Shown here: in pieces, positions 1-64,000 of the stretch
Position numbering within the stretch: position 1 is the first letter of the stretch
Layout of the letters: every line of letters starts with the position of its first letter
DNA from: Brevibacterium senegalense
GTDB taxonomy: Bacteria; Actinomycetota; Actinomycetes; Actinomycetales; Brevibacteriaceae
DNA: 64,000 bases
Assembly (NCBI RefSeq): GCF_000285835.1
Contig: NZ_HE978603.1
Coordinates: 250,915-314,914 of the forward strand
Direction of reading: 5' to 3'
The notes under the pieces: model-generated
The model's input: the letters and a program-made list of their open reading frames with translations, nothing else
Database searches by the model: none
Told to the model about the DNA's origin: nothing
Made by a program: the position numbers and the translations under genes

Positions 1-57
1 GCAGCGGCCAGCCCCGCCCCGGCCGGCGCGACGCGGGACGGCGAGGTCACACGATGA
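1..57 (+). CDS. C-terminal tail of an upstream protein (partial)
   Basis: Reading frame 1 is open from the first base and stops at TGA 55-57; the other two forward frames have no stop here. The stop overlaps the ATG of the next gene as ATGA, a translational-coupling arrangement seen repeatedly in this window. Only 18 residues, rich in Ala and Pro, are visible, so no function can be given. If real, the gene is co-transcribed with the following transporter. Confidence 0.45.
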   Translation, partial: AAASPAPAGATRDGEVTR

Positions 58-1403
58 CCGCGGCACAGGCCGTCGCTGCGCCCCGCGCGTCCGCCGGATC
101 GCTGTCCGCGTTCGCCACCGGATCACTGGGGATGGGCGTCTGGGTGACGGTGCCGGGGCTCCTGCTCCTCTACTTCCTCACCGACGTGCTGGGCGTCGCC
201 GCGGCCGTCGCCGGGCTCGCGCTGCTCGTGCCGAAGATCATCGACGTCGTCGTCCACCCGCTGGTCGGGTCCCACTCCGATCGGCAGGCCCGGCGGACGG
301 GGCACCGCCGGCGCATGATGCTCGGAGGCGTCCTGCTGGGCGGGGCGATGGTCGCGATGTTCACTGTTCCTGCTGGCCTGGACGGCACGCCGGCCGCACT
401 GTGGGTGGCGGCATGGTTCATCGTCGGCAACCTCCTCTTCGCGATGTTCCAGGTCCCCTACCTCACGACCCCGTCCGACCTCGAGATCGGCTACGACGAG
501 CGCACCCGCGTGTTCATGTTCCGGATGCTGTTCCTCACCATCGGGCTGCTGGGGGCCGGAGTGGCGGCGCCGGCCCTCGTCACGGGCGGGGCGCGCGGTG
601 ACTACACGGTCATGGCGTCGCTGCTGTGCATCGTCATGGTCGTCTCCGCTCTCGTGGCGATCCGCGGCGTCCGGGCGCTCACGGACTCCTGCGGATTCCG
701 CCTGCCCGCAGACCGCAGCGGGCACTCCGTGATGGCGGATGTGAAGGTCGCGTGGGCGGATCGCGACTTCCGGATGCTCGTGCTGTCCTACCTCTTCACG
801 GGCACGACGACGCACCTCTTCATGGCGGCGCTGCCGTACTTCGCCCGGTACGTCTACGAGGATGCCGGCATCACCGCTCTCTTCATGGGATCGTTCCTCG
901 CACCCGCCGTGGTCGCCGGCCCCCTGTGGATGGTCGTCTCCCGGCGGATCGGGAAGCAGCGGGGCCTGCTCATCTCGCAGGGAGTCTTCGTCGTGGGATC
1001 CGTCCTGCTGCTGCTCACCTCCCGCATGGGGGTGGGAGCATCCGTTGCCGTGGTCGCGGCGATGGGCATCGCGTTCGCAGGCCTGCAGCTGTTCGCGTTC
1101 TCGATGGTTCCCGACGCGGTGGCCGCCGCGGACGCCGCCGGTGAGACACAGGCCGGCGGCTACACGGGAGTGTGGACCGCGACCGAGGCCCTGGGCACCG
1201 CGATCGGCCCCTACCTCTACTCCGCGGCCCTGGTGCTGGGCGGGTTCGTCTCGAGCACCGCGGGCGAGGCCGCTGTCCAGCCCGATTCCGCGATCTCTGC
1301 GCTCGTCGTGGGCTTCACCGTGGTGCCCGCCGTGCTCATGGCCGTGGCCATGGCGTTCCAGTCCCGCTACCGGCTGGACGCCGCGCGCGGGAGGTCGCGC
1401 TGA
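54..1403 (+). CDS. MFS transporter, GPH/MelB-like sugar-cation symporter
   Basis: The 449-residue integral membrane protein has about 12 hydrophobic segments. Residues 8-80 carry the pattern of the glycoside-pentoside-hexuronide family (MFS_2): an early helix, then PKIIDVVVHPLVGSHSD, the counterpart of the conserved loop 2-3 motif with an acidic residue that binds the coupling cation in MelB. It is followed by the basic stretch RRTGHRRR. The family moves sugars or glycosides with H+ or Na+; the substrate cannot be read from sequence. The ATG overlaps the stop of an upstream gene, so it is probably the last gene of an operon. A strong hairpin lies 56 bases after its stop. Confidence 0.75.
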   Translation: MTAAQAVAAPRASAGSLSAFATGSLGMGVWVTVPGLLLLYFLTDVLGVAAAVAGLALLVPKIIDVVVHPLVGSHSDRQARRTGHRRRMMLGGVLLGGAMVAMFTVPAGLDGTPAALWVAAWFIVGNLLFAMFQVPYLTTPSDLEIGYDERTRVFMFRMLFLTIGLLGAGVAAPALVTGGARGDYTVMASLLCIVMVVSALVAIRGVRALTDSCGFRLPADRSGHSVMADVKVAWADRDFRMLVLSYLFTGTTTHLFMAALPYFARYVYEDAGITALFMGSFLAPAVVAGPLWMVVSRRIGKQRGLLISQGVFVVGSVLLLLTSRMGVGASVAVVAAMGIAFAGLQLFAFSMVPDAVAAADAAGETQAGGYTGVWTATEALGTAIGPYLYSAALVLGGFVSSTAGEAAVQPDSAISALVVGFTVVPAVLMAVAMAFQSRYRLDAARGRSR

Positions 1404-1458
1404 CCGCCTGGACGAACTGATCCCCGAGCCTCGCGGAGGCCGCCCCCATCCCTCACCG

Positions 1459-1499
1459 CCGCCGAGGCCGCAGCTGGGTCCCAGCTGCGGCCTCGGCGG
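1459..1499. terminator. Bidirectional hairpin terminator, 20-bp perfect stem
   Basis: Bases 1459-1478 are the exact reverse complement of 1480-1499, with a single base (1479) between them. The hairpin lies between two convergent genes ending at 1403 and 1533, so it can stop transcription from both sides. No long T-run follows on either strand, which is common in high-GC actinobacteria. Confidence 0.85.
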
Positions 1500-1532
1500 T
1501 CGTTCGTGTGCGGTCCGGCGGGACCGCCGCGG

Positions 1533-2891
1533 TCAGTCGCCCAGTGTGGCGGTCGAGGCGCGGCGCACCTGCGGTGCCGTGATGAGCAGGCCGATCGCGG
1601 ACAGGATGCCGCCGATCGCGATGTAGGCGGAGATGGCGGTGCTGCTGCCGTCGAACGTGCCCATGAGCCACGTGGCGATCGACGGTGACAGCCCGCCGCC
1701 CAGAACGGCGCCCAGGTTGTACGAGAGGGCGACGCCGGAGTAGCGGTGCTCGGGCTTGAAGAGACTCACGTAGTACGCGGCCATGGGGCCGAACACGAAG
1801 CTGAGGCCGATGTAGGCGACGATGACCGCGACGTAGATGAGTCCGGCATTGCGCGTGTCGAACAGCAGGAAGTACGGGAACGCCCAGACCACCTGGAAGA
1901 GCGCACCGGCCAGCATCACCTTGATGAGGCCCACACGGTCGGCCAGCCAGCCGGCGACGAACACGGAGATGAGCATGCCCACGGAGCCGGCCATGCCACT
2001 CATGAGGATGACGTTGCGGTCCATGCCCAGATGCTCGGTGCCGTAGGACATGCTGAACGAGTTGACGATGAAGATGAACAGGTTGAAGCCCAGGTTCACC
2101 AGCACGCCGCCCAGCAGCAGCGGCAGTGCGGTCGCCAGCACGGAGGCCAGCGGCAGCTTCTTGACCGTGTCACGGGCGGCGATCGTGCGGAACACGGGTG
2201 ACTCGGCGATGCCCAAGCGCACCCAGATGCCCACCGCGATGAGGACGGCGGAGGCGAGGAACGGGATCCGCCAGCCCCATTCGACGAACGCGGGGCCGGT
2301 CGCGACGGCGACGATGTTGAAGACGCCGATGCCCAGGATGCTGCCGATCGGCGAGCCTGCGGTCACGAACGCGCCGTAGAAGGCCTTGCGGCCGCGGGGC
2401 GCGTGCTCCGTCACCATGAGGAACGCGCCGGACTGCTCGCCGCCCATGAAGAAGCCCTGCAGGACGCGCAGCGCCACGAGCAGTGCCGGTGCCATCACGC
2501 CCACCGTCGCGTAGGTGGGCAGAAGGCCCATCGCGACGGTGCACGCGCCGGTGGCGACCAGCGAGATGACGAGCATCGTCTTCCGGGAGAACCGGTCGCC
2601 GAAGTGGCCGAACACTATGCCGCCCAGCGGGCGGGACAGGAAGCCCGCACCGAAGGTCATGAACGACAGCAGCGAGCCCACCAGCGGGTCCGACTCCGGG
2701 AAGAACAGCTGCGGGAACACCAGGCCTGCGGCCAGACCGAAGATGAGGAAGTCGTACAGCTCGATGCCCGTGCCGATCGCGCTGGCACCGGCGATCGTGC
2801 GCATCTCGCGCGGCGAGGTGGGGGTCCGGCCGGCCTGGGCGGCGGACGGGGACGCGGGCTCCGGCGATCCGGGCGTCGTCGTGGTGGTCAT
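1533..2891 (-). CDS. MFS transporter, metabolite:H+ symporter (MHS) type
   Basis: The protein has 452 residues and 12 predicted membrane segments. The stretch GIELYDFLIFGLAAGLVF in helix 1 and RPLGGIVFGHFGDRFSRK in the loop 2-3 region are the hallmarks of the MHS family (ShiA, ProP and KgtP relatives), which imports carboxylates, shikimate or betaine with protons. MGGEQSGAF in helix 5 also fits. The start was set at ATG 2889-2891 because an AGGAG ribosome site lies about six bases upstream; a longer reading frame has no such site. The gene is monocistronic and convergent with the GPH carrier. The substrate is unknown. Confidence 0.8.
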   Translation of the reverse strand: MTTTTTPGSPEPASPSAAQAGRTPTSPREMRTIAGASAIGTGIELYDFLIFGLAAGLVFPQLFFPESDPLVGSLLSFMTFGAGFLSRPLGGIVFGHFGDRFSRKTMLVISLVATGACTVAMGLLPTYATVGVMAPALLVALRVLQGFFMGGEQSGAFLMVTEHAPRGRKAFYGAFVTAGSPIGSILGIGVFNIVAVATGPAFVEWGWRIPFLASAVLIAVGIWVRLGIAESPVFRTIAARDTVKKLPLASVLATALPLLLGGVLVNLGFNLFIFIVNSFSMSYGTEHLGMDRNVILMSGMAGSVGMLISVFVAGWLADRVGLIKVMLAGALFQVVWAFPYFLLFDTRNAGLIYVAVIVAYIGLSFVFGPMAAYYVSLFKPEHRYSGVALSYNLGAVLGGGLSPSIATWLMGTFDGSSTAISAYIAIGGILSAIGLLITAPQVRRASTATLGD

Positions 2892-3054
2892 GGTGGCTCC
2901 TAGGCTCGTCCGTACCGGTCTGGGACCGACGAGCACGGATTCTCACACGTTTCGCACGGCCGTCCACGAAGCGTCCCCTGGGTGAGACGCGGAGGGGCGC
3001 GTCCGGTGCGAGTCAGCCCGGTTGCGCCGTCCGGCGGGAGTCAGCCGCCGTGAC

Positions 3055-3801
3055 TCAGTCGTTGCCCGAGGCCCCGGCCGGCAGTTCGATCCACTCACCC
3101 GGCACGCCCTGGTCCTGGAGATCGAACGCGCGGTCCTCGCTGTCCGCGAAGAGCAGGATGTCCCCGGCCTCGCCCAGACGGTTGCCCAACATGAGCGTGC
3201 AGCCGGCGTCCAGGCGCAGGGCGCCCTCGGCCTCCGGCAGGAACGGGCCGGTCTCCGCGTCACCGGCGAAGCCGGGGGTCAGCAGGTCGCCCGGATCGGG
3301 GACGCGCGCCGGATCAGCGATCGGGTTCGCCAGCCGCGCGGCCAGCTCCTCCGTGAGGCCGGTGGCGGACAGCGAGAGGGTGTTCTCGCCCCATCGAACG
3401 CCGTCGTCCTCGACGCGCAGCGCCCATGCCTCCTCCCCGGACTCGCCCGTCCGCAGCGCTGTCGCGAGGATCTGGGTCTCCGTCACCCAGCCGTGGGCGG
3501 CGCCGTCGTGGCGGCGCCACGCGTCCTCAGCCTCGCCGCTCTCCCACGGCTGACCCGTGACGGGGTTGGTGTCGACGAGCGGCATGACGCCCTCGAGCAC
3601 GACGGTCAGTGCGTCCGCGCGGAAGCCTGTGGCGGCGATGCCGGCGGCGTCCAGGACAGCGCCCACGTCACTGGAGCGCAGCTGCGCGAACACGCGACCG
3701 TCGCGCACGACCAGGAGGGAGTGGGCGCTGACGTCCGGCTGGAGCTCCTTGCGGCTGCGGGCGTGGGCGCGAGCGGCAGCGGTGGTCGTCTCGAGTGTCA
3801 T
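3055..3801 (-). CDS. Hypothetical protein, 248 residues
   Basis: I do not recognise a family. The protein is soluble and acidic. An N-terminal Ala/Arg helix is followed by a beta-rich part (SAHSLLVVRDGRVFAQL) and a C-terminal half with repeated LxxG-type turns. There is no signal peptide or membrane segment. The start is ATG 3799-3801, preceded by a clear GCAGGAGG site. The gene stands alone, downstream (minus strand) of the tRNA-Gly terminator, and runs toward the MHS carrier. G/C-ending codons suggest a resident gene. A remote link to phage-tail or immunity-type beta proteins is possible but not supported. Confidence 0.6.
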   Translation of the reverse strand: MTLETTTAAARAHARSRKELQPDVSAHSLLVVRDGRVFAQLRSSDVGAVLDAAGIAATGFRADALTVVLEGVMPLVDTNPVTGQPWESGEAEDAWRRHDGAAHGWVTETQILATALRTGESGEEAWALRVEDDGVRWGENTLSLSATGLTEELAARLANPIADPARVPDPGDLLTPGFAGDAETGPFLPEAEGALRLDAGCTLMLGNRLGEAGDILLFADSEDRAFDLQDQGVPGEWIELPAGASGND

Positions 3802-3839
3802 GGGGTCCTCCTGCGCGGGCGGGGCGGGGTGGGGCACGG

Positions 3840-3884
3840 GTCGAGCGGGTCAGAGTCGAGCGGTTCTAAGCCGAGCGGGTCAGC
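3840..3884. repeat. Three imperfect 15-bp tandem repeats
   Basis: Units start at 3840, 3855 and 3870 with consensus GTCGAGCGGGTCAGA; the middle unit differs at several positions. They lie upstream of the hypothetical gene that starts at 3801 and just past the tRNA terminator. They may be a slippage product or a protein-binding array; nothing distinguishes the two. Confidence 0.6.
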
Positions 3885-3901
3885 CGGACTGACCGGAACA
3901 A

Positions 3902-3936
3902 GACAGACCCCCAGGCCGGTCACCTGGGGGTCTGTC
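3902..3936 (-). terminator. Terminator of the tRNA-Gly gene
   Basis: There is a perfect 14-bp stem (3902-3915 with 3923-3936) and a 7-base loop, immediately downstream of the tRNA on the minus strand. On that strand it is followed by TTGTTCC, a weak T-tract. It ends the tRNA transcript and insulates the next minus-strand gene. Confidence 0.85.
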
Positions 3937-3943
3937 ATTCCAG

Positions 3944-4016
3944 AGCGGATGACGGGGATCGAACCCGCGACCTTCTGCTTGGGAAGCAGACGCTCTGCCA
4001 ACTGAGCTACATCCGC
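3944..4016 (-). tRNA. tRNA-Gly, anticodon CCC
   Basis: The minus strand reads GCGGATG (acceptor), then a D-arm with AGCTCAGTTGG, an anticodon stem TCTGC/GCAGA around loop TTCCCAA (anticodon CCC), a variable loop AGGTC, a T-arm with GGTTCGATCC, and the closing CATCCGC. All stems pair. The discriminator base is U, as usual for bacterial tRNA-Gly. CCA is not encoded. The anticodon reads GGG codons. No integrase or partial repeat lies beside it, so it is not currently serving as an attachment site here. Confidence 0.95.
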
Positions 4017-4098
4017 GAACGTGGATCACTATACCCCGTCCCCGCGGGGACGCGACGACGTGGTCCACGCCACGGTGACACTCCCCCTCGGGGTCGCC

Positions 4099-5274
4099 TC
4101 ACCCGCGCAGCTCGGCGAGCCCCTGCCCGATCCGGCGGATCCCCTCACGGATGTCATCGTCCGAGGCCGCGAAGGACATCCGCAGGTACCCCTCACCCGA
4201 GGGTCCGTACTCGCTGCCGGCCCGCAGCAGCACGCCGCGATCGGCCAGCGCCGTACGCACCTCCGCGGACGGCAGATCGACGCCGTGGCGGAAGAACGCG
4301 TAGAACGCGCCCTCGGGTGCCGCGAACTCGACGCCCGGGATCGCACCCAGCTCCTCCACGACGATCTCCCGCCGGGCGGCATACACCTGTCGCATGTCCG
4401 CATACAGCGACTCCCCCGCGCTCAGCGCCGCGATGGCCGCCTTCTGCACAGCCGCGTTGGGTGCACCGGCGATCGTGCGCCCCACCTGCGAGACCGCCTG
4501 CGCGATCGGCTCCGGCGCCACGGACCACCCCAGACGGAAGCCGGTGAGCGCGTACGTCTTCGACAGGGTGTCGACCTGAATGAGCCGCTCTGTCAGCTGC
4601 GGAACCGCCAGCGCGGAGGTGAAGGCGCTGCCGTAGGTGAACGCACCGTAGGCCTCGTCGCTCACGACCACGGTGTCCGTGCCGGCCAGCCCCTCGCCCA
4701 GCGCGGCGAGCGCGGCCGCAGGGAACACCGCCCCGGTCGGGTTGCCGGGGTTGCAGAGGATGAGCATCCGCGCACGCACGCACGCGGCCAAGGTCGCCTC
4801 GACGTCCACGTGCAGGTCCGCATCGAGCGGAACCCACACGACCTCGCCGCCCACCATCTCGACGAGGTCGCTGTAGAGGGAGTACGTGGGTTCCGGCAGG
4901 ACGACGCGGTCGCCCGGCCCCACGAGGGCCAGGATCGCCGCGGCCAGGACGCCGGTCGCGCCGTGTCCGATCGAGACCTGCCCCGCTGTCACGGCGGCGG
5001 ACGCAGGCAGGCCCGCCGAGGCCTCGGCCGCGTTCCGCACCGCGGTCGCCTGCTCCGCCACGAGTGCCCGCAGCTGAGGGTCACCGCCCAGATCGCCGTA
5101 GTGGGTGTGCCCGTCCAGGAGCGCCCGGTGGAGGGCGTCGACGACGGGGGCGGGCGCGGCGAAGTCCGGCTCCCCCATCGACAGGTTGATCGTGCCGGCC
5201 GGCGGCTGGACGCCCGCGGGGCGCGAGGAGGTCTGTCGGATCCGCTGCAGTGCGGGTGAGATCGCCGGGTTCAC
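4099..5274 (-). CDS. PLP-dependent aminotransferase, class I/II
   Basis: The 391-residue fold-type I aminotransferase transfers an amino group between an amino acid and a 2-oxo acid. Visible motifs are SMGEPDFAAP near the N-terminus, NPGNPTGAVF (substrate/PLP-phosphate loop), SDEAYGAF (Asp that pairs with the PLP nitrogen), TLSKTYALTGFRLGW (Schiff-base Lys) and RMSFAASDDDI with the carboxylate-binding Arg. The start is GTG 5272-5274, preceded by AAGGAG; the upstream in-frame ATG would add 34 unrelated residues. The gene is divergent from the RraA-dicarboxylate symporter pair across a 140-bp shared control region, suggesting a common pathway feeding a keto acid or dicarboxylate. Confidence 0.85.
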   Translation of the reverse strand: MNPAISPALQRIRQTSSRPAGVQPPAGTINLSMGEPDFAAPAPVVDALHRALLDGHTHYGDLGGDPQLRALVAEQATAVRNAAEASAGLPASAAVTAGQVSIGHGATGVLAAAILALVGPGDRVVLPEPTYSLYSDLVEMVGGEVVWVPLDADLHVDVEATLAACVRARMLILCNPGNPTGAVFPAAALAALGEGLAGTDTVVVSDEAYGAFTYGSAFTSALAVPQLTERLIQVDTLSKTYALTGFRLGWSVAPEPIAQAVSQVGRTIAGAPNAAVQKAAIAALSAGESLYADMRQVYAARREIVVEELGAIPGVEFAAPEGAFYAFFRHGVDLPSAEVRTALADRGVLLRAGSEYGPSGEGYLRMSFAASDDDIREGIRRIGQGLAELRG

Positions 5275-5414
5275 GCTGCTCCTTGGTTCGTTCGTGCGCA
5301 GTCGATGCGGGCCGCACAGGGGGTGACACAGCCCACGTGACATAGAGTACTCTCTTATCTGCGACTCTACTCTCACTTATAGCCGCGCTGCACGCGCCAT
5401 CACAGGAGGTCACG
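5275..5414. promoter_or_regulatory. Divergent control region, aminotransferase / rraA
   Basis: The 140 bp between divergent starts are the most AT-rich stretch locally. They contain the perfect palindrome AGAGTACTCT (5344-5353). The motif TACTCTC followed by TTAT occurs twice, at about 5348 and 5368, roughly two helical turns apart. Such paired sites would suit a regulator serving both promoters; no regulator gene lies adjacent. Confidence 0.5.
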
Positions 5415-6023
5415 ATGGACCAGACCACTCTCGACACCGCCGCCGCGCTGGGATCCGCGACGATCCACGAGGCCCAGGGCAAGATCGGTGCGCTGTCCCA
5501 CGAGGTCAAGCCGCTCGACCCCACCCGCCGCCTGGCCGGCCGCGCACTGACCGTCCTGACCCGCCCCGGCGACAACCGCGCCCTGCACCTGGCCCTGCTC
5601 GAGGCGCAGCCCGGAGACGTCCTCGTCGTCGATGCCTTCGGCTGGAAGGAGGCCGGCGTCTGGGGAGACGTGCTCACGGCCGCCGCACAGCAGAAGAGCG
5701 TCGCCGGCGTCGTCGTCAACGGCGCGGTGCGCGACGCGGACACGATCATCGAGCTGGGCTTCCCCGTCTTCGCGAAGGCCCTGTCCATCAAGGGCACGGC
5801 GAAGGACGACGACGGCATCATCGGCGGCGTCGTCACCATCGACGGCGTGACGATCCGCACCGGCGACCTCATCGTGGGCGATCGCGACGGTGTCGTCGCC
5901 GTGCCGCAGGACCGCATCGAGAATGTGCTCGCCGCCGCACAGGCACGCGAGGACAAGGAATCAGGCTGGGTCGAGCAGATCGCCCAGGGAGCCCTCACCG
6001 TCGACCTGCTGGGTCTCCGCTGA
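5415..6023 (+). CDS. RraA / HMG-CHA aldolase family protein
   Basis: The 202-residue protein belongs to the RraA-like fold family. Members are class II pyruvate aldolases acting on 4-hydroxy-4-methyl-2-oxoglutarate or 4-carboxy-4-hydroxy-2-oxoadipate, or regulators of RNase E. Visible are GDVLVVDAFG, the GVVVNGAVRDADTI strand with the conserved Arg-Asp that binds substrate and metal, and VGDRDGVVAVP near the C-terminus. A strong ACAGGAGG ribosome site precedes ATG 5415. A dicarboxylate symporter starts 34 bases after its stop, so an aldolase cleaving an imported oxo-dicarboxylate is likelier than an RNase E inhibitor role. The exact substrate is inferred only from this context. Confidence 0.8.
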   Translation: MDQTTLDTAAALGSATIHEAQGKIGALSHEVKPLDPTRRLAGRALTVLTRPGDNRALHLALLEAQPGDVLVVDAFGWKEAGVWGDVLTAAAQQKSVAGVVVNGAVRDADTIIELGFPVFAKALSIKGTAKDDDGIIGGVVTIDGVTIRTGDLIVGDRDGVVAVPQDRIENVLAAAQAREDKESGWVEQIAQGALTVDLLGLR

Positions 6024-6057
6024 CCCCCTCATCACCCCAGACACAAGGAGACGACTC

Positions 6058-7335
6058 ATGAAGTGGTGGTTCCGCCAGAAGCTGCACACGCAGGTCCTCA
6101 TCGGCGCGGCGCTGGGCATCCTCGCCGGCATCCTGCTGCAGGAGCACGCCGCGTACCTCGACCCGATCGGCCAGATCTTCCTGCGGCTGCTCAAGTTCCT
6201 CGTCGTGCCGCTCGTCATCGCGACGCTGCTGTCCGGCGTCCTGCAGATGCAGTCGGTGCGCGAGCTGGGCAGCGTGGGCGCACGGTTCTTCGCCTACCTG
6301 ACCCTCACCTCGCTGGCCGCCTCTGCTGCCGGGGTGGGCATGGCCCTGCTGCTGCGGCCGGGACTGGGACTCGACCTGGCCTCCCTCGAGGCCGAGGACG
6401 TCGCTGCTGAGGAGTACAACGTCACCGACCAGCTCCTGGGCTGGGTCCCGGACAATTTCTTCCTCGCCATGTCGGAGATGGACATGATCCCCGTCATCAT
6501 CGGCACGATCCTCTTCGCGGTCACGATGATGCTGATCGGCGAGGAGCGACTGCCGCGCGCCTTCTCCCTGGTCCGCGAGGGCACAGAGATCATGCTGAAG
6601 CTCACGACCATGATCATCCACGTGTCCCCGTACGGTGTGTTCGCGCTGCTGGCGGTGCTCGTGGGCACGACCGGCACGGAGATGCTGGGGGCCGCGGCGA
6701 AGTTCGTCGTCGCGGACGTCGTGGGCGCCGTCGTGGTCGCCGTCGTCGTCTACCCGCTCATCCTGGCGGTGTTCGCGCGGCTCAACCCGCTGAAGTTCTA
6801 CCGCAACGCATGGCCGTCGACGGTCTTCGCGATGACGACGTCCAGCAGTGCGGCGACGATCCCCGTCTCCATGCGCGTCGCGCAGGACAACCTGGGTGTG
6901 CCCCGGAAGATCTACGGCTTCACCATCCCCTTCGGAGCGACGGCCAACATGGACGGGTTCGCGGTGGCGTTGGGCGTCATCTCGATCTTCGCCGCGGATG
7001 CCTTCGGCATGCCCATCACCGTGGGCCTGGTCGCGCAGATCATCCTGCTGGGCCTGGCGCTGTCGATCGGTGCCGCCGGTGTCCGCGGAGCGGGCATCGT
7101 CATGTCCGCCGTCCTGTTCGAGGCGCTGGGTCTGCCGCTGGACCTCATCCCGCTGCTGGCGGCGATCTGGCCGGTCATCGACGTCGCCCACACAGGCCTC
7201 AACATCACCGGTGACCTGACGGGCACCGCGACCGTTGCCGCGCAGACGAAGGACCTGGACCGGAAGGTGTTCAACGCCCCGGCGACGGCGCTGGACGGCG
7301 GGTCCGCGCAGGCGGAGGCTTCGGCACAGGACTGA
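6058..7335 (+). CDS. Dicarboxylate/amino acid:cation symporter (DAACS)
   Basis: The 425-residue membrane protein is of the GltP/DctA family and imports glutamate, aspartate or C4-dicarboxylates with H+ or Na+. Family marks are LKFLVVPLVIATL near helix 3, FAMTTSSSAATIPVSM (the serine-rich re-entrant loop HP1), FGATANMDGFA (the NMDGxxx cation motif of TM7) and GVRGAGIVMSAVLFEALGLP with HP2. ATG 6058 was chosen over a longer frame because ACAAGGAG precedes it and the protein then begins with the usual short amphipathic segment. It forms an operon with the RraA-family gene 34 bases upstream. Confidence 0.88.
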   Translation: MKWWFRQKLHTQVLIGAALGILAGILLQEHAAYLDPIGQIFLRLLKFLVVPLVIATLLSGVLQMQSVRELGSVGARFFAYLTLTSLAASAAGVGMALLLRPGLGLDLASLEAEDVAAEEYNVTDQLLGWVPDNFFLAMSEMDMIPVIIGTILFAVTMMLIGEERLPRAFSLVREGTEIMLKLTTMIIHVSPYGVFALLAVLVGTTGTEMLGAAAKFVVADVVGAVVVAVVVYPLILAVFARLNPLKFYRNAWPSTVFAMTTSSSAATIPVSMRVAQDNLGVPRKIYGFTIPFGATANMDGFAVALGVISIFAADAFGMPITVGLVAQIILLGLALSIGAAGVRGAGIVMSAVLFEALGLPLDLIPLLAAIWPVIDVAHTGLNITGDLTGTATVAAQTKDLDRKVFNAPATALDGGSAQAEASAQD

Positions 7336-7356
7336 GGAAGCGGCGCCGACCCGGGG

Positions 7357-7464
7357 TCAGAGATAGGGCCGGGTGATCAGCTCGAGGTAGTGACCTGAGG
7401 GGTCCAGAAGATAGACGCCTCGGCCATCGTGCTCGCGGTTGATCTCTCCGGGGTCGAGCCACGG
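7357..7464 (-). pseudogene. C-terminal remnant of a VOC/glyoxalase-type protein
   Basis: The minus strand encodes about 32 residues ending GVYLLDPSGHYLELITRP-Y-L and a stop. This is the typical last strand of vicinal-oxygen-chelate proteins, where the Glu of HYLEL is a metal ligand. Nothing upstream in frame continues the fold: the frame runs into the coding region of the lipoprotein gene in a different phase. It is a deletion remnant. Confidence 0.65.
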
Positions 7465-7465
7465 C

Positions 7466-8542
7466 TCAGGGCTGCGGCTGCGCAGCGCCCGCCTCCCACG
7501 CGTCGACGAGCCGTCCGGCGGCACCGCCCACGGGACCTGTGGCGGCGTCCACGGCCTCGGCGTCATGGGGAGCGCCCTCCTCCGCCGCCTCTTCCACCGC
7601 CTCGACCCCCTCATCTGGGTCGGAGACGCCCACGGCGAGGTCCGTGAGGTAGTCCGGCACGTCGAGGCCGTCGTCCTCGACGCCCACGATCGGGACTCCC
7701 AGCGCGGCGATCTCCGGGAAGACGGATCCCGGGATCCCCACCACCGCCGAGGCCGTGGATGCCGCATGCACCGACCCCTCCTCGTCGATCGCGTAGTCGT
7801 CCCACAGCTGCGGGTCCTCGCGCGGGTGCAGGCCCACGGTGACGTCCCAGCCCTGGGAATCGAGCTGTTCGGAGATGTCCAGGAGCAGCTCAGTGCCCGG
7901 TGCTGCCGCACCGGTCTCATCCGGGTGCGTGACGCTGGTGAGGACGGCGACGGTGCGGTCGGTCGGCTGCCATGCGGGCAGTTCGTCCAGCTCCGGCATC
8001 CCGACGACCTGGACCTCGTCCTCGTCGATGCCCATGTGGGAGGCGAAGGTCTCCGCAGCAGCAGGAGACGGCGCGGTCACGGCGGCGATGCGGTCGCCCA
8101 GCTGGTCCGCAGCCTCGCCGCGCTCCGGGTTCATGTAGGCGGTGGAGCTGGCCATGAGCGGGACGTCGTCCATGGACCGCGCGACCTCGCCCGGCCATTC
8201 CGTCGCACCGTTGACCACCAGCAGGTCGAAGTCCTCCTCCTGCGCCTGCGACAGCGTCAGCGTGGGGACCGGCGAGTCCTCGTCGAGCGCGTCGTCCGCC
8301 GGGGCCTCATCGGGGATGACGAGGGTGAGCTCCATGTCGCGGTCCTGTGCCGTGGGCAGGACGTCGTCCAGGTGGTAGGTGCCCCATGGCTCATTCGTCG
8401 CGACCGCAACGTCGAGATCCGTTGGAGCGCCGGCAGTGGTGGACTCAGGGGACGGGTCACCTCCCGTCGAGCACGCGCTGACGAGCATGACGCTGAGAGT
8501 CGCTGCGGCCACGGAGGAGACGCGAGTGCGGTGACGAACCAT
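7466..8542 (-). CDS. Lipoprotein with GT-B-like C-terminal half
   Basis: The 358-residue protein begins with a basic n-region and a hydrophobic stretch ending MLVSACSTGG, a lipobox whose Cys would be lipidated and anchored outside the membrane. The body resembles CDP-glycerol/capsule-type glycosyltransferases of the GT-B fold: VTAPSPAAAETFASHMG, TVGLHPREDPQLW, then a region with GVPIVGVEDDG. Those families normally use cytosolic nucleotide-linked donors, so a secreted copy is odd and may be a binding protein. The C-terminal tail is Ala/Glu rich and low in complexity. ATG 8540-8542 is the first start before the signal peptide. The substrate is unknown. Confidence 0.6.
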   Translation of the reverse strand: MVRHRTRVSSVAAATLSVMLVSACSTGGDPSPESTTAGAPTDLDVAVATNEPWGTYHLDDVLPTAQDRDMELTLVIPDEAPADDALDEDSPVPTLTLSQAQEEDFDLLVVNGATEWPGEVARSMDDVPLMASSTAYMNPERGEAADQLGDRIAAVTAPSPAAAETFASHMGIDEDEVQVVGMPELDELPAWQPTDRTVAVLTSVTHPDETGAAAPGTELLLDISEQLDSQGWDVTVGLHPREDPQLWDDYAIDEEGSVHAASTASAVVGIPGSVFPEIAALGVPIVGVEDDGLDVPDYLTDLAVGVSDPDEGVEAVEEAAEEGAPHDAEAVDAATGPVGGAAGRLVDAWEAGAAQPQP

Positions 8543-8660
8543 GCGGACGACGGTACGTCCCCGGACTACGGCCCGGAGGTCTGCGGGCGTCGCAGAGATT
8601 GCGAGCGGGAGACACTGCAGTGAACGCTCCGCCGAGGCCACAGCCCCTCCGCCGGCCCCC

Positions 8661-9308
8661 TCACCTGGGTGGGGTGGCAGAGGAGGGGGTTGCGGCCTCG
8701 GGTGCGTCGTCGTCCGTCGGCTGGGCCCAGGACCGCAGCAGGGCGCGGTAGGAGCGGGTGACGCGGGCCGCGATCGTGGCATCCGACCAGCCGCGCTGCA
8801 CGCGCAGATCGCGCAGTTCGCGGGGGTCGAAGAGGATGTTGTGGAGGTAGAGGGCGTCCTCGATGTCGAGCGAGTCCAGCCCCAGGTCGTGGAGCAGGTG
8901 CGAGATCGGTTGCTCCCAGGCACTGCGGACGGTCGTGATGACGGGGTCACCGGAGCGCAGGCGCGTGAGGTATCCCTCGCGGGAGCGCAGGTGGATGAGC
9001 GCGTCGCCGTAGGAGCTCTGCAGGCGCAGCCACTCCCCCAGCACATCCGCGAACAGGTCCGCGCCCGTGGCGGTCGAGCGGGCGCTGTAGTCGGCCAGTT
9101 CTGCGATGACGAGACGCAGGTACTCCGCGCGCAGCTCGCTCAGACTGGGGAAGAAGCGGTAAGCGGTGGCGACGGACAGCTGGGCGCGCTGGGCGATCGC
9201 GGGCATGGTCGCGGCCTCGTCGTCCCGAAACAGCGCACCGGCCGCAGCCAGGATGCGGGACCTGTTGCGCTCCGCGTCGATCCTGCGCCTGCCCGGCCGT
9301 TCCGCCAC
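8661..9308 (-). CDS. TetR family transcriptional regulator
   Basis: The protein has 215 residues. The N-terminal DNA-binding domain, about residues 8-55, reads NRSRILAAAGALFRD then a helix-turn-helix AIAQRAQLSVATAYRFFPS, the TetR consensus. The helical C-terminal ligand domain is not assignable. The GTG start at 9306-9308 is preceded by GGGAAGGA; the longer frame would add 64 residues unlike any TetR N-terminus. It is divergent from a DedA-like membrane gene across 162 bp, its most likely target. Confidence 0.8.
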   Translation of the reverse strand: MAERPGRRRIDAERNRSRILAAAGALFRDDEAATMPAIAQRAQLSVATAYRFFPSLSELRAEYLRLVIAELADYSARSTATGADLFADVLGEWLRLQSSYGDALIHLRSREGYLTRLRSGDPVITTVRSAWEQPISHLLHDLGLDSLDIEDALYLHNILFDPRELRDLRVQRGWSDATIAARVTRSYRALLRSWAQPTDDDAPEAATPSSATPPR

Positions 9309-9470
9309 GCCCTCGTCCTTCCCGTCTGCCCTGCTGTCGGCCTCCCATGCTACTGAGTGGCGGCCGCCCGAGAGTCGGACACCTGAGTGCGGCACACGAC
9401 CTCCGGTACCGTAGTGATCGCCGCGGACCCGTGACGGGACGCGATCCGCCCACCTCGCAGGAGCCACTCG

Positions 9471-10220
9471 ATGAGCGACGACCGCCCCCTGGACGAACAC
9501 GCTCCGGATGATGCGGAGGAGGAGGCGGACGCGCAGCCGGAGGAGAATCCGTTCTCCAAGCTCAAGCCGTGGCAGGGGAAGGCCACGCGCACCGACAAGG
9601 CGCTGCTGTTCGTCATCTTCGGCGTCCCCCTCGTCTACCTGGCGCTCCTGCCGGTCCGCCCGTGGATGCTGGTGAACGCACCGGTCCTGCAGGAGTTCAT
9701 CAACGGGGCGAAGACCGCGGTCGTGGCAGCTGCGGCGTACGCGCGAATCGGCGAGATCCCCCTCTGGCTGGTGGTGCTCGCGGGCGTCGTGGGCATGGCG
9801 AAGCTGGACTGGGCGTTCTGGCTGGCTGGCCGCCGGTGGGGCGACGGGATCCTGCGCCTGTTCGCCCAGGACGAGCGCCAGCTGCGCCGCATCCAGAGGC
9901 TCAAGAACATCCCCGACTGGGCGCTGTTCTGCATGACGCTGCTGGGACGGTGTCCCGGTGTGCCGGGCACACTCGTGTACCTGGTGGCCGGCTGGTCGCG
10001 GATGCGGCTGTGGCTGTTCCTCACCGCGGACATCCTGGGCTGTCTAGTCTTCACGGTCATCTGGACGACGCTGGGCTACCAGCTGGGCGAGGCCGCCGTC
10101 GACGTCCTCACGGTCATCGACCGCTACGCACTGTGGCTCACGCTCGCGATCATCGTGGGCATCTTCGTCATGTCGTTCTACCGCGAGTACCGCAAGCAGC
10201 AGAAGGCGGAGGCCGACTGA
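9471..10220 (+). CDS. DedA/VTT-like membrane protein
   Basis: The 249-residue protein starts with a charged, acidic cytosolic tail (residues 1-40), then has about five hydrophobic segments. The middle matches DedA/SNARE-associated (VTT) proteins: a re-entrant helix region, WAFWLAGRRWGDGIL, then MTLLGRCPGVPGTLVYLVAGWSRM, the family's Arg-Pro-Gly segment. DedA proteins act as lipid flippases or in membrane homeostasis. The RBS is GCAGGAG before ATG 9471. The gene stands alone, divergent from the TetR gene. The acidic N-terminal extension is longer than usual. Confidence 0.7.
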   Translation: MSDDRPLDEHAPDDAEEEADAQPEENPFSKLKPWQGKATRTDKALLFVIFGVPLVYLALLPVRPWMLVNAPVLQEFINGAKTAVVAAAAYARIGEIPLWLVVLAGVVGMAKLDWAFWLAGRRWGDGILRLFAQDERQLRRIQRLKNIPDWALFCMTLLGRCPGVPGTLVYLVAGWSRMRLWLFLTADILGCLVFTVIWTTLGYQLGEAAVDVLTVIDRYALWLTLAIIVGIFVMSFYREYRKQQKAEAD

Positions 10221-10239
10221 GGTGGGGCGAGCAGCCTGA

Positions 10240-10383
10240 CGGAACCTCAGTTTCTCCACCGAGGACATGAATACCTTCATCGCGCGCAGTGACGACGGCG
10301 TCGATCCCGATGACATCGCACGTGAATGGGTCGAGTCGCACGACGAGCTCCTCGCCGATTGGGCGGCGCCTCCCGTCGGGTAG
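10240..10383 (+). pseudogene. 3' remnant of a glycine-betaine binding protein gene
   Basis: After an in-frame stop at 10237-10239 the frame reads SFSTEDMNTFIARSDDG then DPDDIAREWVESHDELLADW and a stop at 10381-10383. The pattern S-x-E-D-M-N followed by D-P-x-x-x-A-x-x-W and an acidic tail is the C-terminus of OpuAC/ProX-type substrate-binding proteins. The intact binding protein at 35369-36382 ends in the same way. Only the last 47 codons survive. An internal ATG at 10267 could be mistaken for a small gene start. Confidence 0.65.
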
Positions 10384-10589
10384 GCCTCTCGCGCATCACT
10401 CAGTGCGGTCAGCGCGACAAGCAATCACCCGCTCCGGTCGTCTGCACTGACGATCGGACCCATGTGTCGCACTGTGACCTTTTGTGATCGTTGGTTGCAG
10501 TCTGCGGGGCGGAGCGGTGGAGCGGTCCTTAGCGTGAGGCCATGGCCCGCGTCACAGCAGATGCCATGATCTGAGGATTGGAGTCCAGC

Positions 10590-11123
10590 ATGACCGCAGC
10601 ATTGGATCAGACCACACTGACCGACCGCTTCGTCACCGCCTTCCGCCACCACCCCGCAGGCGTCGCACTCGTCACCGCAGACCCCGGCGACGGACCCGTC
10701 GCCATGACAGCCACCTCCGTCTGCTCCGTCGACGCCAACCCACCCACCATCGCCTTCTCCGCCTCAGTCCGCTCCTCCAGCACCCCCGCACTCCTGCGCT
10801 CCACCCACGTCGTCGTCCACCTGCTGAGCGCACACCAGCTCCACCTGGCCAAACTCGGCTCCACCAGCGGCATCGACCGCTTCGCCGACACCAGCCTCTG
10901 GGACCGACTCCCCACCGGCGACGTCGTCTTCCGCGACGCCGCCGCCTGGATCCGCGGCCGCATCACAGGCCACCTCCCCGCCACCGGCGCCACCCTCTTC
11001 ATGGTCGAAGGCGACGAGATCGGCGGACACCACTCCGACCCCACCCGCGACGCACAACCACCACTCGTCTACCACCACCGCGCCTGGCACTCCCTCAGCA
11101 CCAACAGCCAGATCACCGGCTGA
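10590..11123 (+). CDS. Flavin reductase (FMN-binding split-barrel) family protein
   Basis: The 177-residue protein is of the HpaC/ActVB-type flavin reductase family, which uses NAD(P)H to reduce FMN or FAD for a partner monooxygenase. Visible are FRHHPAGVALVTADP at the N-terminus, MTATSVCSVDANPPTIAFS (isoalloxazine loop), SSSTPALLRST, and the C-terminal FMVEGDEI and PPLVYHHRAWHSL. GGAG lies about nine bases before ATG 10590. No monooxygenase is adjacent. Codon third positions lean strongly to C and A over G compared with the neighbours, giving runs such as CACC and CGCAC, which may mean a different history. Confidence 0.85.
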   Translation: MTAALDQTTLTDRFVTAFRHHPAGVALVTADPGDGPVAMTATSVCSVDANPPTIAFSASVRSSSTPALLRSTHVVVHLLSAHQLHLAKLGSTSGIDRFADTSLWDRLPTGDVVFRDAAAWIRGRITGHLPATGATLFMVEGDEIGGHHSDPTRDAQPPLVYHHRAWHSLSTNSQITG

Positions 11124-11246
11124 CGAGGAGCTGGGAGAACGATCCCGCTCTGCGTTCGGGTGAGCGAGTGCGACCGGGATTTGGCAGGATAGAGGTGTGG
11201 GCAACGGCGCTCACACTGATCCGCCTCTGAGGAGTACACCCCGGCC

Positions 11247-12065
11247 ATGATGCCCACACGGACCAAGCACGAGGTCGTGCGATCGCTCGCAGAAGACCTC
11301 GAACAGGAGCAGATCAACCTCCACGCGATCCTCACCTCACTGGACGAAGCTCAGTGGTCGCGCCCCACGCCCGCAGAGGGGTGGACGATCCACGACCAGA
11401 TCACCCACCTGGCGCACTTCGACTTCCTGGCGCGCCTGTCTGTGGCGGAACCGGAGCGGTTCGCCCACGTGAAGTCCTCGATCGACGACCTGTCGCAGTA
11501 TGTCGACAGCATCGGTCCGGCCAACCTGTCCCGCAGCGGCGCGGATGCTGCGTCCTGGTGGACGCGGGAGGCCAGCGACTTCATCAATGCGGTCATCGAA
11601 GCGGACCCGCAGGTGCGCGTCCCGTGGTTCGGACCCGACATGAGCCTCGCGTCGAAGGTGACGGCACGGATCATGGAGGTGTGGGCGCACGGCCAGGACA
11701 TCCGCGATTCGCTCAGCATCAAGCCCCACCCCTCGCCGGCGCTCCCCCACGTGGCACGGTTGGGCTGCCTCGCCTTCGCCAACAGCTACGCGGTCCGCGG
11801 ACTGCCGGTCCCCCAGGCACAGGTTCGCGTCGAGCTGGAGACGCCCAACGGCGGACTGTGGGACATGGGTCCGCAGGAGGCGACCGACCGGATCACGGGC
11901 CCCATCGACGACTTCTGCCTCATCGTCACGCAGCGGCGGCACGTCGACGACACGGCGATCCAGACGCAGGGCGAGACTGCGGCGGAGTGGATGTTCATCG
12001 CGCAGGCCTTCGCGGGCGACCCGGGATCGGGCAGACATCCGGGGCAGTTCACCGCACACGCCTGA
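11247..12065 (+). CDS. TIGR03084-like DinB/mycothiol-type metal-binding protein
   Basis: The 272-residue protein has a DinB-like four-helix bundle resembling mycothiol-dependent maleylpyruvate isomerase relatives. It shows WTIHDQITHLAHFDFLA (His metal ligands), ARIMEVWAHGQDIRD (third ligand, in the HxxD pattern) and a C-terminal domain TDRITGPIDDFCLIVTQRRH. This subgroup (TIGR03084) sits next to acyl-CoA or ring-cleavage enzymes in many actinobacteria; its reaction is not established. Two adjacent ATG codons (11247, 11250) follow GAGGAG. PxpA begins 23 bases after the stop, so the two are probably co-transcribed. Confidence 0.8.
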   Translation: MMPTRTKHEVVRSLAEDLEQEQINLHAILTSLDEAQWSRPTPAEGWTIHDQITHLAHFDFLARLSVAEPERFAHVKSSIDDLSQYVDSIGPANLSRSGADAASWWTREASDFINAVIEADPQVRVPWFGPDMSLASKVTARIMEVWAHGQDIRDSLSIKPHPSPALPHVARLGCLAFANSYAVRGLPVPQAQVRVELETPNGGLWDMGPQEATDRITGPIDDFCLIVTQRRHVDDTAIQTQGETAAEWMFIAQAFAGDPGSGRHPGQFTAHA

Positions 12066-12088
12066 GTGCGTCGTGACACGATGACCGC

Positions 12089-12847
12089 ATGAAGGTCATC
12101 GATATGAACAGTGACGCGGCCGAATCGTTCGGTTCGTGGGTGATGGGCGACGACGCTCGGATCCTCGACTCCGTCACCAGTGTGAACGTCGCCTGCGGCT
12201 TCCATGGCGGGGACGCCCGCACGATGCACCGGGTCACTGCTCTCGCGGCGGAACGCGGGATCGCGGTGGGCGCGCACGTGGGCTACCGTGACCTGCCCGG
12301 GTTCGGACGACGATTCATCGCGTACTCCTACGAGGACCTGTACGCGGAGACCCTCTACCAGTTGGGTGCACTCCGCGGCATCGCACGGACGCAGGGCACA
12401 GACGTCACGTACGTGAAGCCGCACGGTGCGTTGGGGCACGCGATCATGCACGATGACACGCAGGCCCGGGCCGTCATCGACGCTGTCGCGACCTTCGACG
12501 CGTCACTCGCGCTGCTCCTCATGCCGGGTTCCACTGCGGTCGAGCACGCGTCCGCGGTGGGGCTGCGTGTCGTGCTGGAGGCTTTCGCGGACCGGGCCTA
12601 CCTGCCGGATGGCCGTCTCGTCCCCCGCTCGCAGGAGGGCGCGGTCCTGCACGACGGCCAGCAGATCATCGAGAACATGCTCCGATTCGTCGAGGAGGGT
12701 GTGCTCGTCGCGCAGGACGGCACGCACGTGGAGTTGGGTGCGGAGAGCATCTGCGTCCACAGCGACACCCCGGGCGCCATCGAGATGGCGCGCTCGATCC
12801 GGGCCGCCCTCGAGACAGCCGGTGTGATGATCCGCAGCTTCGTCTGA
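12089..12847 (+). CDS. pxpA: 5-oxoprolinase subunit A, LamB/YcsF family
   Basis: The 252-residue protein is of the LamB/YcsF family. Diagnostic stretches are DMNSDAAESFGSWVMGDD (D-x-N-x-D-x-x-E-x-F), SVNVACGFHGGDARTM, GAHVGYRDLPGFGRR, YVKPHGALG, EAFADRAYLPDGRLVPR and ICVHSDTPGA. With PxpB and PxpC it opens pyroglutamate to glutamate using ATP. Neither partner is adjacent, so it either works with subunits encoded elsewhere or serves a related lactam. The full family length is present. It follows the TIGR03084-like gene by 23 bases. Confidence 0.9.
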   Translation: MKVIDMNSDAAESFGSWVMGDDARILDSVTSVNVACGFHGGDARTMHRVTALAAERGIAVGAHVGYRDLPGFGRRFIAYSYEDLYAETLYQLGALRGIARTQGTDVTYVKPHGALGHAIMHDDTQARAVIDAVATFDASLALLLMPGSTAVEHASAVGLRVVLEAFADRAYLPDGRLVPRSQEGAVLHDGQQIIENMLRFVEEGVLVAQDGTHVELGAESICVHSDTPGAIEMARSIRAALETAGVMIRSFV

Positions 12848-12991
12848 GCCCGTGCGCCGTTCGCGGCCGGCAGCCTGGAATCCACTGGCCTGCTGTCGAC
12901 GGACGAATGGCAGGTCGCCGGCTTCGACGACCTCACGTTCTTGGAACTGCGCGACCCTGAGGGGGTCCAGACCGGCCGGCTGAACACCTGA
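12848..12991 (+). pseudogene. Unidentified 3' gene fragment
   Basis: Directly after the pxpA stop, the same frame stays open and reads a protein-like stretch (GSLESTGLLSTDEWQ, FDDLTFLELRDPEG) to a TGA at 12989-12991. It has no start codon or ribosome site of its own. pxpA is already full length, so this is not its C-terminus. It is best explained as the tail of a lost gene; the family was not recognised. Confidence 0.4.
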
Positions 12992-13006
12992 GGCCCCAGC
13001 TCCGGC

Positions 13007-13387
13007 TCACAGGAACCGCAGGGTGAACGCCGCACTGGCCATGTCACCGGCCTGCGGCACGTCTGCGGGTGGGCGCACATCGTCTCCCAGGATCGTGCTC
13101 GCGTCGTCGACCGGGATTCCCGCCAGGTGGGTGACGCCGTCGCATCCGCTCAGCAGCGGGGCGATCGTCGACTGGTCAGTGAGGTCGAAGACTGCCGCGG
13201 TCTCGTTCTTGACGGGATCAGCCGGTGCCTCGAGATCCGCTACGACCAGGTGCGCCACACGCTCGCGCGGAAGGACACCGGCCGCATGCGTGAGCGGAGC
13301 CATCGCCAGATACACCGATCGCCCGGTGAACGGATAGGACATGAGGGTCAGGGCTGTCATCGTCTCGATGCTCCGGTTGGAGAGCAT
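13007..13387 (-). pseudogene. Fused remnants of an acyl-CoA synthetase and an SDR/uronate dehydrogenase
   Basis: The open frame of 126 codons is a chimera. The first 40 residues include LMSYPFTGRSVYLAMAPLTH, the segment preceding the HaaG motif of AMP-forming acyl-CoA synthetases. From residue 42 it reads RVAHLVVADLEAP, then FDLTDQSTIAPLLSGCDGV and THLAGIPVDDAS, the second Rossmann strand and NAD-binding part of uronate dehydrogenase-like reductases. Neither enzyme has its cofactor loop or active site. A deletion joined two genes in phase. It is probably not functional. Confidence 0.6.
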
Positions 13388-13404
13388 GACCCCCTTGGGC
13401 CGGG

Positions 13405-13655
13405 CAACGATGACGAGCGAGCTGCGCGAGGACGTCTACGACATCGACCGGGGCCTCGAGGACATGATCTGGCGCATCGTCACCCGCGACGCGGACTTGA
13501 GCGAGAGAAGCCCCCTGGTCGATGCGAAGGCCGCCTACTCGATGTTCGACGGTGTCTTCGAGACCGCACTGCGCGACCACCTCGCTGGCGCGATCGACTG
13601 GCTGCGGACGCGAATGGCGACGCTCTTGCCGGGACTCTGCGCCCGTCCTGCGTGA
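13405..13655 (+). pseudogene. C-terminal remnant of a TetR-type regulator
   Basis: The frame encodes about 80 residues: ELREDVYDIDRGLEDMIWR, then AAYSMFDGVFETALRDHLAG and a terminal helix with WLRTRMATLL. This amphipathic helical pattern is that of the ligand/dimerisation half of TetR-family regulators. No helix-turn-helix precedes it; upstream, the opposite strand carries the chimeric remnant. It is a truncated gene within the decayed 12.85-13.68 kb zone. Confidence 0.5.
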
Positions 13656-13683
13656 ACGCTGGCGACGACTCGTCCCCACGCGG

Positions 13684-14733
13684 TCACTGTTCGGTCGCCG
13701 CCGTGATCGCGTCGACCAGTGTCGACGCACAGAACTCAATGTCGTTCCGCGAGAGCGTCGAATGGGTGACGGCACGGAAGCGATGATGCCCCACCGGCTT
13801 CACACGCACGCCGGCTCGCGCGAGCCGCGCTTCCAGATCGGCGACCTGACCATCCGTCCCCTGGACCTCGAACCTGACGATGTTCGTCTCGACCGGCGCG
13901 TTCACCACTCGCACCGCAGACAGCTCTTTCAACGCCTCCTCCAGGACCGTCGCATGCGCGTGATCCTGCGTCATCCTCGCACGCCAGTCTTCGAATCCCA
14001 GAAGTCCCGGTGCCGCGATGAAGCCGGTATGCCGCATGCCGCCACCCAGACGCTGGCGCACAAGTCGAGCCTCCTCGATGAACTCCGCCGTTCCCACCAG
14101 GACGGACCCCAAGGGTCCACCCAGTCCCTTGTTGAGACAGATCTGGACAGCATCCACATGCCGGGCGATCTCCGTCAGCGGTACGTCCCGTGCGACCGCC
14201 GCGTTGAAGACCCGCGCCCCGTCCATGTAGACGAACGCGCCGGCGCGATCCGCCAGTCCACGGATCGCGGCGAGGTTCTCGAGCGAAGTCACATGGCCCG
14301 CATTGAGGTCGTAGGTGGATTCGAGGAGGATCGCGGAGGTCGGAGAGACCTGCAGCGCTGACGTCCTCAGCGCCGCTTCGATCTCCTCCAGTCGGTAGTC
14401 GCCGGCGTCCGCACCCACGGCACGCACCTGCACACCGGAGTTCGCCGCGAGTCCACCACCCTCCAGGTTGTAGATGTGCGACGCATCGCCCACGACCACT
14501 TCGGTGCCGGGCCTGGACACCACGGCGACCGCAATCTGGTTCGACATCGTGCCGGAGGGCGTCAACGCCGCCGACTCCATACCGAACTCACTGCTCACAT
14601 GTGCCAGGAGTGCGTTCGTCGGGCCGTCCTCCTGGAGGAGGTCGTCCGCGAAGCGCAGCCCGCGCAGGCTGTCAACCATCGCCGCGGTGGGCTGGATCGC
14701 AGTGTCACTGCGCAGATCGAGGATGTCAGGCAT
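13684..14733 (-). CDS. Threonine aldolase family PLP enzyme
   Basis: The 349-residue protein is of the low-specificity L-threonine aldolase/beta-eliminating lyase family, which splits L-threonine or related beta-hydroxy amino acids to glycine and an aldehyde. Visible are LDLRSDTAIQPTAAM, ALTPSGTMSNQIAV, GDASHIYNLEGGG (His stacking on PLP), LLESTYDLNAGHV, VYMDGARVFNAAVA (Asp and Arg holding PLP) and ICLNKGLGGPLGS (Schiff-base Lys). The start is ATG 14731-14733 behind GGAGGAG. It lies downstream of the CoA-transferase/hydratase pair on the same strand, but 205 bp with tandem repeats separate them, so it probably has its own promoter. Confidence 0.88.
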   Translation of the reverse strand: MPDILDLRSDTAIQPTAAMVDSLRGLRFADDLLQEDGPTNALLAHVSSEFGMESAALTPSGTMSNQIAVAVVSRPGTEVVVGDASHIYNLEGGGLAANSGVQVRAVGADAGDYRLEEIEAALRTSALQVSPTSAILLESTYDLNAGHVTSLENLAAIRGLADRAGAFVYMDGARVFNAAVARDVPLTEIARHVDAVQICLNKGLGGPLGSVLVGTAEFIEEARLVRQRLGGGMRHTGFIAAPGLLGFEDWRARMTQDHAHATVLEEALKELSAVRVVNAPVETNIVRFEVQGTDGQVADLEARLARAGVRVKPVGHHRFRAVTHSTLSRNDIEFCASTLVDAITAATEQ

Positions 14734-14805
14734 CGATCTCCTCCTCACTGATCATGGACACGGTCACCAGTTCTCGCGAAGTACAGGAATGCTCGCACGC
14801 ACAAG

Positions 14806-14895
14806 GCGAGAAAAGTGCGAGGTAGAGGCGCACGCGCGAGAGAAGTGCGAAGTAGAGGCGCACGCGCGAGAGAAGTGCGAAGTAGATGCGCGAGC
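14806..14895. repeat. Three tandem 30-bp repeats
   Basis: Contiguous units 14806-14835, 14836-14865 and 14866-14895 share the consensus GCGAGAGAAGTGCGAAGTAG plus AGGCGCACGC. The first unit has two changes and the last three. They lie in the leader between the hydratase stop and the threonine aldolase start. The unit length of about three helical turns would place bound proteins on one face of DNA. Confidence 0.85.
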
Positions 14896-14938
14896 GCGAC
14901 AGCAGCCCGCACTCGCTCCTACCCGCACGTCACTACCG

Positions 14939-15754
14939 TCACGTCCCCGTCCACTCCCGGGAGCCCTTCGTGAGGAACGCTTCGACGGCTCCCGCGAAGT
15001 CCTCGCTGCCGTAGACGGTGGACACCACGTCCGAGTCGTCCACCTCTCCCCCGGCAGCATTGAGCCGCCGCAGGTTCTCCTTGATCGACCACTGCGTCAG
15101 CGGCGCCCCGCCGGCCACCTGCTCGATGACCCGTTCTGCCGCCTCGTCCAGGTCCTCGGCGACCTCCGTGAGGAACCCGCTCAGCAGCGCCTCCTGCGCA
15201 TCAACTCTGCGGGCCATGAGCAGCATCGACGTTGTCCGCGGTTCCCCGAATGCCCGCACCAGCCGTCGCAGCGTGTTGACGGACAAGGTGTTGCCCAGCG
15301 TCTTCGCGATCGGGACGGAGAACGATGCCCGCTCCGACGCGATCCGGATGTCCGCGCAGCTGGCGATCCCCAGCCCACCGCCCACGCAGTGGCCGTCGAT
15401 GACCGCGATGACGGGTTTCTGAACAGCGGCGAGCGCGCCCAGGATCTCGTCGATCGTCTTCTCGTACTCGACACCGTCCGCGCCCGTGAACCCGCGGAAC
15501 TGGGCGATGTCCGTGCCCGCGACGAACGCGCGGCCGCCGGCACCGCGCAGTACCAGCACGCGCAGGTCCGGATCCGCATCCACACGCGCGCACGCGTCCG
15601 CCAGTCCCTGGTACATCGCGAACGTCATTGCGTTGCGAGCCTCAGGCCGGTTGAACGTGACGTGCAGAGCACGGCCACGCACCTCCGTCAGCAGCTGCTC
15701 CGCCGACCCATCCGCCTGACCGTCCGCCACTGCACCACCAGTCGTCTCACTCAT
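14939..15754 (-). CDS. Enoyl-CoA hydratase/isomerase family protein
   Basis: The 271-residue crotonase-fold protein has VTFNRPEARNAMTFAMYQGL, GAGGRAFVAGTDIAQFRGF (first oxyanion-hole segment), VIAVIDGHCVGGGLGIAS (second oxyanion Gly) and CADIRIASERASFSVP. The usual catalytic Glu pair is not obvious (KTLGNTLSVNTLRRL), so hydration activity is not assured; isomerase or decarboxylase relatives are possible. The start follows GGAGGG. The gap to the CoA-transferase stop is two bases, so the pair is co-transcribed and should act on the same acyl-CoA. Confidence 0.85.
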   Translation of the reverse strand: MSETTGGAVADGQADGSAEQLLTEVRGRALHVTFNRPEARNAMTFAMYQGLADACARVDADPDLRVLVLRGAGGRAFVAGTDIAQFRGFTGADGVEYEKTIDEILGALAAVQKPVIAVIDGHCVGGGLGIASCADIRIASERASFSVPIAKTLGNTLSVNTLRRLVRAFGEPRTTSMLLMARRVDAQEALLSGFLTEVAEDLDEAAERVIEQVAGGAPLTQWSIKENLRRLNAAGGEVDDSDVVSTVYGSEDFAGAVEAFLTKGSREWTGT

Positions 15755-15756
15755 CG

Positions 15757-17055
15757 TCAGCCCTCCGCCTTCGTCTCATCAGCACGCGCAGCGCCACCCG
15801 CGGCCCCGTCACTCTTCCCCGCGATCTCCGCGAGCACCCGCTCGGTGTCCTGCCCCAGCGCAGGCCCCGCGTTCCCCCGTGTCATGCTCGACCGCGAGAA
15901 CCGCATCGGGTTGCCCAGCTGCGCGATCTCGCCCAGCTCCGGGTGCGGCGCCTGCCAGAAGTACTCGCGCGCATGCAGGTGCGCGTCAGTGAAGACCTGC
16001 TCGTAGTCGTTGATGGGGGCGGCGGGCACGCCCACGCGGTTCATCTCCTCGAGCACCTCGTCCACGGTCGTGTCCCGCAGTCGGTCCTCGATGACCGCGA
16101 TGAGAGCCTCCCTGTTCTCCATCCGCAGGGACGGCTCCGCGTACTTCGGGTGGTCCTCCAGGTCCGCGAAGTCGAACGCCTGGCAGAACCGCTTCCACGT
16201 CGCCTGCGCGTTCGCACCGATCGTCACGTGGCCGTCCTTCGCCAGCACCGCCTGGTAGGGCGCCTGCGCCTGGTGCGCGGACCCGTTGGGCCGGCTCACC
16301 ACGCCGGCGCCGAAGTAGCTGCCCGCCTCCCACACAGCCAGCGACACGGCGGACTCGAAGAGGGACACGTCCAGGTACTGCCCGCGCCCGGAGTCCTTCC
16401 GCTCGTGCAGCGCGGACACGATCCCCAGCGCCATGTACAGGGCCGTCGTGAGGTCGGAGATCGGCACGCCCACCTTCGCCGGCGGCTGGTCCGGGAACCC
16501 GGTGATGCTCATGAGGCCGGACCGCGCCTGCGCCATGATGTCGAGTCCGGCCAGCGGTGACAGCGGCCCGTCCTGCCCCCAGCCGGACGCGGATGCGTAC
16601 ACCAGGCCGGGGAACTCGTCCTTGAGGTCGTCATAGCCGAAGCCCATCTTCGTGAGCGAACCCGGCCGCAGGTTCTCGACGAACACGTCCGCCTCCGCCA
16701 GGAGTGCGCGCAGTGCCGCCTTCCCCTCGTCGGACTTGAGGTCCAGGACGATGGACTCCTTGTTGCGGTTGAGCCGCAGGAACGGGCTCGAGTGCCCCTC
16801 CAGGAACGGACCGGACGCCCGCAGCGAGTCCCCCGACCCGGGCGTCTCGATCTTGATGACCCGCGCCCCCATGTCCGCCAGCTGCATCGTCGCGTAGGGG
16901 CCGGCGATGAAAACGCCCACTTCCAGCACGGTCACCCCGGCCAGCGGCCCTGCGGTCCGCTGGTCTGCTGACACCGCCGCCGAGGCCGCGGCCGCCCCGC
17001 CCTGCCCGCTTCCGTCCTGCTGAGTCGAGTTCTGCTCGGTCGAGTCCTGCGTCAT
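15757..17055 (-). CDS. Family III CoA-transferase (CaiB/BaiF)
   Basis: The 432-residue enzyme moves CoA between carboxylic acids. Features are GVTVLEVGVFIAGPYATMQL and LADMGARVIKIETPGSGD at the N-terminus, LNRNKESIVLDLKS, DVFVENLRPGSLTKMGFGYDD, and GLDIMAQARSGLMSITG with the catalytic Asp. The start was set at ATG 17053-17055 behind AGAGGTGG; the first 25 residues are a low-complexity Gln/Ser/Ala leader. It heads the minus-strand pair with the enoyl-CoA hydratase and diverges from the GntR gene, whose candidate operator (17143-17154) lies 88 bp upstream of this start. Confidence 0.9.
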   Translation of the reverse strand: MTQDSTEQNSTQQDGSGQGGAAAASAAVSADQRTAGPLAGVTVLEVGVFIAGPYATMQLADMGARVIKIETPGSGDSLRASGPFLEGHSSPFLRLNRNKESIVLDLKSDEGKAALRALLAEADVFVENLRPGSLTKMGFGYDDLKDEFPGLVYASASGWGQDGPLSPLAGLDIMAQARSGLMSITGFPDQPPAKVGVPISDLTTALYMALGIVSALHERKDSGRGQYLDVSLFESAVSLAVWEAGSYFGAGVVSRPNGSAHQAQAPYQAVLAKDGHVTIGANAQATWKRFCQAFDFADLEDHPKYAEPSLRMENREALIAVIEDRLRDTTVDEVLEEMNRVGVPAAPINDYEQVFTDAHLHAREYFWQAPHPELGEIAQLGNPMRFSRSSMTRGNAGPALGQDTERVLAEIAGKSDGAAGGAARADETKAEG

Positions 17056-17142
17056 CGTCCACCTCTTCGTGTGTGCGTCACTCTGCCTGTGCGGCACGGA
17101 CCGACTGCAGTGGTTCGTCCGTCGCACCCGGCTCGTCCGTCG

Positions 17143-17154
17143 ATTGTCTACAAT
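17143..17154. promoter_or_regulatory. Candidate GntR (FadR-type) operator
   Basis: ATTGTCTACAAT is a perfect inverted repeat (ATTGT/ACAAT, 2-bp centre) between the divergent CoA-transferase and GntR genes. FadR/FCD regulators commonly bind TNGTNNNACNA-like sites, and TTGTCTACAA fits. It ends 29 bp before the likely GntR start, consistent with autoregulation and control of the acyl-CoA genes. Confidence 0.55.
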
Positions 17155-17183
17155 AGTCGAACACGTGAGAGATGAGGACCCCC

Positions 17184-17897
17184 ATGTCACCGACGACGAC
17201 GCCCGGCATGCAGGCCGCTGACGCGCTCATCGAGAGCCCCAGCCTCGCAGAGCTCGCGGCGCAGCGGATCAGTGATCTCGTCTTCCGTGGCGAGCTGCGT
17301 CCGGGCGATCGGCTCATCGAGGAGCAGCTCTGCACACGTCTGGGCGTCTCTCGCGCCCCGGTGCGCGAGGGGCTGCGGATCCTCGAGGGCGCGGGACTCG
17401 TCGTCCGCAGGCCTCGGGCCGGCGTGAGCGTCACTCCCCTGACTCCGCGCGATGTCTTCGAGATCCTCACCTTCCGCGAAGGCCTCGAGCGCATGGCGAT
17501 CGAGCACCTCTACCGGTACACAGACGACGTGGCGGCGATCGACTCGACACCGCTCGACGATTCACTCACGCGACTGGACCGCGCGTTCACGGCCGCGGAC
17601 GATCCCCACGACCGCCTCGAGGCGAGCCACCGCTTCCATTCCGCACTCGTCGCCCTGAGCGGCAACTCACGGATCATGGCCGCCTACGACCTGCTCACGA
17701 TGCAGGTGAAGCTGTGCATGTCCCTGAACCTGCGCACCCGCCAGGAGCAGGAGACCCCGGAGCAGAACGTCGAGCGCCACCGCATCCTGCGGGACGCGGT
17801 CCTCTCCGGCGATCTCACACGAGCCCTGCAGGCGATCACCGACCACGGCCATGACGCGTTCGCTCAGGACGCATTAGAGCGGACGCACGAGAGGTAG
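17184..17897 (+). CDS. GntR family regulator, FCD subfamily
   Basis: The protein has 237 residues. The winged helix at about residues 20-80 reads ISDLVFRGELRPGDRLIEEQ, then LGVSRAPVREGLRILEGAGL. The C-terminal FCD ligand domain has HRFHSALVALSGNSR, ERHRILRDAVLSGD and TDHGHDAF, which supply His residues for the usual metal site. ATG 17184 is preferred because AGGA lies eight bases upstream; an ATG 12 bases earlier is also in frame. It is divergent from the CoA-transferase gene, so an acyl-CoA or carboxylate effector is likely but unproven. Confidence 0.85.
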   Translation: MSPTTTPGMQAADALIESPSLAELAAQRISDLVFRGELRPGDRLIEEQLCTRLGVSRAPVREGLRILEGAGLVVRRPRAGVSVTPLTPRDVFEILTFREGLERMAIEHLYRYTDDVAAIDSTPLDDSLTRLDRAFTAADDPHDRLEASHRFHSALVALSGNSRIMAAYDLLTMQVKLCMSLNLRTRQEQETPEQNVERHRILRDAVLSGDLTRALQAITDHGHDAFAQDALERTHER

Positions 17898-17938
17898 ACG
17901 ACGCCGGGTCGAACCAGTCGTCCAGCATCACCGCACGA

Positions 17939-17980
17939 CACGGGGGCTGTCCACGACCGCACTCGTGGACAGCCCCCGTG
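17939..17980. terminator. Bidirectional hairpin terminator, 18-bp stem
   Basis: Bases 17939-17956 pair perfectly with 17963-17980 around loop CCGCAC. The hairpin lies between the convergent GntR gene (ends 17897) and the 2-hydroxycarboxylate transporter (ends 18003), so it serves both. Confidence 0.85.
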
Positions 17981-18002
17981 ACCATCGTGGCTGCCGATCC
18001 CC

Positions 18003-19373
18003 TCAGACGAACGGCAGCAGGAACGACAGAATGAGGAGCACCAGAGCCCCGCCCAACCGGCTGGAGATCTGCATGAACGGCATGAGTTCGAACCGGTTGG
18101 CGGCGGACAGCACCGCAACGTCGCCGGTACCGCCCATATCCGTCATGCCCAGTCCCACGCAGATCGTCGACTCGATGAAGTACATCTTGACGAGGTAGCC
18201 GAACGCTCCGGCCGCCAGCGCGGCGATGAGGACCGTGCAGAGCACCAGGACCAGGTACATCGGGTCGGAGATGAGCGCCAGCACCGCGCTCACGTCGATG
18301 TACGCGAAGCTGATGCCCACCAGCAGTGCCGGCGTCCACGCCGCGGCGACGAAGGAGAACCAGCCGGATGCCGCGTCCTCGTACGTCTGCGGGAGCAGGC
18401 CGAAGATCTTGATGAGTGCGGCGGCCAGAATCGTCCAGGCGTAGGGGTGGACCGCGGGGACGAAGTGCCCGATGACCTGACCCAATGTGTAGAGGAGCGC
18501 CGCGAAGATGACGCCCACGATCAGCACGTTGAAGCGTGCCGCGGTGGAGCGCTCCGGCATCTTGTACTCGTCCTTGTCGCCCGCCGCCCGGAGCAGATTG
18601 CCCTGACCGTTGAAGCCGGTGAACATCTGGCGGCCGTTCTTGCCCAGGCCGTTGAGGACGCCTGCGATGATGATCGTGAAGATGTTGCCGATGATGACGG
18701 CCGGGATGATCTGGGACAGCGCATCCCCGGCGTCCACGCCCATCTGCGCCGCGTACATCTCCGACATCGGCACCGCACCGGCTCCCACTCCGCCGCCGAT
18801 GATCGGTGCGGCGATGAAGAAGATGCCGTCGAAGAAGCCCCGACCCACCAGGGCGGACAGCGCACCGATACTCGCGAGCACGGTCACGACCATGCCCAGC
18901 AGCGGCACACCGTAGCGGGCACCGGCGGAGATCAGCAGCTTCCGCGGCATGCCCAGGATGCTGCCGGCGATGAGTGCGGAGATGTAGAAGTTGATGAAGC
19001 CGTATCCGCTGGTGAAGTTCGTCGCGGCTTCGACCAGCGCGTCCGGCAGCAGACCCATGCCGGCGATGACGGCAGGCAGGACGACGCAGAGGACCGTGGG
19101 CGCGCCGTAGTCCCGGATGAACGGGATGATGCTGCCCACCCACCACAGGAGGCCTCCCAGGACCATCGTGATGGCGAACCCGGAGATCATCTCGTCCGGC
19201 AGCGCTCCCAGGTAGCCGGCGACGATGAGGACGGCCAGGAGGAGCACGTAGTAGGGCCAGCGGATGCCGGCGATCGTGCCGATCCTCCCACGGCCGTCGT
19301 GCAGGTCCCCTTCGATCTCCTCGACCGGGGTGACCCTCGTCGTCGGTGCTGTCGTGTCTTTCGCGGTGACCAT
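18003..19373 (-). CDS. 2-hydroxycarboxylate transporter (2HCT, CitS/CimH type)
   Basis: The 456-residue protein has about 11 membrane segments. The family signature GGVGAGAVPMSEMYA (first GGxG re-entrant loop) lies mid-protein, and the second half contains ESTICVGLGMTDMGGTGDVA with the basic-residue helix FELMPFMQISSRLGG, where CitS-type carriers hold the substrate-binding Arg. Substrates of the family are citrate, malate or lactate with Na+ or H+. The start is ATG 19371-19373; the N-terminal 35 residues are Thr/Glu-rich and cytosolic. It is divergent from a CitA/DcuS-type kinase and CitB/DcuR-type regulator, which should control it. Confidence 0.88.
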   Translation of the reverse strand: MVTAKDTTAPTTRVTPVEEIEGDLHDGRGRIGTIAGIRWPYYVLLLAVLIVAGYLGALPDEMISGFAITMVLGGLLWWVGSIIPFIRDYGAPTVLCVVLPAVIAGMGLLPDALVEAATNFTSGYGFINFYISALIAGSILGMPRKLLISAGARYGVPLLGMVVTVLASIGALSALVGRGFFDGIFFIAAPIIGGGVGAGAVPMSEMYAAQMGVDAGDALSQIIPAVIIGNIFTIIIAGVLNGLGKNGRQMFTGFNGQGNLLRAAGDKDEYKMPERSTAARFNVLIVGVIFAALLYTLGQVIGHFVPAVHPYAWTILAAALIKIFGLLPQTYEDAASGWFSFVAAAWTPALLVGISFAYIDVSAVLALISDPMYLVLVLCTVLIAALAAGAFGYLVKMYFIESTICVGLGMTDMGGTGDVAVLSAANRFELMPFMQISSRLGGALVLLILSFLLPFV

Positions 19374-19605
19374 CGTCGGTGACCTCTCTCGTTTCCACTC
19401 GTCCCTGAGCGGGCTGGGCTGGCGGCGCGGCCCCGGCCCAGCGTCTGCTGTGACCCGGGCGACACCGAAGTGATGACGGGAACGAGAGTCGCAGACTAGG
19501 ATCGCGATGTCCCGGTTGCGTTCATACTGGTCGCGGGAACCTGCGAAGGCGCGGGTCACGAGAAGCGCACCGCGGACGTCACCGACTGGACGAGGAGAGT
19601 GGACG

Positions 19606-21258
19606 ATGCGTGCGCCTGCACAGCGGCGGCGTCTGTTCTGGGACGGATCCCTGGCCCGCCGTCTCTTCGTCCTCCAGCTGGCACTCATCGTCGCCCTCTG
19701 CCTGGCCTTCAGCGTCGTCATCTACAGCAGGTCCGTGACCGCCTCGTACGAGGCCACGTCCGACCGGGTGCTGGCGATCGCGGAGACCATCGCTCGCACA
19801 CCGTTCGTCGCCGAGGCCGCCCAGACTCCCGATCCCACCGCACGTCTGCAGCCCTATGCCTCGAACCTGCTGGACACGACTGACGTCGACTTCATCACGA
19901 TCATGGACCGCGATCGGACCCGCTTCACGCACCCGGACCCCGCGCAGCTGGGCGAGCCCTACATCGGAAGCATCGGCACCGCACTGACCGGCACCAGCCA
20001 GGTCGAGCAGTACACCGGCACGCTGGGTCCCTCCGTCCGCGCGATCGTGCCGGTCTTCGACGGATCCACGGTCGTCGCGATGGTCGCCGTGGGCGTCACC
20101 CTCGAGACGCTGTCCGTCGCACAGGCGGCTTCCCTGCCGCAGATCGTCGTGATCGCCGGCGTCGCCATCCTGGCGGGCGGCGCAGGCTCCTGGTGGCTCA
20201 GCCGCTACCTGCGCCGTGCGACGCTGGGCTACGGTCCGGAGCACCTGAAACGGCTCTTCGCGTTCTACAACTCAGCGCTGCACTCCCTGCGGGAGGGGCT
20301 CGTCCTGGTCGACGGCGGCGGCCGGATCGTCCTCTACAACGACGTGGCCGCCACGCTGCTGGGACTGCCCGCGGCCTCGGACGGGCAGCCGGTCCCCCTC
20401 GACGAGGTGGAGCTGCCGGACTCCGTGCGCACGCTCCTGACCTCCGGCCGGGACGCCTTCGACGAAGTCCACCTGACCCGTGACCGTGTCCTGGTCCTCA
20501 ATCAGAGCAAGGCCGATCACCCGGACGACGGCCGTTCCCCGGACAGCGCGGTGGAGGGCGCGGTGGCGACGATCCGGGACCACACGGACATCCAGGAGCT
20601 GACCGGCGAGCTCGAAACGATGCGGACCCTGTCCGAGGCCCTGCGCGCACAGACGCACGAGCACGCGAACCGGATGCACACGCTCGCCAGTCTCATCGAG
20701 CGCGGGCGGGGCTCCGAGGCCCTGGCCTTCGCCGTCCAGGACCGCCAGGACGCGCAACGGCTCACCGACGCCTTCGTCGATTCGCTCGACGAGCCGTTCA
20801 TCACCGCGCTCATGATCGGGAAGGCCGCCCAAGCCCATGAGCGCGGGATCGAGCTGACCCTCACCGCCTCCGGCCAGGTTCCGCCCGGCAGCCTCGACGC
20901 CCGGGACCTCGTGACCGTCGCCGGCAACCTCCTGGACAACGCGTTCGACGCCGCCACGGCCTCGGACGAGAGACGCGTCTGGGCGGACTTCACGGCCGCG
21001 GACGGCGAACTCATCATGACGATCGCGGATTCCGGGCACGGGTTCGACGACGATGCGGTCGACTCGATCTTCCATCTGGGGGTGACAGAGAAGTCGGGCT
21101 CCCAGGACCGGCTGGGCCGCGGGTATGGGCTGGTCCTCGTGCGGCAGGCCGTCGCGCGCCTGGGCGGCGACCTGCGCGTCGAGTCCGACGGCGGCGCCAT
21201 CTTCACCGTCACCCTGCCACTCACGGACGGAGGTACGGATGCACACGGAACAGGCTGA
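19606..21258 (+). CDS. Sensor histidine kinase, CitA/DcuS type
   Basis: The 550-residue protein has TM1 at about residues 20-42, then an extracytoplasmic Cache/PDC sensor (FVAEAAQTPDPTARL, DFITIMDRDRTRFTHPDP) typical of CitA and DcuS. TM2 lies at about residues 180-205, followed by a cytosolic PAS domain (LREGLVLVDGGGRIVLYND). The phosphoacceptor helix reads QTHEHANRMHTLASLIERG; the ATPase has NLLDNAFDAA and GRGYGLVLVRQAVARLGG. It senses an external carboxylate and phosphorylates the following regulator. ATG 19606 follows ACGAGGAGAG. It overlaps the regulator gene by 20 bases and diverges from the 2HCT carrier. Confidence 0.88.
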   Translation: MRAPAQRRRLFWDGSLARRLFVLQLALIVALCLAFSVVIYSRSVTASYEATSDRVLAIAETIARTPFVAEAAQTPDPTARLQPYASNLLDTTDVDFITIMDRDRTRFTHPDPAQLGEPYIGSIGTALTGTSQVEQYTGTLGPSVRAIVPVFDGSTVVAMVAVGVTLETLSVAQAASLPQIVVIAGVAILAGGAGSWWLSRYLRRATLGYGPEHLKRLFAFYNSALHSLREGLVLVDGGGRIVLYNDVAATLLGLPAASDGQPVPLDEVELPDSVRTLLTSGRDAFDEVHLTRDRVLVLNQSKADHPDDGRSPDSAVEGAVATIRDHTDIQELTGELETMRTLSEALRAQTHEHANRMHTLASLIERGRGSEALAFAVQDRQDAQRLTDAFVDSLDEPFITALMIGKAAQAHERGIELTLTASGQVPPGSLDARDLVTVAGNLLDNAFDAATASDERRVWADFTAADGELIMTIADSGHGFDDDAVDSIFHLGVTEKSGSQDRLGRGYGLVLVRQAVARLGGDLRVESDGGAIFTVTLPLTDGGTDAHGTG

Positions 21259-21952
21259 ACCGACGTCCATGCGGGTCCTCATCGTCGAGGACGACCCGAT
21301 GACCGCAGAGGCCCACGCGGACTACGTCCACCGGGTGCCCGGTTTCATCGTCGTGGGCCGCTGCGAGAGCGGGCACGAGGTCCTGCCGAAGCTCGAGGAG
21401 TGCGCCGCCGCGGACCAACCGGTCGACATCGTGCTCCTCGACATGAACCTGCGGGACTCGCACGGGCTCGACGTCGCACGGCGCATCACCCAGCACGGCC
21501 ACGACGTTGGCATCATCGCCGTGACCGCTGTGCGTCAGCTGCAGGTCGTCAAGAGCGCGCTGGCCTCCGGGATCTCGCAGTACCTCATCAAGCCCTTCAC
21601 CTTCGCGGTGTTCCGGGAGAAGCTGGAGAACCAGCGGGAGTTCCGCCTCGACCTGGCCGGCAGCGGCGACCTGGCGACACAGGACTCGGTCGACCGCGCC
21701 ATGAGCGCACTGCGCGCCACACCCCGCACGCGTCTGCCCAAGGGACTTCTCGAAGAGACGCTCGAGACCGTCTCGAGCGCGATGCGGCAGGCCGAGACGG
21801 CGCTGTCGGCGGCGGAGATGGGCGAACGCCTCGACCTCTCCCGCGTGACCGTGCGTCGCTACCTCGAACACCTGGCGGAGACCCGGCAGGTCGTCAAGCA
21901 GCCGCGGCACGGGACCCCCGGCCGGCCGGAGTACGAGTACCGCTGGCGGTGA
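21239..21952 (+). CDS. Response regulator, CitB/DcuR type
   Basis: The protein has 237 residues. The receiver domain, residues 10-130, has LIVEDDPMTAEAHADYV (acidic pocket), IVLLDMNLRDSHGLD (phosphoacceptor Asp), the AVTAV switch Thr and YLIKPFTFAVF (conserved Lys). The output domain reads SAAEMGERLDLSRVTVRRYLEHL, a helix-turn-helix of the CitB kind. The start at 21239, with GGAGG before it, overlaps the kinase gene, so the two are translationally coupled. The likely target is the 2HCT promoter in the 232-bp divergent gap (19374-19605). Confidence 0.9.
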   Translation: MHTEQAEPTSMRVLIVEDDPMTAEAHADYVHRVPGFIVVGRCESGHEVLPKLEECAAADQPVDIVLLDMNLRDSHGLDVARRITQHGHDVGIIAVTAVRQLQVVKSALASGISQYLIKPFTFAVFREKLENQREFRLDLAGSGDLATQDSVDRAMSALRATPRTRLPKGLLEETLETVSSAMRQAETALSAAEMGERLDLSRVTVRRYLEHLAETRQVVKQPRHGTPGRPEYEYRWR

Positions 21953-21986
21953 GACTCTGCTTGTCCGGCCCCGTCGACGAGAGGAA

Positions 21987-23048
21987 TCAGGTCGACGCGG
22001 ATCGTGGCGGAACAGTCTTTCCCGCGTTCACCTGCGTGTTGTCTGCGGTGCTCATCGATCCCGTTGACCCGGAGCCGGTCACGAGAGTGGTGTCCGCGTC
22101 GTCCTCGTGGAGGGGCACTCTCGTGGGAGGCTCCTGTCGCCGCTGTGCCAACAGATCACCCCATTTGACGAGTGCGATCCCGACGAGGATGACACCTCCG
22201 CCCAAGAATTGCTGCCGGGTGAGGAGTTCGCCGAGGAGGATGAATGCGGCGACTGCAGAGGCGGGCACTTCGATGAGGTTCACGAACGACCCCACGGTGG
22301 CTCCGAGGTAGCGCAGACCGATGAAGCCGCAGACGTACGCCCCCACGGTGAACACAACCAGCAGGACGGCGGGCACGAACCAGGACATGCGCGTGCTTGC
22401 GAAGTCGACGCTGGCGTTGGCGAACTGGGCAGGCATGACGTGACTGAGATTGATGACGAGCACGGCGAGCGCGCCCGCAGTCATACCCAGTCCGGTGAAG
22501 GCGATGGGTGGTATCGCGATGGCTTGCTGTGACGCCGTGAGGAAGTAGAACGCGAAGCACGCCGCCGCGCCGACAGCCATGAAGACACCGAACCAGCTCA
22601 GTGACGAGTTCTGGAAGTCGAGCACCAGCAGCACACCGATCAGCGAGATGACGACGCCGATGCCCGTGACCGCGCCGGGACGCTGGCGCGTGCGCGCCCA
22701 CAGCCAGAGAACAACGATCAACGGGGCACCCATCACTTCCAGCAGCACGGCGATGGCGACGCTGAGATGCTCAACTGCGAGGAAGAAGAACGCCTGCACC
22801 CCGGCCATCGAGACCACACCGTATGCAGCGACCGACCTCCAACTGCGTCGCACCTCGCCCCAGCGTCCGCGAAGGGCGATCAGGGTGGGAATCAGCATGA
22901 TCAGCGCTGCACCGCTCAGCCTGGTCAGCACCACCGACCCGGGCGTCCAGCCGATCTCATAGAGAGCCTTGGCCACCGGGCCGGACACGGCGAAGAAGAG
23001 CGCTGAGGCCAGCATGAACACGAATCCAACCACCACGCGAACGTGCAC
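21987..23048 (-). CDS. EamA/DMT-family transporter
   Basis: The 353-residue protein has ten membrane segments forming two EamA repeats. The first repeat includes FFAVSGPVAKALYEIGWTP, the second FAFYFLTASQQAIAIPPIAF and VPASAVAAFILLGELLTRQQ, where GExLT is characteristic of the family. About 50 residues after the last helix form a Thr/Ser-rich cytosolic tail. EamA proteins usually export amino acids or metabolites. The start at 23048 was accepted as the first ATG before helix 1. It is divergent from a CGNR regulator, with a strong palindrome in the shared promoter. Confidence 0.85.
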   Translation of the reverse strand: MHVRVVVGFVFMLASALFFAVSGPVAKALYEIGWTPGSVVLTRLSGAALIMLIPTLIALRGRWGEVRRSWRSVAAYGVVSMAGVQAFFFLAVEHLSVAIAVLLEVMGAPLIVVLWLWARTRQRPGAVTGIGVVISLIGVLLVLDFQNSSLSWFGVFMAVGAAACFAFYFLTASQQAIAIPPIAFTGLGMTAGALAVLVINLSHVMPAQFANASVDFASTRMSWFVPAVLLVVFTVGAYVCGFIGLRYLGATVGSFVNLIEVPASAVAAFILLGELLTRQQFLGGGVILVGIALVKWGDLLAQRRQEPPTRVPLHEDDADTTLVTGSGSTGSMSTADNTQVNAGKTVPPRSAST

Positions 23049-23090
23049 GGAACCATTCCTTCGAGTCGACCCAGACAGCAGCTATCAAAC

Positions 23091-23107
23091 TATAGACACT
23101 GTCTATA
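23091..23107. promoter_or_regulatory. Palindromic operator TATAGAC-N3-GTCTATA
   Basis: This perfect 7-bp inverted repeat with a 3-bp centre lies 43 bp upstream of the EamA start and 71 bp upstream of the CGNR start, in an AT-rich patch unlike its surroundings. It probably overlaps one promoter. The adjacent CGNR-type regulator is the obvious candidate to bind it. Confidence 0.6.
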
Positions 23108-23178
23108 ATCTTACCTGGAGATGAAAGACATGCGCTACCGCCTCATAGCATCGGATCTCGCTGGGGTAGCGTAGTGTC

Positions 23179-23733
23179 ATGCGCTTCAGTCACGATATTC
23201 AGGCGAACCTGTCCATGCTGGTCGATCTGCTGAACACGGGGCCCGGGGTGGAGAGCCCTGACGATCGGCTCGCTGCGCCGGAGGACCTGGAGCGCTTCGT
23301 CACCCTGCACGACTTCACCGGGTCATTGGAGGCCTCGGCGTTCGATGTCGCGGCCGTCGCGACTCTGCGCGAGCGCTTCCGAGTCGTTCTGGACGGTGAT
23401 GTGACCGCGGTGGTCGACGCCATCAACTCGACATTCCGAGAGATCCGCACGTTCCCGCAACTCGTGCGTCACGATGAATGGGATTGGCATCTGCACGCCG
23501 CGGGAAACACCGCCCCTCTGGGCGAGCGCGTCGCTTCTGACATCGCACTGGTGCTGACCGACCTGATCCGCTCAGGCGATCTGGGACGACTCAGCACGTG
23601 TGCGGCGGACGACTGCACCGCGGCGCTCGCCGATCTGACGAAGAACAGATCGAAGCGATTCTGCGACCTGCGCAACTGCGCCAACCGCGTCCATGTCGCG
23701 ACCTACCGCGCCAAGCAGTCTCAGCGCGGATGA
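23179..23733 (+). CDS. CGNR zinc-finger/ABATE-type regulator
   Basis: The 184-residue protein has the two-part layout of the CGNR family. An N-terminal ABATE-like helical domain (DLLNTGPGVESPDDRLAAPE) probably binds a ligand. The C-terminal finger has CAADDCTAALADLTKNRSK and FCDLRNCANRVHVATYR. The usual CGNR motif is CANR here, and two CxxxxC pairs supply four Cys for zinc. Members are transcription regulators. It is divergent from the EamA transporter, so a regulator-exporter pair is likely. Confidence 0.8.
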   Translation: MRFSHDIQANLSMLVDLLNTGPGVESPDDRLAAPEDLERFVTLHDFTGSLEASAFDVAAVATLRERFRVVLDGDVTAVVDAINSTFREIRTFPQLVRHDEWDWHLHAAGNTAPLGERVASDIALVLTDLIRSGDLGRLSTCAADDCTAALADLTKNRSKRFCDLRNCANRVHVATYRAKQSQRG

Positions 23734-23827
23734 GCGTGCAGCAGCGGCTCACGTTCCTGAACGCGACCGCTGCGCCCCCTCGATGCTCGATTCGGCCGCT
23801 CACCGCTCTCCCGCTGCACCAGTCCGC

Positions 23828-24604
23828 TCACCGCCGACGCCGGCGCGCGATCACCGCCACGAGGAGCACGACGCAGGCTGCGACCCCTGCCGTCCAGGTC
23901 AGCATCGCGGACTCGAACTGCCCGGACGCACGGCCCGCCCCGATCCACGCGAGACCCCATGCCATCGACAGGGCCGGCGCCAGCCGACCGTGCGTCCGGA
24001 GGGCCAGAGCGACGCCGATGCCGCCCGCCACGATGAGAATGGCAACGGCCAGGAGTTCCCAGCCCGCGAACGGCTCCGTGACCCACCCGGAGATCCACGC
24101 AGAGATGTTGGCGACGGTCGCCACGCTGACCCAGCCCAGGTACAGGCCGAGGGTGCCGTCGGTCACCAGAGCGTCCGCCCATCCCGATGCGTGTGACGCG
24201 TGCAGCAGCAGGAGCATCCGGATGAGCACCAGCAGCAGGGCGACGATGACGACGACACTGCCCGCGACCAGTCCCAGCTGCACGCTCCAGATCCACGCGG
24301 CGTTCAGCAGCGCGGAGGCGATGGCCCACGGACGCAGCGCGCGGTGCCGTTCAGACCGCCGGGGCGCGGGGAAGAGCTGCCAGACCGCGTAGCCGATGAG
24401 CCCCAGGTAGATGACGCTCCAGATGCTGAATGCGGGTCCGGCCGGCGACAGGGGCGTGCCGTCGGAGGAGAAGGCACCACCCGCAGCCTGCGAGATGGGG
24501 GTCCCTCCCACGGCGCCGCTGCCCACGAACGCCGTGACGATCGACACCGCCACGGCGAGGACGGTGATGACCGGCACCGTCACGGCACTCATCCGCTGCT
24601 GCAT
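23828..24604 (-). CDS. TspO/MBR-related membrane protein
   Basis: The 258-residue protein has seven or so hydrophobic segments. PLSPAGPAFSIWSVIYLGLI and the many Trp residues match the tryptophan-rich TspO/MBR group, although it is longer than classical TspO (about 160 residues). TspO homologues in photosynthetic and carotenoid-producing bacteria act in tetrapyrrole transport and stress or light response. ATG 24602-24604 was chosen for its strong GGGAGAGG site; an ATG overlapping the photolyase stop (24634) is also possible. It is the last gene of the crtB-idsA-phr operon, which fits a light or singlet-oxygen role. Confidence 0.7.
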   Translation of the reverse strand: MQQRMSAVTVPVITVLAVAVSIVTAFVGSGAVGGTPISQAAGGAFSSDGTPLSPAGPAFSIWSVIYLGLIGYAVWQLFPAPRRSERHRALRPWAIASALLNAAWIWSVQLGLVAGSVVVIVALLLVLIRMLLLLHASHASGWADALVTDGTLGLYLGWVSVATVANISAWISGWVTEPFAGWELLAVAILIVAGGIGVALALRTHGRLAPALSMAWGLAWIGAGRASGQFESAMLTWTAGVAACVVLLVAVIARRRRR

Positions 24605-24630
24605 TCTGACCTCTCCCACGTGCTGCGCTG

Positions 24631-26052
24631 TCATGACGTCACCCGGCGGTACTCCGCCAGCGCCGCCCTGCGCGACTGCGCCACGTCAACGATCGGCTCC
24701 CGCTGCTGCTCGTCGCGCGGCACCCACCGATCCACGTACATCCCCTGCGGGTCGAACCGTTCGGCCTGCCGATACGGGTTGAAGATCCGGAAGTACGGCG
24801 CGGCGTCGTCGCCGCTGCCGGCCACCCACTGCCAGTTGAAGGGGTTCGATCCCTCATCCGCGTCGACAAGCGTGTCCCAGAACCACCGCTCCCCCACCCT
24901 CCAGTCCTGCTGGAGGTTCTTCACCAGGAACGATGCCGTCACCATGCGCACCCGGTTATGCATGAAGCCCGTTTCCCACAGCTCCCGCATACCGGCGTCC
25001 ACCAGGGGGACACCGGTGCGGCCCTGCTGCCAGGCACGCCGTGCGACCGGATCGTCGTCCCACTCGAAGTCGTCGAACTGCGGTCGGATGTTCTCCGATT
25101 CCATGTGCGGCAGTACCGCGCGGCGGTGCCAGGCGAACTCGCGCCACAGCAGCTCGCTCCGGTAGGTCTCCGCCTCCGCGGTCGACTGCGCCTCGCCCGC
25201 GCACTCGATGCTGCGCTGCCACACCTGGTGCGGCGAGAGCTCGCCGAAGCGCAGCCGCGGGGACAGCAGCGACGTCGCACCCCGATCGGGACGGTCCCTG
25301 CCGTCCGCGTAGTCGTCGAGCACCTCGTCCAGCTCATCGAGCCGGGCCTGCGCGGCGGCTTCGCCCGGCACCCACGTGGCGCGCAGTCCCCCGGCCCAGT
25401 CCGGTGCGGTGGGCTCCCACCGTCGCTTCCGGAGCGCCGCGGAGAAGGCCTGCTCGTCGAGCCACGCCGTGACGCCGAGGCCGCCCACCGTCGCGCTCGA
25501 CCGTCCCGGGCCGCGCAGATCCGCCGGTGGCGGGAGCGGCGGACGCGGTGCCTCGCGGGAGCGGCATGCCCGGGCGAACGCCGAGTACACCCGGTAGCCG
25601 GTGCCATCGTCCTTCGACACCGTCCACGGCTCGTGCAGGAGGAACGCCGCGAACGACTCGACGTCGACCCCGTCCCGCCGCAGGCCGTCCTTCAGCTGCG
25701 CATCGACCACGCGGAACGGGCGGTGGTAGCGGCGGTTCCACACGACGCGGGAGGCGCCCAGACGGCGGACCGCGTCCGGGACGACGGCGCGCGGGTCGCC
25801 GCTGGCCAGGATCAGTGGCACCCCGTGCTGTCGGAGGTCTGCCGCCAGCGCGGTGAGGGAGCCGTGCAGCCACCAGTGGCTCGCGGCTCCCGGCTTCCGG
25901 GCGCCCGGGACGTCCTCGTCCAGGTGCAGCGCGACGACGGACCCCTCCCGGGCCGCGGCGAGGAGTGCGGGGTTGTCCGCGAGCCGCAGATCGTCCCGCA
26001 CCCACCAGAGGGTTAGCGCACGGGTGCCCGCTGCGGGTGCGCCGCAGGTCAT
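24631..26052 (-). CDS. phr: Deoxyribodipyrimidine photolyase, class I
   Basis: The 473-residue DNA photolyase/cryptochrome family enzyme repairs pyrimidine dimers with blue light. The N-terminal antenna domain has WWVRDDLRLADNPAL. The FAD domain has LLWREFAWHRRAVLPH, GVPLVDAGMRELWETGFMHN, RMVTASFLVKNLQQDWR and GSNPFNWQWVAGSGDDAAPY, the last including the Trp/Asn residues around flavin. PYRQAERFDPQGMYVDRWVP closes it. The ATG overlaps the stop of the upstream prenyl synthase gene as ATGA and has GGGAGGA before it. Photolyase genes co-located with carotenoid genes are known in several actinobacteria. Confidence 0.93.
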   Translation of the reverse strand: MTCGAPAAGTRALTLWWVRDDLRLADNPALLAAAREGSVVALHLDEDVPGARKPGAASHWWLHGSLTALAADLRQHGVPLILASGDPRAVVPDAVRRLGASRVVWNRRYHRPFRVVDAQLKDGLRRDGVDVESFAAFLLHEPWTVSKDDGTGYRVYSAFARACRSREAPRPPLPPPADLRGPGRSSATVGGLGVTAWLDEQAFSAALRKRRWEPTAPDWAGGLRATWVPGEAAAQARLDELDEVLDDYADGRDRPDRGATSLLSPRLRFGELSPHQVWQRSIECAGEAQSTAEAETYRSELLWREFAWHRRAVLPHMESENIRPQFDDFEWDDDPVARRAWQQGRTGVPLVDAGMRELWETGFMHNRVRMVTASFLVKNLQQDWRVGERWFWDTLVDADEGSNPFNWQWVAGSGDDAAPYFRIFNPYRQAERFDPQGMYVDRWVPRDEQQREPIVDVAQSRRAALAEYRRVTS

Positions 26053-27104
26053 GCCGTCCTCCCGTCGATCCGCTGTGCGCACGCGGTCACGACCCGGCGC
26101 ACGGATTCCGGCAGCGCTGACCCGTCGACGGTGCGGACGACCTCCCGCAGCCGGTCGGCCACGAGGTCCTGGGCGAACTCCCGCGCACCGGAGGCCTCGA
26201 TCGCTCGGCGGACACGATCGGCCTCCGCTTGGCCGATCGCGGGATCACCGACCGCGTCCGCGACCTCATCCCACTGCGGCGTGGTCCTCAGGAACGACAC
26301 GAGGACCGTCTCCTTGCCCTCGCGCAGATCCGACACGGCGTCCTTTCCGTGCGCGGCGCTGCTGCCGACCATCGAGAGGAGGTCGTCCTGCACCTGGTAC
26401 GCGAAGCCCAGGTCCCGGCCCGCGCGTGCCAGTGCCCGGTCCGCCGAGGCCCCCACCTGGGCGAGGGCACCGGCCAGACGCAGGGGCAGGGCGAACGAGT
26501 AGGTTGCGGTCTTCATCGCGGACATCCGCATGACCGTCTCGAATGCCGCGGGCACTGCGCCGTCGGCCAGGCCCACGTCCAGGAGCTCGCCGGCGACCGT
26601 CTCCGTGATCGCCTCCTCCAGGAGGTCGAGGATGCGGCCGCGGGCGTCCGCCGGCAGCGCGAGGCGCCCACAGCGCAGCACGACGGCCGACAGCAGGAGG
26701 TCGCCCATGAGGACCGCGGAGCTGGTCCCCCAGTGGAGCGCCGCAGCGGACGACGGCTCCGCATGGAGATCGCGGACCCTGCCGATGAGATTGGGACGGT
26801 GCCGGCGCACCACGTCGCCGTCGAGGACGTCGTCGTGGAGCAGGAAGGCATAGTGGAGGAGCTCGAGCGACGCGGCCAGGCCGTCCACCGCAGTCTTGTC
26901 CGCGCTCGCACCGAACGCCTCGGCCGTGTCGAGGAAGAGGCGCGGACGCAGCAGCTTGCCACCGCGCGCGTGCTCCGCGGTGAGCCACCACAGGTCCGCG
27001 AACTCCGGCCCGTTCGCGGCCGCGGCACTCGCGTGGTGGGCGAAGAACGCCTCGAGTGCCTGCTCGATGCGGGTCGTCACGGACGCGTGCAGGTCGATCG
27101 TCAT
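26049..27104 (-). CDS. Polyprenyl (geranylgeranyl) diphosphate synthase
   Basis: The 351-residue trans-prenyltransferase of the IspA/IdsA/CrtE family condenses IPP with allylic diphosphates. The first Asp-rich motif is HDDVLDGDVVRRHRPN. The second region is FAYQVQDDLLSMVGSS, in which the last Asp of DDxxD is replaced, as in many actinobacterial enzymes. GGKLLRPRLF carries the IPP-binding basic residues. Placed directly after phytoene synthase, it most likely supplies GGPP for carotenoids. The start at 27104 follows GGAGA. It is 28 bases downstream of crtB and overlaps phr by four bases. Confidence 0.9.
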   Translation of the reverse strand: MTIDLHASVTTRIEQALEAFFAHHASAAAANGPEFADLWWLTAEHARGGKLLRPRLFLDTAEAFGASADKTAVDGLAASLELLHYAFLLHDDVLDGDVVRRHRPNLIGRVRDLHAEPSSAAALHWGTSSAVLMGDLLLSAVVLRCGRLALPADARGRILDLLEEAITETVAGELLDVGLADGAVPAAFETVMRMSAMKTATYSFALPLRLAGALAQVGASADRALARAGRDLGFAYQVQDDLLSMVGSSAAHGKDAVSDLREGKETVLVSFLRTTPQWDEVADAVGDPAIGQAEADRVRRAIEASGAREFAQDLVADRLREVVRTVDGSALPESVRRVVTACAQRIDGRTA

Positions 27105-27132
27105 GGTGTCTCCGCCCGTCTGCGCCGGCGCA

Positions 27133-28047
27133 TCATCCGCGCACCATCCCCGGCAGGCCCCGCCGCCCGACTGCGGTCGCTGCCAGGACGAGCTTGCGCC
27201 GGGAAGGGACCCGGACCCGGGTGCGGGCGAGCTCGCTCGCAGCGGTGTCGTCGAGGGTGTCCGCGAGCGCCGCGAAGAGGTCGTGCGCCAGTCGCACCGC
27301 GGGGCGCACTGGCTGCGGCAGGAGTGGGATCGTGCGCTGTGCGGTGCGGAGGTCGGCGCGGATGTCCGCGAGGACGGCCTCCTTCTGCTCCTCCGTCAGC
27401 GTCGTGTTCTCCTGCATCGGTTCAGTACTGCCCGTCTTCGGTCCCAGATTGAACGCCGCTGGGAGATACGACCGGCCCAGGCCGATCGTGTCCTCACGCA
27501 GATCGCGCAGGAAGTTGACTGTCTGGAACGCGGATCCCAGGGCACGCGCCCCTGCCACCGCGTCAGCACGATGTCCCGCAGGCACGGGCGCGCCGTCGTG
27601 GAACGCCAGCAGGCACATCTCCCCCACAACCTCGGCGGATCCGTGGATGTACTCCCGCAGGCTCGCGGCACCGTGTGGCCGCGGGTCCGCATCCGCACGC
27701 ATGGAGTCGAAGAACGGCTCCCACTGCGCGGGCCCGATTCCCACGCGTCGCGCCGACCAGCCGAAGGCGTGGACATAGGCGTCCGCAGAGAATCCGCGTT
27801 CCACGGCAGCCCGGACGCGCTCCTCCAGCGCATCGAGCTCTGCGATCCGCTGGGCCGGAGTCGAGCCCTCGAACGCGCCGTCGACGACCTCATCCGCGAC
27901 GCGCACCAGACTGTAGATGCTCGTGATGTGCGTGCGCACCGGGGGCGGCAGCAGACGCGCGGCCAGGGAGAAACTGGTGGAGTACTCCCTCATGACCCGG
28001 GCCGCCGCACCCTGGGCGGTGCGGGTGTGCAGATCGGAGCGTCGCAT
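27133..28047 (-). CDS. crtB: Phytoene synthase (squalene/phytoene synthase family)
   Basis: The 304-residue enzyme joins two GGPP head to head to phytoene. YSTSFSLAARLLPPPVR opens the domain. The two Asp-rich sites are SLVRVADEVVDG and FLRDLREDTIGLGRSYLP. AVRLAHDLFAALADTLDD near the end also fits. ATG 28045-28047 is preceded by GGAGGA; a longer frame begins inside the operator. It is the first gene of the operon crtB-prenyl synthase-phr-tspO. No phytoene desaturase or cyclase is in the window, so coloured carotenoids would need genes elsewhere. Confidence 0.9.
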   Translation of the reverse strand: MRRSDLHTRTAQGAAARVMREYSTSFSLAARLLPPPVRTHITSIYSLVRVADEVVDGAFEGSTPAQRIAELDALEERVRAAVERGFSADAYVHAFGWSARRVGIGPAQWEPFFDSMRADADPRPHGAASLREYIHGSAEVVGEMCLLAFHDGAPVPAGHRADAVAGARALGSAFQTVNFLRDLREDTIGLGRSYLPAAFNLGPKTGSTEPMQENTTLTEEQKEAVLADIRADLRTAQRTIPLLPQPVRPAVRLAHDLFAALADTLDDTAASELARTRVRVPSRRKLVLAATAVGRRGLPGMVRG

Positions 28048-28109
28048 GGGTCCTCCGTCGCGTCGGATCGTGGACCGCAGCGGCGACGGTCTCGTACGAT
28101 TGGTCAATA

Positions 28110-28124
28110 GTTAGGAAGGCTAAC
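28110..28124. promoter_or_regulatory. MarR-type operator GTTAG-N5-CTAAC
   Basis: This inverted repeat lies midway in the 116-bp gap between divergent crtB (start 28047) and the MarR gene (start 28164). It sits in an AT-richer patch with extended symmetry. MarR proteins bind such 15-20 bp palindromes. In Corynebacterium glutamicum the MarR protein CrtR controls a divergent carotenoid operon and is released by GGPP; the same logic is inferred here. Confidence 0.6.
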
Positions 28125-28163
28125 AAAGAACTGAGGCGCGGACAACGCGCAGGAGGATGCGTG

Positions 28164-28712
28164 ATGGGCAGGAATGGTCGATCGGCAGCCCCCCGTCCTT
28201 CCGGTTACTGGTACGAGGCTGAGGACGGCGATGCGTCCGCCGTCGACGTCCTCAATCTGCTGCGCCGCTACCGCGAGACGGAGTCAGCGATGCGCTCCCG
28301 CGTCCGCCGCCACATGGGGATGGGCGAGAAGGACATCCTCGCGCTGCGCTGCCTGTTGGAGGCGCGCGCCATGGGGACCGTCATCCGCCAGAAGGACCTG
28401 GCCGCGAAGCTCGACATCACGACGCCGTCCGTCAGCAACCTCGTCGATCGATTGGTGGAGGACGGCCATGCCCGGCGCACACCGCATCCGGACGACCGCC
28501 GCTCGATCGCAGTCGAGGCGACGGAATACGGCGACCGGGAAGTGCGCCAGACCCTGCGGCGCATGCACGACCGCATGTACGCGGTCGTCACCGCGATGAG
28601 CCCGGCGGACCGCGCCGTCGTCGCAGACTTCCTCTCACAGATGACGGACGCGCTCGCACACGACGACGGCCCGGCGCACGAGCACCGGGCCCCGCGTGGG
28701 CACACAGATTGA
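28164..28712 (+). CDS. MarR family regulator, CrtR-like by position
   Basis: The 182-residue winged-helix protein has a recognition region QKDLAAKLDITTPSVSNLVD, a wing ARRTPHPDDRRSIAVEAT, and flanking dimerisation helices. About 30 residues of polar N-terminal leader precede the core. ATG 28164 was chosen with GGAGG upstream; a GTG codon precedes it directly. It is divergent from crtB, with a palindrome between, the arrangement of CrtR in corynebacteria. The predicted role is repression of the carotenoid-photolyase operon. The effector (GGPP or light-linked) cannot be read from sequence. Confidence 0.82.
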   Translation: MGRNGRSAAPRPSGYWYEAEDGDASAVDVLNLLRRYRETESAMRSRVRRHMGMGEKDILALRCLLEARAMGTVIRQKDLAAKLDITTPSVSNLVDRLVEDGHARRTPHPDDRRSIAVEATEYGDREVRQTLRRMHDRMYAVVTAMSPADRAVVADFLSQMTDALAHDDGPAHEHRAPRGHTD

Positions 28713-28848
28713 ACTAGCCGATCGACACGCTCACCGGCTGTGTCGCCCGCGCGGCGGTCTCCGCGCCCGCCTGTGCACCGTTGCCCGCATCACCCACGCG
28801 AGCGGACTGGGCGATCCCCGCATCCGGCAGGCGCTGGGCGCGGGCGGA

Positions 28849-30294
28849 GTGCTCCGGCCCCAGCTCCATCCCGGTCAGCAGCTGCGCGAGCGTGACGCCC
28901 TGGACGTCGGTCAGGTCGTTCGCCTGCGTGCGGCACGAGTCCTCTCCGAACTCGTCCTGGTGGCGCTGTTCGTCATCGCCACCTTCACATCCGTCCACAT
29001 GGGTGCGCTGGCACTCATGGCGACCTTCCTCTTCGGCACCCTGGTGCTGGGCGAGGACGTCGACACTCTCCTGTCCGGGTTCCCGGCAGACCTGTTCCTC
29101 ATCCTCGTGGGCGTCACGTACCTCTTCGCCCTGGCGAAGGACAATGGCACCGTCGACTGGATGGTGCACGCGCTCGTGAGAGTCGCGGGTGGGCGAGTCG
29201 CGCTCATCCCCTGGGTGTTCTTCATCGTGACCGCGATCCTCACGGGCTTCGGCTCCGTCGTGCCGGCCGCGATCGCGATCATCGCCCCCATGAGCATGGG
29301 CTTCGCCCGTCGCTACGGCATCCGGCCGCTGCTCATGGGCCTCATGGTCATCAACGGCGGCACCGCCGGTGGATTCTCGCCGCTGTCGATCTTCGGCACG
29401 ATCACGAACCAGGTCGTGGAGCGCAATGACCTGCCCGGCAGCCCCGTGCTGCTGTTCCTCATGTCGTTCCTCTTCAACGTGATCCTGGGCCTCATCTGCT
29501 TCTTCCTGTTCGGCGGTCGTGACCTGCTGGGCAAGCGCGACACCGGCCACGGCCTGGAGGACGCGTCCGGCCCCCGCACGACCGCGGGTGCGAAGATGCC
29601 GGACGAGCCGCGCAACGACCCGGCCCGCCGGGCCGCGCGTCGCTCCGTGCAGACGACGATGGTGAAGGACGAGGACGCGGAGGACCAGGTCACCACCCTG
29701 GACACGAACCGCATCATCACCCTGCTGGGTCTGGTCGTCCTGGCGATCGCCGTCGTGCCCCCGTTCAGCCAGGATGTGGGCTTCACCGCCATCTGCATCG
29801 CCGTCGTCATCTCGCTGGTGTCCCCCAAGGTGAGCAAGGGCGCGGTCAGCAAGGTCGCCTGGCCCACCGTCCTGCTGATCTGCGGCATCGTCACGTACGT
29901 GAGCCTCATGGAGCGCCTGGGCACGATCGATTGGCTGGGCGGCCAGGTCGCCGGCATGGGGGCGCCGCTGCTGGCCGCACTCATCATCTGCTTCATCGGT
30001 GCGGTCGTGTCCGCGTTCGCCTCGACGACCGGCATTCTGGGCGCCCTCATCCCGCTGGCCGTGCCGTTCCTGCTGACGGGCTCCGTCAGCGAGGTGGGAC
30101 TCATCATCGCCCTGGCGATCTCGTCCTCCGTCGTCGACTCCAGCCCGTTCTCCACGTCCGGTGCCCTGGTCGTGGCGAATTCGCCGGAGGAGCAGCGCGA
30201 TCAGGTGTTCAAGCAGCTCATGGTGTGGGGCTTCTCGATGGTCGTCATCGCCCCGATCGTCACGTGGCTCATCTTCGTCGTCCCCGGCTGGTAA
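28849..30294 (+). CDS. MatC/SLC13-type dicarboxylate permease (start uncertain)
   Basis: The protein has about 450-480 residues and around 12 membrane segments. From about 28945 it matches the MatC N-terminal family: ATFTSVHMGALALMATFLFG, GFPADLFLILVGVTYLFALA, NGTVDWMVHALV and NGGTAGGFSPLSIFGT, with a central charged linker and a second half ending SSSVVDSSPFSTSGALVVAN. Such carriers take up malonate, tartrate or other dicarboxylates. No ATG with a ribosome site exists at the expected place. GTG 28849 is the nearest plausible in-frame start and would add about 32 polar residues. The 5' end may have been altered by a deletion. A terminator hairpin follows the stop. Confidence 0.7.
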   Translation: MLRPQLHPGQQLRERDALDVGQVVRLRAARVLSELVLVALFVIATFTSVHMGALALMATFLFGTLVLGEDVDTLLSGFPADLFLILVGVTYLFALAKDNGTVDWMVHALVRVAGGRVALIPWVFFIVTAILTGFGSVVPAAIAIIAPMSMGFARRYGIRPLLMGLMVINGGTAGGFSPLSIFGTITNQVVERNDLPGSPVLLFLMSFLFNVILGLICFFLFGGRDLLGKRDTGHGLEDASGPRTTAGAKMPDEPRNDPARRAARRSVQTTMVKDEDAEDQVTTLDTNRIITLLGLVVLAIAVVPPFSQDVGFTAICIAVVISLVSPKVSKGAVSKVAWPTVLLICGIVTYVSLMERLGTIDWLGGQVAGMGAPLLAALIICFIGAVVSAFASTTGILGALIPLAVPFLLTGSVSEVGLIIALAISSSVVDSSPFSTSGALVVANSPEEQRDQVFKQLMVWGFSMVVIAPIVTWLIFVVPGW

Positions 30295-30319
30295 GAAACG
30301 CCCGTCAGCCAACTACTTC

Positions 30320-30350
30320 GGTGCTACCCCGCTACTAGCGGGGTGGCACC
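30320..30350 (+). terminator. Hairpin terminator after the MatC-type permease
   Basis: Bases 30320-30333 pair with 30337-30350 (14 bp with one G-T pair) around a 3-base loop, 25 bases after the permease stop. It isolates the permease from the foreign-looking gene that begins at 30465. Confidence 0.75.
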
Positions 30351-30464
30351 GTTGCGCTGCAGAGCCCGCACCGGCGTGATGTAATCAAATCGGCTTCCAT
30401 CAGCAACGGCGCATGCCACGGCGACTCCGGCCCAGCACCTACCGCACAGCACAAAGGCTCGACA

Positions 30465-32855
30465 GTGAACAACTCCGCACTCAGAGACAAAGCTTTCGAA
30501 CTGATCAGCAGGATCAACAAGACTACCTACTCCACCTCGGCCGCGCAGCTGAAGTCGCTTCAGGCCGAGGTGTTCGAGTTCGTAAGAGTGCCCAGGAACA
30601 CCCAAAGCATCACAGTGCTCGAGCTACGAATCTTGAAGCAGTTCTTGCGCCGCCGGCCGCCTCAACAACCGATCAGCGCAGCCCAACAGCTGGCTCGTCA
30701 GCTAGAAGCACAAGCAAACCGCGGCCCGAACCGCCCTCATCGACCCGCCCACCCGAGACCAGGACCTGCCGACAAGCGCGACGCACAGTCGAAGCCTCTG
30801 ACGCCGGAACCCCGCCAGCAAACGAAGGCGCGGCCTCCCGCACCAAACGGGGTTCGCACGGTGGATTCGCCCTCCAACGCGCCTTCGCCTAAACAATTTG
30901 AGCCCACCGATCCGGATTACAGCAACCGTCGCTCGAATTCAATACCAACGCCAAACCAGCTTGCGAAGCTGGCGAAGCTGGCGAAAAAGCCACGCACCGA
31001 GCCCCGTCCGCCCACGACGTCCGACAGACCCGAGAGCAACAGGCAGACAGATCTCACCTCGCAGATTCAAGAGTCCGATCATGGAAACTACCGCACCATA
31101 CTGCGGTTTACACCCAAAGAAGCAGGAAAGCTTCGTCAAATAATATCGAACTGGCTTGACGAAAAGAGCATCCCTCTTCCATTTGGCACAACCCAGGCGC
31201 ACCAAGACACCGCCAACAAGCTGTTCGCGGAAACCATCAAGACCGAAAGAATAACCGCTCGGTTTGACGAATTGAGGATTGTCGAAAACACTGAGGGATA
31301 CTTTTCGACACGAATTATTCTCGCAACATCTCCTACTGACTGCTACCTGGAAGTCGACATTGTCAGCCCCGACGGAATCTTTGCGCAGCCACCACGCTTT
31401 ATCCGCGGAATCGCGAACTTCGGGTCGGTCGATGGAGCCCCCAACGGCTGGCATGCTGGCCCAGTTGAAATTGATGTCGAAGAGCTTTCGTCACTTGTCG
31501 ACTACGTCAACTCTCCCAAACGATCGCTTCCAGTGTTCGTGATCGGCACAACTTTTGACCCTACACTTCAAAGAACGATCAATGACGCGAAACGGCAGTG
31601 GGCGAAATTTCTGCCTGGAAACGCAGTCCTTGCTGTACTAACCCCTGCCGCAACTCGCATGGCAGCCGACGCATTCGGCAACGCGCTTGCGCCTTCGCCA
31701 TGGGCGATCCGCACCTATGTCCCAGGCCTGGACAAGGACGCCCCCTTCGAAGGGAGGCGCCACCGCATCCTCGGCCAGGCGCGCTTGCTGGAAGACAATC
31801 CCACTCACACCGCGTCGAGACTCGGTCGCATCTCCAAACGGGAGCGCGCGCTAGCCACCGCACCAGAGCAGTTGCGACAAGCTCACAAGGCGCTTGCGGA
31901 GGCTCGAAACCGAATCCTTGTCAAGGGCGAGTTCTACTTAGACCGGATCAGAAGTGAATCGCAGCGCATCAAGGCTGTAGCCCCAGTCACGTCGACGGAA
32001 GCCGTTCAAGTCCTCAATGACGAGGAGATTCAGAATGCATCGCTACTGAAACAGCTCATTGATGCAAATATGTTGACTGATGACCTCACGATCAAACTCG
32101 CCGAGGCGTACGAAGCGCGCCAAAGCACTGACGTGGAGGCCCGCCTGAACGAACTCACGGAACGCCTCGCAGTCACGACTAATGAACGGGACTCCAAGGC
32201 TGAAGACAATCGAGTACTGTACAGCCTGATCGACGAGCTGGAGGATGACCTAGAGAAACTCTCACAACAAAACAGCCTACTTGCTGTAGCTGCAAGAACC
32301 AGCAACACCGGCACCTCCGACGAAGAGGCATATTCGGAGGTCACAGCCCTTAACGATCTACTGGATGAAATTGATTCATTCAATAATCTAGTTGATGCTT
32401 TCCCTGATTTCGAGGAATTTGGAATATCGCTCACATGCAACCCGAAGGAGGTTGCGCAGCTCGATGACATTGACACAAATGGGCGAGCAATTGCGCAGAC
32501 CCTCCGCGCTCTCCGCACTCTCATTGATTACCTGCGCGCAAAACGCGACGAACAGTTTGAGGGAAGCATGCATTCATACTTGACGAATGCACCCAACGGA
32601 TACTTTAAGGTTTCGCAGAAGATGCACGCATCCCGCGAAAGCGAATCCACAATGACGCAGTACGGACACCTGCGCCAACTTCCAGTGCCACAGAGCATTT
32701 CGCAAAACGGCTATGCCGAAATGCAAGCGCACTTCAAACTTGAAAAAATTGGCATCAAGTCTCCGCGGTTGCATTATTTCGATGCGAGTGCCATTTCTCA
32801 GCGTGTGGTGGTCGGATACATCGGGCCGCACCTGCAGACCGATGGCACGAACTAG
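30465..32855 (+). CDS. Large proline-rich, coiled-coil protein of unknown function, foreign-looking
   Basis: I do not recognise a named family for this 796-residue protein. Layout: a helical N-terminus (1-70), a Pro/Gln/Arg-rich disordered linker (about 75-205), and a globular region (about 205-460) with a strand RSLPVFVIGTTFDPTLQRT and a later AIRTYVPG. A long charged coiled coil follows (about 465-620), then helices, and a compact C-terminal module (about 700-790) with MHASRESEST, an HLRQLPVP turn, RLHYFDAS and the terminal VVVGYIGPHL. I recall this last module at the C-termini of other large uncharacterised actinobacterial proteins. GC and codon use are clearly lower than in neighbours, suggesting transfer. 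A stand-alone defence or toxin role is a guess. Confidence 0.7.
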   Translation: MNNSALRDKAFELISRINKTTYSTSAAQLKSLQAEVFEFVRVPRNTQSITVLELRILKQFLRRRPPQQPISAAQQLARQLEAQANRGPNRPHRPAHPRPGPADKRDAQSKPLTPEPRQQTKARPPAPNGVRTVDSPSNAPSPKQFEPTDPDYSNRRSNSIPTPNQLAKLAKLAKKPRTEPRPPTTSDRPESNRQTDLTSQIQESDHGNYRTILRFTPKEAGKLRQIISNWLDEKSIPLPFGTTQAHQDTANKLFAETIKTERITARFDELRIVENTEGYFSTRIILATSPTDCYLEVDIVSPDGIFAQPPRFIRGIANFGSVDGAPNGWHAGPVEIDVEELSSLVDYVNSPKRSLPVFVIGTTFDPTLQRTINDAKRQWAKFLPGNAVLAVLTPAATRMAADAFGNALAPSPWAIRTYVPGLDKDAPFEGRRHRILGQARLLEDNPTHTASRLGRISKRERALATAPEQLRQAHKALAEARNRILVKGEFYLDRIRSESQRIKAVAPVTSTEAVQVLNDEEIQNASLLKQLIDANMLTDDLTIKLAEAYEARQSTDVEARLNELTERLAVTTNERDSKAEDNRVLYSLIDELEDDLEKLSQQNSLLAVAARTSNTGTSDEEAYSEVTALNDLLDEIDSFNNLVDAFPDFEEFGISLTCNPKEVAQLDDIDTNGRAIAQTLRALRTLIDYLRAKRDEQFEGSMHSYLTNAPNGYFKVSQKMHASRESESTMTQYGHLRQLPVPQSISQNGYAEMQAHFKLEKIGIKSPRLHYFDASAISQRVVVGYIGPHLQTDGTN

Positions 32856-32889
32856 TCACTCGCAGAATCAAATTTCAAGGAGCAGATTC

Positions 32890-33669
32890 GTGACGAGTGC
32901 CCCGCCCGCAGAAGCTCAGGACCGCGTCTCCCTGGAGCGCCGTGACCACATCCTCATCATCCGCATGCAACGCGACTCCAAGCGCAACGCGGTCGACGCC
33001 GCGATGACCGCCGCGCTCGATGAGGCGCTCAACCTCCTGGACGACGACCCGGACCTGTGGTGCGGGATCCTCACCGGTGGGGACGTCGCGTTCTCTGCCG
33101 GCACGGATTTGGCGAACCGCGCGGGTGAGCCCACGGAGCGCGGCGGGCAGTACGGTGTCATCCGGCGCGAGCGCCGCACACCGCTCATAGCGGCTGTCGA
33201 CGGCCTGGCGTGCGGCGGAGGCTTCGAGATCGTCCTCGCCTGCGACATGGTCGTCGCCGGCCGCTCGGCGCGGTTCGGACTGCCCGAGGCTGCACGCGGC
33301 GTCCTGCCCACCTGCGGCGGTCTCTTCCGGGCCTGGCACAGCCTGCCCGTGACCGTCGCGAAGCAGATGGCACTGACCGGCCGCCCGCTCACGGCCCAGC
33401 GCGCCTACGAACTGGGACTCGTGAACGAACTGACCGACGACGGCCGGTCCCTGGACGGCGCCCTGGAACTGGCCGCCCAGGTCTGCGAGAACTCGCCCAC
33501 CTCAGTGGCCGAGAGCCTCTCCGTCATGAACGACGTCCTGCGCCTGCCGGAGGAGCTGGGCTGGCAGCGGACGACGAAGGCCACCGAGGTCGTGTGGGCC
33601 TCCGAGGACTGCGCCGAGGGCGTCGCGGCCTTCCTCGAGAAGCGCGACCCTCAGTGGAGTGGCCGCTGA
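32890..33669 (+). CDS. Enoyl-CoA hydratase/isomerase family protein
   Basis: The 259-residue crotonase-fold protein has RMQRDSKRNAVDAAMTAALD, LTGGDVAFSAGTDLANRAGE (oxyanion segment 1), LIAAVDGLACGGGFEIVLAC (segment 2) and FGLPEAARGVLPTCGG. The GLPE motif carries the first catalytic Glu; the second is not clear. The start is GTG 32890 with AAGGAG nine bases before. Only 34 bp separate it from the foreign-looking gene, so either it is read from that gene's transcript or its own promoter lies inside that gene. It is convergent with the GntR-type regulator gene. Confidence 0.85.
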   Translation: MTSAPPAEAQDRVSLERRDHILIIRMQRDSKRNAVDAAMTAALDEALNLLDDDPDLWCGILTGGDVAFSAGTDLANRAGEPTERGGQYGVIRRERRTPLIAAVDGLACGGGFEIVLACDMVVAGRSARFGLPEAARGVLPTCGGLFRAWHSLPVTVAKQMALTGRPLTAQRAYELGLVNELTDDGRSLDGALELAAQVCENSPTSVAESLSVMNDVLRLPEELGWQRTTKATEVVWASEDCAEGVAAFLEKRDPQWSGR

Positions 33670-33677
33670 TCGGCCGC

Positions 33678-35243
33678 TCACGGACGCGGCAACGTGGTCT
33701 GCAGCTGGTGGAGCATGTAGGTGGCCGAACTGTCGCATTTCCGCCGCCACGCGTCTAGCGCTGCGGCCTCGTCGCCTGCGTCCAGTGCTTGGAAGATCTC
33801 CTGGGCGCGTTCGACGATGTCCGCGATCGGGTATGCGTAGCGTACGCCGAAGACGGCGACGAACATGAGCAGCTGTTGCGACAGTCCCTCGACCATGGAA
33901 GGGATCCGCCGCAGGGAGGAGGAGCGGGCGAGCGCGTCCTGGAACTGCAGGTCGATCTGGTGGGCCGCCGTCATGTCGTCCGCCTGTGCGGCGGTCTCGA
34001 GGTCCTGCAGAGTCCGCACGACTCCGGCGCGGCCCTCCGGTGTCCACGCGAGGGCCGATCGGACTGCGATGGCACCCAATGCCCGGCGTGCTGAGTAGAG
34101 TTCGACGACATCGTCGACGGTGGGGATCGGGATCGTCATGCCGTGGAGCGTCTGTGTCGTCGCGAGTCCATTCATCGTCAGGGTCCGCAGAGCATCGCGG
34201 ATCCATCCGCGGGACGTCCCGAGGCGGTCGGCCAGGAAGCGCTCCGTCACGAAGTCGCCTCCGGCATAGCGTCCCGCGAGGATCTCCTCACGGATGAGCG
34301 CGATGATCGAGTCCTCCAGACTGAGGCCGGGTGCCAGCTGCGCTCCCGCCGGTTCCCGTCGTGTGGAGCTGCCCTTCGCATCCGCACCGATGGGTTCTGC
34401 CGAGTGCGAGTGCCAGACGAAGACACCGTCCTCGTGGTGATGCCATCGGCGGATGCGGGTTTCGAGGTCGGCGAGGGCTCGGGCCTCCCCCTCGTGGCAC
34501 AGGGCGACGAGAGGATCGAGCATGCCCTGCCAGCGTTCTTCGTCCGTACATGCGTGCGATTCGATCTCCGCGGTTCCCAGCGCGACCGGTGTGGAGGAGA
34601 CGACCAGGAGATTCGCGGGGTCGTGGGTCGTGGCCAGGAGCCGGTCCCAGAAGGCACCGGCCACCTCCTCGCTGTCTGCATCGTCGGCGATCCGGTCACG
34701 CGTGAGGTCGGCGGCCAGCAGGGTTCGCATGCGCCGCGTGATCTGCGTGAGGTTCGACGAGGACCGTGCCCGCGGCGCCGCGCTGCGCGCGAGGACCACC
34801 ACCGAGCTGCCCGGTGCGACGACGACGCCGATGATCGACACGCTTCCGTCGCCTGCCCACGTGCTGAGGCGGTCCAGCAGCCTGCGCGGCGGCGACGGTG
34901 CCCGCCACGCACGTGCGACGGCGGACTGTGAGACACCCAGATCCTGGGCGATCGAACGGCTCGACCACTTCGCGCTGGGGCTGCTGAGCGGTGCCAGGCG
35001 GATGTCGCGGTCGAGGCCCGCCCTGCGCTGGCGACGGTCCGCCTCTGCGGTGAAAGCCCGAGCGCCGTTCTCGCGATATCGCCGGACCCACGTGGAGACG
35101 GTCCGCTGCGAGACGCGGTGCTGTGCGGCCGCCGCCGCGGTGCCGTTCGCCAGAGCGTGGGCGACGAAACGGGCACGGCGACGGACGGTCCGGTCCGTCG
35201 AGTCGAGTGCCCGTTGGAGTCCGTCATCCTCAGTGCCATGCAT
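33678..35243 (-). CDS. Fusion regulator: IS630-type HTH plus GntR/FCD-like module
   Basis: The protein has about 521 residues in three parts. Residues 15-110 resemble the paired helix-turn-helix of IS630-type transposases: ARFVAHALANGTAAAAAQHR, VSQRTVSTWVRRYRENG, then a second unit RSIAQDLGVSQSAVARAW. Residues 125-305 are an unassigned alpha/beta region (VSIIGVVVAPGSSVVVLAR). Residues 315-515 are a GntR winged helix (IREEILAGRYAGGDFVTERF, LGTSRGWIRDALRTLTMNG) followed by an FCD-like helical domain whose usual metal-binding His residues appear replaced (DLQFQDAL, ERAQEIFQAL). The start is uncertain: ATG 35243 or GTG 35264, neither with a ribosome site. It is divergent from the betaine-binding lipoprotein. 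Confidence 0.65.
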   Translation of the reverse strand: MHGTEDDGLQRALDSTDRTVRRRARFVAHALANGTAAAAAQHRVSQRTVSTWVRRYRENGARAFTAEADRRQRRAGLDRDIRLAPLSSPSAKWSSRSIAQDLGVSQSAVARAWRAPSPPRRLLDRLSTWAGDGSVSIIGVVVAPGSSVVVLARSAAPRARSSSNLTQITRRMRTLLAADLTRDRIADDADSEEVAGAFWDRLLATTHDPANLLVVSSTPVALGTAEIESHACTDEERWQGMLDPLVALCHEGEARALADLETRIRRWHHHEDGVFVWHSHSAEPIGADAKGSSTRREPAGAQLAPGLSLEDSIIALIREEILAGRYAGGDFVTERFLADRLGTSRGWIRDALRTLTMNGLATTQTLHGMTIPIPTVDDVVELYSARRALGAIAVRSALAWTPEGRAGVVRTLQDLETAAQADDMTAAHQIDLQFQDALARSSSLRRIPSMVEGLSQQLLMFVAVFGVRYAYPIADIVERAQEIFQALDAGDEAAALDAWRRKCDSSATYMLHQLQTTLPRP

Positions 35244-35368
35244 TACGGAAACAGGGTAACTCACTGACTCAGCAATGGTGGAGATTCTCCGCGAAAGTTC
35301 ACGTCACGGTCAGACTTTCCCTACGGTGTTGACCCACGCACCATCGTCGAAGCGAAGGGAACAACCCT

Positions 35369-36382
35369 ATGACCACGACCCGAGCAACCCGGTCGACGCT
35401 GCTGGCAGCGGCGGCCGCCGCGACTCTCTTCCTGAGCGCCTGCGGTGCCACGGAGGCCGACGCCCCGCAGGACGAGGCCGGTGGCGCTGAGGTCGACCAG
35501 TCGTGGGCGGACTGTGTTCCCGGCGAGGGCTCGGAGGATCTCACGGGGCAGGAGCCCGGTGACGAGGAGATGAGCCTGACGCTCGTCGAGTTCAACGGAT
35601 GGGACGACACGGTGGCCTCGGCACGGCTGACAGCGCACATGCTGACGGAATTCGGCTACGACGTGACGGTCCAGTCGTTCGAGCCGGCCGCCGGCTTCAC
35701 CGGTGTGGCCGAAGGCGACATCGACATCCTCGCCAGCACGATGCTGCCCAATACGCACGCGGACTACATCGATCAGTACGGCGAGAAGATGGAGTCGCAG
35801 AGCTGCTGGTTCAATGAGGCGCGCAACACGATCGCCGTGAACGAGGACTCCCCCGCCCAGTCCCTGTCCGACCTGGCGGAGATGGGCGAGGACTACGACA
35901 CCACGATCGTTGGCATCGAGCCCGGTGCCGGTCTCATGCGCCTGACCCAGGACAGCGTCATCCCCACCTACGGCCTGGAGGACTGGGAGCTCATCGAGTC
36001 CTCGACTCCGGCGATGCTGGGCGCGGTCCAGTCGGCCGTGGAGAACGAGGAGAACATCGCGGTGACGATGTGGCACCCGCACTGGGCGTACGAGGCGTTC
36101 CCGCTGCGGGACCTCGAGGACGACCAGAACGCGTTCGGAGAGGACGAGCTGTTCTACCAGTTCTCCCGGACCGGCTTCACGGAGGAGAACCCCTTTGCGT
36201 CGAAGGTCCTGCACAACTTCGCGATGAAGAACGATCAGATGGCAGACCTGCAGTACGTCATGAACTCGGACGAGCACTACGGAGGCGAGAACCCCGAGGC
36301 CGCCGTCACCGAATGGGCGGAAGACAACCCGGAGTTCTTCGAGGACTGGACGGCGGGCACGCTGACGGATCAGTTCAGCTGA
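35369..36382 (+). CDS. Glycine betaine/choline-type ABC substrate-binding lipoprotein
   Basis: The 337-residue protein has a signal peptide with lipobox FLSACGA, so it is tethered outside the membrane. The OpuAC/ProX fold is shown by LVEFNGWDDTVASARLTAHM, the DIDILASTMLPNTHADY segment (aromatic-box and negatively charged pocket), VGIEPGAGLMRLTQ, VTMWHPHWAYEAFPLR and a C-terminal AAVTEWAEDNPEFFEDW. It binds quaternary ammonium compounds for an ABC importer, but no permease or ATPase gene is nearby, so it is an orphan component. The divergent fusion regulator (126-bp gap) may control it. A degraded relative lies at 10240-10383. Confidence 0.88.
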   Translation: MTTTRATRSTLLAAAAAATLFLSACGATEADAPQDEAGGAEVDQSWADCVPGEGSEDLTGQEPGDEEMSLTLVEFNGWDDTVASARLTAHMLTEFGYDVTVQSFEPAAGFTGVAEGDIDILASTMLPNTHADYIDQYGEKMESQSCWFNEARNTIAVNEDSPAQSLSDLAEMGEDYDTTIVGIEPGAGLMRLTQDSVIPTYGLEDWELIESSTPAMLGAVQSAVENEENIAVTMWHPHWAYEAFPLRDLEDDQNAFGEDELFYQFSRTGFTEENPFASKVLHNFAMKNDQMADLQYVMNSDEHYGGENPEAAVTEWAEDNPEFFEDWTAGTLTDQFS

Positions 36383-36417
36383 CAGACGGCTGGGGCTGAG
36401 GCCATGAGGCCTCGTGT

Positions 36418-36452
36418 GCGCCCGGTCGGAGCACCTCGCGCCGGCCGGGCGC
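36418..36452. terminator. Candidate bidirectional terminator
   Basis: GCGCCCGG (36418-36425) pairs with CCGGGCGC (36445-36452) around a 19-base loop that itself has partial pairing. It lies between convergent genes ending at 36382 and 36474. Confidence 0.5.
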
Positions 36453-36473
36453 TGTCGTATGCGGGACGGGTCG

Positions 36474-38012
36474 TCAATCCCCCAGCACCGCGTGGCAGGC
36501 CAGGTGCAGCGCCATCCGCGTCCGGGGGTCTGCGAAGTCGACACCCAGCAGCTGTTGCACGCGGTGGATCCGCATGCTCACCGTGTTCCGATGGATCCCC
36601 ATCGCGGCCGCAGTCGCATTCACGACGGACTCGTGATCGAGATAGGTCGTCAGCGTCTGCAGCAGGTCCTGCGAATCGTTCATGAGCGGTGACAGCAGCG
36701 ACTCGGCCGCGGGCAGGAAGGTGTCGTTGCTCGTCCAGGCGAGCAGCAGCTGATCGAGGCCCAGCGAGTCGACCCGCACACGGTAGCCCGCCGAGGCACG
36801 GTTGACTGCGACCTTGGCCGCGTCGACGGCCTCGGTCACGGTGGTGCGCAACCCCGACTCACCGCTCTGCAGCGACCCGATTCCCATCGCCGCGTCCCAC
36901 GACCGGCGCAGCTCATCGTGGATCGCGCGCAGACCAGCAGCGGTCGCCTCGACGCGCTCAGCGCTCGGGTCGTCTCCCAGCACCACCCACCCCACGGCAG
37001 ACCGACCCAGGATGGTCACTCGCGTGTCGAGTTCACTGGGGCCCAGTTTCTGGGACACCGCCCGGAGCATGCTGTGCGCATCCGTCCGACCGATGCCGCG
37101 GAAGGCGAACCCCAGCTGGTATCCCGCGGTCCGCCAGGCGCGCTCGGCCATCCGGCGCTCGACCTCCGGATTCCTGGCGCCGCGCAGCTCGAGGAACTCG
37201 CGCAAGAGCTCCGACGAGGCGGACGCATCGGTGAGAGCCGCAAGCTCGTCGAGCGTGATGCGGGCGGCGACGGCGGGCATGACGACCTCCGCCATCGTCT
37301 CCAGCGCGCGCAGCTGCACGTCGGCCAGCCCACGGTCGTAGATCACCAGTCGGATGCCTGTGCGAGCGTGGGTCTGGACCCGCACGGTCACGGCGGAAAC
37401 CTCGTCACTGTTCACTCGCGTCACCCACGCGTCGAAGTCGACACTGTCGACGAACCCGTCGGGAAGACCCTCACCGGTGTCGACAAGCGTCCCAGAACGG
37501 TCGACAAGTGCTGCCGCATGACCGATGCTCGAGCTGATGTTGCGGAACAGTCCGCTGAGATCGGCCGCCTCATGCTGGAAGACCGCGGCGACGGAGCGCA
37601 CGTAGTCGAGGGCGAGCGCATCGCTCGACTGCTCGAGCTGCCAGCAGGCGCGGGCGCAGTGAGCCGGTTCTTCGACAGCCAGCACTGTCATGGCGAATCG
37701 TCGGGTGAGTTCCCGTGCACCCGCCGAGGCCGCCGAGGCCCCGGGCACCACGAGGATGCGGTACCCGCGGTCCCGTGCCCGCCGAATGAGCGCATCCTGC
37801 TTCCACGGTGCGTCCGGCAGGGCAGTCGTGAACACGGCGATCGGCGGCGCCGGCGAATCGCCCGGGATGCGATCCGGCGCAGGACCCCTGCCATGCAGGT
37901 CCGGATCGATGTCCACCCCGGCCCACGGGGCGTTCTCCGGGCCCGCGACGTGAAGCAGACCGCCGTTGGCCGGGTGGGCCAACAGCGCCGCGCAGTCAAG
38001 CTCCCGGCTCAT
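36474..38012 (-). CDS. PucR family transcriptional regulator
   Basis: The protein has 512 residues. The N-terminal region is unassigned. The C-terminal HTH_30 module has LLQTLTTYLDHESVVNATAA, then MGIHRNTVSMRIHRVQQLLG and DPRTRMALHLACHA, the standard PucR/CdaR ending. A middle region with GYQLGFAFRGIGRTDAHSML is GGDEF-like, as in the family. PucR-type proteins activate purine, allantoin and hydantoin-like catabolic genes. The ATG at 38010-38012 overlaps the stop of the upstream DUF917 gene as ATGA, so the regulator is the last gene of the six-gene operon it probably controls. Confidence 0.85.
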   Translation of the reverse strand: MSRELDCAALLAHPANGGLLHVAGPENAPWAGVDIDPDLHGRGPAPDRIPGDSPAPPIAVFTTALPDAPWKQDALIRRARDRGYRILVVPGASAASAGARELTRRFAMTVLAVEEPAHCARACWQLEQSSDALALDYVRSVAAVFQHEAADLSGLFRNISSSIGHAAALVDRSGTLVDTGEGLPDGFVDSVDFDAWVTRVNSDEVSAVTVRVQTHARTGIRLVIYDRGLADVQLRALETMAEVVMPAVAARITLDELAALTDASASSELLREFLELRGARNPEVERRMAERAWRTAGYQLGFAFRGIGRTDAHSMLRAVSQKLGPSELDTRVTILGRSAVGWVVLGDDPSAERVEATAAGLRAIHDELRRSWDAAMGIGSLQSGESGLRTTVTEAVDAAKVAVNRASAGYRVRVDSLGLDQLLLAWTSNDTFLPAAESLLSPLMNDSQDLLQTLTTYLDHESVVNATAAAMGIHRNTVSMRIHRVQQLLGVDFADPRTRMALHLACHAVLGD

Positions 38013-39043
38013 GCGCGCACATCCACACCGGTCAGACCGTACGCCGAGGGCAGGACGGCCTCGGCCCTGCCAGCCCGGTCCCACCACCAGGGTGCGGCCT
38101 CGATGACGAGCACAGCGACGTGCGCGTTGACGGTGAGGTCGGCGATCTCCAGGATCGCGTGGGACAAGACGTCGATCGCGATGATCGCGTCCGGTGCCGT
38201 CGCGACGGGTGCTCCGTCCAGGATGACGGCGAGGAACTCCGAACGCGCGACGACCCGCAGCACCTCGCCCTGAGCAGTCCGGATGTCGAAGACCGACAGG
38301 TGCGGATCATCGCGGTCGTGGTCGATCGCCGCCACCCGTCCGATGCCGATGAGCCGCGCCCCGATCGCGTCCGCAGCCTCTGCTGCGGTCGCCTCAGCAG
38401 ACTCGAGGAACGCGCGCCCCAGCGCGAGGCCCCGAGCTGTGTGACCAGTGATCGCGTGGTCAGCCAGGTCGCCCACCGTGAATCCGGCCAGAAGCACGGC
38501 ACCGGCACCGCCCGAGCGCACCATCGAGGCACGGACGAGTGCCTCGATGTCGGCCGGCCGGTCTGTCTCCAGCACCGCCAGCCCTCCCCCGCCGGTCTCG
38601 CAGACGGTGATGAGCCCGGGCAGCTCATCGACGAAGATCGACATCTGGTCGAGCGAGGGCACTGCCCTCCCACTGAGGTCGGCGTCCACGACCATGAGTC
38701 CCTCGCACAGCAGCGGGACGAGTGCGTTGATCCCGCCACCCTCCATCGCGCAGACGGACGGGATGGACGTGCCCAGCCACCGTTCAGCCGCGTCGATGAG
38801 CCGCGCGAATGGATCCCTGTCGACGAAGCGCTCCGTGAGGACCATGGTCGAACCGGCGAATGCGACGGCGCAGCAGGGGGTCTGCGGATCGGCCTCAGCA
38901 ACGTCGACTACGTCGATCGGCCACTCCACGGCCCGCGGCAGCAGCAGCTCCATGAGGCGGGGCGATCCACCGCCACCGGATCCCTGCATTCGGGCGGCGC
39001 ACGCGAGCGCGGGCAGGTCGTCGCGGTGAAGCCTCACTGACAT
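38009..39043 (-). CDS. DUF917 family protein, divergent copy
   Basis: The 344-residue protein has MQGSGGGGSPRLMELLLPRA near the N-terminus, ICAMEGGGINALVPL-like wording (CAMEGGGINALVPLLCEGL) and VVDADLSGRAVPSLDQMS, each aligning with segments of the two upstream DUF917 proteins but clearly drifted (GSGGGG for GTGGGG). The DUF917 family (Pfam PF06032) is linked to hydantoin-type hydrolysis and includes the S-methyl-thiohydantoin desulfurase group. It lies 93 bp after the second paralogue and overlaps pucR. It may be a structural partner subunit rather than a catalyst; this is inference from divergence. Confidence 0.75.
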   Translation of the reverse strand: MSVRLHRDDLPALACAARMQGSGGGGSPRLMELLLPRAVEWPIDVVDVAEADPQTPCCAVAFAGSTMVLTERFVDRDPFARLIDAAERWLGTSIPSVCAMEGGGINALVPLLCEGLMVVDADLSGRAVPSLDQMSIFVDELPGLITVCETGGGGLAVLETDRPADIEALVRASMVRSGGAGAVLLAGFTVGDLADHAITGHTARGLALGRAFLESAEATAAEAADAIGARLIGIGRVAAIDHDRDDPHLSVFDIRTAQGEVLRVVARSEFLAVILDGAPVATAPDAIIAIDVLSHAILEIADLTVNAHVAVLVIEAAPWWWDRAGRAEAVLPSAYGLTGVDVRA

Positions 39044-39136
39044 GAGGCCAAGCGTAAGCGACGGACCGCCCGCGCTCTGAGGCGAACCCTCACCCGGGAG
39101 TCACCCCGCGTCCGGGGGTCATCCCAGGCATGCGAG

Positions 39137-40234
39137 TCACACCTCCGCGCCAGCACCTTCGACGGGCACGAACTCCTCGTCCAGACCGAACGCCTGCGGG
39201 CCGAACGCGTCCAGCGCTTCAGGAGTCCGCATGAGGTCCGGCGTCGAGATGCCCAGGACACTCACGCGCTGGCCGTAGCGAAGCCCTTCCGTCGTGATCG
39301 GCTCGGCGGACTCGTGGTCGACGACGCAGATGAGGTCCGGAACGATCGCGACGAGCTCTCCGTCCCGACGTGCCGTGAGATTCTCGTTCTGGAAGTCGAT
39401 GACGAGCGTGCTGTCGTCTGCCGCCGCCATCGTCGCGCGTCCCTTCGCGAATCCGTCCGTGGTCCGTCGCTCGACGTCGATGACCTTGCCCGTGAACAGG
39501 GTCCTCATGTGCGAGTACAGCGTGGTCGACAGTGTCTCCGCGATCGCGTCGAACGGCGACCGGTGCTCCTCGCGCGCCTCGCGGATCGTCCGTCCCAGTG
39601 CCAGGGCCATGGACAGCGTCCGCGGCACCGCCGTGCGGCGAACGTCCGCGCCGGTCATCGCGTACTCAGCGATGTGGCCCACCCCGCCCAGGCGGATCGT
39701 GATCGCGCGCGCCAGCCACTCCATCTGCCGGTCGTCGTCAGCCGTATCGATGATGACCTTCTCGCCCCGCTCACCGGCCAGCGCCAGCGGGGAGCCGTGC
39801 ACGCCGTAGACCGCGAACGTCTCCATGGACAGCTCCGGGAACGCCCGGCCCATCCCGTCCGCGTCGACGACGGGCAGACCGGTCTCCGCCGCGACGATGA
39901 GGGGGATCATCGAGTTGATGCCGCCGCATTCGATCGGCATGGTCGCCTGCGCGCTGCGGCCCAGATGCTCCTCGAGTGCCCGCAGGGCGGCCGTGGGCTC
40001 GGTCCCCGCAGGGATCTTCTCGACCATGACCGTCGGCGCGCCCATCTGCGCGGTGGGGATGACGAACATGTCGTCCGCGACCTCATCCGGATCGAGGATC
40101 GTGATCGAACCGTCGCCCAGCACGCGCTCCACCAGCATTCGACCGATGTACGGGTCTCCCCCGCCACCGGTGCCCAGCAGCGTGGCGCCGCGCGCCAGAT
40201 CGGCGAGGTGCTCTGCCTTCAGTTCCCAGCTCAT
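39137..40234 (-). CDS. DUF917 family protein
   Basis: The 365-residue protein carries the family marks ARGATLLGTGGGGDPYIGR, TAQMGAPTVMVEKIPAG, IECGGINSMIPLIVAAETGL, VVDADGMGRAFPELSMETF, RTLFTGKVIDVERRTTDGF and CVVDHESAEPITTEGLRYGQ, followed by the C-terminal VSVLGI strand. The reaction of most members is unproven. In operons with HyuA they are thought to act on hydantoin-like rings. ATG 40234 overlaps the previous gene's stop as ATGA. It is closely similar to the upstream paralogue, indicating tandem duplication. Confidence 0.88.
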   Translation of the reverse strand: MSWELKAEHLADLARGATLLGTGGGGDPYIGRMLVERVLGDGSITILDPDEVADDMFVIPTAQMGAPTVMVEKIPAGTEPTAALRALEEHLGRSAQATMPIECGGINSMIPLIVAAETGLPVVDADGMGRAFPELSMETFAVYGVHGSPLALAGERGEKVIIDTADDDRQMEWLARAITIRLGGVGHIAEYAMTGADVRRTAVPRTLSMALALGRTIREAREEHRSPFDAIAETLSTTLYSHMRTLFTGKVIDVERRTTDGFAKGRATMAAADDSTLVIDFQNENLTARRDGELVAIVPDLICVVDHESAEPITTEGLRYGQRVSVLGISTPDLMRTPEALDAFGPQAFGLDEEFVPVEGAGAEV

Positions 40235-41346
40235 GCGCCTGCCTCCTGCAGTCGGACGGTCCCGTCGAATCGGTGTGGATCCAGGTCGTAGCCGAAGTAG
40301 CGGGGTCCCACCAGTTCGATCCCCTCCGGCGAATGCCAGCGCTCGTCCGCCGGCGCGGCGAGGACGGACACACGCTGGCCGTAGCGCAGCGCCTCCGTCG
40401 TGACCGGCTCCCCGGAGTCGTGGTCGAGCACGATGATGAGGTCCGGTGTCGTGGCCATGACCTGGTCACCCAGGCGGGCGACCAGGTGCTCGTTCTGGAA
40501 GCTCAGCTCCAGCCGGTCCGGCTCGCCGGTGCCGTCCGTCGCCGCCGAGGCCGCCTCCAGTCGCGCTGTTCCGCGGGCGAAGCCGGCGTTCGTCTTCCTC
40601 TCCACGTCGACGACCTTGCCGCTGAACAGCGTCCGACCGCCCAGCAGGTCCGCGGTCGCCTGCACGGGGTCCGTCTTCGCGTCCTGAGCCGCAGTGATCG
40701 TCCGGCCGATCTGCAGGCACGTGCGCAGGGAATCCCGGACCAGGGCACGCGCGGCCTGCTCACCGGACATCTGGAAGCCGGAGATCATGATGGAGCAGCC
40801 CATCTCCACTGCGGCGACGCGGGCGATCCTCTCCACCCAGTGATTGTCCACTGCGCGCAGCACCCCCACGTTGCCCTTCTCATCCGCATAGGCGAGCGGT
40901 GAGGCCTCGATCCCGTCCAGGGTGGGCAGCACCATCTGCAGCTCGGGGAACGCACGACCCATGCCGTCACCGTCGATGAGCGGCAGGCCCAGCGCTGCGG
41001 CGGCCACGACGGGGATCGTCGAATTGACCCCACCCACCTCCGCGCACGCGATGTGGGTGATCGGAGCTCCGTAGTGCTCGCTCAGCTCCCGGACGGGACG
41101 CGCCACCTCCTCGATTCCGGGCAGCTTCTCGACCATGACCGTCGGCGCGCCCATCATCGCCGCGGTGACGACGACGGCGTCTGCGGGCACCTCGTCGACG
41201 GACACCACCTCGACGGGGCCGTACTCGGCCAGCGCCTGGGCCGCGAGCAGAGCGCCCACGTAGGGGTCACCGCCTCCGCCGGTGCCCAGGACAGCGGCCC
41301 CGCGCGCCAGGTCAGGAATGAGGTCTGCCGTGATCGTCCAGCTCAC
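40231..41346 (-). CDS. DUF917 family protein
   Basis: The 371-residue protein has ARGAAVLGTGGGGDPYVGAL, TAAMMGAPTVMVEKLPG, CAEVGGVNSTIPVVAAAALG, LIDGDGMGRAFPELQMVLP, GRTLFSGKVVDVERKTNAGF and IVLDHDSGEPVTTEALRYGQ. These match the next gene along the whole length. The start is GTG 41344-41346, one base after the hyuA stop with a G-rich site before it, and aligns exactly with the paralogue's N-terminus (SWxIxADLIPDLARGA). Together with HyuA it is the likely catalytic core of the pathway. Confidence 0.88.
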   Translation of the reverse strand: MSWTITADLIPDLARGAAVLGTGGGGDPYVGALLAAQALAEYGPVEVVSVDEVPADAVVVTAAMMGAPTVMVEKLPGIEEVARPVRELSEHYGAPITHIACAEVGGVNSTIPVVAAAALGLPLIDGDGMGRAFPELQMVLPTLDGIEASPLAYADEKGNVGVLRAVDNHWVERIARVAAVEMGCSIMISGFQMSGEQAARALVRDSLRTCLQIGRTITAAQDAKTDPVQATADLLGGRTLFSGKVVDVERKTNAGFARGTARLEAASAATDGTGEPDRLELSFQNEHLVARLGDQVMATTPDLIIVLDHDSGEPVTTEALRYGQRVSVLAAPADERWHSPEGIELVGPRYFGYDLDPHRFDGTVRLQEAGA

Positions 41347-41347
41347 C

Positions 41348-42895
41348 TCAGGCCCCCATTTCCAGGTCGCCCACGGCCTTCGCCCGGATGCGCGTCGCGT
41401 TGCCGGGCAGATACGGGATGGGGACCTCGTCGAAGTCGATGATGGACACGGTCGACGGCTTGGCACCGGCCGCCACGGCCAGGTCGACGGCCTCGGCGCG
41501 GACCTCGGCGATCTTCGCCTCGCGCTCACCGGCGCTGAATGCGTAGACCTTGTCGATCTCACCGCCCACCTGGGCGATCGAGGCACCGATCGCGTTGGCG
41601 ACCGCATAGTTCTCCGGCCGGGTGACCGCACCGAACAGGGGAAGGGTGTCCGGCAGCAGGATGGAGCCGCCACCCACCACCACGACGGGAATGGGGTCAG
41701 GAGATGTGCGCATCCGGTCGACGGCCTCGGCGATCCGCTCTGCGATCCGGCTCAGTACGCGCTGCACGAAGGCGGGGTCCAGGTGGGCGACCTTCGAAGG
41801 GTCGCCGATCGACGCGGCACCGGACGCGACCGCGATGTCCGTGGCGGTGAGGGTCGAGCCGCCGAAGACCAGGGCCTCCTCCGTGAGCCGGTAGCCGACG
41901 GACTCCGGGCCCACCTCCGCGGTCTCCACGTCGACGATGCTGCCGCCCCCGATCCCGATCGACAGGACGTCGGGCATGCGGAAGTTCGTGCGGATCCCGG
42001 CGACCTTGACCTCGTTCGCGGTCTCACGCGGGAAGCCGTTAATGAGCAGACCGATGTCTGCGGTGGTGCCTCCCACGTCCACAACCGCGCAGGTGTCCAG
42101 GCCGGAGGTGAGTGCGGCGCCGCGCATGGAGTTCGTGGGGCCGGAGGCGAAGGTGGCCACCGGGTACCGGCGGACGTACTCCTCGTCCATGAGCGTGCCG
42201 TCGTTCTGGCTCAGGTAGATCGGAGCGTCGATTCCCTGCTTGCGCACGGCGGCGGCCAGGCCGTCGACGATCTCCGAGGCGAGCTCGCGCAGGGCGGCGT
42301 TGATGATCGTCGCGTTCTCGCGCTCCAGTAGGCCGATCCGGCCGATCTCGTGGGACAGCGAGATCGCGACGTCGTCTCCCAGTTCCTCCGAGATGATCCG
42401 GGCTGCCTCGACCTCCAGGTCGTGGTTGACGGGGCTGAAGACGGAGGACACCGCGACGGACCGGATGCCGTGGGCCGCCATGTCGCGGGCGTGCTCGCGC
42501 AGCTCGTCCGGATCGAGAGGGGAGATCGGGCGGCCGTCGAACTCGTAGCCGCCGTGGGCCAGGTAGACCTGCGCCTGGATAGCCTCGGAGAGGTTCTGAG
42601 GCCAGTCGACCAGCGGGGGCAGCGCCCGGGTGGCGGGCAGTCCCAGGCGCAGTGCGGCGGTGGGTGCCAGGCGCTTGGCCTGGACGAGTGCGTTGATGAA
42701 GTGCGTCGTGCCGATCATGACGGACTCGATGTCCGCATCGTCGAACGGGTGGTCGGACCGCAGGCCCTCGATCGCCTCGATGATCCCCGTCGTGACGTCT
42801 GCTGTGGTGGAGTGCTTGATGCCGGTGAGGGTCCGGGTGCCGTCCATGAGAACGGCGTCCGTGTTGGTGCCACCCACGTCGATGCCGATGTGCAT
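41348..42895 (-). CDS. Hydantoinase/oxoprolinase family protein (HyuA-like)
   Basis: The 515-residue protein is of the ATP-dependent hydantoinase A/oxoprolinase family with an actin-like ATPase fold. HIGIDVGGTNTDAVLMDG is phosphate loop 1, VMIGTTHFINALVQAKRLA follows, CAVVDVGGTTADIGLLING is phosphate loop 2, and LSIGIGGGSIVDV lies near the middle. It would open a cyclic amide ring using ATP. ATG 42895 follows AGAGGAG. The usual HyuB partner is absent; instead three DUF917 genes follow, a known alternative arrangement. It comes second in the operon after the NCS1 permease. Confidence 0.9.
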   Translation of the reverse strand: MHIGIDVGGTNTDAVLMDGTRTLTGIKHSTTADVTTGIIEAIEGLRSDHPFDDADIESVMIGTTHFINALVQAKRLAPTAALRLGLPATRALPPLVDWPQNLSEAIQAQVYLAHGGYEFDGRPISPLDPDELREHARDMAAHGIRSVAVSSVFSPVNHDLEVEAARIISEELGDDVAISLSHEIGRIGLLERENATIINAALRELASEIVDGLAAAVRKQGIDAPIYLSQNDGTLMDEEYVRRYPVATFASGPTNSMRGAALTSGLDTCAVVDVGGTTADIGLLINGFPRETANEVKVAGIRTNFRMPDVLSIGIGGGSIVDVETAEVGPESVGYRLTEEALVFGGSTLTATDIAVASGAASIGDPSKVAHLDPAFVQRVLSRIAERIAEAVDRMRTSPDPIPVVVVGGGSILLPDTLPLFGAVTRPENYAVANAIGASIAQVGGEIDKVYAFSAGEREAKIAEVRAEAVDLAVAAGAKPSTVSIIDFDEVPIPYLPGNATRIRAKAVGDLEMGA

Positions 42896-42996
42896 GCTGA
42901 ATGCTCCTCTGAAGTGTTGTGTCTGAGGTGTGGAGCCCGTCGAGGGCTGAGGTGTGAGTCGCCTGGCGGAGTCACTGTCGCGCAAGCGGCCGGGGA

Positions 42997-44370
42997 TCAC
43001 GCGCTGCGAGGCGCCACTGTCTCGTCAGGAGCAGTGGCCTCAGCGGCGGCGCGAAGCCGCGTGGGCGCATGGCCCAGCCCGCGGACCCAGCCCAGCTTGC
43101 CGGCGATGATGTAGAGGACCATCGAGGTGGCCAGCGACAGCAGCGGCGGGATGCCCCAGGTGACGAAGTAGCCCAGCACCGCGGAGACGAACCAGATGAT
43201 GAGAGTGGCGGGGACCCACCGGGGAGCGGCTACGGGTAGCACCCCCCGGACGCGGGACTCGTCGAGGTCGGCCCGCCAGCGCTTGACGATGAAGTACTCC
43301 GCGACCATGATGCCCGCGATCGGGGGGAAGGCGACGCCAAGGACGGTGAGGAAGTCGGTGAAGCGGCCCAGGATGCCAGCTGCGGCCAGCACAGAACCCA
43401 CGACGCCCAGCACGATGGTGGCCGAGACGCGGTTGAGGTCGCGGCGGAGCACCGTGGAGAAGAAGTTCACCAGGCCCAGAGTCGACGAGTAGAGGTTCCA
43501 GTCGTTGATCTTCAGGGTGCCCGAGATGATGATCAACAGGCCGACGAAGCCCACGGACGACGTCACGATCGCGACGATGTCGCCGCTGAGTGCGGCGTGC
43601 GACAGCAGCACGCCCGCCATGCCGATGACGACCTCGCCCAGGGTCACGCCCACGACGGTCTGCTTGACGACGTCGCCGGCGGAGCGGTTGAAGCGGGTCA
43701 TGTCAGAGGTGATGATCGCACCGACGATGAGGCCGCCGGCCACGATCGCGGTTCCCGCAGCAATGCTCATGGTGGGACCAGGCGCGGGCATCGTCATGAG
43801 CTCCATGAAGTCGTGCTGGGTGAGCTCGCTGATGACGGCCCAGCCCACCAGGATGAGGAACAGCGGGACGGTGATGTTCGCCAGCCACTGCATGCCCACG
43901 AAGCCCACCGCAACGATCGCGGTGACGGCCAGGCCGAAGAGCAGGCTCCACAGCCACATCGGCATGACACCCGGCATGAGGGTGTTGAGCGACTCTGCGG
44001 AGATCGCGGACTGGATGCCGAACCAGCCGATGAGGCTGATGCCGATCGCCAGGCCAACAAGCGAGGCGCCGATCTCTCCGAAGCCGGTCCAGCGGGCCAG
44101 GAGCGAGGTGTTGAGCCCCTCCTTCTGCCCGATGATGCCGACGATGACGATGATGACCTCGAGCAGGACGGAGCCCAGGATCAAGGCGAGGAACGCCTCA
44201 CCGGCCGTCATCGCATAGCCCAGCGTCGCGCCCAGGAGGAACTGGGAGAGGGCGGAGACCTGGCCGAAGCGCTGGACGGCGATGCCGAACCAGTGCTTCT
44301 GCTTGTCGGGTGTCACGCGCGCGAGCGCGAAATCATCAGCGTGCTCCTTGGCACGTACGTCATCAGCCAT
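42997..44370 (-). CDS. NCS1-family permease (cytosine/hydantoin/allantoin type)
   Basis: The 457-residue protein has 12 membrane segments. TPDKQKHWFGIAVQRFGQVS at the first helix, GWFGIQSAISAESLNTLMPG (substrate-site Trp and Gln region of helix 3), MTRFNRSAGDVVKQ and NDWNLYSSTLGLVNFFS are features of CodB-like NCS1 carriers. It brings in nucleobases, hydantoins or related heterocycles with Na+ or H+. ATG 44370 follows AAAGGA. It is first of the operon. The operon's ring-opening genes suggest a hydantoin-like or lactam substrate, but identity is not shown. Confidence 0.88.
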   Translation of the reverse strand: MADDVRAKEHADDFALARVTPDKQKHWFGIAVQRFGQVSALSQFLLGATLGYAMTAGEAFLALILGSVLLEVIIVIVGIIGQKEGLNTSLLARWTGFGEIGASLVGLAIGISLIGWFGIQSAISAESLNTLMPGVMPMWLWSLLFGLAVTAIVAVGFVGMQWLANITVPLFLILVGWAVISELTQHDFMELMTMPAPGPTMSIAAGTAIVAGGLIVGAIITSDMTRFNRSAGDVVKQTVVGVTLGEVVIGMAGVLLSHAALSGDIVAIVTSSVGFVGLLIIISGTLKINDWNLYSSTLGLVNFFSTVLRRDLNRVSATIVLGVVGSVLAAAGILGRFTDFLTVLGVAFPPIAGIMVAEYFIVKRWRADLDESRVRGVLPVAAPRWVPATLIIWFVSAVLGYFVTWGIPPLLSLATSMVLYIIAGKLGWVRGLGHAPTRLRAAAEATAPDETVAPRSA

Positions 44371-44621
44371 CGGCGGTCCTTTGCAAGCGATGTGACCCAG
44401 AGCAGCCGGCGCGGAAACCGCGCTGCGGTGGGTTCGGACCAGAACAGTGTTGCGCGCGACACAGTGCACGCGAAATGGTCATGATGCACTGATTAGCCCG
44501 ACCGATGTGCGCCTCGCACAGACGTGCAGGTCTCCACGCTGCCGACGATCTTTACCCGGCTACCCACACGTCCATTTGAGCATTTAAGTCTCCGACCACC
44601 CCGCGCCACCAATGTCGAGCC
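44371..44621. promoter_or_regulatory. Promoter region of the NCS1-HyuA-DUF917 operon
   Basis: The 251 bases between the permease start and the decayed res gene hold no gene. The part next to the permease is GC-rich, and the far half (44480-44620) is AT-richer. GTGCA-type half sites recur around 44463-44490. No exact operator can be named. The composition change toward 44600 marks the edge of the defence island. Confidence 0.4.
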
Positions 44622-47600
44622 TTAAAGCCTCCAGTTGCTCGGGACCGCAACCGCGTAGTCCGGAACGCCGATCGCCTTGAAGTGCTGACTGGCGGCCATG
44701 ATCTTCGCGTTCTCTGTCGGGCGGCGTTTGTTCTCGTCGTCCGCACTCTTCGTCTCGCGGATCATGTAGACACGTTCTTCGCCCTGCTCGTGCTTGACGA
44801 TCGCCCAGTCGGGGTTATACGGGCCAACTGGAGTATCGATTTTGAACCTGTCCGGCAACTTCATGAAGAACTTTATGTCTTCACGACTGTCCAGCAGTTC
44901 AGCAAACAGCCGTTCAGGCTCCGAGTCAAAACCACATAGTCGAAAATCGATTTGCTGTCGTTCTCAACCTTATACATCTGATCAAGAAAGCGCTCTTTTT
45001 TCGCTTCTCCGTCTGAGCGAAGCTCGCGGAACTCATAGACTGATCCCGCAATCTTCTCATACTGGACACCTTCGACCACAAGTTTCGCAAGCTCGGTCTG
45101 CATGATCCGCTTCGCCAAGGTGATGAAATCGTTGGGATTGTCAATGAACTCCCCCAACCTTTCTGTGCCAACGAGAATATCGACGATCGTCTTGCGCGTC
45201 AATGAGGTCGATTCCTGGAGTTCACTGACGATGTCAGGCAAGTCGTAGCTTCCCTTCAGATTCACCGACCGAGAACCGATCTCGCCCCCCCTTCGCCCCG
45301 CCACGCAGCACCTTGACACCCGCGCGCGTCACCTCGATCCGCAACGGCTCGATCGCTGGCGCGCCTTTGATCGCCTCGATGGAATTGTCAATGATTCTCT
45401 GCCGGTCGACGTTGACCTTGTAGGTAGTGCGTTGGCTGATTGCCTCCCAAAACTTCTCAAACTCAGGGTTAGCATACAACTCTTTGTTAAACCTGCGGCC
45501 ACGGCGGTTTACGATTGGCTTAATATACTTTCCCATATTCGCGCGGCTCATCAACTCAATGATCTCGGACTCGTATTGCGCATAACCTTGAGGCAGGTCG
45601 AGCGTGAACCCCGCTACGTTCGGCTGAAACTTCGAAGTCACGGCACCGTCGTCGATAAAGCCCTTTGCATCCAGGAAGTTCCAAACATCCACAGAACGCT
45701 CATATCCAAACATCTCATCAGTTGTGATCCCCGTGGCATCCAGCAGCGGGATCCGGGAGAACTCCGCCTTGCGCACACGCCCGATCTCAACACCCGCATC
45801 CTTGTATTCCTTCTGGAGCGCGTCGGCGTAATGTTTGTACGACTCGTTCGCCACCACGGTCAGCGTCGCGATGCCACGATCGGCAACACGTCGTAGCCGC
45901 CTTCGCTCTTCGCGACCGGCAGACGTAGACCACGCCCGAGCGTCTGGCGCCGTTCCGTCTCCGCGCCCATTTCGCGGAGGGTACAGATCTGGAAGACGTT
46001 CGGATTGTCCCAGCCCTCGCGCAAGGCAGAGTGGCTGAAGATGAACCGTGTCGGTTCGTTCTCGTCGAGCAGGCGTTCCTTGTCCTGCATGATCAGCTCG
46101 TAAGCGTCGTCGTCGGCCTTGGTGGTGCCGGACGTATCCTGGAACGTATCGGCGGCGCCCTTCTTGCCCTTGAGGACAGAGAAGTAGCCGCGACGCAACT
46201 CGGCCGGATCCTGCGGGAGCAACTCCTGCGACTGCGGCGACTTGGCACGCTCCTCGCGGAACAGCTCGTCGAACCACTGCACAAACTGACCGTTCGCATC
46301 GTTGTTGTTCGAGCCGTCGCCGAGAAAGCCCTCGACCTTGTCTATGAAGAAGAGGCTGAGGACCTTGATGCCCTTGGGGCGCAACTGGGTCTCCTTGCGC
46401 AGGTGCTCCTTGATCGTCTCGCGGATCATCTCCTTGTAGATCGCGCCCGACGATCCTCCGATGCTCTCTCCCTGATACAGGTAGCCGTGCAGCGTCAGGT
46501 CGACGCACGCGGGCTCGATACTCATCTCGTTGACGCGCCAACCGTCGTACTGCGCGTTGCCTGTAAGTCGAGCGTCGGATAATTCCCGGTTCTGGTTCTG
46601 CTTGACCGTCACCACCCGGCGTTCGAGTGAGCCGTCAGCCTTGCGACACGACAGCTCCAGCCGGGCAACCCAGCCCTTGTCGTTTTTGACTTCGACCAGC
46701 TTGATGTACGGCGTCGCATCGGCGCCTTGCTGCTGCACATCGGCCACCACGATTTGCTTCACCAGACCGAGATCGTGCGCGTCGACCGGATCCAGCCGAT
46801 AGACGACGTTGCGGAGCTTCTTATGCGTCGCGCTGTAGCGCAGCGTGAATACCGGGTCCAGTTCGCTCACCGCCGACTGCGAGAGCAGGGATTCCATGTT
46901 CTGTGGCTCGTCCATGATGACGACGGGATGCGTCGCCTTTAGGTAGTCGATTGGTTTGAGGCCGTTCAGCTTGTCGCGCGTCTGGTGGATGATGCGCGTC
47001 GCCGCGTTTCCACGGATCGAGTCGATCGTCATGACCATGATCTGGACGTTGGTCGACGTCGCGAACGACTGCACTTCCTCGGCCGTCTTACCGCTGTAGA
47101 CCGACGAGTCGAAGGTGATGTTGCGCTTCTTATACAGGTTCTCGAAATGCGAGCGCATCAAGCGGATGCTGGTGTTCACGCCCTCACGGATCGCCACACT
47201 CGGCACGAGGATGACGAACTTCGTGAAGTTGTACCGCTCGGCCAGCTCGAAGATTGTGCGGAGGTACACGTAAGTCTTACCCGTACCCGTCTCCATCTCG
47301 ATATCGAAGTCGAGCGCTGAGTCGTCAAAGAGCTTCGAGGCGACCTCGAGGCCATTCTTGTCCTGCACGCGCTGCAGGTTCGCCAGCACCGTGTCGCGGT
47401 CGAGCACCAGACGGTTTCCAACGGCACCGACCTCCCGCGAAAGGTCGAGGTCGAGCGTCGCATTCTCCGTCTCAGCGGGAGCGGCTACCTGGCCGCGAAG
47501 CATCGTCTCAAGCTTCTCAGCGTCCTTCGGCTGCCGGTCGAACAGGTCGACGACGGACTTAATCGCGTCGAGCTGGTAGGGCTGACTGGCGTCGAACTTG

Positions 47601-47629
47601 AATCCGCTGCTAGGTGTGTTGTCTCCCAT
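44622..47629 (-). pseudogene. Type III restriction enzyme subunit Res, three frameshifts
   Basis: Joined across frames, this is a full Res of about 1000 residues. The helicase start has DASQPYQLDAIKSVVDLFDR, the METGTGKTYVYLRT ATP-binding loop, the VVIMDEPQNME box II and TLGRGLRLPVA motif VI. The nuclease end has YNPDWAIV and YMIRETKS, a PD-ExK pair. The frame breaks near 45880, at a 7-C run (45286-45292) and at a 4-A run (44928-44931). Each break is followed by clearly homologous sequence in another frame. Two breaks lie in homopolymers, so sequencing error is possible, but three in one gene beside a split mod gene argue for decay. Confidence 0.8.
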
Positions 47630-47631
47630 GA

Positions 47632-49185
47632 TCAAGCCGTCCAAAGTTCGATGCTCTTGCTCTTGCAGAGCTGAGCTAGGTTGGTTTTGAGTTGGTCGTC
47701 ACCCTGGAATGCGTCCTCGAGAACGATAAGTCGAACAGGTTCCGCGTCCACCACTGCCTGCAGCTGCTCGAGCGTCGGCTTTACCCGCTCGTCCAGATAG
47801 GCGAGCACGATGCCGTCGCCCACCGAGTGCAGGCCCAGGCCGGCCACGTCGACTGGAGCGATCCGTTCGGTCAGCGAGTAACCCTGCTTAAGAAGGATCT
47901 CTGTGAGGAGATCGTCTGTCGAAGCTTCGTCTGCGCTGCTTGACTCGCGAAGATCGAATAAATGTTGCTCGAGTTGATTGCGGTCGACGTCGCTCGACAC
48001 ATTCCACTTCGAGAAGTTGGTATCTGTAAGCGCGAACGCTCTGAATCCTGCATCAAGTGACTGTTCAGAAGCCAGGTCCGCGGAAACCGCTTCTCCCGCT
48101 CGCCGTAGACGCGCGCGGGCGATTTCTGCAACCGTATCAAACCCAGCGTCTCGTGCCACGGAGCCGTTGGGTGTCGGCTCAGGAAGTTGTACCGCAATCC
48201 ACTGACGAGCGCCTCTATCGCGGAGCTGCGCCAACCACGCCCCATGCGCCGTGCTTCCTGACCCCGCAAAAAAATCAAGTATGATATCGCCAGCTCCACT
48301 TCCAGCTTCGATGAAATCGGCGAGTAAGAAAGGTGACTTTGGCGCCTGAAAAATCTTTCCCGTACCGCCAAACAAGTCATTAAACGCACGCTGACCGGAA
48401 TCGGTCGTATGCTCCTTCTCAGCGAGCAACGACTTCAACTTTCGCCGCGCCCCTTCAGCATACTCCTTCACGAAAATTTGGATTCGACAACCAGCCTCAC
48501 GCCCAACTAGTGACTCGGACTCGGCAGTTGCCTTGGGCCGTCCCCATGTCCAGCAGCCCTCGAAACCGTCGTTCCACAGCGGGAAGACCTCAGTGCGATC
48601 AGCAGCTCCTTCCGTGTACACCTTTCCCGCTGGGTCGACATAAAGTGGATAGTACTGATTCGGTCGATTGAAGCGACCAAACTCCCGGTGCGAGTTGCGC
48701 AGGCCCAGCGTTCGGTACATTCCACGCTCATCTTTGTAAGGGTACTCAGACTCCAGCTGCTCGCGTGGCTTCGCTATCGACAACGCGCCTACGGGCAATT
48801 CTCTCTTAGAGTAAACCAATGCATATTCGTGGTTTGTTGCGAAGTGCTTATCTTGCGCTCGGCCACGGGGATTATTCAGAACGGCGAGCTGCGCAACAAA
48901 GCTCGACTCCCCGAACACTTCATCGAGCATCTGACGAAGATGGCCGACTTCGTTCTCGTCAATAGACACGAAAATTACGCCGTCGTCAGTCAACAGATTC
49001 CGCGCGAGCTTTAGTCGCGGGTACATCATGTTGAGCCAGTTGGAATGGTAGCGCCCCTCGGTGTCAGCGTTGGTCGAGAGCTTCTTACCCTCCTCGTTGA
49101 CCTGGCGCGTCCACTCGAGGTAGGTATCGAGGCCCTCTTTGTAGTTGTCCGGGTAGACGAAGTCTTTGCCCGTGTTGTACGGAGG
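47632..49185 (-). pseudogene. Type III DNA methyltransferase Mod, C-terminal part (interrupted)
   Basis: The frame is open from about 49184 and begins inside motif IV: PPYNTGKDFVYPDNYKEGL. It continues with the target-recognition region and motif I DFFAGSGSTAHGAW, which comes after motif IV as in beta-class N6-adenine methyltransferases. The N-terminal 123 codons are found 13 kb away at 62161-62529. A start at ATG 49029 would lack motif IV and could not methylate. It sits two bases before the res start, so mod-res was an operon. The gene is inactivated by the mobile element. Confidence 0.88.
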
Positions 49186-49211
49186 TTCCCTCTATCGTTC
49201 GGATGTGTTGC
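49186..49211. repeat. Left terminal inverted repeat of the element
   Basis: Read inward, the sequence TTCCCTCTATCGTTCGGATG plus TGTTGC aligns with the right end (62160 to 62137) at about 15 of the first 21 positions. It then shares TGTTGC after a two-base offset. The preceding bases TACGGAGG belong to mod with a changed core (expected GGCGG). Confidence 0.65.
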
Positions 49212-49268
49212 ACTCGCGCTGCTCGACCCCTCTTCCTACCTCGAGGCTCGGCGTCGGGGGCCTGACTG

Positions 49269-50546
49269 TCACTGGTGTGTTGAGCCCTCGATGGAGTGCA
49301 GGTACTGAACGCCGCCCTGGTTGACCACGTCTAGGGCCACCTCACGGAGCTGATCGACGAAGGCATCAGTTCCCGTTCCTGTGTTGACAACCGCCTCTAC
49401 AGGGACGAATTGATAGATCGGGGAGGCGTACTCGGGGTCCAGATAGTGGCCCCCCAGGTGACGATCCGGGATACGCAGCAGGATCGGGATGTCCGATTGC
49501 CGACGAAAGTCGATGGCCGTCTCATAGGCGGACAAGCCGAGTTCACCAGCGGTCAGCCGAACCAACGCAAGAAAGTCTGCGATGAAGGTCTCTACTCGAT
49601 CAGAAGCGACCTCATGAGGACCGAAGAAGGTGTTGGCACCGCCCCTACCGTTACCCATCGCGGAAGCGAGGACCACGGTGCCGCTGTCGAAGATCTGAGC
49701 TTGTGCCTCCCTCCAGCGCGTCGTCTCACCGCTCCTGCCGAAGCCGGCCACCCATCGGCGAAGGCCGGGACGAGGGTTTGAGCGATCCAGCCACTCCAGA
49801 GGGTGAACCTTGACGTGGACCCACGAGTCAGCGAGTTTGAGAGCACCGTCCAGGACTGCTTGCACCTGCTCGCGTGCAAGTCGTTGAGAGTAGGTCGCTT
49901 CTCCAACCGGGCGGGCGATCGCCCCTATCCACAGGGCACCGTCGGGCTCGGGCCTGATGGCCTGGCCAAGGATCTCTCGCAACTCGGACTTGCGCTCACT
50001 TCGAGCATTGAATCGTGCCCGGTAGGCCGACTCAAGCATGCGTTCCGTCATCCAGGCGGTGTCTGGTCCGTTGCGATACGGCGCTCTGAAGCTGTCTCCG
50101 ACGAAGATTAGGTGCGGAGCCTCGTTGGTAGTAGGCACGACGACCGCCAGACCGTATCGCCTGCCGTCTGTGAATGTATGCACCGCGAGATTCAGGATCG
50201 GCGGCGATACACGGTTGAGAGCTACCCGACGCAGATCGCGCACATAGGTATCCGCGGAGAAGTCGGGCGAGACACCAGGGGCCTCGGCCGCGCGTGAGCC
50301 GTTGTCGCGGATACCGAAGACCAGCATCCCGCCGCCGGAGTTGGCCATCGCAGCGAGGTCCTTCGCGAGATCGGACTGCGCGAGAGCGGATGCCGACGGT
50401 GGATCGAGCTTGAAGTCGAGGTCTGCCTTCTCCTCGAGGTTCGCTTCGACGGCGGCATCGAGGAAGTTGATGGTGAGCGGCTCAGGGTCTCGACCTAGCC
50501 ATCGATGGAGCGGGGTGAACACTGAAGAAGTGGTCGAAGCGCTCAT
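49269..50546 (-). CDS. AlbA_2/Schlafen-type putative nucleic-acid-binding protein
   Basis: The protein has 425 residues. Residues 30-110 match the AlbA_2 (Schlafen-like) domain: EEKADLDFKLDPPSASALAQ, then DLAKDLAAMANSGGGMLVFG and a following IRDNG turn. The rest (about 200-425) is not recognised; it includes SYAxxx-like loops and VPVEAVVNTGTGTDAF. Such domains occur in regulators and in several anti-phage and translation-inhibiting proteins. The ATG overlaps the methyltransferase stop as ATGA. Last in the cargo operon, 58 bp from the element end; it may be a control or effector subunit of the system. Confidence 0.72.
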   Translation of the reverse strand: MSASTTSSVFTPLHRWLGRDPEPLTINFLDAAVEANLEEKADLDFKLDPPSASALAQSDLAKDLAAMANSGGGMLVFGIRDNGSRAAEAPGVSPDFSADTYVRDLRRVALNRVSPPILNLAVHTFTDGRRYGLAVVVPTTNEAPHLIFVGDSFRAPYRNGPDTAWMTERMLESAYRARFNARSERKSELREILGQAIRPEPDGALWIGAIARPVGEATYSQRLAREQVQAVLDGALKLADSWVHVKVHPLEWLDRSNPRPGLRRWVAGFGRSGETTRWREAQAQIFDSGTVVLASAMGNGRGGANTFFGPHEVASDRVETFIADFLALVRLTAGELGLSAYETAIDFRRQSDIPILLRIPDRHLGGHYLDPEYASPIYQFVPVEAVVNTGTGTDAFVDQLREVALDVVNQGGVQYLHSIEGSTHQ

Positions 50547-53317
50547 CGACGGTGGCCTCGAATCGTGGAGGTCGCCGCGCTAGCGGAGAGAACCTCGTAC
50601 GCCTCGAACAGGAGCCGCTGCCGTTCGACCAACCCTGGGTTTCGACTCACCGCACCGAAGGCTTCGTCGACAAGCACGTCGACTCGGTCATGGGCGCTTC
50701 GTAGGTCAGCGGGCATGGCCTCGGGTCGGTACAGCTCGGCAAGCGTCCGGTCCTCGTGGGCGTCGCGGGCGAGTTCGATGGCCTTGCCGCCTTGGATGAT
50801 CGCCTCTCGTGCGTCGGGTTCGAGTTTAGGGATGGGGAGGTTGTTCCAGACGATCGTGTTGGAGAAGCGGAGGCGTGACTCTAGTCTTCCGCCGACCGTG
50901 GCCTGCCAGGCCATGAACATCGCTGAGGAGATGAGAGGGAAGAGGATCCCGTCTGGATCGCCAGCGGTGAACGCGGCGTTGCTGGTGATCGTGCTGGGGT
51001 CGACCCTGCGCACGGGGTAGTACTCCCGCTGCTCGCTGGAAACGCCGGGGATGACGAGGTACGGCTTCTCGTAGAGGGCCGGGCGTTGACCGAACAGGTG
51101 TGGAGTCTCAGCCATCTTGCGCGTGCTGGACGCCGTGCTCTTCAACCTGAACTGGCGCACCGCCTCCACCCTCTCCGAGAGGATACTGCTGCGCTCAAGG
51201 TCATCTTGGTCAAGGTCTGTGAGCCACAGGCACCAACGTTCCTTCCCGCGCAGCAACTCCTCCGCGCCGATAAAGGGCCTCAGGTACTTGCGAGCAACAG
51301 GGTCGCTGTGAACCTCGTCGTACTCGTCGGGCAGGACGACGAGGTTGCCGTCGTCGCGGGGCATGTTTCCGAACGTAGCTTCGGGGAGATCTGGGACAAG
51401 GGGTTTGGAGCGCTTGGTGATGAAGACGTTGGGGCCCTCGACCAGGTAGGCGTTGATCGTGCTGACCTGACGCTCGGTCGTTGTGCCATCCAGGGCGTAG
51501 TCGAACAGTCTTGGTTTGGCCCTTCCCAGATCTTTCGTGAAGCCGACGATGACACAGTGAACTGCTGCCTTCCCGACCGCCTCGGACGTCCACGGGAAGG
51601 TGCGGTGGGCGAACTTGATCTTCCAGCCGGCGTCGAAGATCGGCCCGAACAGGTGCGGGACCGGGTCGCCTTGCGTCACAGAGTTCGTGGTGACGAACGC
51701 GAAGAGACCGTCGCGGCCATGGAAGTAGCGCAGTGCCTGGGCGTGCCACCCGGTGACGTAGTCGAGACGGCTGATGTCGTCCTTCCCCCAAGCTTGGCGT
51801 AGATCTTCGGCCTGTTCCTCGGTGCGTGTGGCATGCCCGAGAAAGGGCGGGTTACCGGCGATTACCACGTCTCCCTCAGGGGGGCATACGTTGGCCCAGT
51901 CCTTCCGCAAGGCGTTACCGACGGCGATCGTGGCCTGCTCCTGGATGGGTAGCCGATCCGGGGCGTGGCCGAGGGATGCGGTGAGTTTGAGGTCGCACTG
52001 CCTGTCGACAAGGAACATCGCGGTCTCGGCGATACGGGCGGGCCACTCGTCGATCTCGATGCCGTAGAAACGGTCCAAGGAGACCTTCAGGCCCACGTTG
52101 GCCAGGAGCATCGGGTTGTCCCCGGTGATCTCCTGGAGGCGTTCCATGATCGCCAGCTCGAGGTCGCGTAGCTCGCGGTACGCGACGATGATGAAGTTTC
52201 CGCATCCGCAGGCGGGGTCCAGGTACCTGATTCGGCCGAGTTTCTCTCGGAGCTTGCGGAGCCGGTCGGCCTCGTACTTGCCCAGCGTTCGGACGTGCTC
52301 GAACTCGGCGCGGAGGTCGTCCAGGAAGAGTGGGTTGAGGGTCTTGAGGATGTTCTCCTCGGAGGTGTAGTGCTCCCCGAGCTGCCGGCGGGTCTCTGCG
52401 TCGCGGACGGACTGGAACATAGAGCCGAAGATGGCAGGGCTGATACTGGCCCAGTCGCGGTCGCATGCTTCCAGCACGGTGGTACGAAACTCCGCGTTGA
52501 GCACGGGGAGGGTGACTCGCTCGGTAAAGATGCGCCCGTTGACGTAGCGGAATCCCCTGAGGCCAGCTGGCGTGGTGTCACGTTGGTCGTCGGGGGTGTC
52601 GAGGTAGGTGAACAGGGCGCTGAGCTGGGCTCCGATGTCGGAGCCGTCAGGCTGGGTGTGGTCACGGATGAAGGTGCTGAAGAGGTCGGGTTCCCACATG
52701 TCGGTGTCGTCGCCGAACATGAGGAAGAGGATGCGGGCGAGGGTGACGGAGATCTCGTGGTCTCGCTCGGTCCGGAGTGTGGTCTTGGGGTAGGCCTTCT
52801 CCATGGCTGCGTAGAGACGGGCCATGAGTTTGGAGGCGTGCTTGGTCTCGTTCTTTACCTCGACGTCGAAAGCCTGACGGACCTTGGCCAGGACGGCGTT
52901 GCTGTCCAGGATCACGTCGTAGGGAAGACGAATGACGTCGAGCTTCTCGGCGAACCGGGGGTCCGCGTCCCCGTTGCGGTGTCTGTGCCGGCTCAGCCTT
53001 GTTGTGGTGGTGCTGCCGGCTGCTCGCCTCACGGGCCAGCGCCACACCTGCTCGGTGTCGTCGTGGAAGATCAGGATGCGGTCGGTGCTGGTCTTAGCCA
53101 GGTGCTGGTCGAGGGCGGCTTCGAGTTTTGAGTCGGGCTGCTCGTTGACGACCCAGACGCGCAGGCCCTTGTGCGAGGAGACGTTGGTGGCTGTGACCTC
53201 ATGGCCCTCGTGCTCGACCGTGACCGGTGGCTGGTCGGGCCGGGACCAGTTCAGGTCCTGGATGAACAGCCTCTGGTAGTCACGCTGTTCGGCGCGTTCG
53301 ATCAGCGAGGTGGTCAT
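50543..53317 (-). CDS. MmeI-like class I DNA methyltransferase
   Basis: The 924-residue adenine-type methyltransferase resembles the MmeI/Type IIL group. A 160-residue N-terminal domain (RDYQRLFIQDLNWSRPD) lacks an evident PD-ExK nuclease. A helical spacer (160-345) has ARILFLMFGDDTDMW and GEHYTSEENILKTLNPLF. The SAM site is YLDPACGCGNFIIVAY (365-380), and GIEIDEWPARIAETAMFLVD (419-438) and AGNPPFLG (487-494, motif IV NPPF) complete the core. About residues 650-850 should be target recognition. ATG 53317 overlaps the helicase stop. It likely marks self DNA, while the helicase protein with its PLD domain supplies cutting or translocation. Confidence 0.85.
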   Translation of the reverse strand: MTTSLIERAEQRDYQRLFIQDLNWSRPDQPPVTVEHEGHEVTATNVSSHKGLRVWVVNEQPDSKLEAALDQHLAKTSTDRILIFHDDTEQVWRWPVRRAAGSTTTTRLSRHRHRNGDADPRFAEKLDVIRLPYDVILDSNAVLAKVRQAFDVEVKNETKHASKLMARLYAAMEKAYPKTTLRTERDHEISVTLARILFLMFGDDTDMWEPDLFSTFIRDHTQPDGSDIGAQLSALFTYLDTPDDQRDTTPAGLRGFRYVNGRIFTERVTLPVLNAEFRTTVLEACDRDWASISPAIFGSMFQSVRDAETRRQLGEHYTSEENILKTLNPLFLDDLRAEFEHVRTLGKYEADRLRKLREKLGRIRYLDPACGCGNFIIVAYRELRDLELAIMERLQEITGDNPMLLANVGLKVSLDRFYGIEIDEWPARIAETAMFLVDRQCDLKLTASLGHAPDRLPIQEQATIAVGNALRKDWANVCPPEGDVVIAGNPPFLGHATRTEEQAEDLRQAWGKDDISRLDYVTGWHAQALRYFHGRDGLFAFVTTNSVTQGDPVPHLFGPIFDAGWKIKFAHRTFPWTSEAVGKAAVHCVIVGFTKDLGRAKPRLFDYALDGTTTERQVSTINAYLVEGPNVFITKRSKPLVPDLPEATFGNMPRDDGNLVVLPDEYDEVHSDPVARKYLRPFIGAEELLRGKERWCLWLTDLDQDDLERSSILSERVEAVRQFRLKSTASSTRKMAETPHLFGQRPALYEKPYLVIPGVSSEQREYYPVRRVDPSTITSNAAFTAGDPDGILFPLISSAMFMAWQATVGGRLESRLRFSNTIVWNNLPIPKLEPDAREAIIQGGKAIELARDAHEDRTLAELYRPEAMPADLRSAHDRVDVLVDEAFGAVSRNPGLVERQRLLFEAYEVLSASAATSTIRGHRR

Positions 53318-56300
53318 GAGTCGGTCACTCCTAGCGAGCAGACGATCTTGATGGTGTCGGTGTCGGTGGCCCCGATGACGAGCCTGTCCTCGTCGTGAAG
53401 CTGGTTGATCAGGTCGGCAAGGTCGTCCAGGCTGTACTTGTTGCGCCTCGCCTGACTCAGCCGCATGTTTGCGTGCTCGGTCAGAGGCCGGGCGTGCAGG
53501 GCGTCCAGCGCGACGGAGGCCTTGTCCCCGAAGACGGTCCCTCCAAGGCGCAGCCAGGCCCACTTGCGCACACCCTTGAGGTTGCCCGCGGCGATCGTCT
53601 CGGTCTTCAACGGCCCCTGGACCAGGGCGGTCTCCCGGTCGAAGTGGTCCGGGCGTAGCGGCGCGGTAGGGGTTGTCGGTTCGGCCCGGAAGATACGCAA
53701 CGCCTCCAACGGGGTGAGGATCCGCTCTTGGACACCGTGGTCAGTGACCGTCGCGGTGGCGAACGCGTCGACGCCAGAACCCGTGGAGATGTAGCAGGTG
53801 ACACCACCATGGCTCTCGTCCATGTACTGGTCGCGGGTGGAGTGGACCATGTCCTGCAGTTTGAGCACCTTGGCCGTGACCTGTGGGTGCTTGTCCTGGG
53901 CGTTGGACCAGACCAGCCAGGCTTCGCTGACCGAGTCGACCTCGGCCTCATCGTCGCTGTCGTCCTCGCTGACCTTGCCCTTGTAGAGGTCATCGAGGAT
54001 CTTGATCTCCTTGTCGCCCCCGAAGAACTTCTCGTCCGAGCCGAACGCCTCGGCAGAGGCACCGAGCCGTGACTTGATGCGCTGCCTCAGCTGGATCTGC
54101 TCCTCGATGTTCTCGTGCGTGATCAGGTAGAGGTTGACGGTGTCGGACTTCTGCCCGATGCGGTCGACACGACCGGCGCGCTGGATGATCCGGATGATGG
54201 CCCAGGGCAGGTCGTAGTTCACGATGATGTGGCTGTCCTGCAGGTTCTGGCCCTCGGAGAGCACGTCGGTAGCGACGAGCACGTCGATGGGCTGCTCGAC
54301 CTGGACCGGGACGCTTGGGTCTTCCGAGGGAAGCCGGTTGGAGTTCGGGGAGAACCGGCGCGCGAGCTCGGCAGGGTTGTCCGTGTCGCCGGTGGCTAGG
54401 CCCACGTTCTCGATGCCGGCTTCGGCCAGTGCCTTGGCGATGTAGTCGGCGGTGTCGCTGTACTCGGTGAAGACCAGGACCTTCTCCCCGGGGTGCTCGT
54501 TGGTGAGCAGGTCGACCAGCACGTTGATCTTAGAGTCCCGGGTGGGATCCCAGTCCCCGAACCGTTCCAGCAGCCACGTGATCGTCTCGTTGTCCTTGAC
54601 CAGGTCGTGGCGCAGGGTGGGCTTGAAAACGGTCGCGTTGACCCACTTGGTCTTGGCCGGCAGGGACTCCACGAGGCTCTTGTACCGGGTCTCGATGCTG
54701 CCGTGCAGGCTGCCGTCGGTCTCGAAGTCCTCGTCGGTGACGTTGATCTGCTTGTCGGTGAACGACCCCAGCGGGATCCGCAGCTGGTTGTCGATCGCGT
54801 GGATGAACAGCTCGTTGCGGGCCCGCTGTCGCTGCAGAGACAGGATGAAGGAGTACCCGGAGGAGGACAGACGCTTGAACAGCCCGATCCGCACAAAGCC
54901 GCTGACGTTGCCCCGGCCGGAGCGGATGTCGTCGAGGTTCTTGGTGTCCTCCTCGGTGTGCGCAGCCTTGGGGTTGTCGTAGTCGGCGAGCCGGTACCGG
55001 GGGAGGAGCAGGTCGCGGACGGCGTCCAGGGTGGTCTCGTCCTCCATCAGCGCCGCGGGGTCATCCTCGGCGAACTGGTGGCTGACGGGGGTGGACACGC
55101 GGGTGGGGAAGTGGAACCTCTGCCCGTTGGCGAACTGCAGGTACTCCCGCTCGACGGGGGTTCCGTCCGGGCCCGGGACGGTCTCCTTTTTGGCGGTGCG
55201 CTTGATGAAGGAACGCGTGCGGCGCACGAGGTGGTCGCTCATCAGGCGTTTCCAGTCTTCGGGCTCCTCGGACTTGCGGAACGCGGTGAGGGTGTTGATC
55301 TTCCCGTCGACCTTGGTCCGCAGGTTCGGGTCCTTGCGCAGCGCCTCGGTCGGGACGATGCCCAGGTCGTCGTCCTCGTCGATGTACAGGCCGATCTGGT
55401 TGGCTACGTCGGTGAACGCCAGGTTGTATGGGGTGGCGGTCAGCAGGAGGACCTTGGAGCTGTTGGCGCGGATGTACTGGTGGATCGCGTCGTAGGCGAT
55501 GGTGGAGTTGCTCCGCAGGTTGTGCGATTCGTCGCAGATGACCAGGTTGAACCGCTTGAGCTCGGGCAGGACCTTGTCGGCCATGGAGTAGGGCACGACT
55601 CGCCCGTTGATGTCGTACTCGTCGAGGTGCTTCTCCCACATCGGCTGGAGGTTCTTCGGGCACAGCACGAGGGTGGAGTAGTCCTCGGCGGCCTGCAGCA
55701 TCAGTGCGGTCGCCACCGCTGTCAGCGTCTTGCCCAGACCGACGACGTCACCGAGCATGGTGCCGCCGCGGCGCACGATCCTTCTCGAAAGGGTCCGCAC
55801 GGCGCTCTCCTGGTAGTCCAGCAGCAGGTCGCTCATCGACTTCGGCAGCACGTAGCCCATCCCGTCCCGGGCGTCCTGGGACAGCGAGTGGCAGACCTTG
55901 AGGTACACCTCGAACGGAGTCGCCTGGTCCTCGTCCGCCCACGAGTTCGCGATCAGGTCGATGATCTCGGCCGTGATGTCGAGAGAGAACGAGTCTTGCC
56001 AGCGCTCTTCGAACCAGGCAGCGAGCTTGTCGGTGGCATCGGAGTCCTGCACATCGATGTTCAGCTCGAGGTTGCGGTTGAGCCCAGCGCCGGTGAGGTT
56101 GGAGGAGCCCACGTAGCCCCACCTCGAGCCGTGCTTCTTGTCGGGTGCGTGGAAGATGTACGTCTTGCCATGCAGGGGCTTCTCGGTGAACACCTTCATC
56201 GCCACCAGGCCCTGCTCCAGCTGGCGCTTCAGGGTCTGCAGCGTCTGCTGTCCCTCGCGCGTCGCCAGGCCACGCATCAGCTGCGTGCGTAGATGGGCGA

Positions 56301-56616
56301 CCAGCTGGTCACGGCGGGCGATCGCCCGCTCCCGGTCATGAACATCTGACCCGTACTCAGGAGGTTGAACGTCGTCCTGGAGCATGTCGAGAAGCTGCTG
56401 CGAGTCGGCCGGGGCGACCATGCCAACCAGGACCCGCGCGGCCGGGGGGCCGCCCTCGCTCACAGTCTTGGTATCCACGACATCGGCCATGTTCGACCAT
56501 CCGCGCAGGTCGATGTACCCGGTCGCCACGTCCACGGTGTCGAAATCGTCCATGGAGTCCCGCAGCGCGGGGCCGAGGCGGGTTGCGTCGGTCAGGTTGT
56601 CGAAGATGTTGGGCAC
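53314..56616 (-). CDS. PLD-domain SNF2/RapA-type helicase
   Basis: The 1100-residue protein has an N-terminal phospholipase-D-like nuclease domain with HGK (149-151) and GSSNLTGAGLNRNLE (170-184); the last Asp of HKD is not evident. A superfamily 2 helicase follows: GDVVGLGKT (289-297, Walker A), CDESHNLR (361-368), LLLTATPYNLAFTD, and in the second lobe KVLVFTEYSDTADYIAKAL, ATDVLSEGQNLQ and IQRAGRVDRIGQ. The C-terminal 250 residues are unassigned. The GTG start at 56616 overlaps the previous stop by one base with GAGGGGA before it. It is the motor and possible nuclease of the cargo defence system. Confidence 0.88.
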   Translation of the reverse strand: MPNIFDNLTDATRLGPALRDSMDDFDTVDVATGYIDLRGWSNMADVVDTKTVSEGGPPAARVLVGMVAPADSQQLLDMLQDDVQPPEYGSDVHDRERAIARRDQLVAHLRTQLMRGLATREGQQTLQTLKRQLEQGLVAMKVFTEKPLHGKTYIFHAPDKKHGSRWGYVGSSNLTGAGLNRNLELNIDVQDSDATDKLAAWFEERWQDSFSLDITAEIIDLIANSWADEDQATPFEVYLKVCHSLSQDARDGMGYVLPKSMSDLLLDYQESAVRTLSRRIVRRGGTMLGDVVGLGKTLTAVATALMLQAAEDYSTLVLCPKNLQPMWEKHLDEYDINGRVVPYSMADKVLPELKRFNLVICDESHNLRSNSTIAYDAIHQYIRANSSKVLLLTATPYNLAFTDVANQIGLYIDEDDDLGIVPTEALRKDPNLRTKVDGKINTLTAFRKSEEPEDWKRLMSDHLVRRTRSFIKRTAKKETVPGPDGTPVEREYLQFANGQRFHFPTRVSTPVSHQFAEDDPAALMEDETTLDAVRDLLLPRYRLADYDNPKAAHTEEDTKNLDDIRSGRGNVSGFVRIGLFKRLSSSGYSFILSLQRQRARNELFIHAIDNQLRIPLGSFTDKQINVTDEDFETDGSLHGSIETRYKSLVESLPAKTKWVNATVFKPTLRHDLVKDNETITWLLERFGDWDPTRDSKINVLVDLLTNEHPGEKVLVFTEYSDTADYIAKALAEAGIENVGLATGDTDNPAELARRFSPNSNRLPSEDPSVPVQVEQPIDVLVATDVLSEGQNLQDSHIIVNYDLPWAIIRIIQRAGRVDRIGQKSDTVNLYLITHENIEEQIQLRQRIKSRLGASAEAFGSDEKFFGGDKEIKILDDLYKGKVSEDDSDDEAEVDSVSEAWLVWSNAQDKHPQVTAKVLKLQDMVHSTRDQYMDESHGGVTCYISTGSGVDAFATATVTDHGVQERILTPLEALRIFRAEPTTPTAPLRPDHFDRETALVQGPLKTETIAAGNLKGVRKWAWLRLGGTVFGDKASVALDALHARPLTEHANMRLSQARRNKYSLDDLADLINQLHDEDRLVIGATDTDTIKIVCSLGVTDS

Positions 56617-57047
56617 TACTGGTTCCCCTCGGTCGGCGGATCGGTCTGGTCAGGTACCGGACGAAGCCGGGGTGAGCCGGCCACGATCGGTGGTTTCGAA
56701 GGGCGAGCGGCCTCGAGGGCCTCGACCGCGATGTGCTGCTCGAGCATCGCGATAGTCCCCTTCGTTGTCCGAAGCTGTTCACGCAGGCGGCGGTTCTCAC
56801 TCGTCAGGGTCTCGACGCGTTCCTTGAGCACCCTGACGGGTTCGGGGTCGGTGCCGTGAGCAGCGACCCGGTCGCGGAACTCGACCTGGAGGTCCTGGTG
56901 CCGGTGCGTGAGGATCCACCGTTTGACTCCGGCCTCCTCAGCGAGGGACTTGATGGTCAGCTTGCCGTCGGAGCGGACCGGCCGACCGTCCAGCAGCCTG
57001 GTAATCGCTTCGCGGATAACGCGCCGTTCTGGCCCGTGCTCGGTCAT
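56616..57047 (-). CDS. TnpC-like small coiled-coil protein
   Basis: The protein has 143 residues. The N-terminal half has a helix-turn-helix look (LTIKSLAEEAGVKRWILTHR); residues 68-105 form a leucine-zipper coiled coil (VRVLKERVETLTSENRRLRE). The tail is Pro-rich. Size, charge and position after the recombinase genes match TnpC of Tn554, an accessory factor that biases insertion orientation. The start overlaps the recombinase stop by four bases. It sits between the recombination module and the cargo and could also regulate the cargo. Confidence 0.7.
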   Translation of the reverse strand: MTEHGPERRVIREAITRLLDGRPVRSDGKLTIKSLAEEAGVKRWILTHRHQDLQVEFRDRVAAHGTDPEPVRVLKERVETLTSENRRLREQLRTTKGTIAMLEQHIAVEALEAARPSKPPIVAGSPRLRPVPDQTDPPTEGNQ

Positions 57048-58891
57048 GGCTGCTCACCACCCGGCGGGTCGTGGGCCGAGACGATGGCTTGTCGCCGGTC
57101 GATCTGGGCGCGGATGCGGTGGCGTAGCGGCTCGGGCGTCGTGGGCGCGGCGAGCTCCTCCTGCAGCGTGACCAGTTCAGCCTGGACAGTGGTGATGTGC
57201 TCGTCGGTGCGGGCGATGTTGGCGCAGCGGTCGTCGCAGGAGGTCAGGTCCGGGGTGACGGACGCGCGAGTGGCGGTGTCCTTGCGACACAGTGCCTTTC
57301 GCGGGTCGAAGCAGCAGGCCAGGGCCTGCTCGGGAGCGTCGTAGACGCGCATGGCCGGGTTCGCCATGAGGGCTGCGGCCTGTTTGGTGGTCAGGGTCAG
57401 GCCTTGGAATCGGTCGCGGTACTCGCTGGCCGCGGCACGGTAGCGGGCAGCGGCGGGGCCGCTGACGTGCGGGTGTTCCTGGAGGTGTTCGACGGCACGG
57501 TGCAGGGAGTCGCTGACGGCGAAGGCTTCTTCCATCGGGAACAGGTCTCGCAGCCCGGTGGAGACCCTGCCTCCGTACCCGTCGGTGGTGGCCGCGTGCA
57601 GGTGCCCGTACTGGACGCCGAGGGCGACCCGGCCCCCGGGGCGGCGGTAGATGAACCACGCCAGGGTCCGGCGCAGCCGCCGCAGGTTGATCGGCCCGTC
57701 GGGATCCTCCGGGATCAGGTCGTGGGGGCGTTCCAGCTCGTTGGCGCGCTGGTTGCACCAACTGGTCAGGTGCTTGATCGCCTCATGGACGCGCCTGGAT
57801 GGCGGTCCGGCAGGATCGAGGATGCCTACGTCCAGGCGGGCTTTGAAGAGAGTGTCGCTGAAGAGCAGGTCATCGGTGTGCAGTCCCTCCATCACGGCGA
57901 TCGCGTCGGCGACAGGTTTGATGGCGACCCAGGGATGCTCTCGTTCGATTCCCTCGGGGAGGCTCCGACCTGCGGCCGCAGCAGCCTTGTAGGTGCGGCC
58001 TCTGATCTCGTAGCCGGTGGCTGACCCGCTAGCGGTGGGTGTGCAGCAACCGCGGCGTAGGCCCAGGACCTCGTCGGCTCGCATCCCGGTCAGGTAGGCC
58101 ACGGTGATCAGGCACGCAGTGCTGACGGCGCGCCGATGCGCATCGACCTGGTTCTGGCTGAGCTCGCCGCTCCACGGCAAGGAGGTAGTACGTCCGGGCC
58201 GGGCAGCGTTCGGGTCCAGACTGATCCGGTGGCGCAGTCGGGGAGCTCCTTCGACTAGGCGCAGGCACCAGATGAGCAGTGCTGACATGGTGGCCGGGTG
58301 GACCGGGATGGACTTGTTCTCCGCGGTCCATTCGCTCTTGCCGATGACCTGCTCCATGCCCTCGCGTTCCCAGAAGGGTTGCACCAGCCGGGCGTTCGGG
58401 CGCATGTAGGGGCTGAGCAGCCACAGCCGGCTGAGCGCAAAGAGCCGTCGGGACTTGGGGTTCTGCCCGACCGGTGTGGCGGCCACCTCGGTGGCGTACT
58501 CGCGCAGGTCCTCCTCGGCGAGCTGGGACAGTTGGGCTGTGCCTCGCGCCGCCAGCCAGTCCAGGAACGGCTGCATGTCGGCCCGCAGGGTCTTCAACGT
58601 GGAAGGGGCCAGCCGGCGGCGGACACTGGCCAGCCGGTCGAGCTGCTCCAACGGGGTGTCCTGGGTCAGGGTCAGGTAGAAGAAGTGCTTGATGTCGTCC
58701 CGGAGGCTGGCCGGACACCGCTCGAAGTCCAGGCGGATCCACCGCGTGGTCGGTCGCGGGCACAACGGGCTCAGGTCCCAGATGTCGTCCCCGAAGACAG
58801 AGCCGCCGGGCACGACGACGGTCCCGGCAGACGGGATCCTGGTGCTTGGGGATGCCGGAAACCCGCCTTCGCGCGCCGCTGGTGTCGTCAT
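57044..58891 (-). CDS. Tyrosine recombinase, TnpB-like
   Basis: The protein has 615 residues. The catalytic core has YLTGMRADEVLGLRRGCC (Arg 271), then LRRLRRTLAWFIYRRPGG and LGVQYGHLHAATTDGYGG in the second half, which supply the later Arg/His and Tyr positions. The C-terminal 90 residues carry Cys-rich segments (ALACCFDPRKALC, TSCDDRCANIARTDEH), a zinc-type finger typical of TnpB of Tn554 and long actinobacterial integrases. Length (about 630) fits TnpB. The ATG overlaps the preceding gene's stop. It acts with the other two recombinase proteins in excision and insertion. Confidence 0.82.
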   Translation of the reverse strand: MTTPAAREGGFPASPSTRIPSAGTVVVPGGSVFGDDIWDLSPLCPRPTTRWIRLDFERCPASLRDDIKHFFYLTLTQDTPLEQLDRLASVRRRLAPSTLKTLRADMQPFLDWLAARGTAQLSQLAEEDLREYATEVAATPVGQNPKSRRLFALSRLWLLSPYMRPNARLVQPFWEREGMEQVIGKSEWTAENKSIPVHPATMSALLIWCLRLVEGAPRLRHRISLDPNAARPGRTTSLPWSGELSQNQVDAHRRAVSTACLITVAYLTGMRADEVLGLRRGCCTPTASGSATGYEIRGRTYKAAAAAGRSLPEGIEREHPWVAIKPVADAIAVMEGLHTDDLLFSDTLFKARLDVGILDPAGPPSRRVHEAIKHLTSWCNQRANELERPHDLIPEDPDGPINLRRLRRTLAWFIYRRPGGRVALGVQYGHLHAATTDGYGGRVSTGLRDLFPMEEAFAVSDSLHRAVEHLQEHPHVSGPAAARYRAAASEYRDRFQGLTLTTKQAAALMANPAMRVYDAPEQALACCFDPRKALCRKDTATRASVTPDLTSCDDRCANIARTDEHITTVQAELVTLQEELAAPTTPEPLRHRIRAQIDRRQAIVSAHDPPGGEQP

Positions 58892-60651
58892 GCGTCCAGG
58901 TCCCGTCGCAGGAGGCGTTCGATGACTTCTCGGTCGGCTTCGGTGGCCTGGTCACGGGCACCAGCCCGTTCGGCCGGGGTGGTGCTGGACTCGAGGAGGT
59001 GGCCCAGCCGGTCCCCGTGCTTCCGGTAACGGACCTCAAAGCGGGCAGGGTCGACCGAGGCGAGGTTGTTCAGCGCCTCGTCCAGCAGGACCAAGAGTGG
59101 CAGGTGCGCGGGAGTGGCGACCGCGTTCGGGCAGGCCAGACACATCAGGAAGGAAGCCGTACAGGGATCTCCGTCGGCGCTGTACGGGCTGTGGTTGAAG
59201 TCCAGGCACGCTGTCGCCGCGGTGTCCAGACTGCCAGAGAGGACAGCGTCGGCCGTCCCGACCGGTAGGCCAAGGTACTGCACAGGTGCATATCGCAGGC
59301 GCACCGTGTCTCTGGCGTGCCCGGCAGCTTCGGCTTGCCCGTCCAGGATCACGTCCTGGTGCAGGCGCGCTGTCAGGGCGTCGGGGCGGCGGTAGATGTC
59401 CTCGCTGACCGCCGCAGAGTTCTGGCTGGACTTGCGGTTGATGACCTGCTCGGACAGCCGAAGCCGCCCGAAGTGCACGTGCAGCAGCTGCCCGTCGTCG
59501 TCGCGCAGGTCGGCGACCTTGTCCCAACGGCGAGCAGCACCGCCGTTGGTGAACCCGCCGGTCACGAACAACGTGGTGGGGTGGTCGGTGACCCCACAGG
59601 AGGTCCCGGCGATCAGCAGGCGATCCGTGGGATGCCCCTGGTGCGCTAGGCACTCCCGGGCGGGAGCGGTGATCGTCAGAGCGGTGCGCAAGGTGCGGGC
59701 GTGGGGACCTGAGAAGGAGTTGGTGAAGTACCTGCGGTGCCCCCGTCGTGGCTTGTCCAGGTGAGAGACAAGCACCTCGTCCCGTCCGGGCTCGGAAGCC
59801 AGGTCGGGGACCACCATCGACTCCAGGGTCGACAGGTTGTACCCGCGGTCGCACACCAGGGCCGCCATGAGCGACAGCAGCTCCATCCGGCTCGGGAACA
59901 GCGCGTAGGTGGGGTGCAGGCCGCCAGTACCCAGGACCACGGCTGACTGTTCAGCGGCCTCGCCCGCGCCGCGGCCGAACCGCAACCGCCCGTCCTGCAC
60001 GCGCCGCTCAAGAAGAGCGCCCCGAGACAGGGCGGTCTCCTCATACGGAACAAGAGGCCCGTCGTCGTGCCGGACGTCACGATGATGCTCGAGCGCGGCG
60101 ACGTTCGCCGAGATCCTCGCCTCGCACGCCCGGACGAGCTCGCCGGCTCGGCGACGGATGGCCTCGAACTCGGTCACCGAGTACGAGTCGTACAGCCTCT
60201 TTCGGGGTTTATGGGTCCGCTGAGACAGAGCACGCCTCGTCAGAGGACCGACCTCAGGGATCTCCTTCAGAAGGACCCGCATGATGTTCACCTGCCCGGG
60301 CCAGCGATTGCGTTCCTCCCGGTCGCTTCGCCAGATCCACCACTGCTCGGGACCGAAATGACTCAGTGTGTCGATGCCAATCCCCAGCCGGTCCAGGCTG
60401 CGCAGGAACGCCACCGCGGTCCGGTGCGCGGTGCCCATCGACGCGGCTGAGCGCCACCTGCCCTCCGGCCCGGCGGCCGCGATGAACGCGTCGATCAGCT
60501 GCTGACGCACCCGCCCGTGGGCCGGTGCCTGGCTGAAGTCGAACGGGCCGGCCTCCTGCCCGTCCGTGCCGATGACCGAGACCACCAGCCCGGTCGCGTC
60601 CAGCCGGTCGGGGCGGCGGTATCCCGCTGCTGGCATTGACACCGGCGTCAC
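58888..60651 (-). CDS. Integrase-like protein, middle member of the recombinase trio
   Basis: The 587-residue protein starts at GTG 60651, overlapping the stop of the first recombinase as GTGA; ATG 60636 is an alternative. It resembles large integrase-like proteins by layout: an N-terminal SAM-like helical region (FDFSQAPAHGRVRQQLIDAF), a central domain with LHPTYALFPSRMELLSLMAA, HRRYFTNSFSGPHARTLRTA, and a C-terminal Cys cluster (DPCTASFLMCLACPNAV). A full Arg-His-Arg-Tyr set is not evident, so it may be structural rather than catalytic. Classical Tn554 has no such third long gene; RIT elements do have three recombinases. Confidence 0.75.
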   Translation of the reverse strand: MTPVSMPAAGYRRPDRLDATGLVVSVIGTDGQEAGPFDFSQAPAHGRVRQQLIDAFIAAAGPEGRWRSAASMGTAHRTAVAFLRSLDRLGIGIDTLSHFGPEQWWIWRSDREERNRWPGQVNIMRVLLKEIPEVGPLTRRALSQRTHKPRKRLYDSYSVTEFEAIRRRAGELVRACEARISANVAALEHHRDVRHDDGPLVPYEETALSRGALLERRVQDGRLRFGRGAGEAAEQSAVVLGTGGLHPTYALFPSRMELLSLMAALVCDRGYNLSTLESMVVPDLASEPGRDEVLVSHLDKPRRGHRRYFTNSFSGPHARTLRTALTITAPARECLAHQGHPTDRLLIAGTSCGVTDHPTTLFVTGGFTNGGAARRWDKVADLRDDDGQLLHVHFGRLRLSEQVINRKSSQNSAAVSEDIYRRPDALTARLHQDVILDGQAEAAGHARDTVRLRYAPVQYLGLPVGTADAVLSGSLDTAATACLDFNHSPYSADGDPCTASFLMCLACPNAVATPAHLPLLVLLDEALNNLASVDPARFEVRYRKHGDRLGHLLESSTTPAERAGARDQATEADREVIERLLRRDLDA

Positions 60652-62120
60652 GGTGCACCACCGCCGTCGTTGACCAGGCCGGTGGCGGCCAGATGGCGCT
60701 GCACGAAGTCGGTGAACTCCTGCTCGCCGGTCGTGGCGTCGTCGGCGTTGAGGAACAGGTCGACCTGCAGACCGGAGACCGGCTCCAAGTAGATGTCCCG
60801 GGTCGTCTGAGGATTCGTGTGTCCCAGCAAGGTCTGCACCAGCGTCCAGGGGTCCCCGAAGAGCATCCGGTAGTCCCTGCGTTCCTCCGGTGTCAGACCC
60901 ATCCGCCGGTCGAACGCGTGCAGCAAGGTGACCAGCATCCGCAGCGCGAACGAATGACGGAGCATGTGCGGGTAGCAGGAGACCGAAACCCCCAGCCGGG
61001 CGCAGCGCCGGTTCGCGGCCGCGAAGACCGCCTCCCACGACTCGTACCGCATCGGCAACCCCGAGTCGCCCAAGAACACCATCGCCGGCGCGAGGCCCCC
61101 ATCCTCCTGCACGAACAGACTGGCGCGGTCACGCCAGTCCAGGTGGTCCAAGGTGACGGTTCGCACCCGCCCATCCCCGTCCCGGACCCGCAGACCGGAC
61201 CTGTCCTGGCCCACCACGACCAGAGCGCCGGACAAGTCGTCGTACCGTCCCTCACGGCGAGCACGGGACACAGCCTCAGCCCGGGTGGAGGCCATGTAAG
61301 CCTCCAGCTGTCGCCGTGCCGACGTGGACATCCAGAAATCCCGGCCCCGCCCCTTGGCAACGCCAGCCCCGAGTCGAGTCCTCAAGAACTGGCCCTGCCC
61401 GTCGACTGCGGGCAGCTCCTGCCCCAGCAGCGTGCCAGCCTCACTCAACCTCAACCCGCTGGACCAGAGCAGGTCGGCGAAGGCCCGGCTGCGGCCGTCG
61501 TTGCGCCCGCGCCAGGAACGGTCGGCGGTGCCATCAGGAAGCCGGCCCGCAAGCCCCACGTCCCGCCACTGCTGGTACGCGCCAGGAGTCAGCCACTTCA
61601 CCCGGACCGGGCGAGCGTCCCGGGGACGGAGCGACCGCAGACCCCCACCTCCAGCAGAAGCGACTTCGTCGGCGGCCGGGTCATTGGCGAGCACGCCCCG
61701 CTTGTGCTGCCAGGCGAAGAACTTCTTGCACGCCGCCAGCTCGCGACTGAACTTGGCTCCCGAGACTCGATGCTCGTTGTCCGGGTCCCGTCGACGCCAG
61801 TACTCAAGATCCAGAAGATCCGACGCTGTCGCATCTCGCCACGACTTTCCCTGCGACTCCAGAAAACTCAGGAAGAGTCGGAGGTCCTTGGCGTAGGACA
61901 GCTGCGTCTGCTCCGAGAGCAGCTTGAAGGTCGCTGACGTGAAGAAGGCCAGCACATCGACATCGGGAGCACCGTCCGGTCGGAGCAGGAAAGGCTGTCC
62001 TGGGCCGAACCCAGCCGAGCGCTGCCTGGCGACGAGCTCATCCACTCCTGGAAGACCCACCCCTTGCCCCTCAGGCAGCGAGCGACCAAGTCTCCACATC
62101 ACCGGGGCCGGGCTCGACAT
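60648..62120 (-). CDS. Tyrosine recombinase, TnpA-like
   Basis: The protein has 490 residues. The core-binding domain at about residues 55-150 has QLSYAKDLRLFLSFLESQGK. The catalytic residues are all visible: SSGLRLSEAGTLLG (Arg 224), YPHMLRHSFALRML (His 385, Arg 388), LLGHTNPQTTRDIYLEP (His 434, Tyr 444). It should cut and join DNA at the element ends. ATG 62118-62120 lies 40 bases inside the right end, as tnpA does in Tn554; no strong ribosome site is seen. It is the first gene of the long overlapping operon. Confidence 0.88.
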   Translation of the reverse strand: MSSPAPVMWRLGRSLPEGQGVGLPGVDELVARQRSAGFGPGQPFLLRPDGAPDVDVLAFFTSATFKLLSEQTQLSYAKDLRLFLSFLESQGKSWRDATASDLLDLEYWRRRDPDNEHRVSGAKFSRELAACKKFFAWQHKRGVLANDPAADEVASAGGGGLRSLRPRDARPVRVKWLTPGAYQQWRDVGLAGRLPDGTADRSWRGRNDGRSRAFADLLWSSGLRLSEAGTLLGQELPAVDGQGQFLRTRLGAGVAKGRGRDFWMSTSARRQLEAYMASTRAEAVSRARREGRYDDLSGALVVVGQDRSGLRVRDGDGRVRTVTLDHLDWRDRASLFVQEDGGLAPAMVFLGDSGLPMRYESWEAVFAAANRRCARLGVSVSCYPHMLRHSFALRMLVTLLHAFDRRMGLTPEERRDYRMLFGDPWTLVQTLLGHTNPQTTRDIYLEPVSGLQVDLFLNADDATTGEQEFTDFVQRHLAATGLVNDGGGAP

Positions 62121-62136
62121 GGCCACACACTACACC

Positions 62137-62160
62137 GCAACACCCCCACTTTCGGGGGAA
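62137..62160. repeat. Right terminal inverted repeat of the element
   Basis: On the minus strand it reads inward TTCCCCCGAAAGTGGGGGTG then TTGC. It also forms its own hairpin, CCCCC-ACTTTC-GGGGG. It pairs imperfectly with the left end at 49186-49211. The next base out (62161) begins GGGCGGATCGATGTAG, the mod codons for Asp-Pro. Confidence 0.65.
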
Positions 62161-62529
62161 GGGCGGATCGATGTAGATCATCTTGATCTTGGCATGGTAG
62201 TGCTTCTGAAGGATCTTCAATACTTCGAGGTTGTCTCCCTCGATGAAGACGTTCTTAGTCGTATCCCAGTCCTTCGAGTTCTCGAAGTCAGGTCGCAGTG
62301 TCGCTGTCGTGGGCTCCTGCGCCGCGCGTAGCGCGCGCTTCTTACCTGGCCAGAACAAACCGAACCGCTCGCTAGTGTCGGCGACGTCGCCGTCCAGCAG
62401 TTCCTTGAGCTTCTCTACATCCACTTTGCCATCGGCGATAACCTCCGGCATCAGTTCGGCAAGCTGGGTTGCCAGTTCGGTCCGGAAGTTCGGGGTAGTG
62501 GATGGCGTTTCGTGAAGTTCTTCGCTCAT
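62161..62529 (-). pseudogene. Type III DNA methyltransferase Mod, N-terminal part (interrupted)
   Basis: ATG 62529 follows AAGGAGAG. The 123 codons read an N-terminal helical region (FRTELATQLAELMPEVIADG, VDVEKLKELLDGDV), ENSKDWDTTKNVFIEGDNLE and VLKILQKHYHAKIKMIYID-PP, where motif IV should continue with Tyr-Asn. Here the frame runs into the element end and stops after some 30 foreign residues. The missing remainder lies at 47632-49185; together they make a Mod of about 640 residues, normal for Type III. Confidence 0.88.
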
Positions 62530-62586
62530 CGGTTTTTCCGCTCTCCTTGTTTCAGTACTGCCAAGTTTGTCTAATAGCGCTGACCG

Positions 62587-64000
62587 TTACGCGAGGATGC
62601 GCCAACGGATCGCGAACAGGTGTTCGCTGTCCTGGGTCCCTTGCAGGGATTGCTCAATCATGTCGAGCTTCTCGTCGATCTCCGCTTGCAACTTGCGGCG
62701 TGCATCGCGGAAGCCGTCATCAGCCTCATCAGCCCGACGCTCCCACTTGCGGGCCTCGCGCTTGAGCTTGAGTTGCTCCATAGGATCGTCCGCGTGCTTC
62801 GCTGCCTTGCGGGATTCCTTCTCTTTGGCGCGGTACTCACGAATCCTTGCCTCATGCTCCGCTTTGCGATCCTGCTGGTTGCGGTACAGCAGTTCCTCTT
62901 GCTGGTCGTAGTAGCGGGAGTTGCGCCCCTGGACTTCTTTCTCCAGCTCGCCGAGCCGTGCTTTGAGTTGGGTCTCAACTTTCGCAGCGTCGACTTCGAC
63001 AGGGTCTTCGCTCACATCCAGGCAGGCGAGGTCGAGTATGTCGGTGACGTACTCGTCATCCAGGTACTGGCCGTCGTCAGCCATACCACCGGCAAGCATG
63101 TACGACTCGGAGATGTCCTCGTCACGCGCTCGCATTGTGAAGGTCAGCAGATTGACCGTTAGGTAACCGCTCTTGCCCTCCAATGCCTTGACGGCATTGC
63201 TAGCACGCTTCGACTGGTTGAGCGAGAAAGTCAGCTCACGCTGCGGAGTCTTGTGCGCCTTCGCGGAATCTGCGACGTATTGCGCGAGCGGGCTGGCGTA
63301 TCGGTACTGGTGAGCATTCGGAAGAGGCTTTGATTTAAAGAAGTACCGCCCCGTCGGTGCGTCCTTGATCGGAGCCTGGTTCAGGATGAACGTCCGGCCG
63401 TCATCCTCGAATGTGGCGACCTCACGGAGCTCATGTTGCGTGATCGCCAGGAGGAGACGCTCGAACTTGTTGAGTACATCGCCCGACTGCTCATCATATG
63501 CTTTGAGACGATCCTGGACGTGTGGGTCGAGGTTGTCGAAGACCTTCGCCTTCGTGCTGGCCATCTCCTTCGAGATCTCGCCTGTGTACTGGTCCTCAAG
63601 TTGTTTGAACGCTGCATTGATCTCGCCTGCCGTCTTACAACGAGTGAGAATGTCGCTGATGCGATTCTCGAAATCAAGACCATCCTCCACCGCACCGAGC
63701 ACTTCGTCAGATGCTCCGAAGACGCTCGAGAACAGTTGGAACTTGTTGGTCAGCAACTCCAGGATGCGCTGCTCAGCAACGTTGCCCTTGTTGCTGAAGT
63801 TCACCACAACGACGTCGTGCTTCTGGCCGAACCTGTGAACTCGACCGATGCGCTGCTCGACGCGTTGCGGGTTCCACGGAAGGTCATAGTTCACGAGCAT
63901 CGAGCAGAACTGCAGATTGATGCCCTCAGCTGCCGCCTCGGTTGCAACCATGATCGTGCCATGCTCGCGGAAGTACTCCACGAGTGCCTTGCGGCGATCG
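62587..64000 (-). CDS. SNF2-family helicase of the Type III locus (partial, 5' end off window)
   Basis: The last 470 residues of a large superfamily 2 helicase are present: DRRKALVEYFREHGTIMVAT, TEAAAEGINLQFCSMLVNYD and QRVEQRIGRVHRFGQKHDVV are motifs V and VI of RapA/SNF2-like proteins. A middle domain follows, then a long charged coiled coil (residues about 330-445 of the visible part; ELEKEVQGRNSRYYDQQEEL). It lies 57 bp upstream of mod on the same strand, and its codon use resembles mod and res. It is probably an integral gene of an expanded Type III-like system. The visible part has no frameshift. Confidence 0.85.
   Translation of the reverse strand, partial: DRRKALVEYFREHGTIMVATEAAAEGINLQFCSMLVNYDLPWNPQRVEQRIGRVHRFGQKHDVVVVNFSNKGNVAEQRILELLTNKFQLFSSVFGASDEVLGAVEDGLDFENRISDILTRCKTAGEINAAFKQLEDQYTGEISKEMASTKAKVFDNLDPHVQDRLKAYDEQSGDVLNKFERLLLAITQHELREVATFEDDGRTFILNQAPIKDAPTGRYFFKSKPLPNAHQYRYASPLAQYVADSAKAHKTPQRELTFSLNQSKRASNAVKALEGKSGYLTVNLLTFTMRARDEDISESYMLAGGMADDGQYLDDEYVTDILDLACLDVSEDPVEVDAAKVETQLKARLGELEKEVQGRNSRYYDQQEELLYRNQQDRKAEHEARIREYRAKEKESRKAAKHADDPMEQLKLKREARKWERRADEADDGFRDARRKLQAEIDEKLDMIEQSLQGTQDSEHLFAIRWRILA

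Follow-up and report, generated by a model that had tools for sequence, protein, structure and literature searches.

The Brevibacterium senegalense operon described here is best read, with a probability of about 0.55, as combining uptake by an NCS1 permease, ATP-driven ring opening by HyuA with two DUF917 proteins (D1 and D2), and sensing by a third DUF917 protein (D3) together with a PucR-family regulator. D3 then appears, on balance, not as a third catalytic copy but as the local member of an old PucR-coupled DUF917 subfamily, a class defined in the present analysis, and it is this membership that is new here. DUF917 proteins are widespread among bacteria and archaea that live in soil or with hosts and are hardly characterised; the family is described as uncharacterised in PMC11055893. 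Two kinds can now be told apart, a pair coupled to HyuA (D1, D2) and a class coupled to PucR (D3). Signature residues and a candidate operator come with this division, and annotation as "hydantoinase" or "desulfurase" becomes testable for each kind separately. Should the PucR-coupled members act as sensors, this would account for substrate reading in many PucR operons and would offer a convenient genetic system: one operon, one palindrome and one partner protein.

Gene content and order

In the window, i.e. the whole 64-kb stretch of DNA that was analysed, six minus-strand genes read from the sequence in the order NCS1-HyuA-D1-D2-D3-PucR occupy positions 44370-36474:

42997..44370, minus strand: NCS1-family permease, 457 aa (PF02133, 62.1 bits; nearest solved relative CodB)
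41348..42895, minus strand: short HyuA of the hydantoinase/oxoprolinase type, 515 aa (PF05378 and PF01968 over cut-off)
40231..41346, minus strand: D1, DUF917/S-Me-THD-like, 371 aa, inferred GTG start (PF06032 and PF20906; D1 clade)
39137..40234, minus strand: D2, DUF917/S-Me-THD-like, 365 aa (PF06032 and PF20906; D2 clade)
38009..39043, minus strand: D3, diverged DUF917, 344 aa (PF06032, 94.3 bits; PF20906, 75.8 bits; PucR-coupled clade)
36474..38012, minus strand: PucR-family transcription regulator, 512 aa (PF13556 and PF17853 over cut-off)
44506..44520, no strand: palindrome TGTGC-N5-GCACA, candidate PucR operator, 136 nt upstream of the NCS1 start

As the initial annotation stated, the six genes run in the same direction, most of them with overlapping or near-touching ends. 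With inferred start codons, there are gaps of 101 nt (NCS1/HyuA), 1 nt (HyuA/D1) and 93 nt (D2/D3) and 4-nt overlaps at D1/D2 and D3/PucR. A chance arrangement is excluded because the same six-gene order is found in 13 other actinobacterial genomes. No RNA family was found at 36000-45500, and no relative in viral contigs. Fusions of DUF917 with HyuA or PucR were also considered; the long frames seen in several genomes overlap other high-GC frames and none was established.

D3 and the PucR-coupled DUF917 class

D1, D2 and D3 all pass the 27-bit Pfam cut-offs of both DUF917 domains, PF06032 and PF20906, presently named S-Me-THD_N and S-Me-THD_C. The initial annotation had described two close paralogues and a diverged third copy with GSGGGG instead of GTGGGG, and this is correct: D1 and D2 share 45-46% identity, whereas D3 shares 26-29% with either, and it is D3 that has GSGGGG. 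It had also named the absence of catalytic residues from all three copies as fatal to its reading, which is not the case here: D1 and D2 each keep 37/37 family-conserved residues and D3 keeps 26/37, these residues having been defined on DUF917 copies not upstream of PucR, which biases the set in favour of such copies. In BLAST comparisons, many third DUF917 copies resemble D1 or D2 at least as closely as they do the window D3; D3 copies were assigned by position first and by tree second.

Trees place D1 and D2 in separate old clades and rule out a recent duplication in the B. senegalense genome. A first tree (66 rows, no outgroup) resolved the D3 copies weakly. In a second one (134 rows, five outgroup sequences, quick search, SH-aLRT support only), one clade takes in 34 of the 35 DUF917 copies located directly upstream of PucR, a grouping that may owe something to long-branch attraction since D3 branches are long. 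None of these 34 copies keeps R323, T315 or K250 of the catalytic copies. The window D3 lies directly upstream of PucR, falls within the clade and lacks all three residues, as do its PucR-coupled relatives. The earlier suggestion of neofunctionalisation after duplication has to be modified: D3 is no recent duplicate with a function newly acquired here but belongs to an old subfamily found directly upstream of PucR in other genomes.

The proposed sensing role is supported by the position of D3, its clade, its small number of conserved residues, its rate of change and its covariation with PucR. Of 20 D3-PucR pairs, the window included, 17 allow a 4-nt overlap between the end of D3 and the start of PucR; in the remaining three, PucR begins 3 nt downstream of the D3 stop. 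In all 25 loci that also hold other DUF917 copies, it is the PucR-upstream copy that keeps the fewest conserved residues. Over 13 operons, change relative to HyuA reaches 4.1-fold for D3 and 4.8-fold for PucR, as compared with 1.7-fold for D1 and 1.2-fold for D2. After removal of the NCS1/HyuA background, covariation amounts to 0.72-0.82 for D3-PucR and 0.55-0.65 for D1-D2, while D3 reaches 0.17-0.39 with D1 or D2. On the other side, PucR shows weak covariation with D1 and D2 as well (0.37-0.38; 44 and 23 of 2000 permutations), and many PucR regulators lack a D3, both points against D3 as a co-sensor. For example, a PucR of the same class stands beside a D1-type copy in locus L086, and several other PucR loci have no D3 (e.g., L040, L088, L091, L110, L155 and L161).

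D3 could still be an enzyme, since most of its catalytic-looking residues are kept. Among the 20 D3 copies, the glycine loop, E72, D126 and E172 are kept in 20, E284 in 19, and E102 and N107 in 18, so that a loss of catalytic residues is true only in part. Furthermore, dN/dS of D3 lies between 0.13 and 0.27 in five genome pairs, well under 1, which indicates purifying selection and rules out a decaying dead copy; it exceeds the values of both D1 and D2 in four of the five pairs, D2 being higher in the pair L076-L077. A third enzyme, acting for instance on a later intermediate or another stereoisomer and adjoining PucR only because both share the end of the operon, would be compatible with these data. 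In the same way, operons of locus L146 and of Haloferax mediterranei combine HyuA with three strong DUF917 copies, and three copies therefore need not imply a regulator. This alternative is nevertheless unlikely. D3 stays with PucR and not with the catabolic genes when loci are rearranged: D3-PucR precedes racemase-NCS1-HyuA-D1 in L035, L036 and L043, and in L147 and L148 it is separated from the catabolic genes, on the strand opposite to HyuA-DUF917. The rate and covariation of D3 track those of PucR, and the three residues missing from the whole PucR-coupled clade also argue against a third enzyme. AlphaFold models, built from only four aligned sequences (mean pLDDT 57.1 for D3 and 55.1 for D2), were kept out of these site arguments.

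The hetero-oligomer put forward in the initial annotation is likelier for D1 and D2 than for all three copies, given that D3 belongs to the old PucR-upstream subfamily. A single hydrolase made of D1, D2 and D3, in which D3 would be a non-catalytic structural subunit, would fit a layout that suggests co-transcription and the joint conservation of the three genes in 14 genomes (that of the window included). It is even less probable than a third enzyme: D3 covaries with D1 or D2 far less than these do with each other, D3-PucR pairs occur on the other strand, and a HyuA-D1-D2 operon without D3 exists in Nonomuraea (L137).

In the preferred reading, D3 would probably bind the substrate or product in its old active site and signal to PucR, presumably by direct contact. 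Slightly more likely than not, the subfamily derives from a ring-opening enzyme of the HyuA-DUF917 type and was recruited to sense the ligand as a distinct protein working with PucR, in one branch along with a HyuA whose ATP site was lost; seven members of the clade adjoin a short HyuA without any ATP motif. If true, this would represent a two- or three-protein regulator made from a copy of the enzyme under its control.

A candidate PucR operator

The window PucR shares with other PucR-family regulators the C-terminal HTH_30 and GGDEF_2 domains (74.8 and 28.8 bits, each above its cut-off), which place it in the family. It differs from them in that a separate enzyme-like partner is encoded directly upstream and, apparently, in its N-terminal part, where the sensor domain PF07905 was not detected at E 0.001. 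Among ten PucR relatives, PF07905 scores 25.5 bits in L035 and 15.6 bits in L074, under the 33.5-bit cut-off, and is absent from the other eight.

PucR would control the operon through the palindrome WGTGC-N5-GCACW located upstream of NCS1, a candidate operator suggested by its recurrence in related operons. This pattern has a single match in the window, which is not significant by itself as 0.38 are expected, and its strict form occurs at eight places in the whole genome. Visual inspection of 14 upstream regions first drew attention to the palindrome. Scoring covered 22 of the 25 loci in which D3 precedes PucR, L037, L084 and L085 being excluded because their contig or retrieved stretch does not reach into the upstream region; in leave-one-out scoring, all 22 have a better-than-background site upstream, although the background windows contain coding DNA and the motif may look better than warranted. 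Eight scored loci lie outside the first 14. Three of them (L035, L145 and L147) had already been seen in a scan before the regions were set by hand; the five fresh ones (L036, L038, L043, L144 and L148) all give p < 0.05. Sites of at least 11.5 bits also occur in loci without D3, some close to the first gene or to where a PucR begins (L109, L137, L158 and L159), and the palindrome is thus evidence for PucR and not for D3. Such sites are missing from some PucR loci (e.g., L110, L155, L161 and L162).

Proposed ring opening and substrate

The ring-opening reading is supported by the intact ATP motifs of HyuA in a genome devoid of HyuB. Both motifs expected of the HyuAB type, DVGGTNTD and DVGGTTADIG, are present, and D6, G8-G9-T10, D273 and G275-G276-T277 are invariant in the 50 short HyuA proteins compared; HyuA also matches the N-methylhydantoinase 7hk5 (E 2.9e-23). 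In the HyuA/HyuB hydantoinases, 5-oxoprolinases and CapAB, as for the window HyuA, both ATP motifs are found together with a neighbouring second subunit. The ATP-site mutants D11A and D295A of the caprolactamase CapA were reported to lose almost all activity (PMC8453981). Unlike the HyuA/HyuB and CapAB systems, the window operon has DUF917 genes instead of HyuB, whose absence the initial annotation had noticed: PF02538 has no match in the whole genome (99.17% complete). The window HyuA is also short, with 515 aa as compared with a CapA model of 689 positions, and CapB has zinc-site histidines whereas DUF917 proteins have no comparable conserved histidines. D1 and D2 are the presumed catalytic partners of HyuA and would stand in place of the absent HyuB.

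The operon would thus serve the catabolism of a small cyclic amide or imide. NCS1 would import the compound, HyuA, an ATP-binding protein of the ASKHA type, would activate the ring carbonyl by phosphorylation, and the D1/D2 pair would finish the hydrolysis and open the ring, the three proteins acting as a single enzyme. Uptake followed by ATP-dependent ring opening, as proposed initially, is the natural reading of NCS1, a motif-intact HyuA and DUF917. The full pathway and the hydantoin substrate that were proposed with it are not borne out. Neither a racemase nor a carbamoylase is encoded in the window operon. The permease belongs to NCS1 (62.1 bits versus a PF02133 cut-off of 23.5) but falls below the TIGR00800 subfamily cut-off (86.9 versus 353.1 bits), and the hydantoin permease Mhp1 (E 1e-6) is a more distant relative of it than the cytosine permease CodB (7qoa, E 1e-21).

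Thiohydantoin and S-methyl thiohydantoin desulfurases, which act in ergothioneine breakdown, belong to the same two-domain PF06032/PF20906 family as D1-D3. The family names of Pfam and NCBIfam come from these enzymes and the matches are significant, but a thiohydantoin or S-methyl thiohydantoin substrate with D1/D2 as desulfurases is highly improbable: D1, D2 and D3 reach 107.1, 98.9 and 43.2 bits with NF058532 (S-methyl; cut-off 450) and 76.7, 82.2 and 33.0 bits with NF058529 (cut-off 440), which rules out desulfurase identity at equivalog level, and desulfuration would not require an ATP-dependent HyuA.

In cyclodipeptide oxidase clusters, DUF917 genes accompany hydantoin-type genes and a hydantoinase-like role was suggested by the authors (PMC11055893); the parts of that paper devoted to these clusters describe neither a PucR-coupled subfamily nor a D1/D2 pairing such as those of the window operon. 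Related operons (L035, L036, L038, L043, L084 and L144) include an Asp/Glu/hydantoin racemase, and the M20 neighbour in L038 fits an acetylornithine-deacetylase model and not a carbamoylase. Elsewhere in the genome of the window are found one amidase fitting the hydantoinase/carbamoylase model (283.5 bits, contig C7) and one gene of the Asp/Glu racemase family. The only solved structure found for a DUF917 relative is 2o3i, the uncharacterised CV_3147 of Chromobacterium violaceum, which matches D2 (E 8e-23) and D3 (E 4e-7) and is the sole significant Foldseek match of the low-confidence D2 model.

Layout and distribution of the operon

The operon lies on the minus strand, its neighbouring genes having touching or overlapping ends:

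44370-42997, minus strand, NCS1 permease
42895-41348, minus strand, HyuA, in a short form
then down to 36474, minus strand, the three DUF917 proteins D1, D2 and D3, followed by the PucR regulator

D1 and D2 share 45-46% identity, whereas D3 shares 26-29% with either of them; D3 is 98% identical to its counterpart in the B. senegalense MAG DYUK01000011. No HyuB was found in the whole genome. The coordinates, the identities and the HyuB search thus bear out the initial annotation, which described six genes in one direction, without HyuB, with D1 and D2 close to each other and D3 diverged.

It should be stressed that this operon is of a real and recurrent kind. Genome samples taken at three taxonomic levels all contain PF06032 (DUF917): it is present in 40 of 396 genomes for the order, 42 of 394 for the class and 18 of 396 for the phylum. 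The complete order NCS1-HyuA-D1-D2-D3-PucR occurs in 13 further genomes (loci L033, L034, L074-L083 and L143), the contig of the MAG G037 ending before PucR, and D3 matches of any kind were found in 12 of the 60 genomes of the family sample. The HyuA of the window is 78-86% identical to those of operons from another family (f19), versus 68-69% to those of L033 and L034 from its own. As the operon is nearer to the former, these sequences suggest its transfer between families. The core formed by HyuA and two DUF917 proteins is more widespread than the six-gene order. For example, Nonomuraea gerenzanensis carries NCS1-HyuA-D1-D2 with no D3 behind, Rhizobium ruizarguesonis a HyuA, two DUF917 genes (both nearest to D2) and a racemase, and Haloferax mediterranei DUF917-HyuA-DUF917-DUF917 with an Lrp regulator.

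In a tree of 134 DUF917 proteins, D2 and D1 form separate clades that span families (SH-aLRT 99 and 95), and their duplication is therefore old. A local duplication as the origin of the three copies is ruled out by these clades and by the recurring gene order.

Association of D3 with PucR

Among the 134 DUF917 proteins from the fetched loci, 35 have PucR directly next on the same strand. One clade unites 34 of these 35 copies in the tree of all 134 (SH-aLRT 99), its long branches calling for caution; judged by BLAST alone, several PucR-upstream third copies resemble D1 or D2 at least as closely as they do the window D3. Where a locus has further DUF917 copies besides the one upstream of PucR (25 loci), the PucR-upstream copy always keeps the fewest of 37 conserved residues, a set derived from the copies that are not upstream of PucR and somewhat favouring them. 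In the window, D3 keeps 26 of these residues while D1 and D2 keep all 37. L086 is the one exception to the class: there, the copy that precedes PucR is of the D1 type and has 37/37 residues. The diverged third copy proves to be the mark of a class of PucR-coupled DUF917 proteins: the divergence noticed initially stands, but D3 belongs to this class and did not arise by local duplication.

The sharpest cases for D3 belonging with PucR are L147 and L148, where HyuA and its DUF917 are encoded on one strand and the D3-PucR pair on the other, the distance being about 4 kb in L148. As predicted in advance, a weaker third copy directly precedes PucR in the new genomes of L143, L144 and L145; L146 has three strong copies, none of them directly before PucR. 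The pair precedes racemase-NCS1-HyuA-D1 in L035, L036 and L043, and a DUF917 and a poorly matching HyuA lie near PucR, in gene orders other than these, in L149 and L150.

With starts inferred, 17 of 20 pairs (the window and 16 of 19 related ones) have a possible PucR start codon that overlaps the stop of D3 by 4 nt; in the remaining three it lies 3 nt past that stop. Relative to HyuA, the median distances over 13 complete operons are 1.4 for NCS1, 1.7 for D1, 1.2 for D2, 4.1 for D3 and 4.8 for PucR (1.5, 1.7, 1.2, 3.8 and 3.9, respectively, with a simpler distance). Once the NCS1 and HyuA background is removed, the correlation reaches 0.72-0.82 for D3-PucR and 0.55-0.65 for D1-D2, with 0.17-0.26 for D3-D1 and 0.22-0.39 for D3-D2. 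With the set reduced to 9 operons, none of 2000 permutations attained the observed value for D3-PucR or for D1-D2, while 289 did for D1-D3 and 169 for D2-D3. Since D2 and D3 are also neighbours, adjacency alone would not account for the two correlated pairs. For D1-PucR and D2-PucR the observed values were reached in 44 and 23 of 2000 permutations, and PucR therefore retains some dependence on D1 and D2.

A candidate PucR site lies upstream of the operon:

44506-44520, upstream of NCS1, palindrome TGTGCGAGGCGCACA

Its single match in the 64-kb window, against 0.38 expected, is not significant alone. The same palindrome is also seen ahead of related operons: with a leave-one-out matrix, the best upstream site has p < 0.05 in 22/22 loci tested, 16 of them at the lowest p that 400 background windows permit. 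As the motif also adjoins PucR in some loci lacking D3 (it is absent from others), it is read as a putative PucR site, in which D3 may or may not take part.

Conserved residues and predicted functions

DUF917 would be the natural second subunit of HyuA in place of HyuB, because the ATP motifs of HyuA are intact, HyuB is absent and DUF917 pairs adjoin HyuA in most HyuA-DUF917 loci. One paper proposes DUF917 proteins as hydantoinases and terms the family uncharacterised (PMC11055893). The nearest relative of known structure for the window NCS1 is CodB. The DUF917 proteins of the operon score below the cut-offs of the desulfurase models, no carbamoylase was found within the operon, and racemase genes occur in some of the related operons.

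D3 copies retain the glycine loop and most of the acidic residues invariant in the family. Residues kept in at least 90% of both DUF917 classes include D124, D126, R130, E284 and P299 (D2 numbering, as below). In contrast, R323, T315 and K250 are found in 0/34 PucR-coupled copies versus 82, 79 and 81 of the 85 others; P67 is kept in 4/34 PucR-coupled copies and D253 in 3/34. Seven loci (L041, L093 and L099-L103) go further: their PucR-coupled DUF917 has no glycine loop, the short HyuA beside it lacks both ATP motifs, and full HyuA and HyuB genes are nearby. L153 and L154 are similar in layout, which alone was compared. In a caprolactamase, conversion drops to 0.05% and 0.4% on mutation of the two ATP-site aspartates (PMC8453981); these residues probably correspond to the motif aspartates of HyuA. 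A HyuA-DUF917 pair devoid of its ATP site and adjoining PucR is hard to see as an enzyme, and is the best hint of a regulatory role for the clade.

We put at roughly 0.55 the probability that PucR-coupled DUF917 proteins such as D3 act as sensors, a reading that allows sharp and simple tests. No account of PucR-coupled DUF917 was found in the literature searched, from which subscription journals were mostly absent.

Neighbouring genes and other DUF917 loci

A type III restriction-modification pair (44873-49029, minus strand) adjoins the operon:

47644-45860, minus strand, ResIII helicase domain
49029-47632, minus strand, N6/N4 methylase

This stretch has a lower GC content (about 0.58-0.60), and the ORF layout indicates a restriction gene apparently split across more than one frame. 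Methylase, target recognition and C-terminal domains of an MmeI-type restriction-modification system (50543-52000, minus strand) and, beside them, a Schlafen AlbA_2 domain protein (49269-50546) make up another defence-like unit there. Downstream of PucR, at 33678-35264 and 35369-36382, are a GntR/FCD regulator, with an additional N-terminal homeodomain-like HTH in one frame, and an OpuAC protein, which is a choline/glycine-betaine-type binding protein. These two genes are not conserved alongside the operon in the loci seen.

Elsewhere, the 6.8-kb contig of L124 (G698:C432) carries three deep-branching DUF917 copies and an NCS1-type transporter, with no HyuA. A distant DUF917 group without adjacent HyuA (L104-L108), the outgroup of the 134-row tree, may have a different activity. 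In L125 and L126, a full-length HyuA and a HyuB come after NCS1-D1-short HyuA-D2, and a single gene run therefore holds both kinds of ATP-dependent enzyme.
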